The notes under the pieces were generated by a model. The model saw only the letters and a program-made list of their open reading frames with translations. It made no database searches and was not told where the DNA came from. The translations under genes and the position numbers were made by a program. Shown in pieces: positions 1-64,000 of a DNA stretch of 64,000 bases. The first letter of the stretch is position 1, and every line of letters starts with the position of its first letter. Source of the stretch: Archaeoglobaceae archaeon (lineage in GTDB: Archaea > Halobacteriota > Archaeoglobi > Archaeoglobales > Archaeoglobaceae); contig JALWDS010000001.1 in NCBI GenBank assembly GCA_027036775.1, forward strand, positions 62,001 to 126,000, read 5' to 3'.

Positions 1-576
1 ATTTTGCATCACCGTTTGAAGGTTCAGGTTAAAAACTACGGGCATTAAAATGAGAGTCGAAATCAGTAGGGTTGCGAACGTTATCTCGATAGAAGATGCA
101 AGCTCCCTCGCCTCTTTAGCCAAGAGGAAGTAGCCGGCGTAACTCAATCCCGAGAGAACTCCGAATACTATTCCGAAGTTTAAGGTGCAGTATGGAGACA
201 AAAGAAAGAACAAACCCAAGAGGGCAAATATTAGAGAGAGTATCGACAGCCTTTCTACTTCCTCTCCCCTCAAAAGCATGAATACTATGACGTATATTGG
301 AGCCATGTAGAGCAGTAGAGCGGAAACTGCAATCTCTATGAGCTGTATGGACGCTATGTAGAAGAATATCGTCACCAAACTCACCAAGGCCACTGCCAGA
401 ACCTTAGAGTTTTTGAAGACCTCGAACCTAACGAACCTCGAAAGGGGTAGGAGATAAATCAAACCGAAGGAAAGTCTGAAGAAGGTTATCGCCAAGGGGC
501 TTAGGTTCAAATTTCTGACGAAGATGGCAAGAGATCCCATCAAAATTGCGGACAGAGCTATGGTTAAACACCTCAT
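1..576 (-). CDS. EamA/DMT-family transporter, partial (C-terminus outside window)
   Basis: The minus strand is open from an ATG at 576 to the window edge, giving 192 residues with no stop. The product is a run of hydrophobic helices starting MRCLTIALSAILMGSLAIFV and containing FFRLSFGLIYLLPLSRF and GLSYAGYFLLAKEA. This pattern of short paired helices with a conserved FxR after helix 2 is typical of the ten-helix EamA drug/metabolite transporters of the inner membrane, so roughly one third is missing. The substrate cannot be predicted. It is transcribed away from the window and sits downstream of radA on the same strand, separated by about 25 bp. Confidence 0.75.
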   Translation of the reverse strand, partial: MRCLTIALSAILMGSLAIFVRNLNLSPLAITFFRLSFGLIYLLPLSRFVRFEVFKNSKVLAVALVSLVTIFFYIASIQLIEIAVSALLLYMAPIYVIVFMLLRGEEVERLSILSLIFALLGLFFLLSPYCTLNFGIVFGVLSGLSYAGYFLLAKEARELASSIEITFATLLISTLILMPVVFNLNLQTVMQN

Positions 577-601
577 AAAATATAAAAAATTTAGATTTGA
601 A

Positions 602-3037
602 TCATTTGTCCTCTATTCCCCTCTCGGTTATCTTGAACACTACTTCCGCCTCTGGTAGGTGCGGAGAATCTATCAACCTCGCAACCCTAAGTTCACCCTT
701 CCCCTTCCTCAGGTAAACCCTGTAGGTTGCGGTGTGGGCAACTATGTGACCTCCTATCGGTCTCGTGGGGTCACCGAAGAATGCATCTGGCTTTGCCATC
801 ACCTGATTCGTCACAACTACAGCGGCGTTGAAAACCTCACCGAACCTCATCAGATCGTGGAGGTGTCTGTTCAACTTCTGCTGTCTGTCAGCCAAAGCCC
901 CCCTTCCGACGTATTCCGCTCTGAAGTGGGAAGTTAGTGAATCGACTATCAGCAACCTAACCGGTTTTCCCTCCTTCGCAAGCTTTTGAGCCAGCTCCCT
1001 TGCATTGTCAACGAGCAACATCTGGTGATTGGAGTTGTAAGCCTGAGCGACGTATATGTTCTTCAAAACCTCCTTACCGTCCAAGCCCTTAGCCTCTGCC
1101 ATCTGTATTATTCTCTCTGGTCTGAACGTCTTTTCGGTATCTATGACGATCACGGATCCCTCCAAACCACCCTTATCCTTTGGAAGCTGAACGTTTACTG
1201 CTAATTGATGGCATATCTGCGTATTGTGCAGAATTATTCCGTTGGGTGCTATGAAGTTGTGCGTCTCTGGAACGACAAGATCGTAAACGTAATCGTTGTA
1301 GTCCACAATCCTAACGTCAACAACCTCGTAAAACCTCAAGTTTCTAACGGTTTCTATGAATTTCAAAGCCGATTTTACAGCATCCTTTCTCTTCTTAATT
1401 TCCGTTAACAAAGCGTCCTTAATTTTCTCTCTAATCGATTTATCTTTTGGAAAACCCTTACAGCGGTAGTTGTTTATCTGCGAATTGCTGAATCCGTAAT
1501 TTCTTAGAACGGTCAAGGCAAACGGTAAACTTACCCTATCTAAGTCCTTTTCTATTTCCTCTTCAGCCTTATCGAGTAATTTCAGACCCATTTTGAAGTA
1601 TTCTTCAATCCTACTCAAGGTTTCCTCAGTAAACCACACATCCATATTTCTCGTAAGTAGGTGATACGCCTGCTCGTTGTCAAGTTTTAGCTCTCCTTTT
1701 GGTAAAGCGAAGCTGTTCTTGTATATTCTTCTCAGATAGCTTGCAATGACTGGAGGATAATGCCCAACACCGCCCCTCTTGAAGTTCGATCTTTTTATCT
1801 TGGCAAACTTTAATACCTCGTTTACCTTGGCTCTGTCCTCTCCAGTTATGAATATTTTGTAGTAATCCCCACCATTTAAGCTCTTTCTACTGAGCTTTGC
1901 AGAAATTCCTATCAATTTTAGTAGTGTTAATATTCCATACGCCAAGTTTTCGCTGGCGGTGGTAAGCTCTACAAGTCTATCGTTGACGTATCCGTCCCCG
2001 TCGATGTATCCAGCCAGATAGGCCATTATGGCCTCTTTACCTGCATTCAGAATTAATTCAGGAACGACCTTTGATTTGGCGTTGCACTCCTTCAACCTCA
2101 ACCTTTCAGCGGTCTTCTTCCTTAGTAAAATTGAGTAAACCTCACCTCTCGTATCCTTTCTTACTCTTGGTCTGTATCCGTCTCTGTGCTCGATGTATTC
2201 CTCGACGAACCTTACTATATCTTCCGAAGAAGTTGCGATAGATAACGGATTTGTCGAGCCTTCCGCAGTGAACAGTCCCAAGAAGTAAGCGTCGTCTATC
2301 TCAACATCCTTGTCGTTTGTTGGAATCTCCCTAATCCCAACGACTACATCACCTTTCCTGATCTCTCCAGCTTTAACCCATTGCAACCCATCCCTAAATA
2401 CCAACACCGGATGAACTGGCGTAACCTTTAGCTTTTCTCCGTTCGATAACTCGATCTCTACGAGCTTTGAAACCCACTCCTTGTAGATGAACTGAGCTTT
2501 GACCTTCCTTATCTTTCCATCGAACGTATAGACCTTAACGTTCCTTAGTGGAACTGCATATCCTCCATCGAAGGGGATCTCCCCATAGATTTTGGCATAC
2601 TTGTTGTACATGTCTTCAATTGCCTCTAAGTGAAGAACTTCGTCGTTGGCGTATATGACCTTAGTATCCTTCGAAAAGCATTTTCCGCTCCCAAACTCAC
2701 CGAAGAACTCCGTTATAGCCTGAGTTTCAACTCCTCCACCCAACAGGGAATCCAAAGCCTTACTACCAGTTGTGATCCTACCGATCTCCTGTCTCCTCTG
2801 GAATATAACCTCTCCGCTCTCAAAACCGCCTATGTTGGCAAACTTCCTCGCTGCGTTTATGATCTTTAAAGCGGTAGCCTCACCTATATCCGCAATCGCA
2901 CTCAATTCAGCTGGAGAGCTTACCGCTATGAGTTCTATACTATCGTATCCAGCTTCTCTCAGTTTCTCAGCTATCGTAGGTCCTACACCGGGCAAATCCT
3001 CCAAATCCCTAACCTTTACATCCTCACTCTTGGCCAT
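602..3037 (-). CDS. radA: DNA repair and recombination protein RadA, interrupted by an intein
   Basis: RadA is the archaeal RecA/Rad51 recombinase, an ATP-dependent strand-exchange protein. The precursor is 811 residues. An N-terminal helix-hairpin-helix domain ([20 protein letters not shown]) is followed by the RecA core, whose Walker A motif GEFGSGKT is split between K and T by a 486-residue intein. The C-extein carries [19 protein letters not shown] and the L2 region and ends in a usual RadA C-terminus. The spliced protein is about 325 residues, normal for the family. I chose the ATG at 3037. An in-frame GTG lies 9 bp upstream, but a TATA-like element at 3056-3063 places the transcription start almost on the ATG, so the mRNA is probably leaderless. 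Confidence 0.95.
1223..2680 (-). other. RadA intein with LAGLIDADG homing endonuclease
   Basis: The insert of 486 residues starts with Cys ([12 protein letters not shown]) and ends with the His-Asn pair of NGIILHN, followed by Thr as first C-extein residue, which are the catalytic splice-junction residues. Two DOD endonuclease motifs are visible, GLFTAEGS and [12 protein letters not shown]. The terminal block [12 protein letters not shown] is intact. It sits inside the Walker A loop, an insertion point known for other archaeal RadA inteins. No frameshift is seen, so it should splice and may still home. Confidence 0.93.
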
Positions 3038-3055
3038 ACGCTTCACCCGCTATCG

Positions 3056-3063
3056 TTATATAC
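3056..3063. promoter_or_regulatory. Shared, near-palindromic TATA element between radA and the H/ACA RNA
   Basis: TTATATAC lies about 25 bp upstream of the first paired base of the candidate guide RNA (3085, plus strand). It also lies about 25 bp upstream of the radA ATG (3037, minus strand). Archaeal transcription starts about 25 bp from the TATA centre, so one A/T element could serve both directions. This is inferred from position only. Confidence 0.45.
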
Positions 3064-3084
3064 ACCAAACACGTTCAACGTATA

Positions 3085-3144
3085 GGCTCCGCCCCTCACG
3101 CCCGATTGACAAGCATGATATCGGGTCGGTTGGCGGAGCTACAC
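3085..3144 (+). ncRNA. Candidate H/ACA box guide RNA (single hairpin)
   Basis: The sequence folds as an archaeal H/ACA unit. The lower stem GCTCCGCC (3086-3093) pairs with GGCGGAGC (3132-3139). The pocket arms are 3094-3100 and 3126-3131, and the upper stem CCCGAT/ATCGGG pairs 3101-3106 with 3120-3125. The apical loop holds TGA and TGAT, as in a K-loop bound by L7Ae. An ACA box at 3141-3143 directly follows the stem. The distance from the 3' pocket edge to ACA is 15 nt, matching the 14-16 nt rule for pseudouridylation. A TATA element lies 25 bp upstream. The target was not identified. Confidence 0.65.
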
Positions 3145-3306
3145 TTTTACATATACATTTCATTTTTCGATCCTTGTATCGTATCCTTGGATTCGAGGGT
3201 ATTTCAAACTTTTGATTATCGGTTTCAATAGAATTTATATAAATTGGTCAATTTTAGATTGCCAAGCAAAAGGCTTAAAATAAGAGAGAACGATTGCTCC
3301 AGTTGC

Positions 3307-4539
3307 ATGGAGTCGGTAAAACTCGTCGAACTGCTTTTAACTGCGGAAATCTACAACAGGTTTGAAGAGCTTACCGAAGACGACATACCAAAAGAGCTAA
3401 GAAAGGCACTTTACGGGAAGAACGGGATAAAGAGACCGCTCGTAGTCAAGTTGGAGACCGCGAAGAAGGTCGTTAAAAATGTCGAATCCGCTCTGAAGAA
3501 CCTGCCGTTTGTGGATTACAACGCTATAACGAAGCAGTTGAAGCTCACTTCCTTCGATTTGGCCATAAAGTGGTTCGCTCAGAGGGCCTTGGATAGAATC
3601 GAAAGAAATCCCATACTGGCCTACTACTACCAGAACTACGACTCCTTGAACGTCTCATACGAGAGGGCCAAGAAGATGAACGCTCCGAAGTGTAGCGATA
3701 AGGAGTGGTTGATGTGCGTTCTTTCTGAGCTTGAGAAGAACAGGGAAACTTCGGAAATGCTCAGTCTGGTTAGAGTCTATTCGCCGGAGGACATAAGGGT
3801 TGACCTCTCGGATATAGCCCTAACGGACGAGCAGGTAGAGGAGATAAGAAAGATAGAGATAGCTTTGGAGGAGAGGGAGTTCTTAAGGGAGATCGGTTTG
3901 ACGGACGTGGGTAAGTTGCTGTTCATAGGGCCACCCGGAACGGGTAAGACCACTACAGCCAGAGCTTTGAGCAGAAAACTTGGATTGCCTCTGGTTGAAG
4001 TGAAGCTCTCCATGATAACGTCCCAGTATTTGGGAGAGACATCCAAAAATATAGAGAAGGTTTTCGAGTTGGCAAAGATTCTGAGCCCTTGCATCCTCTT
4101 CATAGACGAGTTCGATTACGTTGCCAAAACGAGGACGAGCGACGAGCACGCAGCTGTGAAGAGGGCGGTGAACACACTTTTAAAGTCGATAGACGAGATA
4201 AACCTCGTTGAAGACGGCGTGATTCTGATAGCTGCGACAAACCATCCAAACCTTCTCGATCCAGCGGTTTGGAGGAGATTCGACAAGGTTATAGAGTTTC
4301 CAGAACCTTCGGATAACCTTAGGAAGAGAATACTCGAAATAATACTCGCAAAGGTCCCGGGTGAATTCGACATCGACGAGATAGTCAAGATTACGAAGGG
4401 TTTTACGGGAGCGGAACTCAGACTGGTCGTTAGAGAGGCGGTTTTAAAAGCTTTGCTCGAGGGTAGGAAGGAGGTAAGGCAGGAGGATTTGAAGAGAGCG
4501 GTTGAAGAAGTCAAGAGCAGGATGAGATTCAGGGAGTAA
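3307..4539 (+). CDS. AAA+ ATPase, CDC48/PAN-like single AAA module
   Basis: From the ATG at 3307 the protein is 410 residues. The first 150 or so residues are a charged, mostly helical domain that I do not recognise. A single AAA module follows, with Walker A GPPGTGKTT near residue 208, Walker B ILFIDEFD near 265, sensor-1 AATNHP near 311 and arginine finger WRRFD just after. The C-terminal lid contains GFTGAELRLVVREA. AAA proteins of this kind form ATP-driven hexamers that unfold proteins or remodel complexes, and the partner here is unknown. A TATA-like stretch TTTATATAAA lies near 3235. An in-frame TTG at 3244 is an alternative start, but it would add a Cys-containing tail and leave almost no room for a promoter. 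Confidence 0.8.
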   Translation: MESVKLVELLLTAEIYNRFEELTEDDIPKELRKALYGKNGIKRPLVVKLETAKKVVKNVESALKNLPFVDYNAITKQLKLTSFDLAIKWFAQRALDRIERNPILAYYYQNYDSLNVSYERAKKMNAPKCSDKEWLMCVLSELEKNRETSEMLSLVRVYSPEDIRVDLSDIALTDEQVEEIRKIEIALEEREFLREIGLTDVGKLLFIGPPGTGKTTTARALSRKLGLPLVEVKLSMITSQYLGETSKNIEKVFELAKILSPCILFIDEFDYVAKTRTSDEHAAVKRAVNTLLKSIDEINLVEDGVILIAATNHPNLLDPAVWRRFDKVIEFPEPSDNLRKRILEIILAKVPGEFDIDEIVKITKGFTGAELRLVVREAVLKALLEGRKEVRQEDLKRAVEEVKSRMRFRE

Positions 4540-4555
4540 AATTTTTATCACAGAG

Positions 4556-4740
<185 letters not shown>

Positions 4741-4752
4741 AACGAAGGTTGA

Positions 4753-4836
4753 GCGGGGGTTGCCGAGTCAGGAAAAGGCGCCGGCTTGAGGGGCCGGTCC
4801 CGTAGGGGTTCCGGGGTTCAAATCCCCGCCCCCGCA
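4753..4836 (+). tRNA. tRNA-Leu(GAG)
   Basis: The cloverleaf can be drawn by hand. The acceptor stem GCGGGGG (4753-4759) pairs with CCCCCGC (4829-4835), with discriminator A. The anticodon stem CCGGC/GCCGG encloses the loop TTGAGGG, giving anticodon GAG. The long variable arm expected of a leucine tRNA is present. The T stem is CGGGG/CCCCG around TTCAAAT. CCA is not encoded. No intron is seen. Confidence 0.95.
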
Positions 4837-4866
4837 TCTTTAAATTCTCCAACTCCAACTCCCAAC

Positions 4867-5577
4867 ATGAAGGTGATGGTCTGCGGTTCGATAGGTTACG
4901 GTCACAAGGAGGAGATAAAGAGGATTCAAGACCTTTTGAGGAAGGAGGGTTTTGAAGTCGTGGATCAACTCGAATACGATTACAGTCACGTTGAAGACTT
5001 CAGAGACAAATTAGATTTGTGTGGTGAGATTGTCAGAAGGGATTTGGAGCTCTGCGAGAAGGCGGATGCAATAGTCTTAATCGTCAAGCATCCGAGCTTC
5101 GGTGCGATGGCTGAGGTTGTTCTCTCAGCTATGAAGGGAAAGCCAGTAATAGCGTTCTGTCCAGATAAGGTTAGATCACCTTGGCCGTTGCACTTCGCGA
5201 GCAAGATCGTTAGGAGTGAGAATGAACTGATTGAAGCCCTTAAAAGTCTTGAAAATACTTTTAGGACCATACCGAACGTTTACTGCGAGCACGAGGCTGA
5301 GTTCGTTTACGGTAACTTTACCTGCATATGTCCGGTGACGGGTGTTAGGGACCACGGAGTTGTCAAGATCAGATACAAACCGAAGGATAGAATTTTGGAA
5401 TACGAATCTCTTGAAAGATACTTCAAGTCGTTTGAAGACAAAAGACTGCATCACGAAGCGGTGCTGTGCAAAATTTTCAACGATCTCTTAAAGGCTTTGA
5501 ATCCCGAAAAACTTGAAGTCGAGATAGAGTTTGAGGAGAGGAGCGGAGTTAAGGCGAGGGTGATGAAGAGAAAATGA
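4867..5577 (+). CDS. Nucleoside deoxyribosyltransferase-like domain fused to a QueF-like (archaeosine synthase type) domain
   Basis: The protein is 236 residues. Residues 1-125 form a Rossmann-like domain (MKVMVCGSIGYG, CEKADAIVLIVKHPSFGAMAEV) resembling nucleoside 2-deoxyribosyltransferases. Residues 136-236 match the T-fold enzyme QueF, with Cys155 in TCICPVTG and Asp162 seven residues later, the spacing of the QueF catalytic pair. The QueF NADPH-binding motif (ESKSLK type) is degenerate here (EYESLERYF). That is expected of QueF-like amidinotransferases that turn preQ0 in tRNA into archaeosine rather than reducing preQ0. The ATG at 4867 is chosen because longer frames run into the tRNA-Leu gene. 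Its stop overlaps the next start (ATGA). The role of the N-terminal domain is unknown. Confidence 0.7.
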   Translation: MKVMVCGSIGYGHKEEIKRIQDLLRKEGFEVVDQLEYDYSHVEDFRDKLDLCGEIVRRDLELCEKADAIVLIVKHPSFGAMAEVVLSAMKGKPVIAFCPDKVRSPWPLHFASKIVRSENELIEALKSLENTFRTIPNVYCEHEAEFVYGNFTCICPVTGVRDHGVVKIRYKPKDRILEYESLERYFKSFEDKRLHHEAVLCKIFNDLLKALNPEKLEVEIEFEERSGVKARVMKRK

Positions 5578-6098
5578 AGGTCGTCAGGTTTTGCCTAAGC
5601 CTGCTACCCCTCATGATAACATCCGGTATGTTTTATTCCGTCATACCACTCTACATTTCAAAAGAGCTTCATGCGAGTGAAACGATCGTTGGTTCTCTCT
5701 TCACAACTGGTGCATCGGTAGGAGCCTTGGTATCTATTGCGGTTGGGAAGTTGTCGGACAGGATCGGTAGGAAGGGCATGATAATACTATCTCAGATATT
5801 CTTCGGCCTCGTAACCCTCCTATACTCCACAATCAGCGACTACGTTTTTGCCTATCCAATTCACGTTCTCGAAGGTTTCGCTTGGGCCACTTTGGGTGTC
5901 AGCGCACCAGCTTACATAGCGGACGTTAGCGAGAAGAGGGGAGAGAGTATGGGAATTTACAACACCGTCGTCCACATTGGATGGGTTATAGGTCCCATCT
6001 TAGGTGGTTTTCTTGCTGAATTCTTCGGATTCAGATTCATGTTGAGATTGGCATTTGTTATGATACTCTTCGGTTTGTTTTTGAGCCTTAAAGCCTAA
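5574..6098 (+). CDS. Half-size major facilitator superfamily protein (six helices)
   Basis: The 174-residue product has about six transmembrane helices and the MFS signature GKLSDRIGRKGMI between helices 2 and 3. Full MFS transporters have about 400 residues and twelve helices, so only the N-terminal half is present. It ends cleanly at a stop that overlaps the convergent PHP gene by 4 bp. Translation is coupled to the QueF-like gene through ATGA. It may be a decayed transporter or a half-transporter working as a dimer; the sequence does not decide between these. Confidence 0.7.
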   Translation: MKVVRFCLSLLPLMITSGMFYSVIPLYISKELHASETIVGSLFTTGASVGALVSIAVGKLSDRIGRKGMIILSQIFFGLVTLLYSTISDYVFAYPIHVLEGFAWATLGVSAPAYIADVSEKRGESMGIYNTVVHIGWVIGPILGGFLAEFFGFRFMLRLAFVMILFGLFLSLKA

Positions 6099-6709
6099 AG
6101 ACGCCAGAGTATATTCTTCAAGGAAATTCTACCGCCAACCCTGCAATTTCCCATTTTTAAAGCGTTCAGTATCGATCGCTCGTCGAAACCATCAACCTCA
6201 ACGAAACCTCTCCCAACGAATTCAGCCTTGTGAGCATCGCTCCCAGCAGTTTTACCCTTTCTGTAAATTTTGCAAAAGATTCTTGATAGTCCGTTAAAGA
6301 TTGGTAAACTTCTCGCATTGAAAACCTCAACGCAATCAACGATCTTGAAGAACTTCAACCTGCAAGCTCCATGCCTGTAGAACTGAAAGGGATGAGCTAA
6401 AGATGCTATTCCACCCATTTTCCTAACTACCTTTACCGCATCGAACAAATCCATCCCTCTATCTAAATCTCTATCTATTCCGTAAGCCAAGAGATGCCCT
6501 TGAGATGTCGATATTTCAACACCTCTAACGACGACGATTGGCAAGTGCTCCTCTTTAACGACATCCAAAGCCTCAAGCGATCCGTTTATCGTGTTGTGGT
6601 CGGTTACGGAGATGAAGTTCAAGCCCTTGCTTAAAGCTACGTTCAATATCTTTCTAACACCATCTCTCCCATCGCTGTGGTTGGAATGGATATGCAAATC
6701 ACCAATCAT
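6095..6709 (-). CDS. PHP-domain metal-dependent phosphoesterase
   Basis: The 204-residue protein has the four PHP metal-binding motifs in order: DLHIHSNHSDG near the N-terminus, VTDHNT, SLAHPFQF and GSDAHKAEF. The family hydrolyses phosphoesters with a trinuclear metal centre, and short stand-alone members are often annotated TrpH/YciV-like (nucleotide or RNA 5' processing). The substrate is not known here. I chose the ATG at 6709; a GTG at 6718 is possible. A C/D box sRNA ends immediately upstream on the same strand, so the two could share a transcript. The 3' end overlaps the convergent MFS gene by 4 bp. Confidence 0.85.
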   Translation of the reverse strand: MIGDLHIHSNHSDGRDGVRKILNVALSKGLNFISVTDHNTINGSLEALDVVKEEHLPIVVVRGVEISTSQGHLLAYGIDRDLDRGMDLFDAVKVVRKMGGIASLAHPFQFYRHGACRLKFFKIVDCVEVFNARSLPIFNGLSRIFCKIYRKGKTAGSDAHKAEFVGRGFVEVDGFDERSILNALKMGNCRVGGRISLKNILWRL

Positions 6710-6721
6710 TTCAACCACTTT

Positions 6722-6776
6722 AGCTCAGCACTCAAGACCCTCATCACCTATCAGAGGGGCCCTGTCATCATTGCCA
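6722..6776 (-). ncRNA. Box C/D sRNA (2'-O-methylation guide)
   Basis: Read on the minus strand, all four boxes are perfect and correctly ordered. Box C ATGATGA is at 6765-6771, D' CTGA at 6751-6754, C' GTGATGA at 6741-6747 and D CTGA at 6725-6728. The D' guide is CAGGGCCCCT and the D guide is GGGTCTTGAGTG, with a 3-nt spacer between D' and C'. This compact layout is typical of archaeal C/D sRNAs bound by L7Ae, Nop5 and fibrillarin. A TATA-like stretch (TTTAATA on the minus strand, about 6800-6807) lies at the right distance. The RNA targets were not assigned. Confidence 0.85.
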
Positions 6777-6847
6777 GTTTAAATTAAATCTGACGACATA
6801 TTAAAGCTTCGAAAGTATCTTATATTCGCGTGTTCATACGTTAGTGC

Positions 6848-7060
6848 ATGAAAACCATAACGATTCGAGACGATACCTACGAAAAGCTGTTAAAACTCAA
6901 AAGGGATGGAGAAAGCTTCAGCGATGTAATAGAAAGGTTAATCGAGCATAAAGACTTCAATATCGATAGATATTTCGGAATACTGAAGAACAGCGAAGCC
7001 CTTGAGAAAATTTTGGAGTATTCTAAAGATTTTAGAAAGAGCGCGAGGTTGAGGTTATGA
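6848..7060 (+). CDS. vapB: VapB-type antitoxin (DUF217-like)
   Basis: This 70-residue protein starts MKTITIRDDTYEKLLKLKRD, a ribbon-helix-helix-like N-terminus followed by GESFSDVIERLI, the pattern of archaeal VapB antitoxins. The C-terminal half is basic and would wrap the toxin. Its stop overlaps the start of the PIN-domain gene by 4 bp (ATGA), the standard antitoxin-first order. Such pairs usually repress their own promoter. The strain of origin and any stress role are not evident from the sequence. Confidence 0.85.
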   Translation: MKTITIRDDTYEKLLKLKRDGESFSDVIERLIEHKDFNIDRYFGILKNSEALEKILEYSKDFRKSARLRL

Positions 7061-7446
7061 TCGTCCTTGATACAAGCTTTCTAATCGACTACGTTAAAGG
7101 ATTGGATAAAACAAGGGATTTAATACATGGTAAGTATGTAGTTACAACGGTTATATCGTATCACGAGATAATGGCTGGTGTAAAGATAGCCAAAGCTAAG
7201 AGAGAAGAGAAAATTTTTAGAAAGTTTTTCTCTGAACTAAAAATTTTAAATTTTGACTTGAAATCCGCTGAAGTGTCAAGCGAAATAGCATCCAAGCTCT
7301 CCGCAATCGGGAGGTCTGTTAACGTTATGGATATTCTCATAGCTGGAATTGCTATATCTAATGGTGCAGATGCCATAGTTACTGCGGATAAAGACTTTCT
7401 TGAAATAGCCAAGGTATCGAACTTAGACGTCATAATCTACCGATGA
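7057..7446 (+). CDS. vapC: VapC-type PIN-domain ribonuclease toxin
   Basis: The 129-residue protein has the PIN fold signature: an N-terminal acid motif VLDTSFLIDYVKG, a conserved Glu in SYHEIMAG, and a C-terminal acidic cluster around VMDILIAG and VTADKDFLEIA. These acidic residues bind Mg2+ in VapC toxins, which cleave tRNA or rRNA. All expected acidic positions are present, so it looks active. It directly follows its antitoxin and converges on the adenine deaminase gene with a 2-bp gap. Confidence 0.9.
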   Translation: MIVLDTSFLIDYVKGLDKTRDLIHGKYVVTTVISYHEIMAGVKIAKAKREEKIFRKFFSELKILNFDLKSAEVSSEIASKLSAIGRSVNVMDILIAGIAISNGADAIVTADKDFLEIAKVSNLDVIIYR

Positions 7447-7448
7447 AT

Positions 7449-9125
7449 TCAAGAAACGAAGACGTCAACGACCCTAAACTCCCCAACGTCAACCAAACCA
7501 AGATCGGTAACTTTAAGCTTGGGTATAACTGGCAAGGCCATAAACGACAGGGCTAAAATGGGGCTTTTGAGTTTGCAACCCAACTTTCTGATTTCTTCGT
7601 GAATTCTTTCGAGTTTATCCATAACAACCTCAGCTCTCTCCTCGCTCATTAAACCCGCTATGTTTAACTGTAACTCCGCTTTAACTTCTCCATCGACCAC
7701 TACTATCCCACCCTGCAAATCGATAACCCTGTTGACAGCTTTACAAATGTCTTCATCGCTCGCACCGACGCAAACTATGTTGTGTGCGTCGTGTGCAATA
7801 GTTTGAGCTATCGCCCCTCTCTTAAGCCCGAATCCCCTTATGTAGGCTTTACCAACATTTCCAGTTCCTCTATGCCTTTCAACTACAACAATTTTCAAGA
7901 TGTCCCTATCGACGTCTATCCCCTCAACGAACTCCCTCTCCTCCTCCGTAACTATTTCGCCCTCAACTACCCTTATTATCCTCGCAACGCCCTTACCTTC
8001 GATCTTCACATCCTCGGGCTTTAAATACTTGGCTTTCACACTCCTCTTAACGAACTCTGGATAGCTAAACTTTCTTTCAATTTCCCCAACGATCTCCCCA
8101 TTTGCAACAACCTTCTCAACCTCGAACCTCTCCAAGTTTCTCAAGAGAACAATATCTGCAATCCTTGAGGGTGCAATCAAACCCGCGTTTATTCCGAAGT
8201 ATTCGGCTGGGTTTATCGTGCACATCTGCAAGGCCTTGATGGGATCAACCCCCTCCTCTACTGCCCTCCTGTAACAGTAATCCAAATAGCCCTTCTCGAT
8301 CAAATCCCTAACAGTCCTGTCTCCATCGGTTACGAGCATGGTAAACCTGTTTCCAAGCTTTGCAACGCCGAGGAGGGATTTCAAGTTCCTCGCAACGGAT
8401 CCCTCTCTAATCATAACCCTCATTCCCAACCTCAACTTCTCCATAGCCTCATCTTCATCCACGCACTCGTGATCGGACTGAATTCCAGTTGAGATGTAGG
8501 CGTTCAAATCCCTCCCTCTTAACATGGGACAATGCCCATCCACAACCTTGCCCTTGGACTTTGCAACAATAATCTTCTTCAAAACCTCTTCATCTCCGTT
8601 GATGACACCCGGATAGTTCATTACCTCAGCCAAACCTATCACGTTCTCCCACTCAAGTATCTCCGCAACGTCATCCGCATTTATAACCGCACCGGAGGTT
8701 TCAAGGGGAGAGGACGGAACGCACGAAGGAACTTCGAAGAAGACCTTTAAAGGTGTAGTTTTTGCCTCCTCTATCATAACCCTTATACCCTCCCTGCCCA
8801 AAACGTTCGCAATCTCATGCGGATCGGCAACTACGCTCGTGTTACCTTTGGGAACGACCAATCGGGCGAATTCCGTAATCGTAAGCATGGACATCTCCAA
8901 GTGAGTGTGCCCATCTATCAAACCGGGAACTGCGTAAAGCCCGTTTGCATCAATTTCCTTAATACCTTCGTAATTGCCGATTCCAGCTATCTTGTCTCCG
9001 CAAACAGCTATATCAGCTTTTATGAACTCCTCCGTCAAAACGTTAACTATTTCCGCATTTTTAATTACCAAATCCGCTTTCCTCTTCCCCGAGGCAACTT
9101 CGATCAACCTTCTAAGCTCCTCCAT
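7449..9125 (-). CDS. ade: Adenine deaminase
   Basis: The enzyme converts adenine to hypoxanthine and ammonia for purine salvage. The 558-residue product has the amidohydrolase metal motif DGHTHLEMSM, the second site VVDGHCPMLRG and the conserved VTDGDRTVRDLI. The C-terminal domain typical of Ade (RGFGLKRGAIAQTIAHDAHN) is also present. Length and domain order match the family. I chose the ATG at 9125 because the open frame further upstream would overlap the preceding phosphoribosyltransferase gene. The neighbour supplies the next step, so the pair forms a salvage unit for adenine. Confidence 0.93.
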   Translation of the reverse strand: MEELRRLIEVASGKRKADLVIKNAEIVNVLTEEFIKADIAVCGDKIAGIGNYEGIKEIDANGLYAVPGLIDGHTHLEMSMLTITEFARLVVPKGNTSVVADPHEIANVLGREGIRVMIEEAKTTPLKVFFEVPSCVPSSPLETSGAVINADDVAEILEWENVIGLAEVMNYPGVINGDEEVLKKIIVAKSKGKVVDGHCPMLRGRDLNAYISTGIQSDHECVDEDEAMEKLRLGMRVMIREGSVARNLKSLLGVAKLGNRFTMLVTDGDRTVRDLIEKGYLDYCYRRAVEEGVDPIKALQMCTINPAEYFGINAGLIAPSRIADIVLLRNLERFEVEKVVANGEIVGEIERKFSYPEFVKRSVKAKYLKPEDVKIEGKGVARIIRVVEGEIVTEEEREFVEGIDVDRDILKIVVVERHRGTGNVGKAYIRGFGLKRGAIAQTIAHDAHNIVCVGASDEDICKAVNRVIDLQGGIVVVDGEVKAELQLNIAGLMSEERAEVVMDKLERIHEEIRKLGCKLKSPILALSFMALPVIPKLKVTDLGLVDVGEFRVVDVFVS

Positions 9126-9160
9126 GGAGATAAATTGAACGTAAAGACTAAAACTTATCG

Positions 9161-9748
9161 CTAACAATCCTTTAAAACTTCCTCAACAACTGACCTTTCA
9201 ACCTTCAAATTGAACTTCTCCTTCAACTTCCTAACGATTTCTTCAACATCTTCCTTTTCATCGAGCTTGGCTATCAAATCTTTAACGTCCTCATACAAAC
9301 TCCAAGGATAAACAATCCAAGCCCACCTCTCCATCTCCCTCGCATAGTAGTCTGGAACGAACTTTGAGGTGTGCTTAAAGTCGATCACCGCAGTTTTAAC
9401 TTCCTTAGCCCCTTTCTCTTTAACGTGCTTTGCAACGATCTCAACTGTCTCGCCAGTATCCGCAACGTCATCAACAATCAACACACTTTTTCCACTTAAA
9501 TCTACGGTTAAAGGCTGGGTTATCTTTGCCTTCCCAGTTACGGTCGCAACTATACCCCAATGCTCCGCTTTAACACTGTAAAGCTCTTTGATGAGTAAGA
9601 AGTCCGCTAAAATTCTTGCTGGAATCCATCCCCCCCTTGCGATGGCAACTATAACGTCTGGCTTAAATTTTGATTCCTTAATTTTCTTTGCAAGCTCTCT
9701 ACAGAGTGCATAGACTTCATCCCAGCTATACTGAACGCACTTGAACAT
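9161..9748 (-). CDS. Purine-type phosphoribosyltransferase (COG2236-like)
   Basis: The 195-residue protein shows the type I phosphoribosyltransferase PRPP motif VLIVDDVADTGET and the upstream segment VIVAIARGGWIPARILADF. Such enzymes attach hypoxanthine, guanine or xanthine to PRPP. Its place just upstream of adenine deaminase, 35 bp away on the same strand, makes hypoxanthine the likely base, giving adenine to hypoxanthine to IMP. The C-terminal tail of about 45 charged residues is longer than the catalytic core needs. The base specificity is inferred, not seen. Confidence 0.85.
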   Translation of the reverse strand: MFKCVQYSWDEVYALCRELAKKIKESKFKPDVIVAIARGGWIPARILADFLLIKELYSVKAEHWGIVATVTGKAKITQPLTVDLSGKSVLIVDDVADTGETVEIVAKHVKEKGAKEVKTAVIDFKHTSKFVPDYYAREMERWAWIVYPWSLYEDVKDLIAKLDEKEDVEEIVRKLKEKFNLKVERSVVEEVLKDC

Positions 9749-9831
9749 CGTTTTTAAAGCTCAAACCAATTTATTTAACTCTTTCCAAGGTTGCAAAAGA
9801 TTTAAAAACCTCGCAAGCCTAATGCGGTTAA

Positions 9832-9906
9832 GCCCGGGTGGTGTAGCCCGGCCCATCATGCGGGCCTGTCGAGCCCGCGACCCGGGTTCAAATCCCGGCC
9901 CGGGCG
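9832..9906 (+). tRNA. tRNA-Asp(GTC), integration target
   Basis: Acceptor stem GCCCGGG (9832-9838) pairs with CCCGGGC (9899-9905), with discriminator G. The anticodon stem CGGGC/GCCCG encloses CTGTCGA, anticodon GTC. The T loop is TTCAAAT. A TATA-like TTTAAAAA lies near 9800-9808. The 3' half from the anticodon loop onward is repeated at 23193-23244, showing that an element integrated here while restoring an intact tRNA gene. Confidence 0.95.
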
Positions 9907-9917
9907 TTTAATACCTT
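9866..9917 (+). repeat. attL, 52-bp core repeat inside tRNA-Asp
   Basis: The 52 bp from the anticodon loop of tRNA-Asp through 11 bp past the gene are identical to 23193-23244. This is the left attachment site of the integrated element. Tyrosine integrases of archaeal elements commonly recombine at the anticodon loop and carry the tRNA 3' half in attP. Confidence 0.93.
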
Positions 9918-9948
9918 AACAAATTGAAAAGTTAAAAGGGTTTCGATC

Positions 9949-10170
9949 ATGCCAAGCTTGGAAGGTCTAAGAATTGGAGAAAGAATGTTTGAGAGATATG
10001 TTAGGTTGAAACAGCTATTAAAACGTCCAGACCTTGATCCTGAGGTTAAAAGGGAAATTGAGGAATTCTTGAAGGTTTTTGACGAATACCTTGAGTTCAT
10101 TGGCAAAAACGTCAGAGAAACTTGCAAAATATTGGGTGTTGAGATAAATCTCTCCCCGCCGAAAATATAA
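9949..10170 (+). CDS. Small helical protein between att site and integrase (element A)
   Basis: The 73-residue protein is mostly charged helix (MFERYVRLKQLL, EEFLKVFDEYLEFIGKNV). It has a recognisable relative at 16634-16831 in element B, which shares the pattern DPEVK-EEFL-FDEYLEF, so selection has kept it. Both copies lie between the att site and the integrase, the usual place of a recombination directionality factor, but no DNA-binding motif is evident. Function is not known. Confidence 0.6.
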   Translation: MPSLEGLRIGERMFERYVRLKQLLKRPDLDPEVKREIEEFLKVFDEYLEFIGKNVRETCKILGVEINLSPPKI

Positions 10171-10185
10171 CTCAATTTCTATAAA

Positions 10186-10416
10186 GTCTCAGAATCAGTC
10201 TCATTTCTATCGGTGGTAGCGAAAAAGTGAGACTGCAAAAAATTCGTTAAACGCAATATTAATCTTCAAGTGATTCTTAAAGATTTGACACACTATTACA
10301 ACTGCTTTGAGCCGATCAGACTATTAACAATTCGAAAAAAGCTAAAGAATTTAAAAGAGCGATCTCTTATCTTGATGGAATTCCTATTGCCAACGTAGGA
10401 GTCCCATTTAGTCTCA
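10186..10416. promoter_or_regulatory. GTCTCA repeats between att and integrase A (possible integrase arm sites)
   Basis: The hexamer GTCTCA occurs at 10186, 10198 and 10411, and its complement TGAGAC at 10228. The same hexamer is repeated six times in the corresponding gap of element B. Apart from these the 240-bp gap is A/T-rich and holds no gene. Repeats next to an att site are often arm-type sites for integrase or its cofactor. Confidence 0.45.
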
Positions 10417-11349
10417 CCTAAAAACGATTTTTGACAATTCCTTGGATATCCGCTTATATTCCTCATCAGCCAACTGTAATAGCTCTAAATAGTTGTCCGC
10501 CTCGACTGAGAACTTTATTTCTCTCCTTCTCCCAAGAATGAAGTTTCTAACATCCTTGTCAACCTTTAACCTAACGAGAAGGTTGTTGAACCACTTGCGG
10601 ATATACTTGGGTGAGACAGTCCTTCCAGATTCGGTTTTGTAATTTATCGAATCCTTGACGTTGTAGTCGATTTTCATCCTCTTAAGCTGTTTTGCCAGCC
10701 AATCGGGTAGATAAATCCAAAATCCTTCCTTAAAGCCCTCTGAAAGATGAGAAATCTCATATCTCGCAAATCCTTCCTTGAAAACCAGAAACTTGGGATC
10801 GAATTCATTGAGCATTTTAACGATGTGACTGAGCCTTGCACCGCTGAAAAGCAAAATCAAGGCTATTAGGTATTTTTCCTCGCTTAACTTGGATTTGAAA
10901 TGTTCGAAAGCTTCTCTTATGTCTTCATCCGTTGGAATCATCTTATCAGGCTTGCCTTTCCTAATTTCCGCAACTCTCCTTATTCTGTTTGCGGTCTTTG
11001 GGTCGATGAGTTCCTTTTCTTCAAGGAAGTTTACGAGGTTTCTGATTGCTTTAGCGGTGTTATTCGTCGGATTCCTTCGATAGAGGCTCGTTAAGGACTC
11101 AAAAGTTACCTCTCCCAATTCCTTAAGTTTGTTTAGGTATCTTTCCGCCGTTTCCTCGCTGATTTTGGATTTAAGCCATCTCTCAAAATCAGATTTAACT
11201 TCCTTGTAGCTAAGGGGCTTGGAAATTGTCAAAGATTCCCTACCCGTTATGTATTCGAAGAGTTTTACCTCTAAAAACGTTCTGATGTCAATTTTCATTT
11301 CAATGGCTTTGCTGTAAAGGGTGTCGTCGATCTCAATCTGGAGGAGCAT
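10414..11349 (-). CDS. int: Archaeal tyrosine integrase (Phage_integr_3 type), element A
   Basis: The 311-residue protein is a tyrosine recombinase of the archaeal virus/plasmid class. The catalytic core has LLFSGARLSHIVKML (first Arg), VSPKYIRKWFNNLL, NFILGRRREIK and the nucleophile Tyr in ADNYLELL. The N-terminal 45 or so residues are encoded inside the 1.64-kb repeat and equal those of integrase B, while the middle section differs strongly and the last 70 residues are again alike. It is intact and would act at the tRNA-Asp site. It lies about 500 bp from attL. Confidence 0.88.
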   Translation of the reverse strand: MLLQIEIDDTLYSKAIEMKIDIRTFLEVKLFEYITGRESLTISKPLSYKEVKSDFERWLKSKISEETAERYLNKLKELGEVTFESLTSLYRRNPTNNTAKAIRNLVNFLEEKELIDPKTANRIRRVAEIRKGKPDKMIPTDEDIREAFEHFKSKLSEEKYLIALILLFSGARLSHIVKMLNEFDPKFLVFKEGFARYEISHLSEGFKEGFWIYLPDWLAKQLKRMKIDYNVKDSINYKTESGRTVSPKYIRKWFNNLLVRLKVDKDVRNFILGRRREIKFSVEADNYLELLQLADEEYKRISKELSKIVFR

Positions 11350-11449
11350 CTCCTCCTTGAATCCATTACAATCTAATGATTAAATATGGTCGGGTGGGGG
11401 GTGGGGGAGGTTGGGGGTTCTTATGGACTTATGGACAAAAAGGAAAAAA

Positions 11450-11809
11450 TTAGGCGTAATCTGCTGGATTGATTGCGTATGCTACATCTATTTCGAGTGT
11501 CTCTACTTTCTTCTCAAGCCTTTTTATGCGTTCTTCAAGTTCCTTCGTTTGCTTTGTCTTGGTTCTTGTCTCCACCTCTGTTTGAGTTCCCACCACTTGA
11601 AGAACTGCAACGATGTGCTTGCATGCGAAGTTCACATCATCGGAGTTCTTTAGGAAATGCGGGCAGTTGCAGAGGAATCTATATCCGTTCTGGACAACGC
11701 AGTATTGCTTTGGTTTTCCGCTCGTGCTGTCCATTGATAGCACTATCCATTTTCCTTCTCCCATCTGCCAGACCAAAAACCTCTCCTTTCCGACTTTTGC
11801 CCCGCTCAT
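11450..11809 (-). CDS. SWIM zinc-finger-like protein with coiled-coil tail (copy 1)
   Basis: The 119-residue protein has C47-x-C49-x13-C63-x-H65, the CxCx(n)CxH signature of SWIM zinc fingers, in FLCNCPHF and FACKHIVAVL. The tail from about residue 85 (KTKQTKELEERIKRLEKKVETLEI) forms a heptad pattern of a coiled coil and would oligomerise. SWIM domains bind DNA or proteins, so a role in copy control, replication or segregation is possible but not shown. The gene is transcribed with the integrase. It is identical to the copy at 18158-18517. Confidence 0.75.
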   Translation of the reverse strand: MSGAKVGKERFLVWQMGEGKWIVLSMDSTSGKPKQYCVVQNGYRFLCNCPHFLKNSDDVNFACKHIVAVLQVVGTQTEVETRTKTKQTKELEERIKRLEKKVETLEIDVAYAINPADYA

Positions 11810-12146
11810 GAGCTGTTAGTCGTCGTTTTGCTCTTATTTTTTCCAAGCGGAAGCTGAATTATTTCCTTATTTCCTTTTTTGGAAGCCCAGCCCTCTCTGG
11901 GGGTTCGGAGCGTAGCGGAGAACCCCCTACTTCTCGGGCAGAACTGTTTAGGTTTGGCTTAACTAATTGGGCGTTGCTTGGCGAGGGCTGGGCTTTCTTT
12001 ATTTCTTTTAACATTGTAAGATTGCTTCCGCTGTCCCGAAGGGGGAAAAATTAAGTTGCAAAACGATGCAAGCGATTGAGCGGGAAAATCGGAAAGGAGA
12101 GGTTTCGATTTGGCAGAAGAGGAGAGGAGAAATTTAGCTTAGATTG

Positions 12147-12169
12147 TTATTAACCATGACGGTTAATAA
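12147..12169. promoter_or_regulatory. Palindromic operator-like site 1
   Basis: TTATTAACC-N5-GGTTAATAA is a perfect 23-bp palindrome. The same sequence recurs at 12339-12361, in copy 2 at 18855-18877 and 19047-19069, and near-perfectly at 15173-15195. Probably it is a binding site of one of the element's winged-helix proteins. Confidence 0.6.
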
Positions 12170-12322
12170 GAGGCTCGTCTATGTGAGGGGCCGTTGAGGA
12201 TGAGCGGGGCAAAAGTCGGAGCTTAAGCTCCTCTACCTCAACGGCCCCGAAAGGATGTTTTTCACTAAGCTAATTTAACTTTTCTGCAACGGGCTTGAAC
12301 GAACGGACAAACCTTTTCCGGA

Positions 12323-12361
12323 TTATTAACCGTGAAGGTTATTAACCACTACGGTTAATAA
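12323..12361. promoter_or_regulatory. Two overlapping palindromic operator-like sites upstream of the 96-residue gene
   Basis: An imperfect site at 12323-12345 overlaps a perfect TTATTAACC-N5-GGTTAATAA at 12339-12361, with centres 16 bp apart. The second ends 4 bp before the ATG at 12366, so a bound regulator would block transcription start or translation of the rightward operon. Confidence 0.6.
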
Positions 12362-12365
12362 GTTC

Positions 12366-12656
12366 ATGGCATTGGTAAACTGGCTTAAGATGTTAAGGGC
12401 TTTGCAGAAGGCAGAAGAGATTAAAAGGAGCTCCGACTACTGCAAAAAGATGAAGGAAAGGGGAGTTTGCAGTTGTAGAGTTGGAGAGCTCTGTCAAAGG
12501 GCTTTAGCCATAGCTACTGATCTTTCGGACAACGCAATCAAGAATATGATCTTGAGGCTCGAACTATACAAGGAGGAGCTTGAGGACTTTCCTTTTGAGA
12601 TAAGAGTTATCAAGGCTGGTGGAAACGTTCCAAGGAAGTTCATAAGGCTAAGGTGA
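12366..12656 (+). CDS. Small Cys-containing protein of unknown function (copy 1)
   Basis: The 96-residue protein is basic and helical, with a Cys cluster C-S-C-R-V-G-E-L-C in its middle and another Cys at about residue 26, which could bind a metal. I do not recognise a family. It is the first gene of a rightward operon and its stop overlaps the GTG start of the membrane protein by 4 bp. The copy at 19074-19364 is identical. Operator-like palindromes lie directly upstream. Confidence 0.7.
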   Translation: MALVNWLKMLRALQKAEEIKRSSDYCKKMKERGVCSCRVGELCQRALAIATDLSDNAIKNMILRLELYKEELEDFPFEIRVIKAGGNVPRKFIRLR

Positions 12657-13498
12657 TCCCCTTGAAGTGGATAACGCATATCGCTCTGGCTTTCTTTCTC
12701 GTTAAAGTCGTTGAGATTGCTTTAATGGTCGATCTGCTTGATTCTTACTGGGCTTACGCAATCGTAAGCTTGTTTGCGGTTTTGCCAGACTTTGATTACC
12801 TCGTAGTGATTAAACATAGAACTTGGACTCATACCCTTTGGTTCACCTTGATCGCTTTGATATTGCTTCCGTTCGGTTGGAAATTTGCTTTAGCTGGATT
12901 CATAGCGATCTTAAGCCATTTGGTTGGAGATATGATGACTCATTCGGGTGTCAAGTTGTTGTTTCCGTTTCGTGAAACGGTCTTCTATCTCATACCTCCT
13001 CGTTGGAGGTTCAGAACGGGAAGTAGTGCGGAGTTCATGGTTTTGGGTTTGCTGATTGTTGGATCGATTGTCGTTTCCGCTGTTACGGTTCAAAGCGACG
13101 TGGAAAAGTTATTTACATTATCGAAGGATCATTTCGTAACGGTTAGACTCTCAACGTTTGAGAACGGAGCAAGGTATGATTACGATCTCGTAGAAATCGT
13201 TTGGACTGACGGGAAGAATAAAATAGGGTTCATAGAAAACGGCTATCTTCACAAGATAAGCAGAGATCAGATTTTGAAGGCTGAGATCGTCAAGGTGGTT
13301 CCAGCCAACAAGGTTCCAGATTCAAGATACCTCAAGATCAAGGACTTGAGGAGGGCGATCTGGAGGGAAAGGGTTATCGTGGCTTGGGAGGACGACGGAG
13401 TCCGCTCCGAGTTTGTCGGAACGGGAAAGGAGCTTTACGAGAAGTTAAAGGAATGGGAGGATTGCATCATCGGGGTTTGGTATTATGAGACTCGATGA
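12653..13498 (+). CDS. DUF457/YdjM-like membrane protein (element B)
   Basis: The 281-residue protein begins with about four transmembrane helices carrying the metal-dependent membrane hydrolase pattern: PDFDYLV, HRTWTHTLWF, SHLVGDMMTHSGVKLLFPF. These His and Asp residues are those conserved in the DUF457/YdjM family of putative membrane hydrolases. After a last helix near residue 140 there is a soluble domain of about 120 residues unlike the family's usual end. Start is GTG at 12653, coupled to the preceding gene. The element A counterpart (19361-20227) is identical for the first 50 residues and then diverges. Confidence 0.75.
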   Translation: MIPLKWITHIALAFFLVKVVEIALMVDLLDSYWAYAIVSLFAVLPDFDYLVVIKHRTWTHTLWFTLIALILLPFGWKFALAGFIAILSHLVGDMMTHSGVKLLFPFRETVFYLIPPRWRFRTGSSAEFMVLGLLIVGSIVVSAVTVQSDVEKLFTLSKDHFVTVRLSTFENGARYDYDLVEIVWTDGKNKIGFIENGYLHKISRDQILKAEIVKVVPANKVPDSRYLKIKDLRRAIWRERVIVAWEDDGVRSEFVGTGKELYEKLKEWEDCIIGVWYYETR

Positions 13499-14342
13499 TT
13501 CGAGTCTTGAAATTCTTCAGCATCTGGACGGTGAAGAGGTAGTTCCGCATCACCTTTACAGATCAAACGGTTTCAAATTCTCAAGAGCTACGTTTTATCG
13601 AAGGCTTGAACTTCTCAAACAGTTGGGATTAATTGAATGGAGGACGGGGAGGGCTAAACTCACAGAAAAGGGCTTAAAGCTTCGATCCTTGTTTAATGAA
13701 CCTGTAACGGACCATACGAAAGAGGTTTCTCAAGTCGATTTCAAGGAAAAGGAGGAGGGGTTTTCGTGTGAACCGTTACAGGAGATCCAACATGAAAAGG
13801 ACGGTAAAAAGGATTTCAAGCTTTACGAAGCCGAGAGGTTGAAGGATCAGATCGATGACAGCTTTATCTACGTCGATTATCCTCAAACTTCGTTTATTCT
13901 GACGATTTTAATGGGAGTTGCGGGGATCGAGGAGAAGGCTAAATCTAACGTCGAGAAGTTCAAACTCTTGAAGGAAGCTGATTTTGAGGTTAAACTTGCG
14001 ATAAATCACTTCGAAAATTCCCCGAAACAGCTTTTGATCTTTCTCGAGGAACTCATCAAGGAGGGGAAGATCAAAGCCCTCTACGTCGGAGTTAAAAACG
14101 AGAGAAGGGCTTTAAGCAATAAAAAGCTCGTCGAGTTCCTAACTAATCACGATTTCGAGAATGAGAGGTTTAAGCTTCCGAAGGAAAGCGTTACCCTCTT
14201 TCCGATTTTCTTAATCTCGATCATCGGAATCATTTTAATCTTGGCCCTTAGGAGCGGTTACGAGCATGCGGGAATCTTGAGCGTTATGATGATCGTTTAC
14301 TTCTTCCGAAGTATGCTGTTTCGGGAGTTGAGGGAGCTATAA
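13485..14342 (+). CDS. Winged-helix protein with C-terminal membrane helices (element B)
   Basis: In this 285-residue protein, residues 1-70 form a winged helix (SSLEILQHLDGEEVVPHHLYR, FSRATFYRRLELLKQLGLIEW, LTEKGLKLRSLF). A linker of low conservation follows, then a conserved domain starting KLYEAERLKDQIDDSFIYVDY. Two hydrophobic helices close the protein (PIFLISIIGIILILAL, ILSVMMIVYFF). A membrane-anchored DNA-binding protein could tie the element's DNA to the membrane for segregation or sense an envelope signal. The start overlaps the upstream gene by 14 bp. The relative at 20214-21077 is about 85-90% alike by eye. Confidence 0.75.
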   Translation: MRLDDSSLEILQHLDGEEVVPHHLYRSNGFKFSRATFYRRLELLKQLGLIEWRTGRAKLTEKGLKLRSLFNEPVTDHTKEVSQVDFKEKEEGFSCEPLQEIQHEKDGKKDFKLYEAERLKDQIDDSFIYVDYPQTSFILTILMGVAGIEEKAKSNVEKFKLLKEADFEVKLAINHFENSPKQLLIFLEELIKEGKIKALYVGVKNERRALSNKKLVEFLTNHDFENERFKLPKESVTLFPIFLISIIGIILILALRSGYEHAGILSVMMIVYFFRSMLFRELREL

Positions 14343-14621
14343 ACGGTCGTAAATTCTTTCTCTTTTGTCGATTTTTAAGACTGCAATGACTTTATTTTCC
14401 CAATCGATGTAAACGATGATTCTGTAAAGTTTTCCGACTCTGATTCTGTGAAATTCCGTCCCTTCGAGCTTTTTTATGTCGAGGGAAAAAGGATTTTCCC
14501 TTAACTCCCTTAAGGCTGATAAAATTCTTTCTCTATCCTTTTTCGAGAGCTTGTCAAGAAATTTCTCCGCTTTCTTACTCAGTCGAACTCTGAAACTTTC
14601 TTTCGACTTCTTCAAGGTCAA
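14337..14621 (-). CDS. RelE/ParE-family toxin (element B)
   Basis: The 94-residue frame matches RelE-type toxins: FRVRLSKKAEKFLDKLSKKDRERI, then NPFSLDIKKLEGTEFHRIRVGKLYRIIVYID and a C-terminal DKRERIYDRL. Such toxins cleave mRNA in the ribosome or poison gyrase. There is no ATG; TTG codons at 14621 or 14615 are the likely start, translated in overlap with the antitoxin gene. The element A homologue at 21072-21326 starts with ATG at the corresponding place. Confidence 0.8.
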   Translation of the reverse strand: MTLKKSKESFRVRLSKKAEKFLDKLSKKDRERILSALRELRENPFSLDIKKLEGTEFHRIRVGKLYRIIVYIDWENKVIAVLKIDKRERIYDRL

Positions 14622-14787
14622 CCATCTCCAACCTTCCCTCTTTGTATGCTTTCAAGTCTTCCTCCAATTCTTTAAGCTCTTCCTCGCTTAACTCGTCGAA
14701 AAGCTCCTCTTCTATCTTTCTCAGTCTTTTATCGATTTCATCAAGCTTGCTTTCAATCCTCCTCAGAATTTCAACAACTTCGCTCAT
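14575..14787 (-). CDS. Antitoxin partner of RelE-type toxin (element B)
   Basis: The protein is 70 residues from the ATG at 14787: MSEVVEILRRIESKLDEIDK, a long coiled-coil helix, then an acidic stretch (ELFDELSEEELKELEEDL). It precedes and overlaps the toxin gene, as in relBE modules. The counterpart at 21316-21531 is alike over its first 45 residues and differs in the toxin-binding tail, as does the toxin. Confidence 0.75.
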   Translation of the reverse strand: MSEVVEILRRIESKLDEIDKRLRKIEEELFDELSEEELKELEEDLKAYKEGRLEMVDLEEVERKFQSSTE

Positions 14788-14822
14788 TACTTTCAAATTT
14801 GTAAAGTTGGATAAAAATGTTG

Positions 14823-14927
14823 CTACTTCTTTCGATCTCTGAGCTTATCGACTATTAGGACGTAAAGGAAGGCAAAGGGTGTTACAATCCAGATTAAGAG
14901 CTTAATCCATCTCGGAAAGCGGATCAT
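14823..14927 (-). CDS. Conserved 34-residue single-helix membrane micro-protein (element B)
   Basis: The frame reads MIRFPRWIKLLIWIVTPFAF and ends LRDRKK. It has one membrane helix with basic residues on both ends. The element A copy at 21567-21668 (33 residues) differs mainly at the N-terminus, while the reading frame and stop are kept. It overlaps the end of the 93-residue gene by 26 bp and lies just upstream of the antitoxin gene. Function is unknown. Confidence 0.6.
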   Translation of the reverse strand: MIRFPRWIKLLIWIVTPFAFLYVLIVDKLRDRKK

Positions 14928-15183
14928 AGCCCATTCTCAACGAGACGTAATGATTGACCAATCGAGCTACCGCATTTGGCCCCGGTAATCCCGAAACGTC
15001 TAAGGCTATGGCGTTTATTCTCCTTACCGCCTCGATTTCCTCGTAATTCTTGTTTAATTCGTCCCATATCTTCAGAAAGAGCTTTGACATCACCACGGGA
15101 ATAGGTAAGCCCTCCAATTCGGCGTTAAGCTCCTCGTATATCTTCTCAACCTCTTGATCCATTTCTACCACCTTATTAACCAC
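14902..15183 (-). CDS. Small acidic helical protein, only in element B
   Basis: The 93-residue protein (MVNKVVEMDQEVEKIYEELN; LPIPVVMSKLFLKIWDEL; GPNAVARLVNHYVSLRMGYD) has no family I recognise and no counterpart in element A, where the corresponding gap is about 70 bp. It overlaps the upstream wHTH gene by 8 bp. A palindromic operator-like site (15173-15195) lies across its start, suggesting separate control. Confidence 0.6.
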   Translation of the reverse strand: MVNKVVEMDQEVEKIYEELNAELEGLPIPVVMSKLFLKIWDELNKNYEEIEAVRRINAIALDVSGLPGPNAVARLVNHYVSLRMGYDPLSEMD

Positions 15184-15195
15184 TACGGTTAATCA
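15173..15195. promoter_or_regulatory. Palindromic operator-like site 3
   Basis: TTATTAACC-N5-GGTTAATCA matches the palindromes at 12147 and 12339 at all but one arm position. It covers the start of the 93-residue gene and the end of the wHTH gene, so one regulator could control both divergent sides of element B. Confidence 0.55.
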
Positions 15196-15475
15196 AATCC
15201 TCCCATTCCTCAGCCCATTTCCTTAGCTTTCGAGCAAATTCCAAGCTTAGAACATAGCCTTCTTCCTTTTTCTCGATCATCCCAGCTTTGAGCATCTTAG
15301 TGATGAGATAGTAAACTACATGACCATATTTGTTAGCCAATTCTTGTGGTCTTCTTGGAGTTTTCAAAGCTTTGAGCAGTTCTGGAAAAACTCTCTTTTC
15401 TTTCTCTCCGAATTCAAGAATTTCAAGGAGAGGTTTATTTTTCAGCTTCATCCTTGCGGTTCTTTCGTAGCTCAC
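15176..15475 (-). CDS. Winged-helix regulator (element B)
   Basis: The 99-residue protein has an N-terminal region KLKNKPLLEILEFGEKEKRVF and a winged helix (RPQELANKYGHVVYYLITKMLKAGMIEKKEEGYVLSLEF). The C-terminus ARKLRKWAEEWEDLINR is almost the same as in the element A relative (21742-22062), while the recognition helix differs. It is coupled to the upstream membrane wHTH gene by ATGA-type overlap. It is a candidate binder of the TTATTAACC palindromes. Confidence 0.75.
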   Translation of the reverse strand: MSYERTARMKLKNKPLLEILEFGEKEKRVFPELLKALKTPRRPQELANKYGHVVYYLITKMLKAGMIEKKEEGYVLSLEFARKLRKWAEEWEDLINRSG

Positions 15476-16587
15476 GTTATCACCTCCTTAACGATTAGAA
15501 GGGCTATTAGACCGTAAAGCAGAATCTGACCAATTAAGAAAAGGCGATAGTTCTTCCCGAACTCGGATAAAGTTAATCTCATCTCTTTAAAGCCATTTCC
15601 AAGTTCCTTAACGGTTTTATACATCTCTCCGGCGGTTTTGAACATCTCTCCAGCGGTTGAAGCTACGTTGTCGGTCATTTTTATGTGCTTGGCTATGTTT
15701 TCAGCTAAAGCATTGTGCAAAATCATTAGGTTTTCAAATGCTTGGTTATAGGCTGAATTATTGGATAAAAGAGCAGATTTCACGTCCTTTACATCCTTCC
15801 AAGTTTCATAAACGTATTCGGGCATTAGTAATCTTCTCTCTGCATGTTTTGAATCGTTCGTTTCGATTTCCCTTCCTTTGCTTTCATCGACCCATATCCT
15901 TGCCTCTTGCGAAGTTTCGTCTCCTTTAACGTCTTTGGCTTTTCTGTCGAGATAGACGACGGTTCCGGGGTCAATGGGCTCATCGGTTTCGAAGGCGTAT
16001 TCTCCATAGATTAGGCTCACGTTCAGCCAGTCCTCATCCAGATAAATCCCTTCGAGCTGGAGAATCCTTCGAATCTTGTTAAACGTGTTGTGGATTGTGA
16101 GATATGCGGATGCCATTGAAGAAGCATAGAATTCTGGGAGATGGAGTATTGCAGTTACGTTTTCAGCTAAATTAACCTGCAAAGCTGCATCTATCGGCTT
16201 TATGTTATGCTTTCGGCAGATTTCGGCGATCGAGATGTAATAAGCCTCCCAGTTGTTCAAATTCGCTTTCTTTCCTAATTCCACGACTTTGTGAAGGTTT
16301 ACCTCATGCAAAAGACCGACGATCTTTATATTGTGGACTCTCGCCTTTTCCAAGCCTTGATTTTCAATTAGCCTTTTTCCGAGCGGTGTTATGCTGTAAA
16401 CTGCTGGTTTACTCCCCGTTTTTTTGATTAAGCCCTTCTCCTCTAGTTCAGACAAAAGTCTGTAAACCGTTGCCCTTGAAATTCCAAGCGATTTCATTAT
16501 TTGGTTTGCGGTCATAGGTTTCTTGATGAGGGACTTGAGAAGTTCCTCCCGAGCCCGTCGCCCGGGTTCAAATCCCGGCGGCCGCAT
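15472..16587 (-). CDS. Winged-helix protein with coiled coil and C-terminal membrane helix; 5' end lies in the att site (element B)
   Basis: From the ATG at 16587 the protein is 371 residues. The first 14 codons are translated from the tRNA-Gly 3' sequence (MRPPGFEPGRRARE). Then comes a winged helix (KPMTANQIMKSLGISRATVYRLLSELEEKGLI), a middle domain of about 200 residues shared with 22047-23159, a coiled-coil stretch and a final helix LIGQILLYGLIALLIVKEVIT. An internal Met in KKPMTAN is an alternative start. The att overlap means that integration through this site would change the gene's upstream sequence. Confidence 0.7.
   Translation of the reverse strand: MRPPGFEPGRRAREELLKSLIKKPMTANQIMKSLGISRATVYRLLSELEEKGLIKKTGSKPAVYSITPLGKRLIENQGLEKARVHNIKIVGLLHEVNLHKVVELGKKANLNNWEAYYISIAEICRKHNIKPIDAALQVNLAENVTAILHLPEFYASSMASAYLTIHNTFNKIRRILQLEGIYLDEDWLNVSLIYGEYAFETDEPIDPGTVVYLDRKAKDVKGDETSQEARIWVDESKGREIETNDSKHAERRLLMPEYVYETWKDVKDVKSALLSNNSAYNQAFENLMILHNALAENIAKHIKMTDNVASTAGEMFKTAGEMYKTVKELGNGFKEMRLTLSEFGKNYRLFLIGQILLYGLIALLIVKEVIT
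16546..16586 (+). repeat. 3' half of a tRNA-Gly(CCC)-like gene, probable attP of element B
   Basis: From the anticodon loop CTCCCGA through stem GCCCGT, T arm CCGGG-TTCAAAT-CCCGG and acceptor CGGCCGC plus A, this is the 3' half of a tRNA. The preceding bases do not form the 5' half. The loop gives anticodon CCC. Its acceptor differs from tRNA-Asp, so it is not a copy of attL. It lies between the wHTH-membrane gene and the small helical gene, the same relative position as the tRNA-Asp att in element A. Confidence 0.75.
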
Positions 16588-16633
16588 ATTCCTATCAAAA
16601 TTTGAAACTATAAAACAATTTGGGTTTGAAAAC

Positions 16634-16831
16634 ATGAGGAAATTTGACGAATTGTCAGATATCGAAAGGAGATTGATCGAAAAATGGTATAAGGTTAAAG
16701 ATTTGGCGGAGAAGTATCCTGATCCGGAGGTTAGGACTATTCTGATGGAATTCCTCGTCGCTTTGGATGATTGGTTTGCCAAATTCCGTAAGGATCTCAA
16801 GGATATCAAGTCCTTGGTCATCAGACCCTAA
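16634..16831 (+). CDS. Small helical protein between att site and integrase (element B)
   Basis: The 65-residue protein (MRKFDELSDIERRLIEKWYK; DPEVRTILMEFLVALDDWFAKF) is the relative of 9949-10170. I start it at the ATG at 16634 because the longer open frame only runs through the att sequence. Position beside att suggests a link to integration, but no motif proves it. Confidence 0.6.
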   Translation: MRKFDELSDIERRLIEKWYKVKDLAEKYPDPEVRTILMEFLVALDDWFAKFRKDLKDIKSLVIRP

Positions 16832-16860
16832 TCTTTCGGTCTCGGATATACCGAGAATCG

Positions 16861-17112
16861 TGAGACAGCGTTTTATCGTAGTCTTAAATAATTTAGATCA
16901 AGCGGGATGATGAACAACAACCGCTTCGATAAACTCGATCTCATATAAACGCCATAGTTAAGTTTGAGATAGCAAAAAGAAGGGTTAAATGACTTTCCAG
17001 CATGTCGCATCTATACCTCTCAATCATGTAGTTGTCTCATGTTGTCTCACGGGTTGTCTCACCTACCGAGAAAAAATGAGACTATACGATCTCGTGATTC
17101 CTTTTTGTCTCA
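16861..17112. promoter_or_regulatory. GTCTCA repeats between att and integrase B
   Basis: GTCTCA occurs at 17034, 17044, 17056 and 17107, and TGAGAC at 16861 and 17077. Three of them follow each other at 10-12 bp spacing, about one helical turn. Element A has four at the same place. The 287-bp gap holds no gene. Confidence 0.5.
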
Positions 17113-17118
17113 CCATGT

Positions 17119-18057
17119 CTAATCAAACTTCTTTATCGGAAAACTCTTAAGAACTCTTTTGTATTCCTCATCGGCTAACTGTAGGAGTTCCAAATAGTGA
17201 TCAGCCTCGACACTTGACTTGATTTCTCCCGTTCTCCCGAGAATGAAGTTTCTAACATCCTTGTCCACTCTCAATTTGACGAGGAGGTTGTTGAACCACT
17301 TGCGGATATACTTGGGTGAGACCTTCTTTCCAGATGTCGTCTTGTAATTGAGAGCGGATTTGACCCCGCTCTCGTTGATCTCCATCCTCCTAAGTCTTTT
17401 AGATAACCATGACGGCATGTAAACGTAAAAGGCTTGTTTCGTCCCTTTAGAGAGATGTTCGATCTCGTATCTCGCAATTTCTCCCTTAATCGTCAGATAT
17501 CTTGGGTCGAACTCCTTGAGCATCCTTAGGACGTGCCTCATCCTCGCTCCGCTGAACAGCAAAATCAGAGTTAAGAGCCTGTATTCCTCTTTCAGACTCA
17601 AAAAATAGGAAAGAGCCTCTTTGATTTCTTCGTTGGTCGGAATTTGCCTATCCGCTTTACTTTTCCTTATCGGAATACGTTTCTTGATCTCTTGGCTGAA
17701 TTGAGGAGAGATTAGCGATCTCTCTTCCAAAAAGTTCAAAAGGTTTCGAACCGCTTTCGAGAAGTTGTTCTTGTCCCCGATTTTCTCGTAGATTTCCGAT
17801 ATTCTCTCCGCTGAGATTTCATCGACGTTTTCAAGAAGTCGGAGATATTTCCTTGCGGTCTCCTCGCTGATTTTGGATTTGAGCCATCTCTCGAAATCGG
17901 ATTTGATCGCTTGGTAGTGTAGGGGCTTGGAAATGGTCAAAGATTCCCTACCCGTTATGTATTCGAAGAGTTTTACCTCTAAAAACGTTCTGATGTCAAT
18001 TTTCATTTCAATGGCTTTGCTGTAAAGGGTGTCGTCGATCTCAATCTGGAGGAGCAT
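17119..18057 (-). CDS. int: Archaeal tyrosine integrase (Phage_integr_3 type), element B
   Basis: The 312-residue protein has the same fold as integrase A. Catalytic segments are LLFSGARMRHVLRML, VSPKYIRKWFNNLL, NFILGRTGEIK and Tyr in ADHYLELL. The region from about residue 60 to 230 differs widely from integrase A, while the N-terminal 45 residues are identical and the end is very alike. It would be specific for the tRNA-Gly-type site next to it. It appears intact. Confidence 0.88.
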   Translation of the reverse strand: MLLQIEIDDTLYSKAIEMKIDIRTFLEVKLFEYITGRESLTISKPLHYQAIKSDFERWLKSKISEETARKYLRLLENVDEISAERISEIYEKIGDKNNFSKAVRNLLNFLEERSLISPQFSQEIKKRIPIRKSKADRQIPTNEEIKEALSYFLSLKEEYRLLTLILLFSGARMRHVLRMLKEFDPRYLTIKGEIARYEIEHLSKGTKQAFYVYMPSWLSKRLRRMEINESGVKSALNYKTTSGKKVSPKYIRKWFNNLLVKLRVDKDVRNFILGRTGEIKSSVEADHYLELLQLADEEYKRVLKSFPIKKFD

Positions 18058-18157
18058 CTCCTCCTTGAATCCATTACAATCTAATGATTAAATATGGTCG
18101 GGTGGGGGGTGGGGGAGGTTGGGGGTTCTTATGGACTTATGGACAAAAAGGAAAAAA

Positions 18158-18517
18158 TTAGGCGTAATCTGCTGGATTGATTGCGTATGCTACATCTATT
18201 TCGAGTGTCTCTACTTTCTTCTCAAGCCTTTTTATGCGTTCTTCAAGTTCCTTCGTTTGCTTTGTCTTGGTTCTTGTCTCCACCTCTGTTTGAGTTCCCA
18301 CCACTTGAAGAACTGCAACGATGTGCTTGCATGCGAAGTTCACATCATCGGAGTTCTTTAGGAAATGCGGGCAGTTGCAGAGGAATCTATATCCGTTCTG
18401 GACAACGCAGTATTGCTTTGGTTTTCCGCTCGTGCTGTCCATTGATAGCACTATCCATTTTCCTTCTCCCATCTGCCAGACCAAAAACCTCTCCTTTCCG
18501 ACTTTTGCCCCGCTCAT
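18158..18517 (-). CDS. SWIM zinc-finger-like protein with coiled-coil tail (copy 2)
   Basis: It is identical in all 119 residues to the protein at 11450-11809, with CxCx13CxH at residues 47-65 and a coiled-coil tail. It lies within the long repeat. Confidence 0.75.
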   Translation of the reverse strand: MSGAKVGKERFLVWQMGEGKWIVLSMDSTSGKPKQYCVVQNGYRFLCNCPHFLKNSDDVNFACKHIVAVLQVVGTQTEVETRTKTKQTKELEERIKRLEKKVETLEIDVAYAINPADYA

Positions 18518-19073
18518 GAGCTGTTAGTCGTCGTTTTGCTCTTATTTTTTCCAAGCGGAAGCTGAATTATTTCCTTATTTCCTTTTTTGGAAGCCCAGCC
18601 CTCTCTGGGGGTTCGGAGCGTAGCGGAGAACCCCCTACTTCTCGGGCAGAACTGTTTAGGTTTGGCTTAACTAATTGGGCGTTGCTTGGCGAGGGCTGGG
18701 CTTTCTTTATTTCTTTTAACATTGTAAGATTGCTTCCGCTGTCCCGAAGGGGGAAAAATTAAGTTGCAAAACGATGCAAGCGATTGAGCGGGAAAATCGG
18801 AAAGGAGAGGTTTCGATTTGGCAGAAGAGGAGAGGAGAAATTTAGCTTAGATTGTTATTAACCATGACGGTTAATAAGAGGCTCGTCTATGTGAGGGGCC
18901 GTTGAGGATGAGCGGGGCAAAAGTCGGAGCTTAAGCTCCTCTACCTCAACGGCCCCGAAAGGATGTTTTTCACTAAGCTAATTTAACTTTTCTGCAACGG
19001 GCTTGAACGAACGGACAAACCTTTTCCGGATTATTAACCGTGAAGGTTATTAACCACTACGGTTAATAAGTTC
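18518..19073. other. Structured non-coding region (copy 2)
   Basis: This is identical to 11810-12365. It includes both 13-bp inverted repeats (18591-18603/18691-18703 and 18895-18907/18944-18956) and palindromes at 18855-18877 and 19031-19069. No gene is visible. Confidence 0.55.
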
Positions 19074-19364
19074 ATGGCATTGGTAAACTGGCTTAAGATG
19101 TTAAGGGCTTTGCAGAAGGCAGAAGAGATTAAAAGGAGCTCCGACTACTGCAAAAAGATGAAGGAAAGGGGAGTTTGCAGTTGTAGAGTTGGAGAGCTCT
19201 GTCAAAGGGCTTTAGCCATAGCTACTGATCTTTCGGACAACGCAATCAAGAATATGATCTTGAGGCTCGAACTATACAAGGAGGAGCTTGAGGACTTTCC
19301 TTTTGAGATAAGAGTTATCAAGGCTGGTGGAAACGTTCCAAGGAAGTTCATAAGGCTAAGGTGA
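19074..19364 (+). CDS. Small Cys-containing protein of unknown function (copy 2)
   Basis: The 96 residues are identical to 12366-12656, and the stop overlaps the following GTG in the same way. In element A it leads the operon of the DUF457-like and wHTH-membrane proteins. Confidence 0.7.
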   Translation: MALVNWLKMLRALQKAEEIKRSSDYCKKMKERGVCSCRVGELCQRALAIATDLSDNAIKNMILRLELYKEELEDFPFEIRVIKAGGNVPRKFIRLR

Positions 19365-20227
19365 TCCCCTTGAAGTGGATAACGCATATCGCTCTGGCTT
19401 TCTTTCTCGTTAAAGTCGTTGAGATTGCTTTAATGGTCGATCTGCTTGATTCTTACTGGGCTTACGCAATCGTAAGCTTGTTTGCGGTTTTGCCAGACTT
19501 TGATTACCTCGTAGGGATTAAACATAGAACTTGGACTCATACCCTTTGGTTCACCTTGATCGCTTTGATATTGTTGCCTTTTAGCTGGAAGTTGGCTTTA
19601 ATCGGTTGGATTTCAATCTTAAGCCATCTCTTTGGAGACATGATGACCCATTCGGGTGTCAAGCTCCTATACCCTTATAAGATGACTGTCTTTTATCTCG
19701 TTCCTCCTCGTTGGAGGTTTAGGGTCGGCTCTTCTGCGGAGTTTATGGTCTTAGGTTTGCTGATTGTTGGATCGATCTTGATCGGGTCGATCTCGGCTCA
19801 AAGCGACGTCGAGAAACTTTTTGAATTATCGAAGGATCACGTCGTAGCGGTCTCACTCTCAACATTTGAGAACGGAGCAGTTCATAACTACGAGAACATT
19901 GAAATCGTATGGACTGACGGGAAAAGCGAATTAGGGTTCATTCAAAACGGGAAACTCAAAATTATCGAGAAGGATCAAATTTTGAGTACCAATATTTTGA
20001 AAGCGGAGAGGACAGATAAAACGGCAAACTCAATATTTGTTCGAGTAAAGGATTTGAGAAAGGCGATCTGGAGGCATAGGATCATAACGGGCTATGAGGA
20101 TGATGGAGTAGCCTTCAAGTTTTCTGGAACAGGGCTTGATTTGTATCTCAAGCTAAACGGTAAAAAGCTTGAAAAAGAAGGAAAAGGAGACTACATCATC
20201 AAGGTTTGGTATTATGAGGCTCGATGA
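19361..20227 (+). CDS. DUF457/YdjM-like membrane protein (element A)
   Basis: The 288-residue protein has the same helices and His/Asp signature (HRTWTHTLWF, SHLFGDMMTHSGVKLL) as 12653-13498. Its first 50 residues are encoded in the repeat and are identical but for one change (V to G in DYLVxIKH). Beyond that the soluble domain differs at many positions but keeps its length. Divergence is higher in the soluble part, so that part may face a variable partner. Confidence 0.75.
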   Translation: MIPLKWITHIALAFFLVKVVEIALMVDLLDSYWAYAIVSLFAVLPDFDYLVGIKHRTWTHTLWFTLIALILLPFSWKLALIGWISILSHLFGDMMTHSGVKLLYPYKMTVFYLVPPRWRFRVGSSAEFMVLGLLIVGSILIGSISAQSDVEKLFELSKDHVVAVSLSTFENGAVHNYENIEIVWTDGKSELGFIQNGKLKIIEKDQILSTNILKAERTDKTANSIFVRVKDLRKAIWRHRIITGYEDDGVAFKFSGTGLDLYLKLNGKKLEKEGKGDYIIKVWYYEAR

Positions 20228-21077
20228 CCAAGCCCTCCAGATCATAACTCATCTGGATCAAGAGGAAGTCGTCCCTCATCACTTGTATCGTTCAAACGGT
20301 TTCAAATTCTCAAGAGCTACGTTTTATCGAAGGCTTGAACTTCTCAAACAGTTGGGATTAATTGAATGGAGAACGGGGAGGGCTAAACTCACGGAAAGGG
20401 GCTTAAAGCTTCGATCCTTGTTTAGTGAACCTGTAACGGACCATACAAAAAACGGCTCTGACAACTCCAATGACGAAAAGGAGGAAGATAAGGGGTTTTC
20501 GTGTGAACCGTTACAGGGGATCCAAAATGAAAAGGACGGTAAAAAGGACTTCAGGCTCTACGAAGCTGAGAGGTTGAAGGATCAGATCGATGACAGCTTT
20601 ATATACGTCGATTATCCTCAAACGAGCTTTATCTTGACGATTTTAATGGGAGTTGCGGGGATCGAGGAGAAGGCTAAATCTAACGTCGAGAAGTTCAAGC
20701 TTTTGAAAGAAACGGATTTCAGCGTTAAGCTTGCGATAAATCACTTCGAAAATTCCCCAAAACAATTGCTGATTTTCCTTGAGGAACTTATCAAGGAGGG
20801 GAAGATCAAAGCCCTCTACGTCGGAGTTAAAAACGAGAGAAGGGCTTTAAGCAATAAAAAGCTCGTCGAGTTCTTAACTAATCACGATTTCGAGAATGAA
20901 CGTTTCAAACTACCAAAAGAATCGATTACGTTGTTTCCGATCTTCCTAATCTCCGTGATCGGAATAATTCTGATTTTGGCTTTGAGGAGCGGTTACGAGC
21001 ATGCGGGAATCTTGAGCGTTATGATGATCGTTTACTTCTTCAGATCGATGCTCTTCAAGGAGTTGAGGGAGCTATAA
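20214..21077 (+). CDS. Winged-helix protein with C-terminal membrane helices (element A)
   Basis: The protein is 287 residues from the ATG at 20214, which matches the start of 13485-14342 (MRLDD). Winged helix at residues 1-70, linker with a short insertion (NGSDNSNDEKEED), conserved domain and two terminal membrane helices are the same. It overlaps the upstream gene by 14 bp. Confidence 0.75.
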   Translation: MRLDDQALQIITHLDQEEVVPHHLYRSNGFKFSRATFYRRLELLKQLGLIEWRTGRAKLTERGLKLRSLFSEPVTDHTKNGSDNSNDEKEEDKGFSCEPLQGIQNEKDGKKDFRLYEAERLKDQIDDSFIYVDYPQTSFILTILMGVAGIEEKAKSNVEKFKLLKETDFSVKLAINHFENSPKQLLIFLEELIKEGKIKALYVGVKNERRALSNKKLVEFLTNHDFENERFKLPKESITLFPIFLISVIGIILILALRSGYEHAGILSVMMIVYFFRSMLFKELREL

Positions 21078-21326
21078 ACGGTCGTAAATTCTTTCTCTTT
21101 TGTCCACCTTTGCAACCCAAACTATGCGATTCTCAAAATCGATTTCTATTATGATTCTGAACTTTCCGACTCTGATCCTGTAAATGTGATCCTCAATCTT
21201 TTTGATGTCAAGGGAAAAGGGATCTTCGAGCTTCTGAATTTCCTTGTAAATTCGAACTCTGTCCTTTTTTTCGAGCTTCTTGATTTCCTTAGCCGCTCGA
21301 TCCGATGTTATGACTTTAAACTTCAT
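21072..21326 (-). CDS. RelE-family toxin (element A)
   Basis: The 84-residue protein starts with ATG (MKFKVITSDRAAKEIKKLEK) and has DPFSLDIKKIEDHIYRIRVGKFRIIIEIDF and the C-terminal DKRERIYDRL shared with 14337-14621. The N-terminal two thirds differ from the element B toxin. The gene overlaps its antitoxin by 11 bp. Confidence 0.82.
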   Translation of the reverse strand: MKFKVITSDRAAKEIKKLEKKDRVRIYKEIQKLEDPFSLDIKKIEDHIYRIRVGKFRIIIEIDFENRIVWVAKVDKRERIYDRL

Positions 21327-21531
21327 CTTCGATATCGAGTTCCTTTTTCAGCTCCTCAAGGGTGTAGGTCTTCATCTTTCCTGTTTTGCAGGCTTCGAGT
21401 ATCTCCTTAACCTCTTTAAGTTCTTCCTCGCTTAATTCGTCGAAAAGCTCTTCTTCTATCCTCTTAAGCCTTTTATCCATCTCCTCAAGCTTGTTTTCAA
21501 TCCTCCTCAAAATTTCAACAACTTCGCTCAT
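21316..21531 (-). CDS. Antitoxin partner of RelE-type toxin (element A)
   Basis: The protein is 71 residues from the ATG at 21531: MSEVVEILRRIENKLEEMDK, coiled-coil helix, acidic middle and a distinct tail (KTGKMKTYTLEELKKELDIE). The shared N-terminal half and different tail match the pattern of its toxin. Confidence 0.75.
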   Translation of the reverse strand: MSEVVEILRRIENKLEEMDKRLKRIEEELFDELSEEELKEVKEILEACKTGKMKTYTLEELKKELDIEDEV

Positions 21532-21566
21532 TACTTTCAAATTTGTAAAGTTGGATAAAAATCTTG

Positions 21567-21668
21567 CTACTTCTTTCGATCTCTGAGCTTATCGACTATT
21601 AGGACGTAAAGGAGGGCAAAGGGTGTTACAATCCAGATTAGGAGCTTAATCCACTTTGAATGGATCAT
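21567..21668 (-). CDS. Conserved 33-residue membrane micro-protein (element A)
   Basis: It reads MIHSKWIKLLIWIVTPFALL and ends LRDRKK, matching the element B micro-protein at 14823-14927 except at the N-terminus. Nucleotide changes between copies preserve the frame. Confidence 0.6.
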   Translation of the reverse strand: MIHSKWIKLLIWIVTPFALLYVLIVDKLRDRKK

Positions 21669-21741
21669 GGTATCACCAAGCTTTCAATCCTCTTTTCATT
21701 GAGAGATGGTGATGGCATGCGAATCAAAATTGAGTTAGAGA

Positions 21742-22062
21742 TCAGCATGAGGGAGCTTTTGATTCTCTTTCTATTTTTTTATTGTTGATCAGATTTTCCC
21801 ATTCCCCAGCCCATTTCCTTAGTTTTCGAGCAAATTCCAAGCTTAGAACGTAGCCATTTTCCGTTTTCTCGATCATTCCAGCTTCTCTCATCTTTCTGAG
21901 GACATGGTAAACTCTCTCGCCGAAAATCTCTTCAAGTTCCTTAGCTTTCTTTGGTTCTTTCATCATTATCAACTTTTCAAAGATATCCCTCTCTTTTCCT
22001 CTGAACGTTAGAGCCTCTAAGAGCGGATTTTTGCTCAAATCAAGCTTCAAACTCCTTTCCAT
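21742..22062 (-). CDS. Winged-helix regulator (element A)
   Basis: The 106-residue protein has KNPLLEALTFRGKERDIFEK followed by a winged helix (KKAKELEEIFGERVYHVLRKMREAGMIEKTENGYVLSLEF) and the tail ARKLRKWAGEWENLI shared with 15176-15475. It overlaps the start region of the membrane wHTH gene by 16 bp. Confidence 0.75.
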   Translation of the reverse strand: MERSLKLDLSKNPLLEALTFRGKERDIFEKLIMMKEPKKAKELEEIFGERVYHVLRKMREAGMIEKTENGYVLSLEFARKLRKWAGEWENLINNKKIERESKAPSC

Positions 22063-23159
22063 ATTATCACCAACATCAAAACGATGAGTCCAATCAATCC
22101 AATCATCAAAACGATGTTCATAACGATTAATCTGTCATTAATCGATTTCTGGGATTTGCAGGCTTCCGTAAGCCATTTTACCGATTCCGAAATTTCTTTC
22201 GTCATTCCAGTAACGGATGAAACGAGTTGAATGTGTTCCATGATGTTCTGGCTTAGAGCCTTCTGGCTTTCCGTGAAACTCGTTATCATTCCGTTCCACG
22301 AGTTGAAAGTTCGGTTAAATTGGTTCATCGCCGTGATAAACAGCTTTAGAGTTTGATTGAAATCTCTGTTGAATCCTTGAAGGATATTATGGATTTCCCG
22401 AACTCGCATTAACGTTTCTTCTGTCCATATCGGTTCCATTACTCTCTTATGGGCATAGAGGCTATCGTTCGTTTCAAGCTCCTTGTATCCCAAGCTTTCA
22501 TCTATCCAAGCCTTGGCGTTGTAATCCATTTCTTCACCTTTCGGATTGAGGGCTTTGTAACCCAAATCGACCTCTATCGGTTCACTCGGATCGTTTGGTG
22601 GAAGTTCCCAAGCGAATTCATGATATTTGACTTTGAAGCTGTAATCGAGCCATTCTTCTTCTGTTATTAACCCTTCAAGCTCTAAAGCCCTTCTACACTT
22701 CGCTACCATGTTTTGAATTGTTAAGAATGCGGAATGAACATCGTTAGCTTGGAATTCTGGGAGATGCAAAACGATCGTAACCTTTTCAGCTATGTTCACT
22801 TGAGCCTTTGCTGTAACTCCGTATTTCGAGAGATCAAGATAGTAGCAGTCCCAATTTTTGACGTTAACCTCTTTTCCCTTTTCTCTTGCAACGAACAGAT
22901 TAACATCTAAAGCTTGAAGGACTACCTTGACATCGTGAACCCTTATCTCTCCATGCTTTAAGTCAAATATCCTCCTACCCAAGATCGTTAATCCGTATTC
23001 TCCGTTTTCCTTCGAGATTAATCCTTTTTCTTCGAGTTTCCTAAGAATTCGATACAAACTCTGTTTGGGAATCCCCGTTTTTTCTGAAATCTCCCTTGCC
23101 CTTCGTTTTCCACTCAGTAGAACATCCAAAACCTTTAACTCCCTTTCCGACAATTCCAT
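22047..23159 (-). CDS. Winged-helix protein with coiled coil and C-terminal membrane helix (element A)
   Basis: The 370-residue protein starts MELSERELKVLDVLLSGKRR. A winged helix follows (EISEKTGIPKQSLYRILRKLEEKGLI), then a domain with AEKVTIVLHLPEFQANDVHSAFLTIQN shared with 15472-16587, a helical stretch and a terminal membrane helix (IVLMIGLIGLIVLMLVIIW). Unlike the element B form, its start lies clear of the att site, 34 bp away. A role in tethering or sensing is inferred only from the domain order. Confidence 0.72.
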   Translation of the reverse strand: MELSERELKVLDVLLSGKRRAREISEKTGIPKQSLYRILRKLEEKGLISKENGEYGLTILGRRIFDLKHGEIRVHDVKVVLQALDVNLFVAREKGKEVNVKNWDCYYLDLSKYGVTAKAQVNIAEKVTIVLHLPEFQANDVHSAFLTIQNMVAKCRRALELEGLITEEEWLDYSFKVKYHEFAWELPPNDPSEPIEVDLGYKALNPKGEEMDYNAKAWIDESLGYKELETNDSLYAHKRVMEPIWTEETLMRVREIHNILQGFNRDFNQTLKLFITAMNQFNRTFNSWNGMITSFTESQKALSQNIMEHIQLVSSVTGMTKEISESVKWLTEACKSQKSINDRLIVMNIVLMIGLIGLIVLMLVIIWKGV

Positions 23160-23192
23160 TTAGACACCCTCCGATTGCAGGTTGTTGCGGTT

Positions 23193-23244
23193 CTGTCGAG
23201 CCCGCGACCCGGGTTCAAATCCCGGCCCGGGCGTTTAATACCTT
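23193..23244 (+). repeat. attR, 52-bp repeat of tRNA-Asp 3' half
   Basis: It is identical to 9866-9917 and starts at the anticodon loop. There is no 5' half, so it is the displaced chromosomal or element-borne copy after integration. Its last base is the first base of the hdrA stop codon on the minus strand. Before insertion tRNA-Asp and hdrA were therefore convergent with an 11-bp gap. Confidence 0.93.
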
Positions 23245-25439
23245 CATCCTCGCCTCGAGTAGATTCTATCAACAAACTCCCTGACCGCTTTAACGAACTT
23301 CTCACCTTCCGTTGACGATAGATGAACTACTTCGACCCTATCCTCCAATCCAAGTTTTTTCAAGTATTTTCTAAGCTCATCTATCCTCCTCAGGGCGTGA
23401 ACGTTGCTCGAGTAGTGGCAGTCCTTAACGTAACAGCCCATTATTAAGACACCGTCAGCATACTGTAAGGCCTTCAGAACGTGTTTGACATCAACCCTCG
23501 CCATGCACGGAACCCTTATGGCCTTGAACTCCTTCGGATAACTCATTTTCAACCTTCCAGCAACGTCCGAAGCGTTGTATGCACACCAGTCGCAGAGAAA
23601 TCCAACCACACCGCCACCGCAGTTCTCTACCCGTGCGAATATCTCCTCGTCGCTCGGATAAACTTCGATGGCGTTGACGGGGCATTCTGCGGAACAGTTA
23701 CCGCATCCCCTGCAAACCTCCTCAACAACCCTGTAACCGTCTTTGACGTTACCTTCTATGGCGTTAAAAACGCAAACTTCCTTGCAAATACCGCACCTGA
23801 TACAGTTTTCCTTTATCCTCGCAAACTTCGCTTCCAATTCAATCTCGCCTTTCAAAAGCTTCGAAACCTCGATTGCACAGGTGTGTGCGGACAAAATCGA
23901 TTCGTAGATGTCCTTAGGTGACGAACAACATCCAGCAAGGAAAATACCCCTGCTGAAGCTTTCCACTGGATTTAACTTCGGATGGATAGAGAGACCGAAA
24001 CCGAACTCGTCCTTGGGAACGTCGAAGGGTAAGTTGGGAACGATCGGTAGAGCTAAAACCACGTAATCGAACTCCATCTCATCAACTTTGTTTAAGAGGG
24101 TGTTCTCAAACTTGACCTTCAAACCCTCTCTAACTTCCGCAACCCTCCCCCTCACGAAAACTATTCCCTCCCTCAGAGCCCTGCGGTAGAAGTCCTCGTT
24201 CTTCCCCAAAGCCCTAACGTCTATGTAGAACACGTAGGGTATTGCCCCTCTCTCCTTGGCCATCAAAGCCTGCTTTATAGAATACATGCAACACACTCCT
24301 GAGCAGTATCTCTTGTGCCCCTCATCCCTGCTCCCAGCACACAAAACGAAAGCTATCCTCTTCCCCCTCAGATCCAACCTGCTAAGCAATCTCTCGAATT
24401 CGAGGGAGGTGAAAACGCCTTTCAATCCGTATCCCAGTTCTTTAATTCTCTCCCCATCGTAAAGCTTGAAGCCCGTAGCGATGACAATCGCACCCACGTT
24501 TATCTCCAACTCTTCGTCTTTTTGAGTGAAGTCTATGGCGTTTGGATCGCAAACGGACAAACAGAGCTTGCATCCCACACAGCTGAAAGGATCGACGATG
24601 TAGTATGGTGGAATGGCTTGAGGGAACGGAATGTATATGGCCTTTCTTTTGGAAAGATTGCAGTCGAACTCGTTGGGAACCTCTACGGGACAAACCTCAC
24701 TGCAAAGCCCACACGACGTGCAGTTTTCGTTGACGAATCTGGCCCTCCTTTTAACTCTAACCCTGAAGTTTCCGAGGTGACCTTCAACTCCCACAACCTC
24801 GGTGTTGGTTAAAACGTGAATCTTTGGATCGTTGAAGACCTCGCTCATCAATGGACTCAAAACGCACATGGAACAGTCCATGGTGGGAAATATGCACTCA
24901 AGCTTCGCCATGTTACCTCCTATCGTAGGCTCCTTCTCCACGAGGTAAACATCGAAACCCATCTTGGCCAAGTCGAGAGAAGTCGTGATCCCAGCTATAC
25001 CACCTCCAACAACCAGAACGCTTTGAATTGGTTTGAATCTCCTCTTCTCTATAGGCTTTGCAAACCTCAACCTCGCTATCGCCATCCTTATGAGGTCGAA
25101 GGCCTTATCCGTTGCATTCGTATGAACCCAAGAGCACTGCTCCCTTATGTTGGCAATTTCAACGTAGTTCTCGTTTAGAACATCTGAGAGAAGGCTTTTG
25201 AATGTGTGTTCGTGCATCTTCGGAGAGCAGGCAGCTATAACTACCCTGTTCAGATTTTCCTCTTTAACCTTGTTGTAAACGAACTCCTGCCCGTCCTTGG
25301 AACAGAGATACCTGTGATCCGCAACGAAGACCACATCCTCAACGTCCTTACAGCTTTCGACGAGTGCCTTGACGTTAACGCTCCCAGCTATGTTCAAACC
25401 GCAGTGGCAGATGAAAACTCCTATTCTAAGCTCCTCCAA
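23244..25439 (-). CDS. hdrA: HdrA-MvhD fusion, heterodisulfide-reductase-type flavoprotein
   Basis: The 731-residue protein has the HdrA N-terminal Cys region (GVFICHCGLNIAG, CSPKMHEHTF), an FAD site VLVVGGGIAGITTSLDLAKM and the inserted ferredoxin motifs CTSCGLCSEVCP and CVGCKLCLSVCD. The YCSGVCCMYSIKQA segment and a C-terminal pair of 4Fe-4S motifs (CIRCGICKEVC, CRGCGNCSAECP) follow. From about residue 605 an MvhD-like domain is fused (GFLCDWCAYNASDVAG, MGCYVKDCHY). HdrA holds the bifurcating FAD, and MvhD normally passes electrons from a hydrogenase. It is last in a three-gene operon with two polyferredoxins and overlaps the upstream gene by 19 bp. No HdrB or HdrC lies beside it. Confidence 0.88.
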   Translation of the reverse strand: MEELRIGVFICHCGLNIAGSVNVKALVESCKDVEDVVFVADHRYLCSKDGQEFVYNKVKEENLNRVVIAACSPKMHEHTFKSLLSDVLNENYVEIANIREQCSWVHTNATDKAFDLIRMAIARLRFAKPIEKRRFKPIQSVLVVGGGIAGITTSLDLAKMGFDVYLVEKEPTIGGNMAKLECIFPTMDCSMCVLSPLMSEVFNDPKIHVLTNTEVVGVEGHLGNFRVRVKRRARFVNENCTSCGLCSEVCPVEVPNEFDCNLSKRKAIYIPFPQAIPPYYIVDPFSCVGCKLCLSVCDPNAIDFTQKDEELEINVGAIVIATGFKLYDGERIKELGYGLKGVFTSLEFERLLSRLDLRGKRIAFVLCAGSRDEGHKRYCSGVCCMYSIKQALMAKERGAIPYVFYIDVRALGKNEDFYRRALREGIVFVRGRVAEVREGLKVKFENTLLNKVDEMEFDYVVLALPIVPNLPFDVPKDEFGFGLSIHPKLNPVESFSRGIFLAGCCSSPKDIYESILSAHTCAIEVSKLLKGEIELEAKFARIKENCIRCGICKEVCVFNAIEGNVKDGYRVVEEVCRGCGNCSAECPVNAIEVYPSDEEIFARVENCGGGVVGFLCDWCAYNASDVAGRLKMSYPKEFKAIRVPCMARVDVKHVLKALQYADGVLIMGCYVKDCHYSSNVHALRRIDELRKYLKKLGLEDRVEVVHLSSTEGEKFVKAVREFVDRIYSRRG

Positions 25440-26407
25440 ATTCTCTCACCCCTCTCCGTTCTCACTACGGTTTTTTCACCCACTGTTATGTCCGCACAGT
25501 CCTTCAAATCGCAATTTTCATCGTATTGACAGTAACGACAGTCGAGAGAAACGAGACAAACGATCCTGTCGTCATTCAACCTCTTTACCGCCAAAACGTC
25601 GCAGGGAAATCCGACGAATACCGCTTTATCGAAGTCCTCCTTAAGGAGCTTAACTGTGGGATACTTGACCTTCCTGATGGCACCTTGAGGACACCTCTCA
25701 ACGCAGAGACCGCAGAGGTAACAGCTGTTGAATTTCGGTTTCTCACCGAACTCTATTGCAGATATGGGGCAAACTTTGGCACATAAACCGCAACCGACGC
25801 AACTCTCCTCGTCGAACTCTAACTTCATCCTGCTCAAAACCTCGTCCAAATCTCCTACAGAATCCCAGATTATCAGCTTATACACCTTGGAAAGCCTCTT
25901 CAAAGCCTCGATGTAGTTGACGTTTTCGACAAACCTGAACTCCTCCACGCATTCCGTATTGAACTTGGGGCAGACGTAAAGGCAGAAGGCACACTCCCTA
26001 CAATCCCCAACCAAAATCGGTTTGTCGTTCAAATCAAGGGCTTCGTCCGGACAGAGGAGACAAGCTCCACACCTCGAGCAAATCCTTAGGAGTTCGGGAG
26101 GTTTACCATCTACTTCGAACTTGAGGGCGAACTTCGTTTTTGGAATTGGTATTTCCTTGGGTTTGACCTCCCTAACCTCCACCTTCGAACCCCCCTTGAA
26201 CTCGGTTTGGGCTATGCTTTCGACGACCTCGTAAGTTCTCAACTCCCTTCTGATCTCCAAAGCGTTTAGGGGGCAGTATTTCAAGCAAACTCCGCACTCC
26301 TCGCAGTCCTCAACGAAAGCCTTTCCCCTGTAAATCCTCATCCTCTCGTATGGACAAACGACCTTGCAGATACCGCAACCGTTGCAGTTATCCTTAACGG
26401 CGATCAT
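25421..26407 (-). CDS. Polyferredoxin with six 4Fe-4S motifs
   Basis: The 328-residue protein has cluster motifs CNGCGICKVVCP, CEECGVCLKYCP, CSRCGACLLCP, CRECAFCLYVCP, CVGCGLCAKVCP and CYLCGLCVERCP. The C-terminal extension has more Cys (CRYCQYDENCDLKDC) and could bind another cluster or zinc. It would wire HdrA to a partner dehydrogenase. The start overlaps the upstream gene by 4 bp (ATGA). Similar to polyferredoxins of methanogen Vhu/Mvh and Fwd complexes; the exact partner cannot be told. Confidence 0.82.
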   Translation of the reverse strand: MIAVKDNCNGCGICKVVCPYERMRIYRGKAFVEDCEECGVCLKYCPLNALEIRRELRTYEVVESIAQTEFKGGSKVEVREVKPKEIPIPKTKFALKFEVDGKPPELLRICSRCGACLLCPDEALDLNDKPILVGDCRECAFCLYVCPKFNTECVEEFRFVENVNYIEALKRLSKVYKLIIWDSVGDLDEVLSRMKLEFDEESCVGCGLCAKVCPISAIEFGEKPKFNSCYLCGLCVERCPQGAIRKVKYPTVKLLKEDFDKAVFVGFPCDVLAVKRLNDDRIVCLVSLDCRYCQYDENCDLKDCADITVGEKTVVRTERGERIWRSLE

Positions 26408-27159
26408 ACGAGTCCCAACCTTTCCAAAGCTTTAATCCTGCTCTCCCTCCAAGGGACTTCCTCTATTTCGAAGTTGAGCTTGGCTTTCATGCTAACCGCA
26501 TTTCTGTCGCAAACCTTAACGCAGACACCGCAAAATATGCAGAACTCGTGATTAACTTCAAAATCCTTCGTTATTGCTTTCGTAGGACAGGCGTAGTAGC
26601 ACTTACCGCACTCGTCGCACTTACCTCTATCTATCTCAACCCTACCGCTCAGAGGTTTAACTATACGTATCGCGTCGAATTCGCAAGCCTTTTCGCACCT
26701 CCCGCAGTAAAAGCACAGGTCTTCTATGAAGCTCGCCTTGAAAGATTTAGATATGGCCTTTCTCGGACATGACTTTACGCATTCCCCGTTGCACTCGTCA
26801 CCCTTGCAGAAGTTCTCGTCGAAAACTATCTTTGCAATCGGTTTCACCGTTCTAACCTTCCTACCACCCTCGTAAAGCTTTAAAGCGTTGTAAAAGCAGA
26901 CGTCAACGCACAAACCGCACGCGTAACACCTCTCATCGAAACCCTCCTTGATAGATATGAAATCGCAGATCTCCTCACACCTCCCACACCTCACGCATAT
27001 CTCGGGGTCGAACGTCAAAGTCCTGCTCAACCTTCTATCCTTTTTCTTTAAGACCAAAACTTTCTTTCCGACCTTCTTAAACGATTTCCTCTCCTCGAAA
27101 ACCTCCAAGTTGAACTTCAAAGTGTCTTCGACCTTAGAAGTTTTAGACATCTTGAGCAT
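26404..27159 (-). CDS. FwdF-like polyferredoxin
   Basis: The protein is about 251 residues from the ATG at 27159; an ATG at 27150 and a TTG at 27165 are alternatives. Six 4Fe-4S motifs are visible: CVRCGRCEEIC, CYACGLCVDVC, CKGDECNGECVKSCP, CFYCGRCEKAC, CDECGKCYYACP and CIFCGVCVKVC. The layout resembles FwdF, the electron wire of formylmethanofuran dehydrogenase, although the fwdDBAC operon lies 22 kb away. It leads the operon and has a TATA-like TTTAAATT with the TCATGATAGATT motif in its promoter, a link to the fwd promoter. Confidence 0.8.
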   Translation of the reverse strand: MLKMSKTSKVEDTLKFNLEVFEERKSFKKVGKKVLVLKKKDRRLSRTLTFDPEICVRCGRCEEICDFISIKEGFDERCYACGLCVDVCFYNALKLYEGGRKVRTVKPIAKIVFDENFCKGDECNGECVKSCPRKAISKSFKASFIEDLCFYCGRCEKACEFDAIRIVKPLSGRVEIDRGKCDECGKCYYACPTKAITKDFEVNHEFCIFCGVCVKVCDRNAVSMKAKLNFEIEEVPWRESRIKALERLGLV

Positions 27160-27163
27160 GCCC

Positions 27164-27175
27164 AATCTATCATGA
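27164..27175 (-). promoter_or_regulatory. C1-regulon motif in the polyferredoxin-hdrA promoter
   Basis: On the minus strand TCATGATAGATT follows the A/T-rich TATA-like TTTAAATTAAAG and ends a few bases before the first ATG. It differs from the mer site by one base and from the mtd, hdr-etf and fwd sites by three. The position fits an operator over the transcription start. Confidence 0.6.
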
Positions 27176-27183
27176 TCTTTAAT

Positions 27184-28152
27184 TTAAATATTACTCGCCC
27201 TTTCGAAATCCGCAACCCTACAGAAGGCGAATTTCAGGTCGGTCGATAGAATGGAAACCAAAGGCTCTCCCCTCCTGTAGTAACCCTGAGGGACGTCCGC
27301 GAGGTAGCTCAGAATTGGAACGTCAACGTGCATGTCCCTCGGAGAGTAGTATATCAGTCTGACCGCAGTCCTTTTGGGTTTTGCATCGATCTTCTTCTCG
27401 TAAGCCTTGAAGAGGTTTACGCCGTAACTCATCTCGACTGTATCCAAAGAACCTACGAACCTCGGATTCAACTCCAAGACGTAGATGTCGTCTGAAAGAA
27501 TGAAATCGACTCCGAAACAACCTTCAACGTCGAAAACCTCCGCAAGCTCCTCCGCAATCTTTAAGGCCCTCTCGACTCCTTCGAAGGAGAAGGGGGTCAC
27601 GTTACCGCAATACTTGAAGTTGTCGGCGTTCAACCTTTTTAAACCGCAGAGTATCCTGTTTACCGCCTTGAAATGAACCTTTCCATCCCTAACCACCATG
27701 GTTACGGAAAAAGGTATTCCCTCCACGAACTTCTGGAAGAACTCGTCTCTGCCAGCTTTCTCTCCAAACCTGACCCCTATCCCGCCCCCTCCGAACCTCC
27801 TCTTGATCAACTTCCCCTCGTCGTTACCGCTCAAGATTTCTGGGAATTTGAAACCCAAGCGTTCGAGCTTTCTGTAAAACCTCAACTTGTCCAAAACCAC
27901 CCTGTCGAAGTGTCCAAATCTTTCAGCCTTCACCTTCAAACCCTCGTAACCCGAGCACAAAACGACCTTTGCGTTCAGGCTTTGAGAAACTTCCTCAACC
28001 CTCTCCTTCAAGTTCTCTCCTATCCTCTCAACCCTCGCGAACATCTTCAAATCCTTGTCAACATAGTCTGTGAAGGCGTAAACCTTGTATCCTGCCTCAA
28101 ATGCCGACTTCGCAACGTTTCTCACGTTGCTACCCACAACCACCAACCACAC
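27184..28152 (-). CDS. ATP-grasp ligase (COG2232-like), possibly in methanofuran/cofactor biosynthesis
   Basis: The 322-residue protein has an N-terminal Rossmann half (MWLVVVGSNVRNVAKSAFEA) and the ATP-grasp core: KRRFGGGGIGVRFG as nucleotide loop, EGCFGVDFILSDDIYVLELNPRF as the Mg/ATP motif. ATP-grasp enzymes join a carboxylate to an amine through an acyl phosphate. It is divergent from mfnF with a 32-bp shared promoter, and methanofuran assembly needs such ligases for its glutamate chain, so a role there is plausible but unproven. Confidence 0.75.
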   Translation of the reverse strand: MWLVVVGSNVRNVAKSAFEAGYKVYAFTDYVDKDLKMFARVERIGENLKERVEEVSQSLNAKVVLCSGYEGLKVKAERFGHFDRVVLDKLRFYRKLERLGFKFPEILSGNDEGKLIKRRFGGGGIGVRFGEKAGRDEFFQKFVEGIPFSVTMVVRDGKVHFKAVNRILCGLKRLNADNFKYCGNVTPFSFEGVERALKIAEELAEVFDVEGCFGVDFILSDDIYVLELNPRFVGSLDTVEMSYGVNLFKAYEKKIDAKPKRTAVRLIYYSPRDMHVDVPILSYLADVPQGYYRRGEPLVSILSTDLKFAFCRVADFERASNI

Positions 28153-28184
28153 CCGTTATCTTCACGTCAAGATTAAAAATTTGC

Positions 28185-29114
28185 ATGATCGGTTTGGACG
28201 TGGGAGGGGCAAACCTGAAGGTGGCGAGCGAAGACGGATACGAGATAATCCACTTCCCGATATGGAAGAGGTTGAACGAACTTGGAAATCTGCTCGAAAA
28301 GATCAGGGATAGATACGATAGCGAAAGTGCCTGCGTTGTCATGACAGCCGAAATCTCCGACGTCTTTGAGAGGAAGGTCGAGGGAGTTGTGAGGATATCG
28401 AGAGAGGTTGAAAGGGTTTTCAGGGAGGTTTACTACTTGGACGTCAACGGGGAGGTGAGGGATAGGGTGGACGATCCCAAGAGGTTCATGGCGACGAACT
28501 GGATCGCATCTTGCAAGTTCCTTTTGGAGGAGGGATACAGAAACTTCGTTTTCGTTGACGTTGGATCGACTACAACCGACGTTATTCCAGTTGGGGATTA
28601 CGTCGCAGGTAAAACCGACCTCGAGAGGTTGATGGACTACGAACTCATATATATGGGTGTTCTCAGAACTCCTACGTTCCATCTAACGGATTTGAACGTC
28701 TCCACCGAGTTCTTTTCGATAACCGCAGACGTCTTTCGGGTTACGGGTGACATAGGTGAAGAGGAATACAACTGCGAAACTCCCGACGGTAGGGGAAAGA
28801 GCTATCGGGAATGTCTGAACAGGATAGCAAGGCTCTTCTGCTCGGATTTGGAAGAGTTGGACGAGGAATTTCTGATAAACTTTGCCAAGTCCGTAAGAAA
28901 CAGATTCTTGGATGTCTTGAAGTTCGCAATCTTGAGGCAGAAGTTGAAGGGATTCAACACGGTCTTGGGTTGCGGTATGGGTGAGTTTCTGATAAGGGAA
29001 GCTGTGAGAGATTTGAAAATGGAATACGTCTCGATAGAAGAGAGGTTCGGATTTTCCAAGGTCTTTCCAGCCTACGCAACCCTCATGATCTGCAAAAGGT
29101 TTTTAGGTAGATAG
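28185..29114 (+). CDS. mfnF: MfnF, APMF synthase of methanofuran biosynthesis
   Basis: The enzyme couples gamma-glutamyltyramine with the activated aminomethylfuran to make the methanofuran core. The 309-residue protein has the sugar-kinase/hydantoinase-like N-terminus MIGLDVGGANLKVA, the FVDVGSTTTDVIPV motif and a C-terminal VLGCGMGEFL, as in archaeal MfnF. I set the start at the ATG at 28185, since the longer frame overlaps the divergent ATP-grasp gene. mfnB follows 12 bp later. Confidence 0.85.
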   Translation: MIGLDVGGANLKVASEDGYEIIHFPIWKRLNELGNLLEKIRDRYDSESACVVMTAEISDVFERKVEGVVRISREVERVFREVYYLDVNGEVRDRVDDPKRFMATNWIASCKFLLEEGYRNFVFVDVGSTTTDVIPVGDYVAGKTDLERLMDYELIYMGVLRTPTFHLTDLNVSTEFFSITADVFRVTGDIGEEEYNCETPDGRGKSYRECLNRIARLFCSDLEELDEEFLINFAKSVRNRFLDVLKFAILRQKLKGFNTVLGCGMGEFLIREAVRDLKMEYVSIEERFGFSKVFPAYATLMICKRFLGR

Positions 29115-29126
29115 ACAAGGTTTGAC

Positions 29127-29807
29127 ATGCTCGCACTCGTGAGCGTTAAGGATGATAGTGAAGCTCTGAAGTGTATCGATATCGTTGACATCGTGGACGT
29201 TAAGAATCCTGCGGAAGGTTCTCTGGGTGCAAGCTACGTTTGGGTAATAGAGGAAGTGAGCAGAATCTGTAGAGAGAGAAATAGGCTCGTCAGTGCAACC
29301 GTTGGAGACTTGGACAAATCCGGTCTTGCGAGTCTGGCGAGTTACGCGATAGCTGGGAAGGTGGACTTCGTCAAGGTCGGTCTGATGGCGGATAGGGACA
29401 AGGCTGAGGAGATAATAAAATCGGTTATGAAGTCCGTTAACGGGAAAAGCAAGGTTATAGCGGTAGGATACGCCGATTACTACGATGTAAATTCGATATC
29501 TCCCTTCGAACTCCTCGATTTGGTTAGAGAAGTTAAGGTGGACGGTGTGATGATAGACACCGCCTTGAAGGTCAAACCGAGTTTGGAGATCATGGATTAC
29601 GAGGAGGTAGAGAGGTTTATCAAAACCGCTAAGGGTTACGGTTTGATATGTGCGTTGGCCGGGGGTTTGAAGTGGGAACATCTCGAAATCGTTAAGAGTT
29701 TGAAGCCGGATGTAGTGGGTGTTAGGGGGCTCGTTTGCGGGGGTGAGAGAGAGGGAGAACTCGATCCAGAACTCGTGGAGAGGTTCGTGAGGGTATTAAA
29801 AAGTTGA
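29127..29807 (+). CDS. mfnB: MfnB, (5-formylfuran-3-yl)methyl phosphate synthase
   Basis: MfnB makes 4-HFC-P from two glyceraldehyde-3-phosphates, the first furan step of methanofuran synthesis. The 226-residue TIM-barrel protein carries Lys26 in DVKNPAEGSLGA and Lys83 in FVKVGLM, matching the conserved Schiff-base lysines of the family. GLICALAGGLKWEHL and VVGVRGLVCGG form the phosphate-binding end. Length is normal. It is the second gene after mfnF. Confidence 0.9.
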   Translation: MLALVSVKDDSEALKCIDIVDIVDVKNPAEGSLGASYVWVIEEVSRICRERNRLVSATVGDLDKSGLASLASYAIAGKVDFVKVGLMADRDKAEEIIKSVMKSVNGKSKVIAVGYADYYDVNSISPFELLDLVREVKVDGVMIDTALKVKPSLEIMDYEEVERFIKTAKGYGLICALAGGLKWEHLEIVKSLKPDVVGVRGLVCGGEREGELDPELVERFVRVLKS

Positions 29808-29848
29808 AGAATTTTATGAACGGTTTTTGAACAGTAACATTAAAATAT

Positions 29849-29860
29849 TCATGATTAATC
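29849..29860 (+). promoter_or_regulatory. C1-regulon motif in the hdr-etf promoter
   Basis: TCATGATTAATC directly follows the TATA-like ATTAAAATA and is followed by an AAATCGGTG stretch 21-32 bp before the ATG at 29881. The mtd promoter has the same elements in the same order and spacing. Confidence 0.65.
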
Positions 29861-29880
29861 CCGATAAATCGGTGACCGCC

Positions 29881-31029
29881 ATGGACATGTTGCTCAACAG
29901 GTTAAAGGAGCTTACGAACAACAAATACTTTCAATGCATACAGTGCGGAACTTGCGGTGGTTCGTGCCCATACGGAGCATACACGCCATACACGCCGAGG
30001 AGAATGATACTTGCAATCAGGCTTGGAATGGTCGAGGATATTTTGAACAGCAACGCTCAGTGGCTCTGCACCGCATGCCAAACATGCACGAGCAGGTGTC
30101 CGAGCAGAATTCAGATCACGGACGGAATAATCCCCGCTCTGAGGGAGAAGTCACTTTTGGAAGGTAAGGTTCCCGAAGAGCTTTCCACAGCTCTGATAAA
30201 CATAATGAGATACGGAAACCCTTTCAAGGAGTCACCCATGAAGAGAGATGGCTGGGCAAAGGAGCTGGACTTCGAAGTTCCGACGATGATGAAAAAGAAG
30301 AGTGCTGAAGTGTTGCTCCTTCCAGAGTGCTTCGGAGCCTATCACAGGAGGTGCAAGCAAGCTACCAAGGCTTTGGCGAAGGTTATGAAGATTTTGGAGG
30401 TTGACTTTGCAATACTCGGTCGTGAGGAGAGGTGCACTGGAGACCACGTGAGGTTGTGCGGTGAGTTTGCACTGTTCGAAGACCTCATGGAGAAGAACAT
30501 GAAGGTCTTCAGAAAGTATGAGTTCAAATACATAGTGACGCACGACGCTCACGCGTTCAACGCCCTCAAGAACTTCTACGGATTGAACGTTTTGCATCAC
30601 TCCCAATTCCTTCACGACAACCTCGAAAAACTGAAGGGGATGTTTAACGAACTCGACTACACCGTCACCTATCACGACTCCTGCTACTTGGGAAGGAAGA
30701 ACGGGATATACGAGGAGCCGAGGGAGGTCATAAGGTCCATACCCGGTGTCAGGTTCGTCGAATTCAAGAGGAACAGGGAGAACGCACTTTGCTGTGGTGC
30801 TGGAGGTGGAGGGATTTGGCTCGACAGCGTGATGAGGGAGTTCGTAAAGGTCAGACCCGCTGAGGACAGGGTTAGAGAGGCTAAAGAGGTGGGTGCGGAC
30901 GTCATAGTAACGGGATGCGTCCTCGACATTCCCATGTTCGAAGACGCTTTGAAGGTCACGGGTTTGGATGGTGAGATAGTCGTGAAGGACATTGCGGAAC
31001 TCGTTTTAGAGGCTTTGGAGGGTGGTTGA
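29881..31029 (+). CDS. HdrC-HdrB fusion, HdrD/DsrK-like Fe-S oxidoreductase
   Basis: The protein is 382 residues from the ATG at 29881. The N-terminal ferredoxin half has CIQCGTCGGSCP and CTACQTCTSRCP. The C-terminal half has two CCG-type domains: LLPECFGAYHRRC with ERCTGDHVRLCGE (DsrK-like), and TYHDSCYLGRKN with ALCCGAGGGG and VTGCVLDIPMFEDAL. CCG domains hold the noncubane cluster that reduces disulfides or relays electrons. The start is set at 29881 because the promoter motif, aligned with that of mtd, lies just upstream; an ATG at 29851 falls inside the motif. EtfB starts right after the stop. Confidence 0.85.
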   Translation: MDMLLNRLKELTNNKYFQCIQCGTCGGSCPYGAYTPYTPRRMILAIRLGMVEDILNSNAQWLCTACQTCTSRCPSRIQITDGIIPALREKSLLEGKVPEELSTALINIMRYGNPFKESPMKRDGWAKELDFEVPTMMKKKSAEVLLLPECFGAYHRRCKQATKALAKVMKILEVDFAILGREERCTGDHVRLCGEFALFEDLMEKNMKVFRKYEFKYIVTHDAHAFNALKNFYGLNVLHHSQFLHDNLEKLKGMFNELDYTVTYHDSCYLGRKNGIYEEPREVIRSIPGVRFVEFKRNRENALCCGAGGGGIWLDSVMREFVKVRPAEDRVREAKEVGADVIVTGCVLDIPMFEDALKVTGLDGEIVVKDIAELVLEALEGG

Positions 31030-31782
31030 ATGAGGATAGGTGCGATAGTTAGGATAGTTCCCGACCTGGTCATGGGTATAGAGATCGAGGAGAGCGAGAT
31101 AGTTCCCTTCAAATACGTTCCGAACGAGAGGGACGAACACGCCTTAGAGGAGGCGGTCGTTTTCAAGGAAAAAACAGGAGGAAATTTGGAGGTCGTTGGG
31201 ATAGTTGACGATGAGCTTAGGGACGACGAGGCGATGGAAGAGGCCTTAGCTCTCGCATACGCTAAAGGAGCGGACAGCTTGAAGAAGATAGTTTTGAACA
31301 GAAGGACCTTCGATAGGAGGGAAGTTGCAAGGGCTATAGCGGATCACTTCAAAGACTACGACGTCGTCATGGTGGGAATACAGTCTATAGACAGTTTTGC
31401 GGGTTATCTTGGGGGTATCCTATCGGGAGTTTTGGGTTACAGCTACGTAGGCGGAGTTGTCGGAGTGGATTACGATGGAGGACTGATAGTTCAGAAGGAG
31501 CTTGGAGGTGGAGTTGTGGGCAAGTTTAGGGTAAAAACTCCGGCAATTCTTGGTGTCGTTTCCGCAGAGAGACCTATAACCTTCGTCCCCCTCGTTAAGC
31601 TCAGACAGGCGATGAAGGAGATGAAGGTCGAAGAGATAGAAGTGGAGGTTCCGGACATGGGTGGCATCGAAGTCGTCAGGTTCTACGAACCCGAAAAGCC
31701 AGAGATAACCCTTCTCGAAGGAGACGTTGAGGAGTTGGCGGACAAACTCGTGGAGGTTTTCAAGTCCCTCTCCCTCGTATGA
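31030..31782 (+). CDS. etfB: Electron transfer flavoprotein beta subunit
   Basis: The 250-residue protein matches EtfB: VPNERDEHALEEAVVFKE near the N-terminus, then the adenine-nucleotide region YDVVMVGIQSIDSFAGYLGGILSGVLG and the recognition-loop part ITFVPLVKLRQAMK. With EtfA it binds FAD and passes electrons between dehydrogenases and Fe-S oxidoreductases. The genes around it (HdrD-like, EtfA, HdrA) suggest a bifurcating assembly rather than a classical beta-oxidation Etf, though an acyl-CoA dehydrogenase partner elsewhere is possible. Confidence 0.9.
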   Translation: MRIGAIVRIVPDLVMGIEIEESEIVPFKYVPNERDEHALEEAVVFKEKTGGNLEVVGIVDDELRDDEAMEEALALAYAKGADSLKKIVLNRRTFDRREVARAIADHFKDYDVVMVGIQSIDSFAGYLGGILSGVLGYSYVGGVVGVDYDGGLIVQKELGGGVVGKFRVKTPAILGVVSAERPITFVPLVKLRQAMKEMKVEEIEVEVPDMGGIEVVRFYEPEKPEITLLEGDVEELADKLVEVFKSLSLV

Positions 31783-31791
31783 GGTGAGAAC

Positions 31792-32661
31792 ATGATACTC
31801 GTCTTCGGAGAGGAGTTTGAGAGGGACGTCACATACGAACTCGTGGCGTTGGCCAAGAGGTTGGGGGATTACAAGGTGGTCGTAAGCGAGGATTTCGACG
31901 ACATAGACGGGGATGTGATCAGGGTTGAGAGGTTGAACTGGAAGGTTGTCAAGGAGTTGCACGACAGGTTCAAACCCGAGGGAGTTCTCTTCGCGAACGC
32001 ACCTTCGGGTATGGATCTGGCACCGAAGTTGGCGGGAATAACGGGAATTCCCATGGTAACAAACGTAATCAAACTTGAAAACGGTGATAGGTTTAAGGCA
32101 ACTTCGCTTACATACGGTGGAAAGGTCCTCGTTGACTTGGAGGTCGATAAGCCTTCGATATTCGTCGTGAACAGGGGTTACTACGATCCGAACGAGGGTA
32201 GGGGAACTCCAAAGGTTGAGAGATTGGATTTGGATTTTGAAGATGACGTCGAGCTGATAGAGGTCGTAAAGCCAGAGGAGGACGTTGACATATCCAAAGC
32301 TGAGGTGGTCGTGAGCGTCGGAAGGGGTATAGGAGACGAGTCGAACATAGAGCTTGCAAAAGAGCTCGCGGAGCTTTTGAACGGCGTCGTTGCGGGATCA
32401 AGGCCTATAATAGATCAGGGATGGCTACCGAAGTCGAGACAAGTCGGTAGGAGTGGAAAAACCGTAACTGGCAAGGTTTACATAGCTCTGGGAATAAGCG
32501 GTGCGACCGAGCACGTTGAGGGTGTCAAGGCCAAGAACGTCATAGCGGTCAACACCGATAGAGACGCTCCGATATTCAGGATAGCCAAGGTCGGTGTTGT
32601 AGCAGACGTGAACGAGCTCTTACCCGTTCTAATTGAAAAGCTTAGGGAGATCAAGTCTTAG
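31792..32661 (+). CDS. etfA: Electron transfer flavoprotein alpha subunit
   Basis: The 289-residue protein carries the conserved FAD-binding end of EtfA: VSVGRGIGDESNIELAKELA, then GSRPIIDQGWLPKSRQVGRSGKTV, YIALGISGATEHVEG and VNTDRDAPIFRIAKVGVVAD. Start ATG 31792 follows AGGTGAGAAC, a ribosome-binding site. It is 9 bp after etfB and 11 bp before the HdrA start, so the four genes form one operon. Confidence 0.92.
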   Translation: MILVFGEEFERDVTYELVALAKRLGDYKVVVSEDFDDIDGDVIRVERLNWKVVKELHDRFKPEGVLFANAPSGMDLAPKLAGITGIPMVTNVIKLENGDRFKATSLTYGGKVLVDLEVDKPSIFVVNRGYYDPNEGRGTPKVERLDLDFEDDVELIEVVKPEEDVDISKAEVVVSVGRGIGDESNIELAKELAELLNGVVAGSRPIIDQGWLPKSRQVGRSGKTVTGKVYIALGISGATEHVEGVKAKNVIAVNTDRDAPIFRIAKVGVVADVNELLPVLIEKLREIKS

Positions 32662-32672
32662 CGGTGTTAGAT

Positions 32673-34655
32673 ATGAGGATAGGGGTTTACGTCTGTCACT
32701 GCGGTAGGAACATAGCGGACGTCGTTAAGGTAAGGGAGCTCGTGGAGTTTGCGAAGAGGTTGGATGGAGTTGCGGTTGCGAGGGACTACAAATACATGTG
32801 CTCCGACCCGGGTCAGGAATTGATAGTGAGGGATATAAAGGAGCACAACCTCGACAGAGTTGTAGTCTGTGCCTGCTCACCGAAGATGCACGAGAAGACG
32901 TTTAGGGAGGCTTTGAAGAGGGCAAACCTAAACCCCTTTCTTTTTCAGATGGCGAACATCAGAGAGCTCTGCTCTTGGGTTACGCAGGATCACGAGAAGG
33001 CGACGGAGAAGGCGAAAGCCTATCTAAAGTCGGCGGTGGAGAGGGTAAAGTTGCACGAGGAGCTGGAGGTGAGGAGGGTAAGGATAAATCCGAGAGTTTT
33101 GGTTATAGGGGGAGGGATAGCTGGGATAACCGCATCGCTTTTACTGGCGAATTCGGGGGTTAAGGTATACTTGGTGGAGAAGGAACCCACCATAGGGGGA
33201 AAGATGGCGAAGTTCGACAAAACCTTCCCTACCCTCGACTGCTCCGCCTGCATACTCACACCCAAAATGAACGAGATCAAAGACAACCCCAACATAACCC
33301 TCCTCACGAACTCCGAAGTAATAGACGTCAAAGGTTACGTCGGTAACTTCAAGGTCAAAATCTGGAGGAAACCGAGATACGTTAGGGAAGACGTTTGCAA
33401 CAGCTGTTTCGATTGCATAGAGAACTGTCTGTTCGAAAAGCCCGAGTTCCCTTCGGAGTTCGACGAGGGGATTGGAAAGAGGAAGCCAATATACATCCCC
33501 TTCCCCCAAGCGGTTCCCCCAGTTCCCATAATAGACCCCAATACATGCATGTGGCTGAACGGTAAGAAGTGTTCGAGATACTGCATGGAGGTCTGCGAAC
33601 CCAAAGCCATAAACTTCGACGATAGAGGGGAGGAGATAGAGGTCGATGTCGGCGCGATAATAGTCGCAATAGGCTACGATCTCTTCGACGCGAGAAAGAT
33701 CGAGAGATACGGCTACAAGAAGTTCAGCAACGTTTTCACAGCCATAGAGGTGGAAAGAATGCTGAATTCGAGCGGACCAACGGGTGGAGAGGTGATAGTG
33801 AACGGTAAAAGGCCTGAGAGGGTAGCGATAGTGCACTGTGTAGGGAGTAGGGACGAGGGGAATAGGGTGTATTGTTCGAGGGTTTGTTGCATGTATTCGA
33901 TAAAGCTTGCGAGGCTGATAAGGGAGAGGACGAATGCGGAGGTTTACAACTTCTACATAGACGTAAGGGCCTTCGGAAAGGGATACGAGGAATTCTACAA
34001 GAAGGCTCTGGAGGAAGGTATCGTGTTCATTAGAGGAAAGGTCGCAGAAATAACAGACCATCCCATAAACGATTACGAAAAAAGTGAGGTCGAAAAGGGT
34101 AGAGTCATCGTAGTCGCTGAATCCACACTCTCCAACTCCATCGTAAGACTCCCAGTCGATATGGTGATACTCTCAGTGGGAATGGAACCTCCAAAGGACT
34201 TGGAGAAGATAAAGAGACTCTTGAAGCTTTCGACAACTCCAGACGGTTTCTTGGCCGAAAGGCATCCAAAACTCGATCCCGTATCGACCACGACCGAAGG
34301 TATATTCATAGCCGGCTGTGTTCAAGGGCCGAAGGACATTCCAGATTCTGTCGCTCAGGCGAAAGCTTCAGCTGGAGACGCTCTAACTCTGATAGAGAGG
34401 GGTGAGATAGAGCTCGAACCGAGCGTTTCGGAAGTCGACAAGGAGAAGTGTTCTGGCTGTGGAATATGCGTTCCTCTCTGTCCATACCACGCTATAAGCA
34501 TGGTCAGATACAACGGCAGGATGAGGGCTGAAATAAATCCAGCAATGTGCATGGGATGCGGTGTTTGTGCATCGAGTTGTCCGAGCAGAGCTATAAAGCA
34601 CAACCTCTACACTACGGAGCAGATAAGGGCAGAGATAAGGGCCCTACTGGCATGA
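32673..34655 (+). CDS. hdrA: HdrA paralogue linked to EtfAB
   Basis: The protein is about 660 residues from the ATG at 32673; a GTG at 32664 is possible. HdrA features in order are GVYVCHCGRNIADVV, CSPKMHEKTF, the FAD motif VLVIGGGIAGITASLLL, LDCSACILTPKM, ferredoxin-like Cys groups (CNSCFDCIENC, CSRYCMEVC), YCSRVCCMYSIK and two C-terminal 4Fe-4S motifs (CSGCGICVPLCP, CMGCGVCASSCP). It has no MvhD domain. With EtfAB and the HdrD-like protein it could form a flavin-based electron-bifurcating complex. The stop overlaps the HisA-like start (ATGA). Confidence 0.88.
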   Translation: MRIGVYVCHCGRNIADVVKVRELVEFAKRLDGVAVARDYKYMCSDPGQELIVRDIKEHNLDRVVVCACSPKMHEKTFREALKRANLNPFLFQMANIRELCSWVTQDHEKATEKAKAYLKSAVERVKLHEELEVRRVRINPRVLVIGGGIAGITASLLLANSGVKVYLVEKEPTIGGKMAKFDKTFPTLDCSACILTPKMNEIKDNPNITLLTNSEVIDVKGYVGNFKVKIWRKPRYVREDVCNSCFDCIENCLFEKPEFPSEFDEGIGKRKPIYIPFPQAVPPVPIIDPNTCMWLNGKKCSRYCMEVCEPKAINFDDRGEEIEVDVGAIIVAIGYDLFDARKIERYGYKKFSNVFTAIEVERMLNSSGPTGGEVIVNGKRPERVAIVHCVGSRDEGNRVYCSRVCCMYSIKLARLIRERTNAEVYNFYIDVRAFGKGYEEFYKKALEEGIVFIRGKVAEITDHPINDYEKSEVEKGRVIVVAESTLSNSIVRLPVDMVILSVGMEPPKDLEKIKRLLKLSTTPDGFLAERHPKLDPVSTTTEGIFIAGCVQGPKDIPDSVAQAKASAGDALTLIERGEIELEPSVSEVDKEKCSGCGICVPLCPYHAISMVRYNGRMRAEINPAMCMGCGVCASSCPSRAIKHNLYTTEQIRAEIRALLA

Positions 34656-35290
34656 GGATTTACTTCGCGATCGATCTATCGAATGGATACGTCGTTAGGG
34701 GAAAGGGAGGAGAGAGGGACAGATACAAGGTAGTGGGTAGCGTTTGGGAGGTTTTAGAGAGGTTCGATCCCAAGAGGATTTACTTTGCGGATTTGGACAG
34801 GATAGAAGGGAGAGGTAGCAATTTGGATTTGATAGAGAGCGTTGCGAAGGAAAGAGAGGTGATAGCGGACTTGGGATTTAGAGATGCGAATGAGGTGGGA
34901 GATTTCAACTTCACACCAATCGTCGCAACCGAAACCTTCGACTTGAGGAGGATAGTGGAGGTTAGGGGAAAGTTTTTCGTGAGCTTGGATTTTAGAGGTG
35001 TGTTCCTCTCGAACTTGAGTTTGGAATCCGCGCTGGAAATTTTAAACACACTCGATACGGTCGTCATAGTTCTGACGATAGACAGGGTTGGAACGCTCAA
35101 ACCCAACTTCGAATTGGTTGAGAAGGTGATCGAAATGTCTGAAAACCCCGTTATGGCGGGAGGGGGAATAAGCTCTGTCGAGGACTTGGAGAGGTTTAGG
35201 GAGATGGGATGCTACGGAGCTATAGTCGCCACTGCGGTTTACGAGGGGAGGATACCGAGGGAGGTAGTTAGGAGGGGTTTTATTCGATGA
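34652..35290 (+). CDS. HisA-like TIM-barrel protein (COG1411 type)
   Basis: The 212-residue protein starts MRIYFAIDLSNGYVVRGKGG, like the HisA/HisF family, and has a phosphate-binding motif VMAGGGISSVEDLERF and VATAVYEG near the end. It is shorter than true HisA (about 240) and belongs to the HisA-related group found next to C1-cofactor genes in archaea. Histidine genes are absent here, so a different sugar-phosphate isomerase role, perhaps in a cofactor path, is more likely. It is the last gene of the hdr-etf operon by overlap. Confidence 0.7.
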   Translation: MRIYFAIDLSNGYVVRGKGGERDRYKVVGSVWEVLERFDPKRIYFADLDRIEGRGSNLDLIESVAKEREVIADLGFRDANEVGDFNFTPIVATETFDLRRIVEVRGKFFVSLDFRGVFLSNLSLESALEILNTLDTVVIVLTIDRVGTLKPNFELVEKVIEMSENPVMAGGGISSVEDLERFREMGCYGAIVATAVYEGRIPREVVRRGFIR

Positions 35291-35450
35291 AAACCTCGTG
35301 ATCCTTTAGGTCTATAAGCCTTATCTTACCGCTTATCTCCTTCCTGTTTCCCAGAAGGTCGAATATAACGACCTTATCTCCTTGAACCTCTATCCTTATC
35401 GCGTCTTCGACTATCAGGTTGTCCCCCAGATACACCTTCGACTCGCACAT
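35280..35450 (-). CDS. cooT: CooT-like small nickel-binding protein
   Basis: The 56-residue protein begins MCESKVYLGDNLIVEDAIRI, with Cys at position 2, the nickel-ligand position of CooT, a helper for nickel insertion into CO dehydrogenase. The small beta-rich domain and length agree with the family. I start it at the ATG at 35450 so that Cys2 follows Met; the frame extends upstream but leaves the family alignment. It converges on the HisA-like gene (11-bp overlap) and is divergent from ftr. Confidence 0.75.
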   Translation of the reverse strand: MCESKVYLGDNLIVEDAIRIEVQGDKVVIFDLLGNRKEISGKIRLIDLKDHEVFIE

Positions 35451-35500
35451 GGTTTTAGCATTATCGATCATTTTAAAAATATTTTGCCATAGCGAGACAC

Positions 35501-36382
35501 ATGAAGGTGAACGGTATTGAGATAGTTGACACGTATGCGGAGATATGCGAGATGAAGGTGTGCAGATTTCTGATAACCGCTTTGAGCGAAGATTTGGCCT
35601 ACGAGTGTGCTTTAAAGACGACGGGTTTCGGAACTTCGATAATAATGTGCCCCTGCGAAACGGGTATAGACTGCAGGGCAAAGGAGACGCCAGATGAAAG
35701 ACCGGGCTACTACGTTCAGGCTTGGCACTGCGATGAGAAAACGCTTGAAAGGCAGGTGATGGCGAGGATCGGGCAGTGCGTTTTAACTCATCCAACCACC
35801 GCGGTTTTCAACGGTTTGGAGGATGCGGAAGGTTATCTGGAGATAGGTAAGAAGTTGAGATACTTCGGAGACGGTTTCGAGGAGTTCGAGGAGTTTGGAG
35901 GTAGGAGGGTATGGAAGATACCGAGGATGGACATGGATTTCGTCGTTGAAGAAACGATAGGATACAAGACTGGTTTCGCCGGTGGTAACTTCATAATAAT
36001 GGCGGAAAACCTTCCGAGTGCCCTTATCTCAGCTAAGGTTGCAGTTGAGGCTATAAACAAAATAGAGGGAGTTGTAACGCCTTTTCCGATAGTATCTTCG
36101 GGCTCCAAGGTCGGTAGTAGGAAATACAGCTTCTTAAAAGCGTCATTAAACGAGAGGTTCGTTCCAAAGCTTAGAGATGTTGTTGATTCGGAAGTCCCAG
36201 AGGGAGTCAAAGCGGTTTACGAGATAGTCATAAACGGGCTAAGTCTCGATCTCGTCAAAAGGGCGATGAAGGTAGGAATAGAATCCGCGTGCAGAGTTGA
36301 AGGTGTGGTAAGGATTTCGGCGGGAAACTACGGAGGTAAGTTCGGAAAGCATAGGATACACCTGCACGAGCTCTTTAAATAG
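35501..36382 (+). CDS. ftr: Formylmethanofuran:tetrahydromethanopterin formyltransferase
   Basis: Ftr moves the formyl group between methanofuran and tetrahydromethanopterin, step two of the C1 path. The 293-residue protein has the conserved N-terminus VNGIEIVDTYAEICEMKVCR, GFGTSIIMCPCETGID, ETPDERPGYYVQAW and the C-terminal RISAGNYGGKFGKHRIHLHEL. Length matches the usual 297. It has its own promoter, with a TATA-like TTTTAAAAATATTTT at about 35470-35485 shared with cooT. fqoJ follows 37 bp later. Confidence 0.95.
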   Translation: MKVNGIEIVDTYAEICEMKVCRFLITALSEDLAYECALKTTGFGTSIIMCPCETGIDCRAKETPDERPGYYVQAWHCDEKTLERQVMARIGQCVLTHPTTAVFNGLEDAEGYLEIGKKLRYFGDGFEEFEEFGGRRVWKIPRMDMDFVVEETIGYKTGFAGGNFIIMAENLPSALISAKVAVEAINKIEGVVTPFPIVSSGSKVGSRKYSFLKASLNERFVPKLRDVVDSEVPEGVKAVYEIVINGLSLDLVKRAMKVGIESACRVEGVVRISAGNYGGKFGKHRIHLHELFK

Positions 36383-36419
36383 CTCCTTAAATTTAGTAAA
36401 ATTTATATAACGATTAATA

Positions 36420-36854
36420 ATGACAGACGCCGTGACACTCGAAATCGTGCTTGAGGGTCTTGCAATGGCCTTCGCACTCATGAGCTACGCGAGCAGAGAC
36501 AACTTCTACTCCGCACTCTACATGTGCCTGACAATGACGACGATAGCAGGGATTTACGCTTTCTACGGCGTTCACTCAGCCTTTGCACTCATAACGCTGA
36601 TCTTCATAGGGGCATTGGGTATTATAACGGTCGTCCTATCCTACTCCTTCAGAGAGATTAAGTCGATAGATTACAGGTTTGGCTGGATTGTCTTCGCTTT
36701 AATCGTTTCCTTCGTATCCCTAACGCTACCGAACTTCGCAAATGCCGGTGATTACGTTGACGCAATTCCCTCCTTCGAACCCATATACATGCTCATAGCC
36801 CTTCCCCTGATACTCATGCTCGTCTTGATAGAGGTTTGGAGGGATGGGCTTTGA
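36420..36854 (+). CDS. fqoJ: F420H2:quinone oxidoreductase subunit J
   Basis: The 144-residue membrane protein with about four helices resembles NuoJ: MSYASRDNFYSALYMCLTMT and HSAFALITLIFIGALGIITVVLSYSF, the latter the helix with the pi-bulge-like Gly-rich pattern. It is the first gene of a ten-gene operon in the order J-K-M-L-N-A-BCD-H-I-F known from Archaeoglobus. Upstream A/T boxes (TTTAAAT at 36373-36379, TTATATAA at 36403-36410) provide the promoter, and CGATTAATAATG at the start partly resembles the C1 motif. Confidence 0.88.
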   Translation: MTDAVTLEIVLEGLAMAFALMSYASRDNFYSALYMCLTMTTIAGIYAFYGVHSAFALITLIFIGALGIITVVLSYSFREIKSIDYRFGWIVFALIVSFVSLTLPNFANAGDYVDAIPSFEPIYMLIALPLILMLVLIEVWRDGL

Positions 36855-37117
36855 TAGGTCTGTCTTTGGTTTTGCTCGTGATAGGACTGCTTATGCTCGT
36901 TTCGAGCAGAGACCTCATCAGGCTACTTATATCCTTGGAGTTCATGTTCTCCGCAATCTTCCTATCCGTTCTATACACGCTCAACGCAAGCGGATACGAG
37001 GTTCTCGTAACCATGATCTTCACGAGCTGTTGCGAGTTGATGGTTCTGGTTGGTGTCGTGGTGTTTTTCAGTAGGAAGTTCAAAACTACGAGCTTAGAGG
37101 TGAAGGAAAGTGATTGA
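36836..37117 (+). CDS. fqoK: F420H2:quinone oxidoreductase subunit K
   Basis: The 93-residue protein with three helices resembles NuoK: IGLLMLVSSRDLIRLLISLEFMFSAIFLSVLY, containing the buried Glu of the proton path, and MIFTSCCELMVLVGVVVFFSRK with a second acidic residue. It begins with a non-ATG codon (TTG 36836 or TTG 36851) inside fqoJ, so it is translated by coupling. Length is normal. Confidence 0.85.
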   Translation: MEGWALIGLSLVLLVIGLLMLVSSRDLIRLLISLEFMFSAIFLSVLYTLNASGYEVLVTMIFTSCCELMVLVGVVVFFSRKFKTTSLEVKESD

Positions 37118-38501
37118 GTTGTTTATACCCGTAATAGCTTTGATACTCGCACCGATTTTTAGGGTTAGGGGGCACTGGATAACATTCGTAGCATACGTAG
37201 CAACGTCGGCCATCGTTTTCTTTAGGATAGTCAGTGGAGAGGTTTACTACTTAAAGATCGCAAAGCTACCCGATCCGATCGGCTACATCTACCTATTCGG
37301 TGACAGCGTTTCCCACATATTCGGTTTCACCATAGCCTTGGTTTCCGCTTTGGTGGCACTCTACTCCCACCCATACATGAGTCACAGGTTCGAGGAGATG
37401 GGATTGAGTTCGAAGGAGTTCGGGAGGTATTGGGTTCTCTACAACTCCTACACGTATTCGATGCTACTCCTCGTTTACTCAGGAAACCTTCTCCTCCTAT
37501 ACACTTTCTTGGAGATCTCTCTCGTAACTTCCTTCCTCCTGATACACTACTACGGCTACGGAAACAGAAGGTGGGTTTCAATGCTATACTTCGTTTGGAC
37601 ACACGTGGCTGGAGTTTTGGCTTTGTTGGGTTTCATACTGATAGGCTTCGAGAACAACACGCTCCTAATCCCACTTCTAAAGTCGATCCCAACCCTCGCT
37701 TGGCTACTCGTCTTCCTGGGTATGATCGTAAAGTTACCGGGTTTGGGATTTCACATCTGGTTGCCATACGCACATGCTGAGGCACCCACTCCCGTGAGTG
37801 CCCTCCTAAGTCCTTTGACGGTCGGTCTTGCCGGATACATACTTCTGAGGTTGTATGAGATCGATCCGAGCTTCATACTAAGTCATAGAACCGCAATATT
37901 CATCTACGGATTTCTGACAAGCTTCGTAGCGGGACTGCTCGTCTTCAGGCAGAAGGATTTAAAGAGGCTTTTAGCCTATTCGACGGTTTCCCAAATGGGA
38001 TACATACTGATGGCAATATGCCTTGGAACGTACGGAGTTTTTGGAGTGATAGTTCAATACGTTTCCCACGCATTCGGTAAGGCCATACTCTTCATGAGTG
38101 CGGGATCGATAATAGCGGTTTACGGATTGAGAAACCTGGACGACATGGGCGGTTTGCACGAGCAGATCCCTCAGATAGCAAACGCCTCCCTGATAGGATT
38201 CATGAACCTCAGCGGTGTTTTGACTGTAGGTCTCTTGGGGGAGTTCTTCATACTGAGGGGGGTGCTGGAGGTTTTCGGACTTGGAAGGATGGCGATCTTA
38301 GTAGTCCTCGTCTTCATACTGTCAGGTCTTTACAGCTTTTACACGATGAAGAACGTTTTCTACGGAAAACCGAAGGGCTACGAAGTTAAAAGGGTTCCGA
38401 AGTGCTTGACGGTTCCCCTCTTCGTTATAGGTGTGTTGTCGATAGCCCTCCTGTTCTACGCGGACCCCATAGTCAAAGCCATGATGGGGGTGGTGAGATG
38501 A
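37110..38501 (+). CDS. fqoM: F420H2:quinone oxidoreductase subunit M (antiporter-like)
   Basis: The 463-residue, roughly 13-14-helix protein is of the NuoM/Mrp class. Motifs include YNSYTYSMLLLVYSGNLLLLYTFLEIS (with the conserved Glu), LPYAHAEAPTPVSALLSPL and FRQKDLKRLLAYSTVSQMGYI. It pumps protons as part of the membrane arm. The start GTG at 37110 follows GGTGAAGG, and its end overlaps fqoL by ATGA. Confidence 0.9.
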   Translation: MIELFIPVIALILAPIFRVRGHWITFVAYVATSAIVFFRIVSGEVYYLKIAKLPDPIGYIYLFGDSVSHIFGFTIALVSALVALYSHPYMSHRFEEMGLSSKEFGRYWVLYNSYTYSMLLLVYSGNLLLLYTFLEISLVTSFLLIHYYGYGNRRWVSMLYFVWTHVAGVLALLGFILIGFENNTLLIPLLKSIPTLAWLLVFLGMIVKLPGLGFHIWLPYAHAEAPTPVSALLSPLTVGLAGYILLRLYEIDPSFILSHRTAIFIYGFLTSFVAGLLVFRQKDLKRLLAYSTVSQMGYILMAICLGTYGVFGVIVQYVSHAFGKAILFMSAGSIIAVYGLRNLDDMGGLHEQIPQIANASLIGFMNLSGVLTVGLLGEFFILRGVLEVFGLGRMAILVVLVFILSGLYSFYTMKNVFYGKPKGYEVKRVPKCLTVPLFVIGVLSIALLFYADPIVKAMMGVVR

Positions 38502-40345
38502 TATGGCTCATACTCTTCCTCTCACCCGTGATCTTCAGCCTTCCGACTGTGATCGCATGGACATACAGGAGAAACCTTTCGATATCTTCGGTGGTGGGTT
38601 TGCTGATATCTTTAGCTGTCACGATATACCTCTACAGAATGCCAGAAGGTTTCTACACGATTCCATGGCTACCGAGCTTGGGAATCGAATTCAGATTCGT
38701 TCTCGACTACCTGAGCAAAAACATGGGCGTTCTAACAGCTTTGATTGCCTTCCTCATAGGTATATACAGCTTGGAATACATGAGGGAGGATTACAGAATC
38801 GGATGGTATTGGTTCTTCTTCAACCTCTTTACAGCTTCAATGCTACTCGTCGTTTACAGCGATAACCTCTTGGGACTGTTGATAGGCTGGGAGGGACTCG
38901 GACTTGCGTCTTGGGCTTTGATAGGGCACTGGTTCAGAGACGACGACGAATTGAGCTACGTCGGTGTTTTAGGTAGGAAGGTCGGTCCTTTGAAGATGTT
39001 CTGGTCTCCAAGCTTTGCGGGATGGAGGGCCATATCCACGATAAGGATAGGGGACATGCCGATGTTTCTGGGAATAGCCTTGATATTCGCCTTGGCTGGA
39101 AACCTCAACGTATCCCAAATAGACTGGAACGCCGTTTTCACGAAGATCGGTTTGATAGGAACGACGTTTCTAATGATCTCCATACTCATGGGACCCTTCA
39201 CGAAGTCAGCGCAGTTACCCTTTAGCGAGTGGTTGATGACCGCAATGACGGGTCCTACTACCGTTTCAGCCCTCTTGCATTCAGCAACGATGGTCGCAGC
39301 TGGGGCTTACCTATTCATGCGTCTGAGCTGGTATATCCAGCCTTGGAACTACCACGAACTCGAACCCGTTTACGTATTCGTTCTCTTCCTTGGACTGTTC
39401 TCCTCACTCTACGGAGCTATAGTGGCTTTGGGATGTAGGGAGAGGAAGGTCCTGCTCGCCTCCTCAACACTCTCAAGCTTGGGAATAATGTTCGCCGTAA
39501 CGTCTCTCAGCTACTGGGTTGGGAAGATCGCGATAGTCATCGCCTTCATATACCTGATAGTCCACGCCTTCGCCAAAGCGACGTTGTTCCTCGTAGCGGG
39601 ACACCTCATACATGCAACTCACAACAGGTTCTGCTGTGGAAACTTGGAGTTGACCAAGAGGATGAAACTCGCCTTCCTTGCGACAGTCCTATCAACCCTC
39701 TGCCTATCGGGAATTCCACCCTTTACGGCCTACTGGGTCAAGTCTGGGATGGATGCTATACTTCACGAGGTTTCACACCACTTGGGACAAACTCCCATGA
39801 TCATCTTCGTTTTGATAGCCCTCACATACTCCGCTTTTCTGGCAAAGTTCCTTAGCTTGAACTTCCTGAAGGGTGAAAGGGCAAAGCTCCACCTTCACGG
39901 GGAGAGGTTGATGCCCACCTCATACACCATCATGGTTCTCACACTCCTACCTCTCGCATACGTCCTCTACCTCAAGTTCTTCAGGGAGGGACTTGAAACT
40001 TCATCGATACTCGTCGGAATCCTCGTAACCCTAACCTACGTCGTGGGTATTGTAAAGCCCACGCACGAATCGAAGATAGGTCAAGCTTTGGGAGACAGGC
40101 TTTACCTCATGGCGTTGAACGATCTGATAGTTCCAAAGGTCGGATGGTTCTTTGCCCTTCTGTCCTACTACTTCGACAGGGCCGTAGATCTCTTCACGCA
40201 CTCCTCAATTCCGGAGATGTTCGAAGAGCTTTCGAAAGCGGTTAGGAGAATTCAAAGCGGAGTTCTAACCCGATACGTTAGAATAGTGATAGGAATAGTC
40301 TTCGCGATAATACTCATCGCGGGGTGGTTTGAATGGAGATTTTAG
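38498..40345 (+). CDS. fqoL: F420H2:quinone oxidoreductase subunit L (antiporter-like)
   Basis: The 615-residue protein is of the NuoL class, with about 16 helices: VVYSDNLLGLLIGWEGLGLASWALIG, AQLPFSEWLMTAMTGPTTVSALLHSATMVAAGAYL and a long amphipathic C-terminal part that would run along the membrane arm. The start ATG at 38498 overlaps the fqoM stop; the longer frame is an artefact of that overlap. The end overlaps fqoN by 13 bp. Confidence 0.9.
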   Translation: MIWLILFLSPVIFSLPTVIAWTYRRNLSISSVVGLLISLAVTIYLYRMPEGFYTIPWLPSLGIEFRFVLDYLSKNMGVLTALIAFLIGIYSLEYMREDYRIGWYWFFFNLFTASMLLVVYSDNLLGLLIGWEGLGLASWALIGHWFRDDDELSYVGVLGRKVGPLKMFWSPSFAGWRAISTIRIGDMPMFLGIALIFALAGNLNVSQIDWNAVFTKIGLIGTTFLMISILMGPFTKSAQLPFSEWLMTAMTGPTTVSALLHSATMVAAGAYLFMRLSWYIQPWNYHELEPVYVFVLFLGLFSSLYGAIVALGCRERKVLLASSTLSSLGIMFAVTSLSYWVGKIAIVIAFIYLIVHAFAKATLFLVAGHLIHATHNRFCCGNLELTKRMKLAFLATVLSTLCLSGIPPFTAYWVKSGMDAILHEVSHHLGQTPMIIFVLIALTYSAFLAKFLSLNFLKGERAKLHLHGERLMPTSYTIMVLTLLPLAYVLYLKFFREGLETSSILVGILVTLTYVVGIVKPTHESKIGQALGDRLYLMALNDLIVPKVGWFFALLSYYFDRAVDLFTHSSIPEMFEELSKAVRRIQSGVLTRYVRIVIGIVFAIILIAGWFEWRF

Positions 40346-41475
40346 CTCTTATCGTTTTAACGATGGGAACAGCCCTATCCCTAAGGTGGAAGAGGTTGGG
40401 AGTGATTGCCGGGATTGCTTCGATTCTACTGGTTCTGAGGTTCGAGCCCCTCCTTTTGATCGTCACTCTGATAGCCTTGATGAACCTGATCTCCCTCGAC
40501 CTCATAGGTAGGAAATACGGAACGGTCTTCGCACTTCCCGCCCTGATGCTCATAGCCACGGTTCACGCCTTCTACACGAGCGACCTACCAAGCCTAATAG
40601 TCTGCTTCATAGTCGCAAGCGTCCCGACCTACGCTCTGGTTTTGATCTCCGAAGATTTGAGAACCAAAACCGCAATAAAATACGTGACGTTCATGGTTAC
40701 CGCGACTATCCTCTTCGTCTTGGGTTTGATACTGATATACGAGAACTTCAAGCTCATCGGATCGTTCCTACTCCTAACTGGACTGGCTTTGGAGGTCGGA
40801 ATTGCTCCACTCCACGAGTGGGTTCCAGACGTGTTCAGCGAAGCGGATCCGATATCCGCATCGATAATAGCGAGTTTAGCGAAGTTCGTTCCCTTCCTGA
40901 TAGCCTTCAGGGTTTTGGGAGGTGAAATGGACTTCTTAAGCTTAACGTTTCTGATTGCTTTGGCTGTAATTTCGATGTTCGTCGGAAACATAGGAGGTTT
41001 GACTTCCAACGAGCCGTCGAGGATTCTCGCCTACTCAACTATTGCTAACATGGGTTACGTGATATCCGCTCTGGCGGTAAATCCCCTATCACTACCCGTA
41101 GCCTTCGCTGGAGCTTTCATACAGCTCCTCGCCAATTCGGTCGGAAAGGTTGGGTTCTTTACCGCCATAAAGGGTGGGGCAAACAGACTGCTTTCCTTCA
41201 TCCTCTCCTTCTCGATGATAGGAGTTCCACCACTCTTGGGATTTTGGGGCAAGTTCTTCATAGCAACGTCCCTACTGAAGTCGAACCTTACGTTTCTGGC
41301 AATAATACTCGTAGTAAATTCGGTCATGTCGGTTCCATACTACGTGAGACTTGCGAGGTTCTTCGATAGGGGTAGAAGTGCGTTGGCGAGTGCGGTAGTC
41401 GGTGTATGCGTCCTGATATCCCTAACTATCTATCCGAATCCGATATACTACTCCTGCTTGAGCGTTTGGAGGTGA
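40333..41475 (+). CDS. fqoN: F420H2:quinone oxidoreductase subunit N (antiporter-like, short)
   Basis: The 380-residue hydrophobic protein has NuoN-like GLALEVGIAPLHEWVPDVFSEADPISASIIASLAKF and NEPSRILAYSTIANMGYVISAL. Typical NuoN/FpoN proteins have 450-490 residues, so one or two terminal helices may be missing. The operon position between L and A fixes the assignment. Confidence 0.87.
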   Translation: MEILALIVLTMGTALSLRWKRLGVIAGIASILLVLRFEPLLLIVTLIALMNLISLDLIGRKYGTVFALPALMLIATVHAFYTSDLPSLIVCFIVASVPTYALVLISEDLRTKTAIKYVTFMVTATILFVLGLILIYENFKLIGSFLLLTGLALEVGIAPLHEWVPDVFSEADPISASIIASLAKFVPFLIAFRVLGGEMDFLSLTFLIALAVISMFVGNIGGLTSNEPSRILAYSTIANMGYVISALAVNPLSLPVAFAGAFIQLLANSVGKVGFFTAIKGGANRLLSFILSFSMIGVPPLLGFWGKFFIATSLLKSNLTFLAIILVVNSVMSVPYYVRLARFFDRGRSALASAVVGVCVLISLTIYPNPIYYSCLSVWR

Positions 41476-41479
41476 TAGC

Positions 41480-41815
41480 ATGAGGGCAATGCTTATAGTC
41501 GGAATACTGATAGCGGTAGGATTTTTGATGGACGTGGCGATACTGATACTCGCTAAGCTCCTACCCATGAAGAGCGAGAGCGAATTCAAGTATTTGAGAT
41601 ACGAATCTGGAAACGTCCCAGTGGAAAGACCGAAATTCGTTTTACCGTTCCAATACGTCCCCTTCATGCTGATGTTCCTATCACTGGAGCCCATAGTCGT
41701 TTTAACTCTGATGGTTTCCCAGTTCAGTCCGATAGTTTTCATCTCGTTGGTCTTGATCCTCGCGATTCCCACGACGATCTTGGCCTTCGAGTTGGGGGGT
41801 GTCTCGAATGTTTGA
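41480..41815 (+). CDS. fqoA: F420H2:quinone oxidoreductase subunit A
   Basis: The 111-residue, three-helix protein is of the NuoA type, with the loop segment KYLRYESGNVPVERPKFVLPFQYVPFMLMF corresponding to the conserved YESG loop that contacts the quinone site. It is 4 bp after fqoN and overlaps the BCD fusion by 8 bp. Confidence 0.9.
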   Translation: MRAMLIVGILIAVGFLMDVAILILAKLLPMKSESEFKYLRYESGNVPVERPKFVLPFQYVPFMLMFLSLEPIVVLTLMVSQFSPIVFISLVLILAIPTTILAFELGGVSNV

Positions 41816-43979
41816 GTTCCTTCAGAGGGGTTTACCTATAAAGAGGTGGGGAACTAAGTGGAGTCTCTGGCCCGTCCATTTAGTTACAGCGTGTTGCGGA
41901 GTTGAACTGGCTCACGCTTACGCGTGCGGTTACGATGCGGAGAGGTTGGGGAGTTTGAACTACGGTATCTGCAGGCAGACCAACCTGATAATAGTTGAGG
42001 GAGCGATAACGAGGAAGATGGCGAGAGTTCTAAAGATGACTTGGGAGCAGATGCCCAATCCAAAGTTCGTCGTGGTCATGGGTGCTTGCGGGATAAAGGG
42101 CGGAATATTCTGGAACAGCTACCACATGGTCAGGCCTTGGGAGGTCGTTCCAGTTCAATACTTCATTCCGGGTTGCCCTCCAACTCCAGAAGCCCTATTA
42201 AACGCCATAGTTTCCCTTCAAAAGAAGATAGACGGGAAGGAAGAAGTTTGCAGGTTCGAGAAGTTCGAGATAGAGAACGTAGAGGGAAAGGTCAGGAGGT
42301 GTCCTCCCCTCAGGAAGTTCGTGGTTGAAAACCCCGCTGTGGTCCCAAACGTTGAGAGGGAGAGGGACGAGTTTGCAGATTTTCTGGAGGAGGTTTTGAA
42401 TACGAAGGTTTACACGATTGGAGAGAAAACCTTTTACGCCTTCGTGGACGATCTAAAGTCGTCTGCAAAGTCTTTGAAGGATACGGGCTTCGACCACGTT
42501 AAGTGCGTGAACGTCATAGACGTTCCGCACGAGGACGAGTTCGTAGTCGAGTTCACGATTTCAAGCTACTCGAAGTTTAGGGACGTTTTGGTTACCATAG
42601 CAAAGAGGGTGGATAGAGAAGATCCGAAGGTGGACAGCTTGATTGAAATATTTCCATCCTCGGACTACATGGAGAGGGAGATGCACGAGTTCTTCGGGGT
42701 GGAATTCGTTGGAAACCCTTGGATGGGCAGAAACTTCCTACTTGATGAGAGCACGCCAAAGTATCCGCTGAGAAAGGACTTCAAGATAGAGCAGGAGAGT
42801 TTGCTTGAAGAGAGAAAATTTTTGCAGGACTTCGACGACAATCCACCTGAGGTCCCCGAAGATTTAGTTAGAGACGCTTTAAGCAGAGACGAGTTCGTTC
42901 TCGTCGTAGGCCCTCAGCATCCGGGAAGCGGGCACATGAGGTTGATAGTGAAGCTTGAGGGAGACGTTATAAGGGAGGTGATACCTGATCCCGGTTACGT
43001 TCACAGGGGTGTGGAGAAGATTGCTGAAAACAGGCTCTACATTCAAAACATACCCCTCGTCGAGAGACCGTGCATAACCGACTTTGCAAACTACGACCTC
43101 TGCTACGTTAGAGCCATAGAGAACGCCTTGAAGATTGACGTTCCGGAGAGGGCCAAGTTCATCAGGACGATACTCGCTGAACTCTGCAGGATTGGAACAC
43201 ACCTATACGACGCTGGAATACTGGCGGTCTTCTTGGGACACACGACCGGTTTTATGTGGGCCTTCGGTTTGAGAGAGTTCGTATGCGAAGCTTTGGCGAT
43301 GATGACCGGTGCAAGGGTAACGGGCTCTTTCATAGTTCCCGGAGGTATCAGACGGGACGTGAGCGACGAAACTCTGAGGAAGGTTAAGAGGTTGATCTCT
43401 TCTATGAGAGAAAGGATAGGAAAGTTCGAGAAGGTTTTCGTCAAGAACCCTACGGTCGTTGCGAGGTTGAGAGATGTGGGTGTCTTGGATAGAGATAGGG
43501 CAATAGAATTGGGACTCGTAGGGCCCTTCTTAAGGGCTTCAAACGTTGAGTTCGATTTGAGGTCTGTTAAAAAATACGAGGCTTACGACGAAGTAGATTG
43601 GGACGTTGTGGTTGGAGAGGAGGGTGATTCATACGCCAGATTACTCGTGAGAGTTGAGGAGGTAAATCAGAGCATGAGGATAGTAGAACAGTTGATAGAG
43701 AGGGTTCCCAAGGGTGAGATACGTTGCGACCTTTGGTGTCTAAGCGATGTAGTCCTGCCGTTGGGTGAACACGTCAGCATGGTTGAAGGTTCGAGGGGAA
43801 CCATATACATGTCCATAGTCAGCGACGGAGAATCTAACGTTCCATACAGATTCAGGATGGTTACGCCGTGTTGGTATATACTCAAGGGCTTCATGGAGGC
43901 GTGTAAAGGATACAGGCTGGCGGATCTGCAGGCCATATACGGTAGTTTCGGTTACTTCCCACCTGAAGCGGATAGGTGA
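41808..43979 (+). CDS. fqoBCD: F420H2:quinone oxidoreductase, fused subunits B, C and D
   Basis: A single 723-residue chain carries three complex I subunits. Residues 1-165 are NuoB-like, with N2-cluster ligands C29, C30, C94 and C123 (VTACCGVE, MGACGIKGG, PGCPPTPEA). Residues 190-335 are NuoC-like (FPSSDYMEREMHEFFGVEFVGNP, ESTPKYPLRKDF). Residues 355-723 are NuoD-like (VVGPQHPGSGHMRL, DPGYVHRGVEKIAENR, LCRIGTHLYDAG, with the terminal IYGSFGYFPPEADR). This is the quinone-reducing core. The ATG at 41808 follows a GGGGGGTG ribosome site; a GTG at 41799 is the alternative. No stop or frameshift separates the three parts. Confidence 0.93.
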   Translation: MFEFLQRGLPIKRWGTKWSLWPVHLVTACCGVELAHAYACGYDAERLGSLNYGICRQTNLIIVEGAITRKMARVLKMTWEQMPNPKFVVVMGACGIKGGIFWNSYHMVRPWEVVPVQYFIPGCPPTPEALLNAIVSLQKKIDGKEEVCRFEKFEIENVEGKVRRCPPLRKFVVENPAVVPNVERERDEFADFLEEVLNTKVYTIGEKTFYAFVDDLKSSAKSLKDTGFDHVKCVNVIDVPHEDEFVVEFTISSYSKFRDVLVTIAKRVDREDPKVDSLIEIFPSSDYMEREMHEFFGVEFVGNPWMGRNFLLDESTPKYPLRKDFKIEQESLLEERKFLQDFDDNPPEVPEDLVRDALSRDEFVLVVGPQHPGSGHMRLIVKLEGDVIREVIPDPGYVHRGVEKIAENRLYIQNIPLVERPCITDFANYDLCYVRAIENALKIDVPERAKFIRTILAELCRIGTHLYDAGILAVFLGHTTGFMWAFGLREFVCEALAMMTGARVTGSFIVPGGIRRDVSDETLRKVKRLISSMRERIGKFEKVFVKNPTVVARLRDVGVLDRDRAIELGLVGPFLRASNVEFDLRSVKKYEAYDEVDWDVVVGEEGDSYARLLVRVEEVNQSMRIVEQLIERVPKGEIRCDLWCLSDVVLPLGEHVSMVEGSRGTIYMSIVSDGESNVPYRFRMVTPCWYILKGFMEACKGYRLADLQAIYGSFGYFPPEADR

Positions 43980-45019
43980 TCGCCATGTTGGACGTTCCGA
44001 TAGCTCAAGGTTTGATAGAGTTCGTTGCAAGGATTCCAATCCTAAACATCCTCGTAGAGAGGGACGTCTTTGCTGTCCTTATAGCACCGGGTTTGGTCTC
44101 CCTCCTAACCTTCTTGGGTTTCATAGTATGGTTCGAGAGGAAGATCACCGCAAGGATACAGTGGAGGATTGGGCCTAAGGAGGTCTCACCCTACTTGGGA
44201 GGTATTCTTCAGGTTTTGGCGGACATGATCAGGTATCTTTATCAGGAGGTCATAGTTCACAGAGACGCCCACAAGAAATACTTCATCCAGCTTCCAATAC
44301 TCTCTATAATCCCCGTTCTCTTAGCCCTGACGCTCGTTCCAGCTGGAAAGGTTTACGCTTTCAGAAGCGAGTTCGCGATACCTTCTATGGTGGCACTGAT
44401 ATCCCTAATACCCCTGTTCGTAATAGCGATAGGCTGGAGTGCGAACAACAGGTTCGCCTTCGTAGGTCTGATTAGGGAGTCTTTCATGTGCATAGCTTAC
44501 GAGATACCTCTCCTCATATCGGTTCTATCCATGCTGGTAATCTATCAGAGCGGAGACGCGATTACCGTGGTTGAGAAACAGACTATACCGGGTGCTTTGA
44601 TAAACCCCCTCGCCTTCTTAACCTTCCTAATTTCAACAGTGATGGCCACTGGCAGGTTGCCTTTCGACATACCGGAGGCTGATCAGGAGATCGCATTCGG
44701 TCCATACGTCGAATACAGCGGTATAATGTTCGGACTGGTAATGGTGTTGGCATACGAAAAGCTATACCTCCTGTCCCTCCTAATGGTCGTCCTCTTTTTC
44801 TCAGGATGGAAGGGATTCTACATCGCAACTTTGGGAGATCTCTCCCCGGTTTTAACACTGCTCCTAAAGGCTTTGATTGTCATGTGCGTAATAGTCGTGA
44901 CGAGAGCGGTTTACGCGAGGTATAGGATAGATCAGGCTTTGAAGATCGGTTGGAGCTTCCTCTTAGGATTGGCCTTCTCATCCCTAATACTTTCGGTGGT
45001 GATGGTATGGTTGTCGTAA
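43976..45019 (+). CDS. fqoH: F420H2:quinone oxidoreductase subunit H
   Basis: The protein is 347 residues from GTG 43976 (344 from ATG 43985), with about eight helices, NuoH-like. It has VWFERKITARIQWRIGPKEVSP, ILQVLADMIRYLYQE and RLPFDIPEADQEIAFGPYVEYSG, the last being the conserved cytosolic loop of the quinone chamber. The end overlaps fqoI by 13 bp. Confidence 0.92.
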   Translation: MIAMLDVPIAQGLIEFVARIPILNILVERDVFAVLIAPGLVSLLTFLGFIVWFERKITARIQWRIGPKEVSPYLGGILQVLADMIRYLYQEVIVHRDAHKKYFIQLPILSIIPVLLALTLVPAGKVYAFRSEFAIPSMVALISLIPLFVIAIGWSANNRFAFVGLIRESFMCIAYEIPLLISVLSMLVIYQSGDAITVVEKQTIPGALINPLAFLTFLISTVMATGRLPFDIPEADQEIAFGPYVEYSGIMFGLVMVLAYEKLYLLSLLMVVLFFSGWKGFYIATLGDLSPVLTLLLKALIVMCVIVVTRAVYARYRIDQALKIGWSFLLGLAFSSLILSVVMVWLS

Positions 45020-45429
45020 AGGATGGAGGATCGAGGTTGAAGAGGCACTTGGAGATAATAGGCATAATAGCCAAGGAGATAATTAAACCAGACACGATAA
45101 CGATAGAGTATCCTAAGGAGGAGAGGGTTTACGACAACATAAGGGGTTACGTCGTCTTCGATTACAGGAAGTGCATAGGATGTTTGAAGTGTGCGAGGAT
45201 ATGTCCAGCAAACGCCATAACGGTTAAGAGCGTTAAGAGCAGGTTTTACCCGAGCATAGACTACGGGAAGTGCATATTCTGTCACTTCTGCATAGACGTC
45301 TGTCCGACGAACGCTTTGGAGAACTCAAGAATTCACGATCTCGTTTTCGACTCTCACGAGATAGTGTTAAATCCAGACGAGAGGATAGTTTACGATGTGA
45401 AACGCAAGGAGGTTAGGTTCGAGGGGTGA
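45007..45429 (+). CDS. fqoI: F420H2:quinone oxidoreductase subunit I (2x 4Fe-4S)
   Basis: The 140-residue NuoI-like protein has two ferredoxin motifs CIGCLKCARICP and CIFCHFCIDVCP, carrying electrons from FqoF to the N2 cluster. I start it at the ATG at 45007 (MVVVKDGGSRLKRHLEIIG), since the upstream part of the frame lies inside fqoH. It overlaps fqoF by 4 bp. Confidence 0.92.
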   Translation: MVVVKDGGSRLKRHLEIIGIIAKEIIKPDTITIEYPKEERVYDNIRGYVVFDYRKCIGCLKCARICPANAITVKSVKSRFYPSIDYGKCIFCHFCIDVCPTNALENSRIHDLVFDSHEIVLNPDERIVYDVKRKEVRFEG

Positions 45430-46640
45430 CGTTCATGCTCCTCTCGGAGTTCGTAACTTATCCCGTCAATGCCGAAAACTGCGTAGGATGCAGGATATGC
45501 GTTGACTCGTGCCCGAGCTTCGCTTTAAAAGCGGAAACGATGGACGGCAAGATCATCATAACTCTGAGGGAAGAGCTCTGTTACGGTTGCGGTGTGTGCG
45601 TCGACTCCTGCCCCTTTCAAACCCTCGATCTGGTTAGGAGGGGGCTGGGGGAGTTTAGAATAGAGAAGGAGATAGTTAAGGTTGAGGGGAAGGTTTTCAA
45701 GGAGCTTTCAAGGAAGGTCATAGAGAGCGGTCTTTGTTGCGGTTGCGGTGCCTGCACGGTCTGCCCACCAGAAGGCATAGTTTGGGAAGACGGAACGGTG
45801 GACTTTCCAGACTGGGAGAGGTGTAGGGACTGCGGGATATGCTTAAAGGTCTGCCAGCGTTACGACTACGAACCTCTTAGCGGTCTGGGAGAATACTTGG
45901 AAATAGTGGGTGCGAAGTCAAAGAGGTTTAAGGGACAGGACGGGGCGATTGCAACGGAATTTCTTGCATGTGCACTCGAAAGGGGCTTGGTGGATACCGT
46001 TTTGGTCGTGGGGAGAACGAAGGAATGGAAGCCCCTCGTGATATGTGTGAAACATCCAGATCAGTTGAGAAGCGAGAGGGTAACGGGAACGAAATACAGC
46101 CTTTCTCCCATACTCCCAGAGCTGAACAGGATAATAAGGAGGGTCAAAAGCGTTGCTATAGTCGGAACGCCGTGCATAATAACGGGATTGAGGCTTCTGC
46201 AGAGAGAGATACCTCTGTATAGGAAGGTGAAGCTTGCGGTCGCACTTTTCTGCATGGAAAATATGAGGTATTCTAAGCTGAAGGAATTTTTGGAGAAGAA
46301 CGGTGTCAGAATTGAAGACGCACTGAAGTTCGACATAAAGAAGGGGAAGTTCATAGTCCTCACGAGAGACGGAAAGTTCACGTGTCCCGTCAAGGAGTTG
46401 GACGAGTTCGTTTCGAGCGGATGTCACTACTGCCAAGACTTCTCCGGCGTGAACGGAGACGTGAGCGTTGGAAGCGTTGGATCTCCCAAGGGATACTCGA
46501 CGGTTGTTATAAGGAGCGAGTTGGCTAAGGAGCTCTTCGAATACATGGTGGAGAGGGGATACGTTGAGGTTGGAGACGCGAACGTTGAAGTAGTCAAAAA
46601 GCTCTGCGACTTGAAGGTTAAGAAGGCTAAGAGGGTTTGA
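45426..46640 (+). CDS. fqoF: F420H2 dehydrogenase subunit F (F420H2-oxidising input module)
   Basis: The protein is 404 residues from GTG 45426, or 401 from ATG 45435. Two ferredoxin motifs (CVGCRICVDSCP, CYGCGVCVDSCP) are followed by an FrhB-type domain with CCGCGACTVCP, CRDCGICLKVC, the flavin/F420 region (GAIATEFLACALERGLVDTV, IVGTPCIITGLRLLQ) and CHYCQDFSGVNGDVSVG. It accepts hydride from F420H2 and feeds the Fqo membrane complex. It is the last gene of the operon and converges on a methyltransferase gene with a 14-bp overlap. Confidence 0.93.
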   Translation: MTFMLLSEFVTYPVNAENCVGCRICVDSCPSFALKAETMDGKIIITLREELCYGCGVCVDSCPFQTLDLVRRGLGEFRIEKEIVKVEGKVFKELSRKVIESGLCCGCGACTVCPPEGIVWEDGTVDFPDWERCRDCGICLKVCQRYDYEPLSGLGEYLEIVGAKSKRFKGQDGAIATEFLACALERGLVDTVLVVGRTKEWKPLVICVKHPDQLRSERVTGTKYSLSPILPELNRIIRRVKSVAIVGTPCIITGLRLLQREIPLYRKVKLAVALFCMENMRYSKLKEFLEKNGVRIEDALKFDIKKGKFIVLTRDGKFTCPVKELDEFVSSGCHYCQDFSGVNGDVSVGSVGSPKGYSTVVIRSELAKELFEYMVERGYVEVGDANVEVVKKLCDLKVKKAKRV

Positions 46641-47160
46641 TTCCGAACAAGAAGAAGTGGCACTCGTAAACGTCCAAGCTCTCAACCTCAAAGCACCTTT
46701 CGAGCAGATCTCTAACGTAGCCCTCATCCAACCTGTCCCTCTTTGGAGGGCCGAAATCGCAGTCCATCTTCCAATCTATGACGGCGATTGCTTTGGCCCT
46801 ACACGCCCAGTTCAGATAGCCTTCAACGTCGTCTATCTCGTGAAGGGAGTCCGCAAATAGGACGAAGTCTATTTCGAAATCCACATCTATCGGCTCTTCA
46901 GATACTATTATCCCGACGTTCTTCAAGCCCTTTCCAGCCAAAATCCTCGCCATCTCCTCACTCGCCTCCACCGCGTAAACGACCTTGAAGAGCTTTGCCA
47001 GATGAACGGTGAAGTATCCGGTTCCAGCACCGACGTCGAAAGCTACCTCTCTCCTCGGAAGTTCCATAACCTTCTTTATCAGGGGTTCAACAGGCAGTAT
47101 CTTCCTCCTCCACTCCGATTCGAGTATATGCCAATTTTTCGGATCGAACCTGTGGGGCAT
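46627..47160 (-). CDS. Class I SAM-dependent methyltransferase (UbiE-like)
   Basis: The 177-residue protein has the SAM-binding motif I EVAFDVGAGTGYFTVHLAK, followed by VYAVEASEEMARIL and the post-motif DFVLFADSLHEIDD. The small size and N-terminal cap (HILESEWRRKILPVEPLIKKV) resemble the UbiE/MenG-like group, but the substrate cannot be named. Start ATG 47160; an upstream TTG is possible. It is divergent from mer across 48 bp that contain a TATA element. Confidence 0.8.
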   Translation of the reverse strand: MPHRFDPKNWHILESEWRRKILPVEPLIKKVMELPRREVAFDVGAGTGYFTVHLAKLFKVVYAVEASEEMARILAGKGLKNVGIIVSEEPIDVDFEIDFVLFADSLHEIDDVEGYLNWACRAKAIAVIDWKMDCDFGPPKRDRLDEGYVRDLLERCFEVESLDVYECHFFLFGIKPS

Positions 47161-47180
47161 GTTCAGGATACGCAAACGAC

Positions 47181-47188
47181 TTATATAC
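47181..47188 (+). promoter_or_regulatory. TATA box of mer
   Basis: TTATATAC is centred about 25 bp upstream of the mer ATG, so the transcript would start at or next to the start codon (leaderless). The element is close to palindromic and could also serve the divergent methyltransferase gene. Confidence 0.6.
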
Positions 47189-47196
47189 CCTATTTG

Positions 47197-47208
47197 TCAT
47201 GATAGATC
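47197..47208 (+). promoter_or_regulatory. C1-regulon motif at the mer start
   Basis: TCATGATAGATC ends one base before the mer ATG and covers the predicted transcription start. It differs from the mtd, hdr-etf and fwd sites at two positions. Confidence 0.62.
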
Positions 47209-48111
47209 ATGGAACTTGGTGTGGAGATACTGCCGGACAAACCCTTTTACGAGGTGGAGTATCTCGCGGTTTTATCCGAGAAGAGCGGTTTCGACTACGT
47301 TTGGTTGACCGAACACTACAACAACAGAAATCCCTACCCCCTTCTGGCAAACGTAGCTTTAAAAACATCCAAAGCAAAGATAGGTGTCGGTGTAACGAAT
47401 CCCTACACGATGCATCCAGCTCTGATAGCTTCAGCTATAATGACGATAGACGAGATAAGCGACGGAAGAGCGGTCTTAGGTATTTCAGCTGGAGACAAGA
47501 CGACTTTGGAGAGCATAGGTGTAACGAGGGAGAAACCGCTCAAGTTCGTGAGGGAGGGTGTTGAGGTGATTAGAGCTATTATGAGGGGAGAGAGATACGA
47601 GGGAGATATCTTCAGGTTCAGCGGTTTTACTAAGTTCTCGAGGAGAGTTCCAATATTCGTGGGTGCTCAGGGGGAGAAGATGGTAAAACTCGCCTTGGAA
47701 GTTGGTGACGGAATACTTTTGAACGTCTCCAAGCCAGAAGAGGTTGTGAAAACCGAAAAATACGTTGCGGTCTGCTGTCCAGTTTGCGTTGACGATGACT
47801 ACGAAAGGGCCAAAGATATGGCGAAGGTCGTTGTCGGATTCATAATAGCTGGGAGTTCGAGGAATGTTTTGGAGAGGAAGGGAATTGAGATCGAGAAGGC
47901 AAAGGAGATTGGGGAGATGATTAGAAAGGGCAGGTTCAAAGACATCGAAATTGGGGAGGAAACTATAAGGGAGTTCTGCATATTCGGAACTTTAAAAGAA
48001 GTTGTTTCAGAGATAGAGAGTTTCGAAGTCGATCAGTTCGTTGTGGGAAGTCCCATAGGCAGGGATAAGGCCAAGATAATAAGGGAGCTCGGAAGGAGGT
48101 TGAAGTCATGA
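47209..48111 (+). CDS. mer: F420-dependent methylenetetrahydromethanopterin reductase
   Basis: Mer interconverts methylene- and methyl-H4MPT with F420. The 300-residue luciferase-like TIM barrel has GVEILPDKPFYEVEYLAVLSEKSGFDYVWLTEHYNNR, GVGVTNPYTMHPALIASA (with the non-prolyl cis peptide region) and DEISDGRAVLGISAGDK, all typical of Mer. It is a little shorter than the usual 320-330. The FwdB-like gene overlaps its end by 4 bp, so they are co-translated. Confidence 0.93.
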   Translation: MELGVEILPDKPFYEVEYLAVLSEKSGFDYVWLTEHYNNRNPYPLLANVALKTSKAKIGVGVTNPYTMHPALIASAIMTIDEISDGRAVLGISAGDKTTLESIGVTREKPLKFVREGVEVIRAIMRGERYEGDIFRFSGFTKFSRRVPIFVGAQGEKMVKLALEVGDGILLNVSKPEEVVKTEKYVAVCCPVCVDDDYERAKDMAKVVVGFIIAGSSRNVLERKGIEIEKAKEIGEMIRKGRFKDIEIGEETIREFCIFGTLKEVVSEIESFEVDQFVVGSPIGRDKAKIIRELGRRLKS

Positions 48112-48809
48112 TCTGTCCGTTTTGCAACGTATTCTGCGATGACGTAGATGAGTTCAACGACGTCTGTTCTTTGGGATACGAGGGTTTTCACTCAAAATTC
48201 GAGTGCGAGATCGAAAAGTTCGTCAACGCTTTGAACGATTGTGGAAATCCGCTCTTCTGCATTTCAAGCGTCGATGCAATTGAATTTTTGAAGAGAGAGG
48301 GTTTTCAGGTTTGCAAACCCTACGCGACTTGCAGACTCGAGGATATTAAGGGTAGAGACCTGATATGCTACGGATACGATCCCATCAAGGAAAATCCCCG
48401 CCTTCTAACGAGGTTCTTCAGGGTGGGCATGAACGAGCTCGTTGCGGTGGGTGTCGAAATTGAAAAGCTGGCCACGAACTTCGACAACTTGGAGTCCGCC
48501 CTTGAAGAGGTAGATAATCCTGTCGTTATCGCAAAAACCGTTTTGAAGGAGGACTACTTGAACGGTTTGATAGACTACTGTAGGGACAGGGGAGTGGATC
48601 TGATTTTCAACGCGTTCATACCCGAAGATTTCGATTTCGACTTAGTTTTCACCTCTCAAAGCTTGGATTTCGAAAGGAAGGTTACCTTCGGAGTCAGAGG
48701 AGACTTGAAGTGCTTCGAAGTCGGAAGGGTTTTGAGGATGGACGGTGTTGAAGTTTACGTCGACTTGAACCTGCCCTCCGTAAAGGATTTGATATCTAAA
48801 GTTTTCTGA
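48108..48809 (+). CDS. FwdB-like orphan protein lacking the catalytic centre
   Basis: The 233-residue protein begins MICPFCNVFCDD and keeps the four Cys (C3, C6, C10, C20) that bind the 4Fe-4S cluster at the N-terminus of FwdB (there CPFCGNVCDD). The rest follows the FwdB core faintly (ICYGYDPIKENPRLLTRFF recalls WGCNPAEAHPRHPTRY) but is half its length and lacks the SSVCHGPS metal ligand. It cannot bind molybdopterin as FwdB does. It is coupled to mer and overlaps fwdC at its 3' end. A helper or regulator of Fwd is possible. Confidence 0.65.
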   Translation: MICPFCNVFCDDVDEFNDVCSLGYEGFHSKFECEIEKFVNALNDCGNPLFCISSVDAIEFLKREGFQVCKPYATCRLEDIKGRDLICYGYDPIKENPRLLTRFFRVGMNELVAVGVEIEKLATNFDNLESALEEVDNPVVIAKTVLKEDYLNGLIDYCRDRGVDLIFNAFIPEDFDFDLVFTSQSLDFERKVTFGVRGDLKCFEVGRVLRMDGVEVYVDLNLPSVKDLISKVF

Positions 48810-49497
48810 TTACACCCTTCCCACCCACGTTGACATCGCCCCTCCAAACTCCGTTCTCTTCAACGAAAGACGGTGGTAAATCGAATCTTCCACCAACCCT
48901 TATCTCCCCTCCCTTCATGTCCCATCCGACGTAACCGCAGTTACCCCTAACAACTATAACTCCTCCCTTCATCTCCGTTCCAACGAAATCTCCGGCGTTC
49001 CCGACCTCTATGTAGCCGTCAACCATCTTCTCTCCAACGTAACTTCCCACGTCACCTTCTACGATTATCTTACCCCCCTTAACGCCCTCCATCTCTCCCC
49101 AGAAGTTACAGCCTATCCTGTTTCCTGCGTTTCCCTTTACAACGATTTCACCTCCCCTCATCTCCGTTCCAAGCCAATCGTCTGCATTCCCTTCAACGAT
49201 TATCTTACCTCCCTCCATGTATGCACCGCAGTGCTGTCCCACATCTCCTCTAACGACTATCTCCCCGTCCTTCATTCCCTTCCCTATCCACTTCACCCTG
49301 CTGAAGTCGCCCTCTAAAATAACCCTCTTGCCTTCACCGACCGTCTCAACGTCGAACAGATCACCCAAACGCTTCACTAACTTACCGTAGTAAACTTCGA
49401 AATTCAAGACGTCCTTCAAATCCATCTCTGCCAAATCTGGCGTGATTTCGGCCTCGACGTGAACTTCGAAGCTCAACTTCGGCCTCAGAATCAACAT
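48796..49497 (-). CDS. fwdC: Formylmethanofuran dehydrogenase subunit C
   Basis: The 233-residue protein consists mainly of a right-handed beta-helix with repeated G-x-x-x-G-x-x-M-x-G-G units (GAYMEGGKIIVEGNADDWLG, GTEMRGGEIVVKGNAGNRIG), like the GltS C-terminal domain. It is a structural part of the Fwd complex. It is the last gene of the operon fwdD-B-A-C, overlaps fwdA by 7 bp, and converges on the FwdB-like gene. Confidence 0.93.
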   Translation of the reverse strand: MLILRPKLSFEVHVEAEITPDLAEMDLKDVLNFEVYYGKLVKRLGDLFDVETVGEGKRVILEGDFSRVKWIGKGMKDGEIVVRGDVGQHCGAYMEGGKIIVEGNADDWLGTEMRGGEIVVKGNAGNRIGCNFWGEMEGVKGGKIIVEGDVGSYVGEKMVDGYIEVGNAGDFVGTEMKGGVIVVRGNCGYVGWDMKGGEIRVGGRFDLPPSFVEENGVWRGDVNVGGKGVIRKL

Positions 49498-51134
49498 AGA
49501 ACCACCTCCCTCCTCACGTGAGGAACCCCGTAGTTATCCCTCTGAACGGTGTAGTAGTTGAAGAAATCCTCAAGCTCGTCACCTATCAACTCCTCGTCGT
49601 AATCCCTCTTAACCCAGATAGTCTCTCCCCAAGTGTGCTTCACAACCCTACCTTCCTTAACAACTATCTTTCCATCCTTCAAGACGAGAGAAGGATTACT
49701 CAAAGCCTTCAGTATGGACTCGTAGTCCCTTGGATTGGGTTCCGGCGGTAGGTCGTATATCACCAAATCCGCCTTGGCGTTCTCTCCCAGATGCCCCCTG
49801 TCGTTCAAACCCAAGATTCTGGCAGGATTCACCCTCGTCATCTTGACAACATCCTCAAGAGTCCTCTCCTCGCTTAAGCTCGGAAGTATGGAGTATCTCT
49901 CCACGTTTGCAATCCTCTTCATCTCCTCCTCCCTGAACTTCTCGCTCATTAAGAGTGTTGCAATGTATGGATAGGAGTAGAATGGCCCTCCGTTCGGGTA
50001 GTCGGTAGATATAACTACCTTATCCACGTCAACGAGCAAACCGATCTCGAGTCCTATCGCCCACATCAGGGAGTGGACTCTGACCTTGGGACTGTAGTAA
50101 ACGGGAACTATTCCGCTTCCTGTCTCAAGTTCCACATCCAAGTTGCTCCACTTCGTTTTGAAAATCTTGAAGAGCTCGTATTGGAAGGGGCTGTCCGCTG
50201 TCATGGTCGTCGCGTGTCCGAGTATGACCTGCCCCATGTCCACTGTCACGTTGTTCCTGTTAACCTCCTTGGCAACGAACTCCGCACCGCTGGACATGTC
50301 CTTCCAACTCTCTCCGGCGTAGGAGTTGAACTGGACGTGGGTTACGTGCATAACCTGCCTCTCCGAATTTTCAAACCTCCTCGTCAGTTTTATCGTCTCC
50401 AAAGTCACCTCGTAGTTTCCCGGTATTCCGAGGAGGTTGCAGTGTATGTGGAGGGAGTGGGGCAATTTCAACCTCTCTATTGCGGAGATCAAACCTGTTA
50501 TGACCTCTTTTGGAGAGACTCCGAAGAGGGGATCGGTGTCGTTCAAGCTGTAAACGTTCCCGTGGAACATCCAAGCCTCGACACCGCAGGGATTCACGAC
50601 CTTAACTCCGAAACCCTTGGTCTTTGCGAGAACCCAAGCTATGAAGTTGGAAAGCTTTTCGATCTCGTCGTTCTTAACGAACTTGAAGACGAAGTGCCAG
50701 TTGCCGAAGAGGGGGAGGGCCATCTTATCGACTATCGGTATGGAATCGAGCTCTTCATGGGTGTGTATGGAGTAGAGGGCGGGCATGGCAGGTTCAACGA
50801 CTGTTGTGTATCCCATCCTCGCGTATTCGTATCCTATGGCTGGAGAGGTCAACAAAACTCTACCCACACCGCTCCTCAAGTTGTCGGATTTGAATCGAGG
50901 ATACCTCATCTCCTCAGGTCTCATCTTCCTTCCCATGTTTATCTTACCGCCCGCAACGTGAGCGTGCACGTCGATACCACCGGCAACAACGACCTTCCCC
51001 TTTGCATCCACGACCATCTCGGGTTTGTCCAAACTCTCAACTATCCTACCGTCCTTGACGAAAACGTCCTTGACCTCGAAAACCCCGTTCATGGGGTCTA
51101 TGACGAAACCGTTCCTAACCTCCAAACTCACCAT
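49491..51134 (-). CDS. fwdA: Formylmethanofuran dehydrogenase subunit A (amidohydrolase)
   Basis: FwdA condenses formate with methanofuran, or hydrolyses formylmethanofuran in the oxidative direction, at a dinuclear metal site. The 547-residue protein has the metal motif GGIDVHAHVAGGKIN, GTMPAxPALYSIHTHEEL-type segments (VEPAMPALYSIHTHEELD), SLHIHCNLLGIPGN, HVTHVQFNSYAGESW and STDYPNGGPFYSYP with the catalytic Asp. Length is within the family range of 560-570. It overlaps fwdB by 7 bp. Confidence 0.94.
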   Translation of the reverse strand: MVSLEVRNGFVIDPMNGVFEVKDVFVKDGRIVESLDKPEMVVDAKGKVVVAGGIDVHAHVAGGKINMGRKMRPEEMRYPRFKSDNLRSGVGRVLLTSPAIGYEYARMGYTTVVEPAMPALYSIHTHEELDSIPIVDKMALPLFGNWHFVFKFVKNDEIEKLSNFIAWVLAKTKGFGVKVVNPCGVEAWMFHGNVYSLNDTDPLFGVSPKEVITGLISAIERLKLPHSLHIHCNLLGIPGNYEVTLETIKLTRRFENSERQVMHVTHVQFNSYAGESWKDMSSGAEFVAKEVNRNNVTVDMGQVILGHATTMTADSPFQYELFKIFKTKWSNLDVELETGSGIVPVYYSPKVRVHSLMWAIGLEIGLLVDVDKVVISTDYPNGGPFYSYPYIATLLMSEKFREEEMKRIANVERYSILPSLSEERTLEDVVKMTRVNPARILGLNDRGHLGENAKADLVIYDLPPEPNPRDYESILKALSNPSLVLKDGKIVVKEGRVVKHTWGETIWVKRDYDEELIGDELEDFFNYYTVQRDNYGVPHVRREVVLC

Positions 51135-52396
51135 ACGACATCCCCACCCTTTCTTTCGACAACCCTCTCAAGCATGGCCTTCAAAATCTCGTAATCGCTC
51201 CAAAATTCGCTCTCCCTAAACTTCTTGAGTCTTACGGGAACTCCGTCCATTCTGTAAACGGTCCCCTCAGCCTCTATACCGCTTATTGCTGAGGGAATTA
51301 CCACGTTTGCAACCTTGGTCGTTAGGTTGTAGTGGGGATCTATCTGAATCACAGGTATTTTGGCCATGTGTCTAACGACATCGAACGGGAAGTGAGCCAC
51401 GGGATCGCTCCCAACGACAAGCATGGCATCGCAATCCCTCCTCCTCAAGAGTTGAACCGCAGAAAATTCAGTGGGGTTGAACCGTGGATACCCTCTGCTG
51501 AAGTCTATCGCGTAGCCGTATCCCGCCTCCCAACAAGCAACAGCATCCGCTCCGGTAACGTTGAAGTGTCCCCTCATTGGTTGAAGGATGTATCTCGTGT
51601 GCCTGTTGAGAGTTTGAACGAGCTTTATTAAAGCTTCAACGTTTCTGTCCTGTCCCCTCGTATGGGTGGCACCCATTCCGAAGAAGATCACACCGTATTT
51701 GGCACTCAAAAGTAACTCCGCAAACTCCCTAAGCTGGGACTTGCTCAATCCCCCAACTTCGTTCGGGACAGCGCTATCGTTACCGTTTATTATAGACCTA
51801 AGGGCTGTCAGTATTGCGAAGTCGGAGTTTGGTTTTATCATGTAAAACTTCGAAGAGAGGAGGGCGGTAGCGGTTTTTCTGATGTCAACGACCACGGTCT
51901 TTCTCAACCTTCTACCCTCCACCAAGAAACCCTTAACCATGACGGAGTAACGGGTGGGATGCCTCGGATGGGCTTCAGCCGGGTTGCAACCCCAGAAAAC
52001 AACGACGTCAGCCCTGTTTTTTGCCTGACCGAGGGTTCCTCCCGGTAACCCCTCCTCTATCGTCGCCAGAATGGATGGGCCGTGACAAACGCTCGATGTG
52101 GTGTCGTAAACTCCTCCAACCTTCTCCGCCAGTATGACTCCCAACCTTATTGCTTCATTAACCGTGGAAGCCCACCCGTAAAGCAGGGGTCTCTTGGCGT
52201 TGAGAAGTATCTCAACCGCCCTTTCTATCGCCTCATCGTAGCTTACCCTCTCACCCTCCACCATCGGATAGGGAATCCTTTTCTTCTCCCTCGTGAGCTT
52301 GGACTCACCCAAGGGGCAGAGCTTCTCCCTCTCAACCTCACCGTCGAAGTTTATGTCGTCGCAAACGTTACCGCAGAAGGGACAGGATACCTTCAT
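51128..52396 (-). CDS. fwdB: Formylmethanofuran dehydrogenase subunit B (W/Mo catalytic subunit, Cys form)
   Basis: FwdB reduces CO2 to formate at a tungsto- or molybdopterin centre. The 422-residue protein has a 4Fe-4S motif with C5, C8, C12 and C27 (CPFCGNVCDD), the metal ligand Cys104 in TTSSVCHGPS, and molybdopterin regions WGCNPAEAHPRHPTRY and VVGSDPVAHFPFD. The ligand is Cys, not selenocysteine. The C-terminal dinucleotide part is supplied by fwdD, which overlaps upstream by 4 bp. Confidence 0.95.
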   Translation of the reverse strand: MKVSCPFCGNVCDDINFDGEVEREKLCPLGESKLTREKKRIPYPMVEGERVSYDEAIERAVEILLNAKRPLLYGWASTVNEAIRLGVILAEKVGGVYDTTSSVCHGPSILATIEEGLPGGTLGQAKNRADVVVFWGCNPAEAHPRHPTRYSVMVKGFLVEGRRLRKTVVVDIRKTATALLSSKFYMIKPNSDFAILTALRSIINGNDSAVPNEVGGLSKSQLREFAELLLSAKYGVIFFGMGATHTRGQDRNVEALIKLVQTLNRHTRYILQPMRGHFNVTGADAVACWEAGYGYAIDFSRGYPRFNPTEFSAVQLLRRRDCDAMLVVGSDPVAHFPFDVVRHMAKIPVIQIDPHYNLTTKVANVVIPSAISGIEAEGTVYRMDGVPVRLKKFRESEFWSDYEILKAMLERVVERKGGDVVW

Positions 52397-52767
52397 CCAA
52401 CCACCTCTCTAACGATCTCCTCGATGCTCAAGACCTCTTCATCCGTCTTTTCAACCCTACACCTAACGTTTTTGTATATGGGAGTTCCTGTTCCGCTTTC
52501 GGATGGCAAAATTCTGTTTGCGTATATTCCCAAGGGGATCATCACGACTCCTCTCGGAACGTCCAAAACGGACCTCTTAACGTAGAGAACGACGCTACCG
52601 TATTGCGTTGTAACCCTAACCCTATCTCCGTCCTTCAAACCCAAAGCGTTCATATCCTCAGGATTCATTTCACAGCAAGCTGTAGCTTTGAAGTAGTCCT
52701 CGCTCAACTTATCCTCCACGAACATTCCCTGTTCCATAGTTCTCGCGGTTACGAGTGTGAACTCCAT
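52393..52767 (-). CDS. fwdD: Formylmethanofuran dehydrogenase subunit D (molybdopterin dinucleotide-binding)
   Basis: The 124-residue protein matches the molydopterin dinucleotide-binding fold at the C-terminus of the DMSO reductase family: ATACCEMNPEDMNALGLKDGDRVRVTTQYGSVVLYV, and PRGVVMIPLGIYANRI. It completes the active site of FwdB. It is the first gene of the operon, with a TATA-like TAAATATTAAATAC (minus strand, about 52784-52797) and a C1 motif just upstream of it. Confidence 0.92.
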   Translation of the reverse strand: MEFTLVTARTMEQGMFVEDKLSEDYFKATACCEMNPEDMNALGLKDGDRVRVTTQYGSVVLYVKRSVLDVPRGVVMIPLGIYANRILPSESGTGTPIYKNVRCRVEKTDEEVLSIEEIVREVVG

Positions 52768-52800
52768 AGGTATCGAACTTCGCCAAGTATTTAATATTTA

Positions 52801-52812
52801 TCATGATTAATC
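52801..52812 (+). promoter_or_regulatory. C1-regulon motif at the fwd promoter
   Basis: TCATGATTAATC reads on the plus strand, opposite to fwd transcription, and lies directly upstream of the fwdD TATA-like stretch. It is base-for-base the same as the mtd and hdr-etf sites. It also overlaps the stop codon of the preceding gene. Confidence 0.6.
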
Positions 52813-53367
52813 GTTTAAAGCCCTCTTGACCGCCAAGCTGTGAACCCTGCCAGCCTTGTGTATTCCATCCCTGTTAGATAGGCAGTGGAACTGTGCGACC
52901 AATCCGGCCCTCTCAAGGGCTCTATCGACCTCCAAACCCAATATCTCCCTTGCGACTTCGTAACTCGCACCGCACGGAGCTGAACACAATACTTCAGCCT
53001 CGACTATCCTTTCCCCCTCAACCTTCAACTTGAACTTTGGAATTCCAAAACCTTCGATTATCCTTAAGGTGCAACACGCGGAATCGACCAAAACCTTTGG
53101 GCTTTTGAGGTGGCGGTAGTTCCCAACCAAGACAACCTTTTCGACGTTCCAAAACTTCGAAAATCTGACCAAATCCTCGTTGACGTTTCCGTGAAACGCG
53201 TAACTTATTACGACCTTGCAGTCCCTGAACTCCCTTGGAAATTCAACGCTCTCCTCCAAAACCTCGGGTAAATACCTCGGAAGTTTGAAAGGGACGACCT
53301 CATACTTTTTCGAAATAGTTTTAACTATCCTCTCCCTCCCCTCCCTGTAAACTATTCCGACCCTCAC
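52807..53367 (-). CDS. DUF166-family protein
   Basis: The 186-residue protein has conserved Cys groups VDSACCTLR and EVLCSAPCGASYEVA and an N-terminal Rossmann-like VGIVYREGRERIV. This is the archaeal DUF166 family, once labelled thymidylate synthase without proof. The four Cys might hold a metal or cluster. It overlaps the U32-like gene upstream by 4 bp and ends in the fwd promoter. Its link to Fwd is by position only. Confidence 0.7.
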   Translation of the reverse strand: MRVGIVYREGRERIVKTISKKYEVVPFKLPRYLPEVLEESVEFPREFRDCKVVISYAFHGNVNEDLVRFSKFWNVEKVVLVGNYRHLKSPKVLVDSACCTLRIIEGFGIPKFKLKVEGERIVEAEVLCSAPCGASYEVAREILGLEVDRALERAGLVAQFHCLSNRDGIHKAGRVHSLAVKRALND

Positions 53368-54314
53368 GTTATCACCCTCTCCGCAACTCTATCGCAGTAT
53401 CCGCACTTTAAACAGTTTCCGTCGCACCTGCCCTCTAAGAACCAGTTCAAAAAGCCGTCGAGCTTTGAGTTGTCCACGAAGAACGGGACGTTTATGGGAA
53501 GAACGTCAACAAGATTTCCCCTCCACCTGCCTTCGGTGTAGGCCTTGATACACCTGACAACGAACTCCGTTCTCATATCCCTTCCAACTATCTTGAATCT
53601 ATCCAGGAAGGAGTAGTGCCTAACGTCCTCTGGCCTTATCCAAGGAGACCTTATTATCTCGGATGGATTTTCCAGAATTATCCTTCTGCACCACCTGAGG
53701 GGGTAATCGTAACTTTTGCCCTCTCTCGAGGAGTGGGAAACGAGGTTGAAGTGGTAAGACCTTACGGGACATTGAAGCAGGCACGCCTCGTTCAAAACGA
53801 CTCCGACCTCTATTTTCAAAGCACCCTTTATGGCCTTCAACCTTCGGAAGTCTCTGTTTATTGAGATGTCCAAATATATGGCATCGGCACCGATCTCCTG
53901 CCAGAATAAAGCCTTTCTAACGCTGTCAATTCCCGCTATCACGGAAACAACAACCTTAACGTCGAACTCCGACTTTAAAACCTCCAAGAGATAGGGTATC
54001 GTAACCGTGAAGTTTTCAACACCCACATTCACAAGTCTCTCTACGAACTTAACGAACCTCGAGATCCAATCCCTCTCGAACTCCAAACCACCGCAACAGG
54101 AGGAGTTCAGGAGGTAGTTCGGTTCGACTTTTAAAGATTTCAGTTCCTCGACGAAATCCCTAAGTTCAACTTTCATCCTTATCTTCGTGCTCGGCCTTCC
54201 GTGACCGACAAGAGTTTTCGGCTCGGATAAGTAAACCTCCCCTATCCTTTTGGAGTATGGCTCGATCCCCTTGAGGAACTTCGGGTTGAGCTTGCCCGGA
54301 ACGCAGAACATCAA
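53364..54314 (-). CDS. U32-family (YhbU/UbiU-like) protein with Cys-rich end
   Basis: The 316-residue TIM-barrel-like protein shows the U32 pattern: SVIAGIDSVRKALFWQEIGADAIYLDISINRDF and NEACLLQCPVRSYHFNLVSH. Cys are also at SSCCGGLEF and in the C-terminal CDGNCLKCGYCDRV. U32 members UbiU/UbiV and TrhP use a 4Fe-4S cluster for oxygen-free hydroxylation, so a similar task on quinone or RNA may be guessed. It forms an operon with the DUF166 gene. Confidence 0.68.
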   Translation of the reverse strand: MMFCVPGKLNPKFLKGIEPYSKRIGEVYLSEPKTLVGHGRPSTKIRMKVELRDFVEELKSLKVEPNYLLNSSCCGGLEFERDWISRFVKFVERLVNVGVENFTVTIPYLLEVLKSEFDVKVVVSVIAGIDSVRKALFWQEIGADAIYLDISINRDFRRLKAIKGALKIEVGVVLNEACLLQCPVRSYHFNLVSHSSREGKSYDYPLRWCRRIILENPSEIIRSPWIRPEDVRHYSFLDRFKIVGRDMRTEFVVRCIKAYTEGRWRGNLVDVLPINVPFFVDNSKLDGFLNWFLEGRCDGNCLKCGYCDRVAERVIT

Positions 54315-54358
54315 GGTAACTTGAGTTAAGGTTAAAAAATTTTAAAACGACTTGAGGT

Positions 54359-55081
54359 ATGAAGGTGAAGTTCGAGAGAGACGGTGACGTAGCGATAGTA
54401 ACCCTGAACAGGCCCGAGAAGAGGAACGCCTTGGACAACGAGATGATTTTAGAGCTGAACAGGGCGTTGAGGGATTTGGGAGATGCGAAGGTCGTAGTTT
54501 TGAGGGGTGCAGGCAAGGATTTCTGTGCGGGTCACGATCTGAACGAGGTTTTGAAAGACGCTGATTACCACTTCAGACTTTGCAGGGGTTTGATGCACAC
54601 GTTTAGGAGCATTCCTCAGGTTGTGATTGCACAGGTTCAAGGCCATGCGGTAGCTGGAGGTTGCCAGCTCGTAGCCGTGAGCGATTTAGCTGTTGCAAGC
54701 GAAAATTCGAGGTTCGGTCTCGTTGGAATCAGGTTGGGTCTTTTCTGCTACACACCGACGGTGTTCGTCTGCAGATGCGTAAACACCAAGAGGGCTTTTG
54801 AACTGGCCTTCACGGGTGAAACGATAGATGCGAAGACCGCTTTGGAATGGGGACTGGTCAACAGAGTCGTTCCCTCCGAAAGATTGGAGGAAGAAACGAT
54901 GAGTTTAGCGGAAAAGATCGCAAGACACGATTTAAGCGTTATAGGTAGAGCCAAGAGGTTCTTCTACTCTCAGATGAACATGGGAGAGTTCGAAGCTTTG
55001 AGTTTGGCTTTGAGGGAAATCGTTTTGAACGCCAACATGAGTTCGACGAGGGAGAAAATTTTGAAATTCTTAAATAAATAA
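54359..55081 (+). CDS. Enoyl-CoA hydratase/isomerase family protein
   Basis: The 240-residue crotonase-fold protein has NRPEKRNALDNEMI, the oxyanion-hole segment VLRGAGKDFCAGHDLNEV and QVQGHAVAGGCQLVAVSDLAVA. In place of the second catalytic Glu region it has SENSRFGLVGIRLGLFCYTP, so isomerase or other crotonase chemistry is possible. It has its own promoter (TTAAAAAATTTTAAA near 54335-54349). Fatty-acid or aromatic degradation is the likely setting, but no neighbours of such a path are here. Confidence 0.85.
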   Translation: MKVKFERDGDVAIVTLNRPEKRNALDNEMILELNRALRDLGDAKVVVLRGAGKDFCAGHDLNEVLKDADYHFRLCRGLMHTFRSIPQVVIAQVQGHAVAGGCQLVAVSDLAVASENSRFGLVGIRLGLFCYTPTVFVCRCVNTKRAFELAFTGETIDAKTALEWGLVNRVVPSERLEEETMSLAEKIARHDLSVIGRAKRFFYSQMNMGEFEALSLALREIVLNANMSSTREKILKFLNK

Positions 55082-55203
55082 TAATACCAAATTCATTTTT
55101 GTTAACACCAAATCCTATTTTCAGGGCTTTTGTGAACTCCAAAAGGCTTATAACCAACATTCAATCCGCAATTATCAATCATTAAAAATTATGGGGTGTC
55201 GAG

Positions 55204-57585
55204 ATGGCCATCAAGATAGAAGACGTTTTGAGGAACATGAAGCTTGAGAACGTCAACATAACCATCGGGGAGATAGTTGAGGAGGGGAAGGTCAAAGCGG
55301 AAGCTGAGGAAAGGAAGGAGGTTAGGGAGGAATCCCTACCCGTAGGACCCACTCCCAAGCCTCACATCCTCGATTTGAGGTACTGGGATAGGGTGCTACT
55401 TGAGAGGTTTGAGCCGATATACATGCCGATGCAGGACTTTTGCAACCTCTGCACGATGGGACCTTGCGACCTCTCCTTCAACAAGGAGGGTGCATGTGGA
55501 ATAGATTTGAAGACCCAAAAGGCGAGGATAGTGGCTTTGGCATGTTCTATTGGTGCATCAGCACACGCAACCCACGGGAGACACCTTTTAGAGGAGATGA
55601 TAAAGGAATTTGGCGAAGACCATCCCATAGACTTGGGTTTGGAAGTTGACGTAGTCGCACCAAACATAATGACGGTCTTCGGAATAAAACCGAAGAAGCT
55701 CAAGGATTTGAGGGAAGTTGCGAACTACGTGGAGCAGGAGATAACGAGGGTTCTACACACCATACATACCGGGCAAGAGGAGAGCTACTTGGACTACGAA
55801 TCCAAGGCTCTGCACGTGAGCATGATTGATCACGTTGCAATGGAGCTTGCGGATATAGTTCAGATATCCTGCCTGAACTATCCTAAGGGAGATCCAGATG
55901 CCCCCTTGATAGAGTCAGGAGTTGGAGCTCTGGACTTGGAAAAGCCCGTGATTCTGGTCATAGGTCACAACGTCGTTCCAGCGAGGTTCATAGACGATTA
56001 CTTAAGGGAGAAGGACCTGCACGACCTGATAGAGATAGCGGGAATATGTTGCACAGCAATAGACACGACGAGATACGACGCGAAGGCCAAGATAGTGGGA
56101 ACTTTGAGCTATCAGCTTAGAATAGTTAGACAGGGTTTTGCGGACCTGATAGTTGTTGACGAGCAGTGCATAAGGGCGGACCTACTCAGGGAGTGTTCGA
56201 AGCTCGGAATTCCGTTGATAGTTACTTCCGAAGCTTCCGTTAGGGGTTGTGAGGACAGAACAAACGATGACGTCAACGATATAGTTGACGACTTGGTGAA
56301 CGGAAGGGCGAAGGGAGTTCTGATAAGGGACATGGAGAAGTTGGCGAAGGTTGCGGTAAAAACCGCATTCAAGTCCTTCCTGAGGAGGAGCAGAAGAAAC
56401 GTAAGTGTAAACGTCGAGGAAGAGATAAAGAAGTGCGTTAATTGTGGAAGGTGCGTTGAGAACTGTCCCCACAGCTTGAGGATAGACTTGGCATTTGCAA
56501 GAGCTAAGAACGGAGACTTCTCCCTTTTAAAGGAGCTTGAGGAGACTTGCATAGCGTGCGGTAGGTGCGAGCAGGTCTGTCACAGGGGAGTAAGGATAGT
56601 CGATGTGATAGTCAGGATAGGTGAAGCCAAGAGGGGGAAGGTAAGGGCGGGAAGGGGTCCGATAAAGGATTCGGAAATAAGAAACGTGGGACAGCCGATA
56701 GTCATGGGAACGATTCCGGGTGTGATTGCACCAGTGGGCTGTCCGAACTATCCGAGGGCGAGGAGGGAGCTTTCGGAGATAATCGAGGAGTTCTTAAAGA
56801 GAAGATACATAGTCGTTACTTCCGGTTGCCACGCCATGGACTTGGGAATAGAAGGGGGCCTCTACGAGAAATACGGTGGAGATTTCGACGCTGGATGTCT
56901 CGTCAACGTCGGAAGTTGCGTAGCAAACTCACATATAAGCGGAGCGGTTATAAAGATAGCGAACATATTCGCTGGAAGAAACCTTCTGGGAAACTACGCG
57001 GAGATAGCGGATTACATACTCAACAGGGTCGGTGCCGTAGGTCTGGCTTGGGGTGCGATGAGCCAAAAGGCCGCATCTATTGCAACGGGATTTAACAGGT
57101 TGGGGGTTCCAGTTGTCGCATCTCCACACTGCCTGAAGTATAGGAGGGGATACGTGGGCAAGTTCTGGAAGAGGGACAAGTGGTGGGTTTACGACATAAA
57201 GAGCGGGCAGAAGGTTTACGTTGAGCCCTGTCCAGACGCTTTGATAGTTTGTGCGGAAACGAAGGAAGAAGCAATAGTTCTGCTTGCAAGACTCTGTTTC
57301 AGGCCAGCGGACACATACTTGGGAAGGCAGATAAAGCTAACTCACTACTTGGAGCTCGGTAAGAAGTATCTTGGCTGTTACCCAGACGACTGGCACCTCT
57401 TCGTGAGAACGGAACAAGATTTACCACTTAAGATGAGGGACGAACTCCTCCAGATACTTGAGGAGGAACACGGTTGGAAGATAGATTGGGACAAGAAGAA
57501 GATTCTGGAGGGGCCGATTAGGAAATACGATCCCGGTTTCAATCCTACCCTGTTGAAGGACATATACGAGAAATACAGGAGGTGA
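55204..57585 (+). CDS. cdhA: CODH/ACS complex subunit alpha (Ni-Fe CO dehydrogenase)
   Basis: CdhA oxidises CO to CO2, or the reverse, at the Ni-Fe-S C-cluster. The 793-residue protein has the B/D-cluster region CNLCTMGPCDLSFNKEGACG, the archaeal-type inserted ferredoxin motifs CVNCGRCVENCP and CIACGRCEQVCH, and C-cluster ligands in SGCHAMD, NVGSCVANSH and PHCLKYRRG. Length equals that of known CdhA. A TATA box GGCTTATAACC lies near 55145-55154 and GGGGTG precedes the ATG. It is the first gene of cdhABC-cooC-cdhDE. Confidence 0.95.
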   Translation: MAIKIEDVLRNMKLENVNITIGEIVEEGKVKAEAEERKEVREESLPVGPTPKPHILDLRYWDRVLLERFEPIYMPMQDFCNLCTMGPCDLSFNKEGACGIDLKTQKARIVALACSIGASAHATHGRHLLEEMIKEFGEDHPIDLGLEVDVVAPNIMTVFGIKPKKLKDLREVANYVEQEITRVLHTIHTGQEESYLDYESKALHVSMIDHVAMELADIVQISCLNYPKGDPDAPLIESGVGALDLEKPVILVIGHNVVPARFIDDYLREKDLHDLIEIAGICCTAIDTTRYDAKAKIVGTLSYQLRIVRQGFADLIVVDEQCIRADLLRECSKLGIPLIVTSEASVRGCEDRTNDDVNDIVDDLVNGRAKGVLIRDMEKLAKVAVKTAFKSFLRRSRRNVSVNVEEEIKKCVNCGRCVENCPHSLRIDLAFARAKNGDFSLLKELEETCIACGRCEQVCHRGVRIVDVIVRIGEAKRGKVRAGRGPIKDSEIRNVGQPIVMGTIPGVIAPVGCPNYPRARRELSEIIEEFLKRRYIVVTSGCHAMDLGIEGGLYEKYGGDFDAGCLVNVGSCVANSHISGAVIKIANIFAGRNLLGNYAEIADYILNRVGAVGLAWGAMSQKAASIATGFNRLGVPVVASPHCLKYRRGYVGKFWKRDKWWVYDIKSGQKVYVEPCPDALIVCAETKEEAIVLLARLCFRPADTYLGRQIKLTHYLELGKKYLGCYPDDWHLFVRTEQDLPLKMRDELLQILEEEHGWKIDWDKKKILEGPIRKYDPGFNPTLLKDIYEKYRR

Positions 57586-57590
57586 TCTTT

Positions 57591-58097
57591 ATGAGCGTCT
57601 ATGCGGACGTTCAGGTATCGAGGAGTGCAAAGGCTTTGGAGCCAGAGAAGCTTGCAAAACTCGTCAACATGTCAAAGTATCCCGTATTGATAACGGGAGG
57701 AAAGCTCTTGGAGAACGAAAAGCTTGTGGATGTGGCGGTAAGGATAAACGAGAAGGGGATAGACGTCATAGCGTGTTCGGCCTCAAGCAAACCCCTGATA
57801 GAGAGGGGTGTCAAGCCTAAGTTCACGACATTCTCTTTACACTACGTAACACAGTTCATGCTCGATCCCGACTTCAGAGTGGAGGGGAAGAGCATAGATT
57901 TGGCGATTTACCTCGGATTCATGCCCTACTACCTCTCAAGGGTTCTATCAGCTCTGAAGCACTTTTCCAAGATAAAGACTGTTGCAATAGAGCCTTTTTA
58001 CCATCCGCACGCAAGCTTCAGCTTTCCGAAGGTTAAGGACGAGGAGTATTACGAAATGCTCGAGAGGTTTGTCGGGGCTTTGGAGGTGAGGGTATGA
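57591..58097 (+). CDS. cdhB: CODH/ACS complex subunit epsilon
   Basis: The 168-residue protein from the ATG at 57591 follows a strong ribosome site GGAGGTGATC, which makes this start better than the GTG at 57582. It has YPVLITGGKLLENEKLVD, and TIAIEPFYHPHASFSFPKVKDEEYYEML-type residues (AIEPFYHPHASFSFPK) typical of the Rossmann-like epsilon subunit, which binds CdhA and may help with FAD or ferredoxin contact. Confidence 0.92.
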   Translation: MSVYADVQVSRSAKALEPEKLAKLVNMSKYPVLITGGKLLENEKLVDVAVRINEKGIDVIACSASSKPLIERGVKPKFTTFSLHYVTQFMLDPDFRVEGKSIDLAIYLGFMPYYLSRVLSALKHFSKIKTVAIEPFYHPHASFSFPKVKDEEYYEMLERFVGALEVRV

Positions 58098-59698
58098 GGG
58101 AGAAGTTGAAGTTAGAGGGGAAGGTCAGCGTTGGTGAGGAAGAACTTCCCTTTGACGTCTCTCCTGCATACGAAGGTGAGAGGATAAGGAAGGGAGACAT
58201 GTTCGTTGAGTTCGGAAGGAAAAAGCCAGCTTTCGAGCTCGTCTTGGCTGTTGATGACGTAGAGGACATGAAGGTGACGTTAGTTGGAAAGGACATAGAC
58301 GAGATGGAGGAGGGAAAAGCCTATCCTCTGGCGATGATATACTACGTTTCCGGAATAGAGAGGGACTTGGAGTCCGTTTTGGAGAGGAGGAATCACGAGT
58401 TCATGAACTACATAGAGGGATGCATGCATCTAAACTCGAGATACGAGGTTTGGATTAGGATAAGCAAGGGTCTGGCTGAGAAGCTCAAGAGCCTGACTCA
58501 GATTGCCAAGGCGGTAATGAAGCTTTACAAGAGCTCTTTCCCGTTCATAAAGGGAATTGAGGCCATATACATAACGGACGAGGAGCTCGTGAAGAAACTG
58601 CTCGAAGAATACGCCATGCCCATCTACGAGGAGAGGGACAAGAGGATTGAAAAGCTTAGAGATGAGGACGTTGACGAGTTCTACACATGCACTCTCTGCC
58701 AGAGCTTCGCCCCAACTCACGTGTGCGTGATATCCCCAGAGAGACCCGCTCTGTGCGGTGCCTTAACCTGGTTCGATGCGAGAGCTTCAGCAATGGTCGA
58801 TCCAGAGGGGCCAAACAAACCCGTAAAGAAGGGTGAGTGCATAGACCCGATTGGAGGGGAATACGAGGGGGTAAACGAGGTCGTTCAGAGGGAGAGCGGT
58901 GGAACCATTCAGAAGGTGAAACTTCACAGCTTCTTAGACTCTCCACATACATCCTGCGGTTGCTTCGAAGTCGTGGGCTTTTACATTCCAGAGGTTGATG
59001 GCTTTGGATTCGTTCACAGGGGTTACGACGGCTTGGCAGTTAACGGCTTACCCTTCTCAACGATGGCGGGGCAGTGCGGGGGTGGAAAGCAGGTTGTGGG
59101 GTTTATAGGGATAGGTATAGGATACTTCAGGAGTAAGAAGTTCTTCCAAGCGGACGGTGGGTGGGAGAGGGTCGTTTGGATGCCCAAAGCTTTGAAGGAG
59201 AGGATAATAAACTACATTCCGGAGGAGATGAGGGACAAAATCGCAACTGAGGAAGATGCAACCAACATAGAGGAACTCAAGGAGTTCATGGCCAAAGTGG
59301 GGCATCCTCTGATGAAGAGGGACGTGAAGATGCAGGTTTTGAGATACATAGAGGAGAGAGAGGAGATAAGTGCGGAGGACATAATGAAGGAGTTCGGATT
59401 GAGTGCCGAGGAGTTGAAGAACGTCCTAAACGGACTGGTAGATGAGGGATACTTGGAGAGGGAGTTTGCTGACGCGATACTCGAGAGCTTGGAGGAGAGG
59501 AAGGAGGTTAAAGAAAGAGAGGTCGAAGAGGTTAAGGTTGAGAAGAAGGAGGTTAAAGAGGCTAAAGTGGTCGAGGAGGAGGCTAAGGAGGTAGCGGAGG
59601 CTAAAGAGGTTACCGTCCCCCTCGGAGGTATTACGATAAAGATCACACTCAAGAACGCAAAGATAAAGATTGACAGAATCGTTATCAAGAAATCATGA
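58094..59698 (+). CDS. cdhC: CODH/ACS complex subunit beta (acetyl-CoA synthase)
   Basis: CdhC makes or cleaves acetyl-CoA at the Ni-Ni-4Fe-4S A-cluster. The 534-residue protein has CTLCQSFAPTHVC and PALCGALTW (cluster ligands), then SCGCFEVVGFYIPEVDGFGF with the Cys-Gly-Cys that binds the distal Ni, and QCGGGKQVVGF. It lacks the N-terminal CO-channel domain, as archaeal forms do. Between residues 410 and 465 there is a winged-helix-like segment (EISAEDIMKEFGLSAEELKN) and then a Glu/Lys-rich linker before the conserved ITLKNAKI end. It is longer than methanogen CdhC (about 470). Confidence 0.94.
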   Translation: MREKLKLEGKVSVGEEELPFDVSPAYEGERIRKGDMFVEFGRKKPAFELVLAVDDVEDMKVTLVGKDIDEMEEGKAYPLAMIYYVSGIERDLESVLERRNHEFMNYIEGCMHLNSRYEVWIRISKGLAEKLKSLTQIAKAVMKLYKSSFPFIKGIEAIYITDEELVKKLLEEYAMPIYEERDKRIEKLRDEDVDEFYTCTLCQSFAPTHVCVISPERPALCGALTWFDARASAMVDPEGPNKPVKKGECIDPIGGEYEGVNEVVQRESGGTIQKVKLHSFLDSPHTSCGCFEVVGFYIPEVDGFGFVHRGYDGLAVNGLPFSTMAGQCGGGKQVVGFIGIGIGYFRSKKFFQADGGWERVVWMPKALKERIINYIPEEMRDKIATEEDATNIEELKEFMAKVGHPLMKRDVKMQVLRYIEEREEISAEDIMKEFGLSAEELKNVLNGLVDEGYLEREFADAILESLEERKEVKEREVEEVKVEKKEVKEAKVVEEEAKEVAEAKEVTVPLGGITIKITLKNAKIKIDRIVIKKS

Positions 59699-60387
59699 AG
59701 GTCGCGGTAACTGGTAAGGGGGGAACTGGAAAGACCGTGATTTCAGCCCTACTAACCAAATTTATTTCGAGATACGGAGATACGCTTGCGGTCGATGCGG
59801 ATCCAGATTCGAACCTCGCGGACGTTTTAGGTGTTGAAGTCGAAAAGACGGTTGCGGACGTTGTCGATGAACTCTACATGAAGAAATACGAAATAAGGGA
59901 CAAGGATAGGTGGTTTGAAGCCAGAATCAACGAGGTCATTCACGAAAACGAGTTCGACCTGTTGGTCATGGGGAAGAAGGAGAGGGAAGGATGTTACTGC
60001 TACATAAACAGCCTCCTTAAGAAGATAATGCAGAAGATAGTCGACTTCTACGACAACGTGATTATAGACTGCGAGGCCGGAATTGAGATACTGAGCAGAA
60101 GGACGATCGACTTCGTTGACGTCATACTTGTTGTTGTAAACAGAAGTAAGCTCAGCAGAGATACCGCCAAAAGGATAGAGGAGCTCGTTAAAGAGCTGGG
60201 GATAAAAGCCAAGATATTCGTCATCGGAAACAAATCTGCTGAAGGTGACTTTAAGGTTCCATACAGCGAAGCGGTTGAGAGGTGCTTGGAGGAGGGTATT
60301 CCTGTTGTTAAGGCATTGGAGGAGGACGAGAATCTGAGAAGGGCTATTGAGAATATTGCGAAGGGTATAGGGATGGTGGTTCAATGA
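59695..60387 (+). CDS. cooC: CooC/AcsF-type nickel-insertion ATPase
   Basis: The 230-residue MinD-like ATPase starts MKVAVTGKGGTGKTVISALL, a deviant Walker A with the signature Lys, and has AVDADPDSNLADVLGV and a Cys pair in EREGCYCYINSLL. CooC proteins dimerise with a metal at such Cys and load nickel into CODH or ACS. Its place between cdhC and cdhD, with 4-bp overlaps on both sides, supports that task. Confidence 0.92.
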   Translation: MKVAVTGKGGTGKTVISALLTKFISRYGDTLAVDADPDSNLADVLGVEVEKTVADVVDELYMKKYEIRDKDRWFEARINEVIHENEFDLLVMGKKEREGCYCYINSLLKKIMQKIVDFYDNVIIDCEAGIEILSRRTIDFVDVILVVVNRSKLSRDTAKRIEELVKELGIKAKIFVIGNKSAEGDFKVPYSEAVERCLEEGIPVVKALEEDENLRRAIENIAKGIGMVVQ

Positions 60388-61487
60388 GGTTGAAGGTCGA
60401 AGGTTTGAAGGCGGATTTCGAGGTTGAGATTGAAGGATTGGATATAGAGGGCTTGGAAGAGATCGAAGGTTTGGAGATTGAGGGTGAGCTTATTTTGGAG
60501 CTCATAGTTCCAGCAATCACCAAGGCAATTTCGGAGATCGTTTCCAAGAGGGTTGAGAAGAAAATAGAACTTCCAGAGGTTGAGATCAAGGAGTTGGAGT
60601 TTCCGAACAGAATCAGAGAGGTCGTCATAGGCAATACGGAGAAGGGGACGAGGAGGTATTCCGTCAAGGTTGGAGGAAAGGGTAGCATCTTCGAGATAGG
60701 CTACGCCATAGCTCTGGACGTTTTCGACACGAAGATAAAACTGCCCAAAGCAGTCAGGGACGCTTACGGTGACCTTTTGAACGACCCAGTAGAGCAGGCC
60801 AAGGCGATAGAGGAGAAGAAGATGGCGGATTTGATTGCCTTTCACATTATAAGCATAGATGTCGAAAACAAAGAGCCTAAGGAGGCGGTAAAATCCCTAA
60901 AGAGGCTTTTGGACGAAGTAGGTATGCCCGTAGTTGTTGGAGGTTGCGGAGACGTGAAGAAGGACGTGGCCCTATTCAGGGAGGTCGTGAAGGTTTGCAA
61001 GGATGAGGGGATAGTTTTAAACTCCGCAACGCTTGAGAGCGGTGAGGAGATAGGTAAACTAGCTAAGGAGAGCGGAAACGCGGTTATATCTTGGGTTCAG
61101 CTCGACATAAACCAGCAGAAGCAGTTGAACAGGATCATAGCCAAGCACACGAGGGAGATAATTATGGACACCACCACCGCTGGACTGGGTTACGGAACGG
61201 AGTATTCATTCACTACGATGGAGAGGATAAGGTTGGCGGGTTTGAAGGGTGACGAGGATTTAGCCTATCCAATAATGACCGCTGGCTCGAACGCATGGGG
61301 TTGCAGAGAGGCGTGGATGAAGGACACGACCTTGGACGAAACGACTTGGGGGGACAGGGCTTTTAGAGGGCCAATATGGGAGATAGGGACTTCCCTCGTT
61401 TCAATACTGGCTGGAGCGGATTTGGTTTTGAATCTCCACCCCAAGAGTGCGGAGTGTTTGAAGAAGCTCAGGGAGGAGTTCGCATGA
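60384..61487 (+). CDS. cdhD: CODH/ACS complex subunit delta (corrinoid protein small subunit)
   Basis: The 367-residue TIM-barrel protein has an acidic N-terminal tail, then VVIGNTEKGTRRYSVKVGGKGSIF and DTTTAGLGYGTEYSFTTMERIRLAGLKGDE, hallmarks of CdhD/AcsD. It pairs with CdhE to carry the methyl group on cobalamin. It is somewhat shorter than methanogen CdhD (about 400-430). It overlaps cdhE by ATGA. Confidence 0.93.
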   Translation: MRLKVEGLKADFEVEIEGLDIEGLEEIEGLEIEGELILELIVPAITKAISEIVSKRVEKKIELPEVEIKELEFPNRIREVVIGNTEKGTRRYSVKVGGKGSIFEIGYAIALDVFDTKIKLPKAVRDAYGDLLNDPVEQAKAIEEKKMADLIAFHIISIDVENKEPKEAVKSLKRLLDEVGMPVVVGGCGDVKKDVALFREVVKVCKDEGIVLNSATLESGEEIGKLAKESGNAVISWVQLDINQQKQLNRIIAKHTREIIMDTTTAGLGYGTEYSFTTMERIRLAGLKGDEDLAYPIMTAGSNAWGCREAWMKDTTLDETTWGDRAFRGPIWEIGTSLVSILAGADLVLNLHPKSAECLKKLREEFA

Positions 61488-62764
61488 AGGCCAAAAGCCC
61501 GTTGGAGATTTACAAGCTCCTTCCCAAAACGAACTGCATGAAGTGCGGAACGACATGCATGGGATTTGCAACCAATCTAATTCAGAGGAAGCAGAAGCTC
61601 GACGAGTGTCCCTATCTGGACGAAAAGGCGAGAAAGAAGATTGCGGAATTGATAGAGCCGAACATAAAAGAAATCGAATTCGATGGTTTGGTCGTTGGAG
61701 GGGAGGAGGTTCTGTTCAGACACGAGCTAACGTTTTTCAACAAGCCACCCTTCCTAATAAAGGCGAACGAGCAAAACTACGAGGAGGTCGTTAAAGAGGT
61801 TAAGAGCTACAAGAAGATATACATAGGAAAGGAGCTTAAGCTCGACGGAATTCTGTTGGAGTTTAAGGGTGACAAGGACAAATTCCTAAGGGCTTTGAAG
61901 GAGATAGACTTGAGTTTGGCGATCGTCGCACCGCCGAACGTCCTTAAGTCCGCTTTGGAGGTTAGAAGGACCGCAATAGGATACGCAACCGTTGAAAACT
62001 ACGAGGACTTCTTGGAGGTTGCAAAGGCATACGAAGTTCCCGTTATGATAAAGTCGAACGATCTGAGGGAGTTAAAGTTCTTGGCGGAGAAGTTCAGGGG
62101 TGAAGGGGTAAAATACGTAATCAATCCCGTTCTCGATAGAATTTCAAGCTGTTACGACAGGGTGATAAAGATAAGGGTGAACGGTATAAAGGGAGATAGA
62201 GACTTCGCCTATCCGATAATGGTCGAGATAGATTTCGACGACGTCTTTTACAGTGCGATGGCGAGCATGACCTTCGTTTGCAGATACGCGGATCTCATGG
62301 TTTTCAGAGAGGTCAATCCCCTCGTTTTAATGCCGAGCATAGTTCTCAGGGAAAACATATACACCGATCCGAGGGTTCCAGTCGCGGTCGAGAGCGGTCT
62401 CTATAAGATAGGAAATCCGAACGGAAACGCACCTGTTTTCGTCACGACGAACTTCATGCTGACATACTACACGGTAAAAACCGATTTGGAATCCGCTGGA
62501 ATAGACTGCTACCTCCTCGTTATAGACACGGGTGGGATATGTGTGGGTGCATCTGTTGCAAGCGGTAGGTTCAACGCGAATGCCGTTAAAGAGGCTTTGG
62601 ACAAGTTCAAGGTTGAAGAGAGGGTCAAACACAGAAAGCTGATAATCCCGGGACTGGCATCGCGTTTGAAAGGTGCAATTGAAGATGCTACTGGCTGGGA
62701 GGTTTTGGTTGGTCCAGTTGACTCTTCGGCCATCAAGGATTGGTTGGAGAAGGTTTGGTCTTAG
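61484..62764 (+). CDS. cdhE: CODH/ACS complex subunit gamma (corrinoid iron-sulfur protein large subunit)
   Basis: The 426-residue protein starts at the ATG at 61484 (MKAKSPLEIYKLLPKTNCMK), next to the 4Fe-4S motif CMKCGTTCMGFATNLIQRKQKLDECPYL. A TIM barrel follows, and the C-terminal cobalamin-binding region contains TGGICVGASVASGRFNANAV and LIIPGLASRLKGAIEDATGWEVLVGP. The longer open frame upstream lies inside cdhD. It accepts methyl from methyl-H4MPT and gives it to CdhC. Confidence 0.95.
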   Translation: MKAKSPLEIYKLLPKTNCMKCGTTCMGFATNLIQRKQKLDECPYLDEKARKKIAELIEPNIKEIEFDGLVVGGEEVLFRHELTFFNKPPFLIKANEQNYEEVVKEVKSYKKIYIGKELKLDGILLEFKGDKDKFLRALKEIDLSLAIVAPPNVLKSALEVRRTAIGYATVENYEDFLEVAKAYEVPVMIKSNDLRELKFLAEKFRGEGVKYVINPVLDRISSCYDRVIKIRVNGIKGDRDFAYPIMVEIDFDDVFYSAMASMTFVCRYADLMVFREVNPLVLMPSIVLRENIYTDPRVPVAVESGLYKIGNPNGNAPVFVTTNFMLTYYTVKTDLESAGIDCYLLVIDTGGICVGASVASGRFNANAVKEALDKFKVEERVKHRKLIIPGLASRLKGAIEDATGWEVLVGPVDSSAIKDWLEKVWS

Positions 62765-62779
62765 AAAGCTTTTTAAATA

Positions 62780-62791
62780 TCATGATTAATC
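62780..62791 (+). promoter_or_regulatory. C1-regulon motif in the mtd promoter
   Basis: TCATGATTAATC overlaps the downstream edge of the TATA-like TTTTTAAATA (62770-62779) and lies in front of the predicted transcription start near 62798. The ribosome site GGTGGTGGT follows, then the ATG at 62811. Confidence 0.65.
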
Positions 62792-62810
62792 AAAACAAAT
62801 CGGTGGTGGT

Positions 62811-63575
62811 ATGAGGGTAGGGATAGTTAAGATGGGTGCGATTGGAAGTGCGATCCTCTTGGAATACTGCTTGGACGAGATTGCGAGGAGAAAGGACTTG
62901 GAAACGAGGGTGATCTCCTCGGGCTCTAAGATAAAGAAGGAGGTTTTAAAAGAGGTTGGGGAGTGCGATCTGCTCATAATTGCGTGTCCGAACGTGAGCT
63001 ACAACCTGAAACCTGATGAGTTGGAGTTTCCGTTCAAAACGGTAGTTGTATCGGACAACGCGAGCAAGGAGTGGCTTGAAAGCGTGAAATGCGGTTACAT
63101 AATAGTGAAGGCGGATTCCATGATAGGTGCGAGGAGGGAATTTTTGGATCCCACTGAGATGGCCCTTTTCAACTCGGACGTTTTGAGGGTTTTGGCCGTA
63201 ACGGGCGTAATCAGGTTGATCCAAACGGAAATTGACAGGGCTTTGAAGGAGGATTATGTTCCGAAACTTGTCGTCGATGGGTTGAAGGCGGTAGAGTTCG
63301 GCGGTTTCTCAAATCCATACGCAAAGGCCAAGGCTCTGGCGAGTTACTACATAGCAGAGAAGGTTGGAGAGATAACATCCAGAGCATGCTTCGTTGAGAG
63401 GGACTTCGAGAGGTTCACACTCCTATGTGCGACCGCACACGAGATGATGAGAATTGCGGGAATTCTTGCGGACAGTGCGAGGGAGATAGAGAAGGGCAAC
63501 GATACGGTCTTGAGAACACCTCACTCGAAGGATGGAGAGATTTTGAGAAAGGTTGGGCTTTTCGATAGGCTATGA
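62811..63575 (+). CDS. mtd: F420-dependent methylenetetrahydromethanopterin dehydrogenase
   Basis: Mtd oxidises methylene-H4MPT to methenyl-H4MPT with F420. The 254-residue protein has MRVGIVKMGAIGSAILLEYCLDE, ISSGSKIKKE, CPNVSYNLKPDE and VKADSMIGARREFLDPTEMALFNSDVLRVLAVTG, a segment conserved in Mtd. The usual length is about 275, so it is slightly short but has all conserved blocks. The partial mfnD overlaps its stop by 4 bp. Confidence 0.94.
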   Translation: MRVGIVKMGAIGSAILLEYCLDEIARRKDLETRVISSGSKIKKEVLKEVGECDLLIIACPNVSYNLKPDELEFPFKTVVVSDNASKEWLESVKCGYIIVKADSMIGARREFLDPTEMALFNSDVLRVLAVTGVIRLIQTEIDRALKEDYVPKLVVDGLKAVEFGGFSNPYAKAKALASYYIAEKVGEITSRACFVERDFERFTLLCATAHEMMRIAGILADSAREIEKGNDTVLRTPHSKDGEILRKVGLFDRL

Positions 63576-64000
63576 TATTCGTATTCGAATACACCACCTG
63601 TGCGAACGACTTCAACGGCCTGAGTTCGGAAGGATTGAGGATGTTCAAAACTCTTATAAACTCCAAACTGAAACCAAAATCCTTCGTCAGAAGAGACCTG
63701 AATTTAAATCTACCCAAAACATCGAACTGGAGGGAGGATTTCGTTAGGTTCCTCGAGGAGAGCGAATACTTCCTCGTAGTAGCACCCGAAATCGACAACG
63801 TCCTTTACAAGCTAACCTCCAAGGCGGAAAGGACGTGCGAAAACCTCGGTAGCGATTCCAAGGCGATAGAGGTAACGTCTGACAAGTGGGAACTCTACAG
63901 GAGGTTGAAGGGGAAGGTGAACGTTCCAAAAACGTCTTTAAAACCCTTGGACTGCAAATTCTTGATAAAACCGAGGATGGGGTGTGACGGATACGGAATA
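63572..64000 (+). CDS. mfnD: Tyramine-glutamate ligase MfnD-like ATP-grasp protein, partial (C-terminus outside window)
   Basis: The frame is open for 143 residues to the window end, starting MIFVFEYTTCANDFNGLSSEG. The segments SSEGLRMFKTLIN, AIEVTSDKWELYRRLKG and FLIKPRMGCDGYGI fit an ATP-grasp N-terminal half with the nucleotide loop at the end. Start and pattern are like MfnD, which joins glutamate to tyramine in methanofuran synthesis. Coupling to mtd and the mfn genes elsewhere in the window agree. The catalytic C-terminal half is not visible. Confidence 0.7.
   Translation, partial: MIFVFEYTTCANDFNGLSSEGLRMFKTLINSKLKPKSFVRRDLNLNLPKTSNWREDFVRFLEESEYFLVVAPEIDNVLYKLTSKAERTCENLGSDSKAIEVTSDKWELYRRLKGKVNVPKTSLKPLDCKFLIKPRMGCDGYGI

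Follow-up and report, generated by a model that had tools for sequence, protein, structure and literature searches.

Two related integrative elements with different tRNA targets probably meet in a shared core at an Archaeoglobaceae tRNA-Asp gene

Organization of the tRNA-Asp locus

The window (the whole 64,000-nucleotide stretch analysed, from assembly GCA_027036775.1 of an Archaeoglobaceae archaeon, described as a hot-vent organism) contains a tRNA-Asp(GTC) gene predicted by ARAGORN (9832–9906, plus strand) at the left end of a block bounded by a 52-bp tRNA-Asp repeat. The two copies (9866–9917 and 23193–23244, both plus strand) are 100% identical and are spaced by 13,327 bp. Inside the block is the 3′ half of a tRNA-Gly(CCC) (16545–16589, plus strand), a 45-bp exact match to the genome's own tRNA-Gly(CCC) gene on contig C44, which to judge by its sequence cannot have arisen by chance; a preliminary description of this DNA had seen the internal half and drawn it slightly too short, at 16546–16586. 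Duplicated tRNA 3′ halves are thus present in the att sites as the 52-bp Asp pair and the 45-bp Gly attP/attB, and both Asp copies and the internal Gly site are pure on either side. The tRNA-Gly gene on C44 is intact and empty, with a DUF460 gene beginning ~60 bp downstream, so that the internal site is an unused attP, as had been proposed.

A direct repeat of ~1.64 kb is offset by exactly 6,708 bp (copies at 11228–12865 and 17936–19573). The first 1,579 bp (11228–12806) are exact, and a single mismatch is followed by 58 exact base pairs reaching 12865. The block can be divided accordingly into element A (6,619 bp), consisting of the left end, one repeat copy, and 19573–23244, with the Asp att sites, and element B (6,708 bp), which is the unit between the repeats and carries its own Gly attP. 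This division, like the end repeats, the 1.64-kb repeat and the pair of integrases, was part of the preliminary description, and it gains support from independent genomes (see below).

The two units are homologous along most of their lengths and share the same gene order, and outside the repeat they are diverged homologues, 40–95% identical when compared in 150-bp windows. Identity drops abruptly at either end of the identical block, to 59% in the 150-bp window adjoining it on the left and to 73% in the one on its right. Recent tandem duplication of a single element was considered and rejected, because as many as half of the bases outside the core differ between the units.

Integrases

Each element encodes an intact tyrosine integrase on the minus strand, int1 in A (10414–11349; PF16795, 1.4e-49) and int2 in B (17119–18057; PF16795, 5.5e-51), with 66% identity between them. 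Both contain the catalytic R...KXXR...Y residues (in A1, R172, K248-Y-I-R251, and Y287), the signature given for SSV-type integrases (PMC8371274), which they also resemble in sequence family and in the use of tRNA 3′ halves as att sites. They differ in that the att site lies ~500 bp outside the integrase gene, the layout named Type II in that review, and the gene consequently stays whole upon integration. Type I (suicidal) integration does not apply, as int1 is complete, ending at 10414 while its att site occupies 9866–9917.

Genes of the shared core and of the two elements

The core encodes the integrase N-terminus, a 119-residue SWIM zinc-finger protein (11450–11809, minus strand; PF04434), orf96 (12366–12656, plus strand), and the start of ydjM. 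Its non-coding portion includes three palindromic TTATTAACC-N5-GGTTAATAA-like sites (12146–12362), which are candidates for an operator or an origin. The orf96 product is Cys-rich and winged-helix-like, with homologues at two other loci in the same genome and in genome G002.

Downstream of the core the elements carry different versions of the same genes. The YdjM-like membrane hydrolase of B (12653–13498, plus strand; PF04307, 1.8e-13) is 72% identical to that of A (19361–20227, plus strand), and the winged-helix membrane proteins (13485–14342 in B, with a weak PF22194 match, and 20169–21077 in A, both plus strand) are 91% identical in protein comparison. On the minus strand B then has a ParE/RelE-type toxin and antitoxin (14337–14796; PF05016, 2e-8) and A a RelE/RelB-type pair (21072–21540), the nearest relic of which adjoins a tRNA-Asp gene in genome G011. 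Both right ends are formed by winged-helix regulators in leftward orientation, HTH365/371 in B (15472–16587) and HTH370 in A (22047–23159; PF01978, 4.1e-13); the ATG and first codons of the former lie inside the Gly att core. At the left ends are small plus-strand ORFs, of 73 residues in A (9949–10170) and in a 102-residue frame in B (16523–16831).

We recognised no replication protein in either element. Predicted structures of HTH365 (pLDDT 69.5) and orf96 (pLDDT 77.6) returned only winged-helix matches in a fold search, with no replication function. Virion genes were likewise not recognised in A or B, and the proteins scanned against Pfam and PHROGs matched no structural-protein family.

Relatives in other genomes

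Relatives of both left ends are present in another Archaeoglobaceae MAG, WAKM01 (G020), on separate contigs. On one (C25) a tRNA-Asp gene containing the identical 52-bp att sequence is followed by A-left DNA at 96% identity over 1,403 bp, including the 73-residue ORF (97%) and int1 (97% at the protein level). On the other (C39) a tRNA-Gly(CCC) gene is followed by B-left DNA, 105 bp at 100% identity with 63 of these beyond the tRNA, including the start of the 102-residue frame. A 69% match to that frame occurs in a tRNA-Gly relic in G035, which holds pieces of the orf102 and HTH365 types. In G026 a regulator of HTH365 type, 56% identical, lies directly against a tRNA-Gly attR, and its reading frame likewise continues through the att site. 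Because these three genomes link both B-left and the right end of the first unit to tRNA-Gly, the sequence surrounding the internal site corresponds to an undisturbed attP.

In line with the division into A and B, the G011 relic beside tRNA-Asp contains A-type RelB and orf106. Toxin–antitoxin alleles are not strictly tied to att type, however: an A-type RelBE adjoins tRNA-Gly in G006. Alignment of A-left with G020 reveals 37 differences up to 11138 (3%) but 17 within the final 171 bp (10%). This jump points to a recombination boundary near 11,150, a breakpoint picked post hoc.

Searches for each element alone, as the preliminary description had suggested, located the left ends at separate tRNA genes in G020 and no complete A or complete B in the genomes searched, the G020 contigs ending inside both elements. 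The WAKM01 contig was the sole match in the scan of genome contigs. There was no match in IMG/VR (scanned with an integrase alignment, wHTH285, orf96, and two exact junction patterns), no near DNA match or orf96 relative in PLSDB, and no orf96 or YdjM relative in INPHARED; the PLSDB and INPHARED comparisons yielded only distant integrase matches. A 7.5-kb contig of G035 (C44) tried as a circle has no terminal overlap.

Larger elements of 16–21 kb occupy tRNA-Gly(CCC) in G017 and G026. Their ends are built in the same way, with the tRNA, an integrase gene facing it, an HTH365-like regulator towards the distal end, and a Gly att pair, whereas they are 2–3 times larger than A and B, have one att pair, and carry mostly different cargo. 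The pleolipovirus-like AvPV1 (PMC10919331) resembles B in its tRNA-Gly target and its integrase, 49.8% identical to int2, and differs in being 17.95 kb long with fusogen and spike genes. Membership of A and B (6.6–6.7 kb) in that group was rejected, since judged by ORF size together with Pfam and PHROGs they have no VP4-like fusogen or spike-sized ORF other than the end regulators.

How the two elements may have come together

Contigs of this assembly overlap at their ends by exactly 127 bp, as k=127 de Bruijn assembly leaves, and it looks like a k=127 short-read assembly. The core repeat exceeds both this k and ordinary read pairs, and at all values of k tested, up to 1,580, integrated A alone plus circular B would yield the same k-mer multiset as the window. 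At a tRNA-Lys gene in this assembly, 8,766 bp of an SSV-type element are repeated exactly in tandem, an arrangement that is beyond the reach of short reads and whose 127-mers equal those of one integrated copy plus a circle. A literature search on assembler loops found nothing usable.

The reading that we favor, and consider very probable from the arrangement of the sequences, is that two related elements meet through homology in their common core. A would have been placed in tRNA-Asp by int1, and B, which has its own integrase and an intact, unrecombined Gly attP, is absent from its own target site. The 1.64-kb cores would recently have been made identical by module swap or gene conversion, and a homologous crossover within them would both join and release the elements (A + B <-> cointegrate AB), with the join presumably made by host recombination rather than by an integrase.

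This reading has two end states. In one, which was also the proposal of the preliminary description, B recombined once into integrated A, or the two plasmids fused before the int1 step, trapping the attP of B in the chromosome. The layout matches a Campbell-type event exactly in order and orientation: each join carries a direct repeat in the same orientation, the att sites are pure, the guest's Gly site is intact and unrecombined, and the att sites of A are outermost. A perfectly identical stretch of 1.58 kb offers ample substrate for homologous recombination. The k-mer content, however, is the same with a free circle. In the other end state, taken alone, the chromosome contains only the 6,619-bp A, while B exists apart from it as a circle of 6,708 bp within the same cells or population, and the assembler followed the path A-left, core, B, core, A-right. 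The contig overlaps, the k-mer equality and the equally explicable tRNA-Lys tandem are in its favor, and it makes a joining event unnecessary; but if B were free and its int2 functional, it might be expected to have entered the vacant tRNA-Gly in some cells, whereas C44 passes through unbroken, and the lack of a recognisable replication protein makes a stable free B hypothetical. Given the k-mer identity with the unlinked state and the loop-like tandem elsewhere, we therefore accept the meeting in the core and put the cointegrate as the dominant form in the cells just short of an even chance, with integrated A plus free B a serious contender that we also rate below even. The preliminary description is thus partly supported: its division into A and B is backed by G020, G026 and G035 and by the pure att sites, and its chromosomal joining is a hypothesis. 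It is possible, if somewhat doubtful, that a true chromosomal cointegrate keeps both integrase/att systems functional, each for its own tRNA target, with a perfect vacant attB (tRNA-Gly) elsewhere in the genome.

Two further arrangements seem highly improbable. Archaeal tyrosine-integrase elements are known to form tandem arrays by reuse of one site (PMC6563490), and the real elements could be 9907–16586 and 16587–23244, the second inserted at the att site of the first by its integrase. Such accretion predicts Asp/Gly hybrid sites between units, and the purity of all three on both sides argues strongly against simple integrase-mediated tandem insertion, as does the association of the left end of the second unit and the right end of the first with tRNA-Gly in G020, G026, and G035. 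Equally hard to credit is a stable 13.3-kb element with two att sites by design: one contig displays this layout and both integrase genes are intact, but the G020 left ends each adjoin a tRNA gene of their own, on separate contigs, and the relatives in G026 and G017 are single units, each having one att pair and one integrase belonging to this family in the stretches read.

Modules are reported to pass between archaeal elements through homologous recombination (Redder et al. 2009, as cited in PMC8371274). Such exchange and the tandem arrays resemble the case of A and B in that related elements have modules in common and recombine between co-resident copies; A and B differ in aiming at different tRNA genes, and their second att site is an attP still unused, not a recombined site.

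Implications

The Archaeoglobaceae harbor a family of small elements in which relatives combine one and the same core with differing integrase/att cassettes. For short-read archaeal genomes these data are also a warning, in that an integrated element and a free relative with a common exact block look identical to a cointegrate. If the cointegrate is real, its 13.3-kb circle could enter either tRNA gene, and the chromosome could be rearranged by Int2 working at the trapped attP. The elements would then swap integrase/att cassettes by joining and resolving again and again through the core. Cointegrate formation via the core is a concrete route by which archaeal elements could switch their tRNA target.

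Two elements with different tRNA targets

The preliminary description read the segment at 9866–23244 as a cointegrate of two elements, A and B, joined by one crossover, and the features that it described are present. Exact copies of a 52 bp tRNA-Asp att lie at both ends (9866–9917 and 23193–23244, spaced by 13,327 bp), the first overlapping the tRNA-Asp(GTC) gene (9832–9906), and the internal tRNA-Gly(CCC) half (16545–16589) matches the genome's own tRNA-Gly(CCC) on contig C44 over 45 bp with no mismatches. The core, a direct repeat at an offset of 6,708 bp, is exact at 11228–12806 and, after a single mismatch, at 12808–12865. Both integrases, int1 of A and int2 of B, are intact PF16795 proteins sharing 66% identity. 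Element A comprises 9918–11227, the core and 19574–23244 (6,619 bp), and B is the inter-repeat unit (6,708 bp).

Independent genomes support this division. In G020 (MAG S012_59) the left end of A directly follows tRNA-Asp (contig WAKM01000025.1; 96% identity over 1,403 bp), and on a different contig the left end of B directly follows tRNA-Gly(CCC), with 105 of 105 bases the same as 16545–16649, such that the A left end goes with Asp and the B left end with Gly. At the right end, a ~21 kb tRNA-Gly element of G026 carries an HTH365-like regulator with 56% identity to the B regulator and 33% to that of A, its reading frame passing through att as that of B does here; G017 has a 16.3 kb tRNA-Gly element arranged in the same order, and a tRNA-Gly relic in G035 carries orf102-type and HTH365-type pieces. 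A relic adjoining tRNA-Asp in G011 carries A-type RelB and orf106. The exception is G006, where an A-type RelBE adjoins tRNA-Gly, indicating that inner modules pass between att types.

tRNA-Gly(CCC) looks like a common target in this family, being used also in G007, G017, G026 and G035. The same-genus, near-complete genome G002 has an apparent large element in tRNA-Gly, with Gly att copies 23.5 kb apart (contig C1, 714155–714197 and 737651–737693; L116, L059) and a related integrase close to the right-hand end. Homologues of orf96 (~75%) at two more loci of the window's own genome (L019, 3800–4090; L021, 5557–5847) hint at further elements of this kind.

Divergence and exchange

Homology between A and B extends beyond the repeat in a common gene order: integrase, SWIM protein, orf96, YdjM-like hydrolase, winged-helix membrane protein, toxin-antitoxin, small HTH and end regulator. 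Identity is lowest for the end regulator, at ~35% of the protein sequence, and reaches 91% for the winged-helix membrane protein. The edges of the identical block are abrupt, adjoining windows falling to 59% identity on the left and 73% on the right, and the block therefore resembles a tract that was recently exchanged or converted within an old divergence. Another short patch, 95% identical between the two elements, is present at the antitoxin start (14764–14913 and 21508–21657; adjoining windows 75% and 45%).

The left part of A differs from G020 at 37 positions in 9907–11138 (3%) and 17 in 11139–11309 (10%), which fits a recombination edge near 11,150, a breakpoint picked after the data were seen. 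Since 30 of the 39 int1 differences fall at third codon positions, this integrase appears, from sequence comparison, to be under purifying selection.

Cointegrate or free circle

A physical cointegrate of A and B is close to an even chance. The contig ends of this assembly (GCA_027036775.1) have exact 127 bp overlaps in six pairs, characteristic of a short-read graph built at k = 127; SPAdes leaves k-length overlaps at contig ends and walks through simple loops. In the own-genome sequence compared, repeated 127-mers occur only in the window core and in an 8,766 bp tandem on contig C8, where an SSV-type element with a Prim-Pol protein and an att in tRNA-Lys(CTT) is present as two exact head-to-tail copies (L065, C8:1–20000, 86–17575; offset 8,724, 8,766 bp exact). 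The likeliest origin of this tandem is a single integrated copy together with an excised circle, strung into one path during assembly; as it lies beyond short-read resolution, at least one loop has probably been unrolled by this assembler.

That loop-like tandem in the same assembly favors the alternative, in which A is integrated and B is a free circle, and which we consider almost as probable as the cointegrate. An in silico model in which the chromosome carries only A, and B is a free circle, gave the same k-mer multiset as the window for all tested values of k up to 1,580, so the assembly itself is equally compatible with either arrangement. Given the 1.58 kb of identity, the cointegrate and the unlinked state would probably interconvert. 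Direct read support should exist for the Gly att junction (45 bp) and the two Asp junctions (52 bp), all shorter than the assembly k-mer (127).

The attP of B and proposed working of the elements

The Gly attP of B is unused, as had been proposed, and B does not occupy its own target gene. The host tRNA-Gly is whole and vacant, with a DUF460 gene beginning ~60 bp downstream, and the internal att is flanked by B sequence left and right, which makes it an attP; it fits the vacant gene perfectly.

Element A entered tRNA-Asp through int1, as its att anatomy and Type II layout show, and B carries int2 and its Gly attP, matching the empty host tRNA-Gly. The core contains the integrase start, the SWIM protein, palindromic TTATTAACC...GGTTAATAA sites and orf96, and may have a regulatory or replication role; family and structure-based fold searches recognized no replication initiator among the A and B proteins scanned. 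The start codon of the B end regulator is within the att core, so integration would retain the gene and exchange its upstream region; a promoter switch upon integration is our guess. In two genomes (here 16545–16587; L109, 6748–6789) the regulator start is read in frame antisense to the tRNA-Gly 3′ half (RPPGFEPG...).

Relation to known systems

The A and B integrases are SSV-type by signature and, unlike the split type, remain whole after integration (PMC8371274). The nearest named relative is the integrase of AvPV1 (49.8%), which likewise targets tRNA-Gly (PMC10919331); unlike AvPV1, A and B are without recognizable virion genes. Module exchange via homologous recombination and tandem arrays are known for archaeal elements (PMC8371274, PMC6563490), and A and B belong to an already known kind of element. 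A cointegrate with a trapped attP, if real, would be an uncommon configuration.
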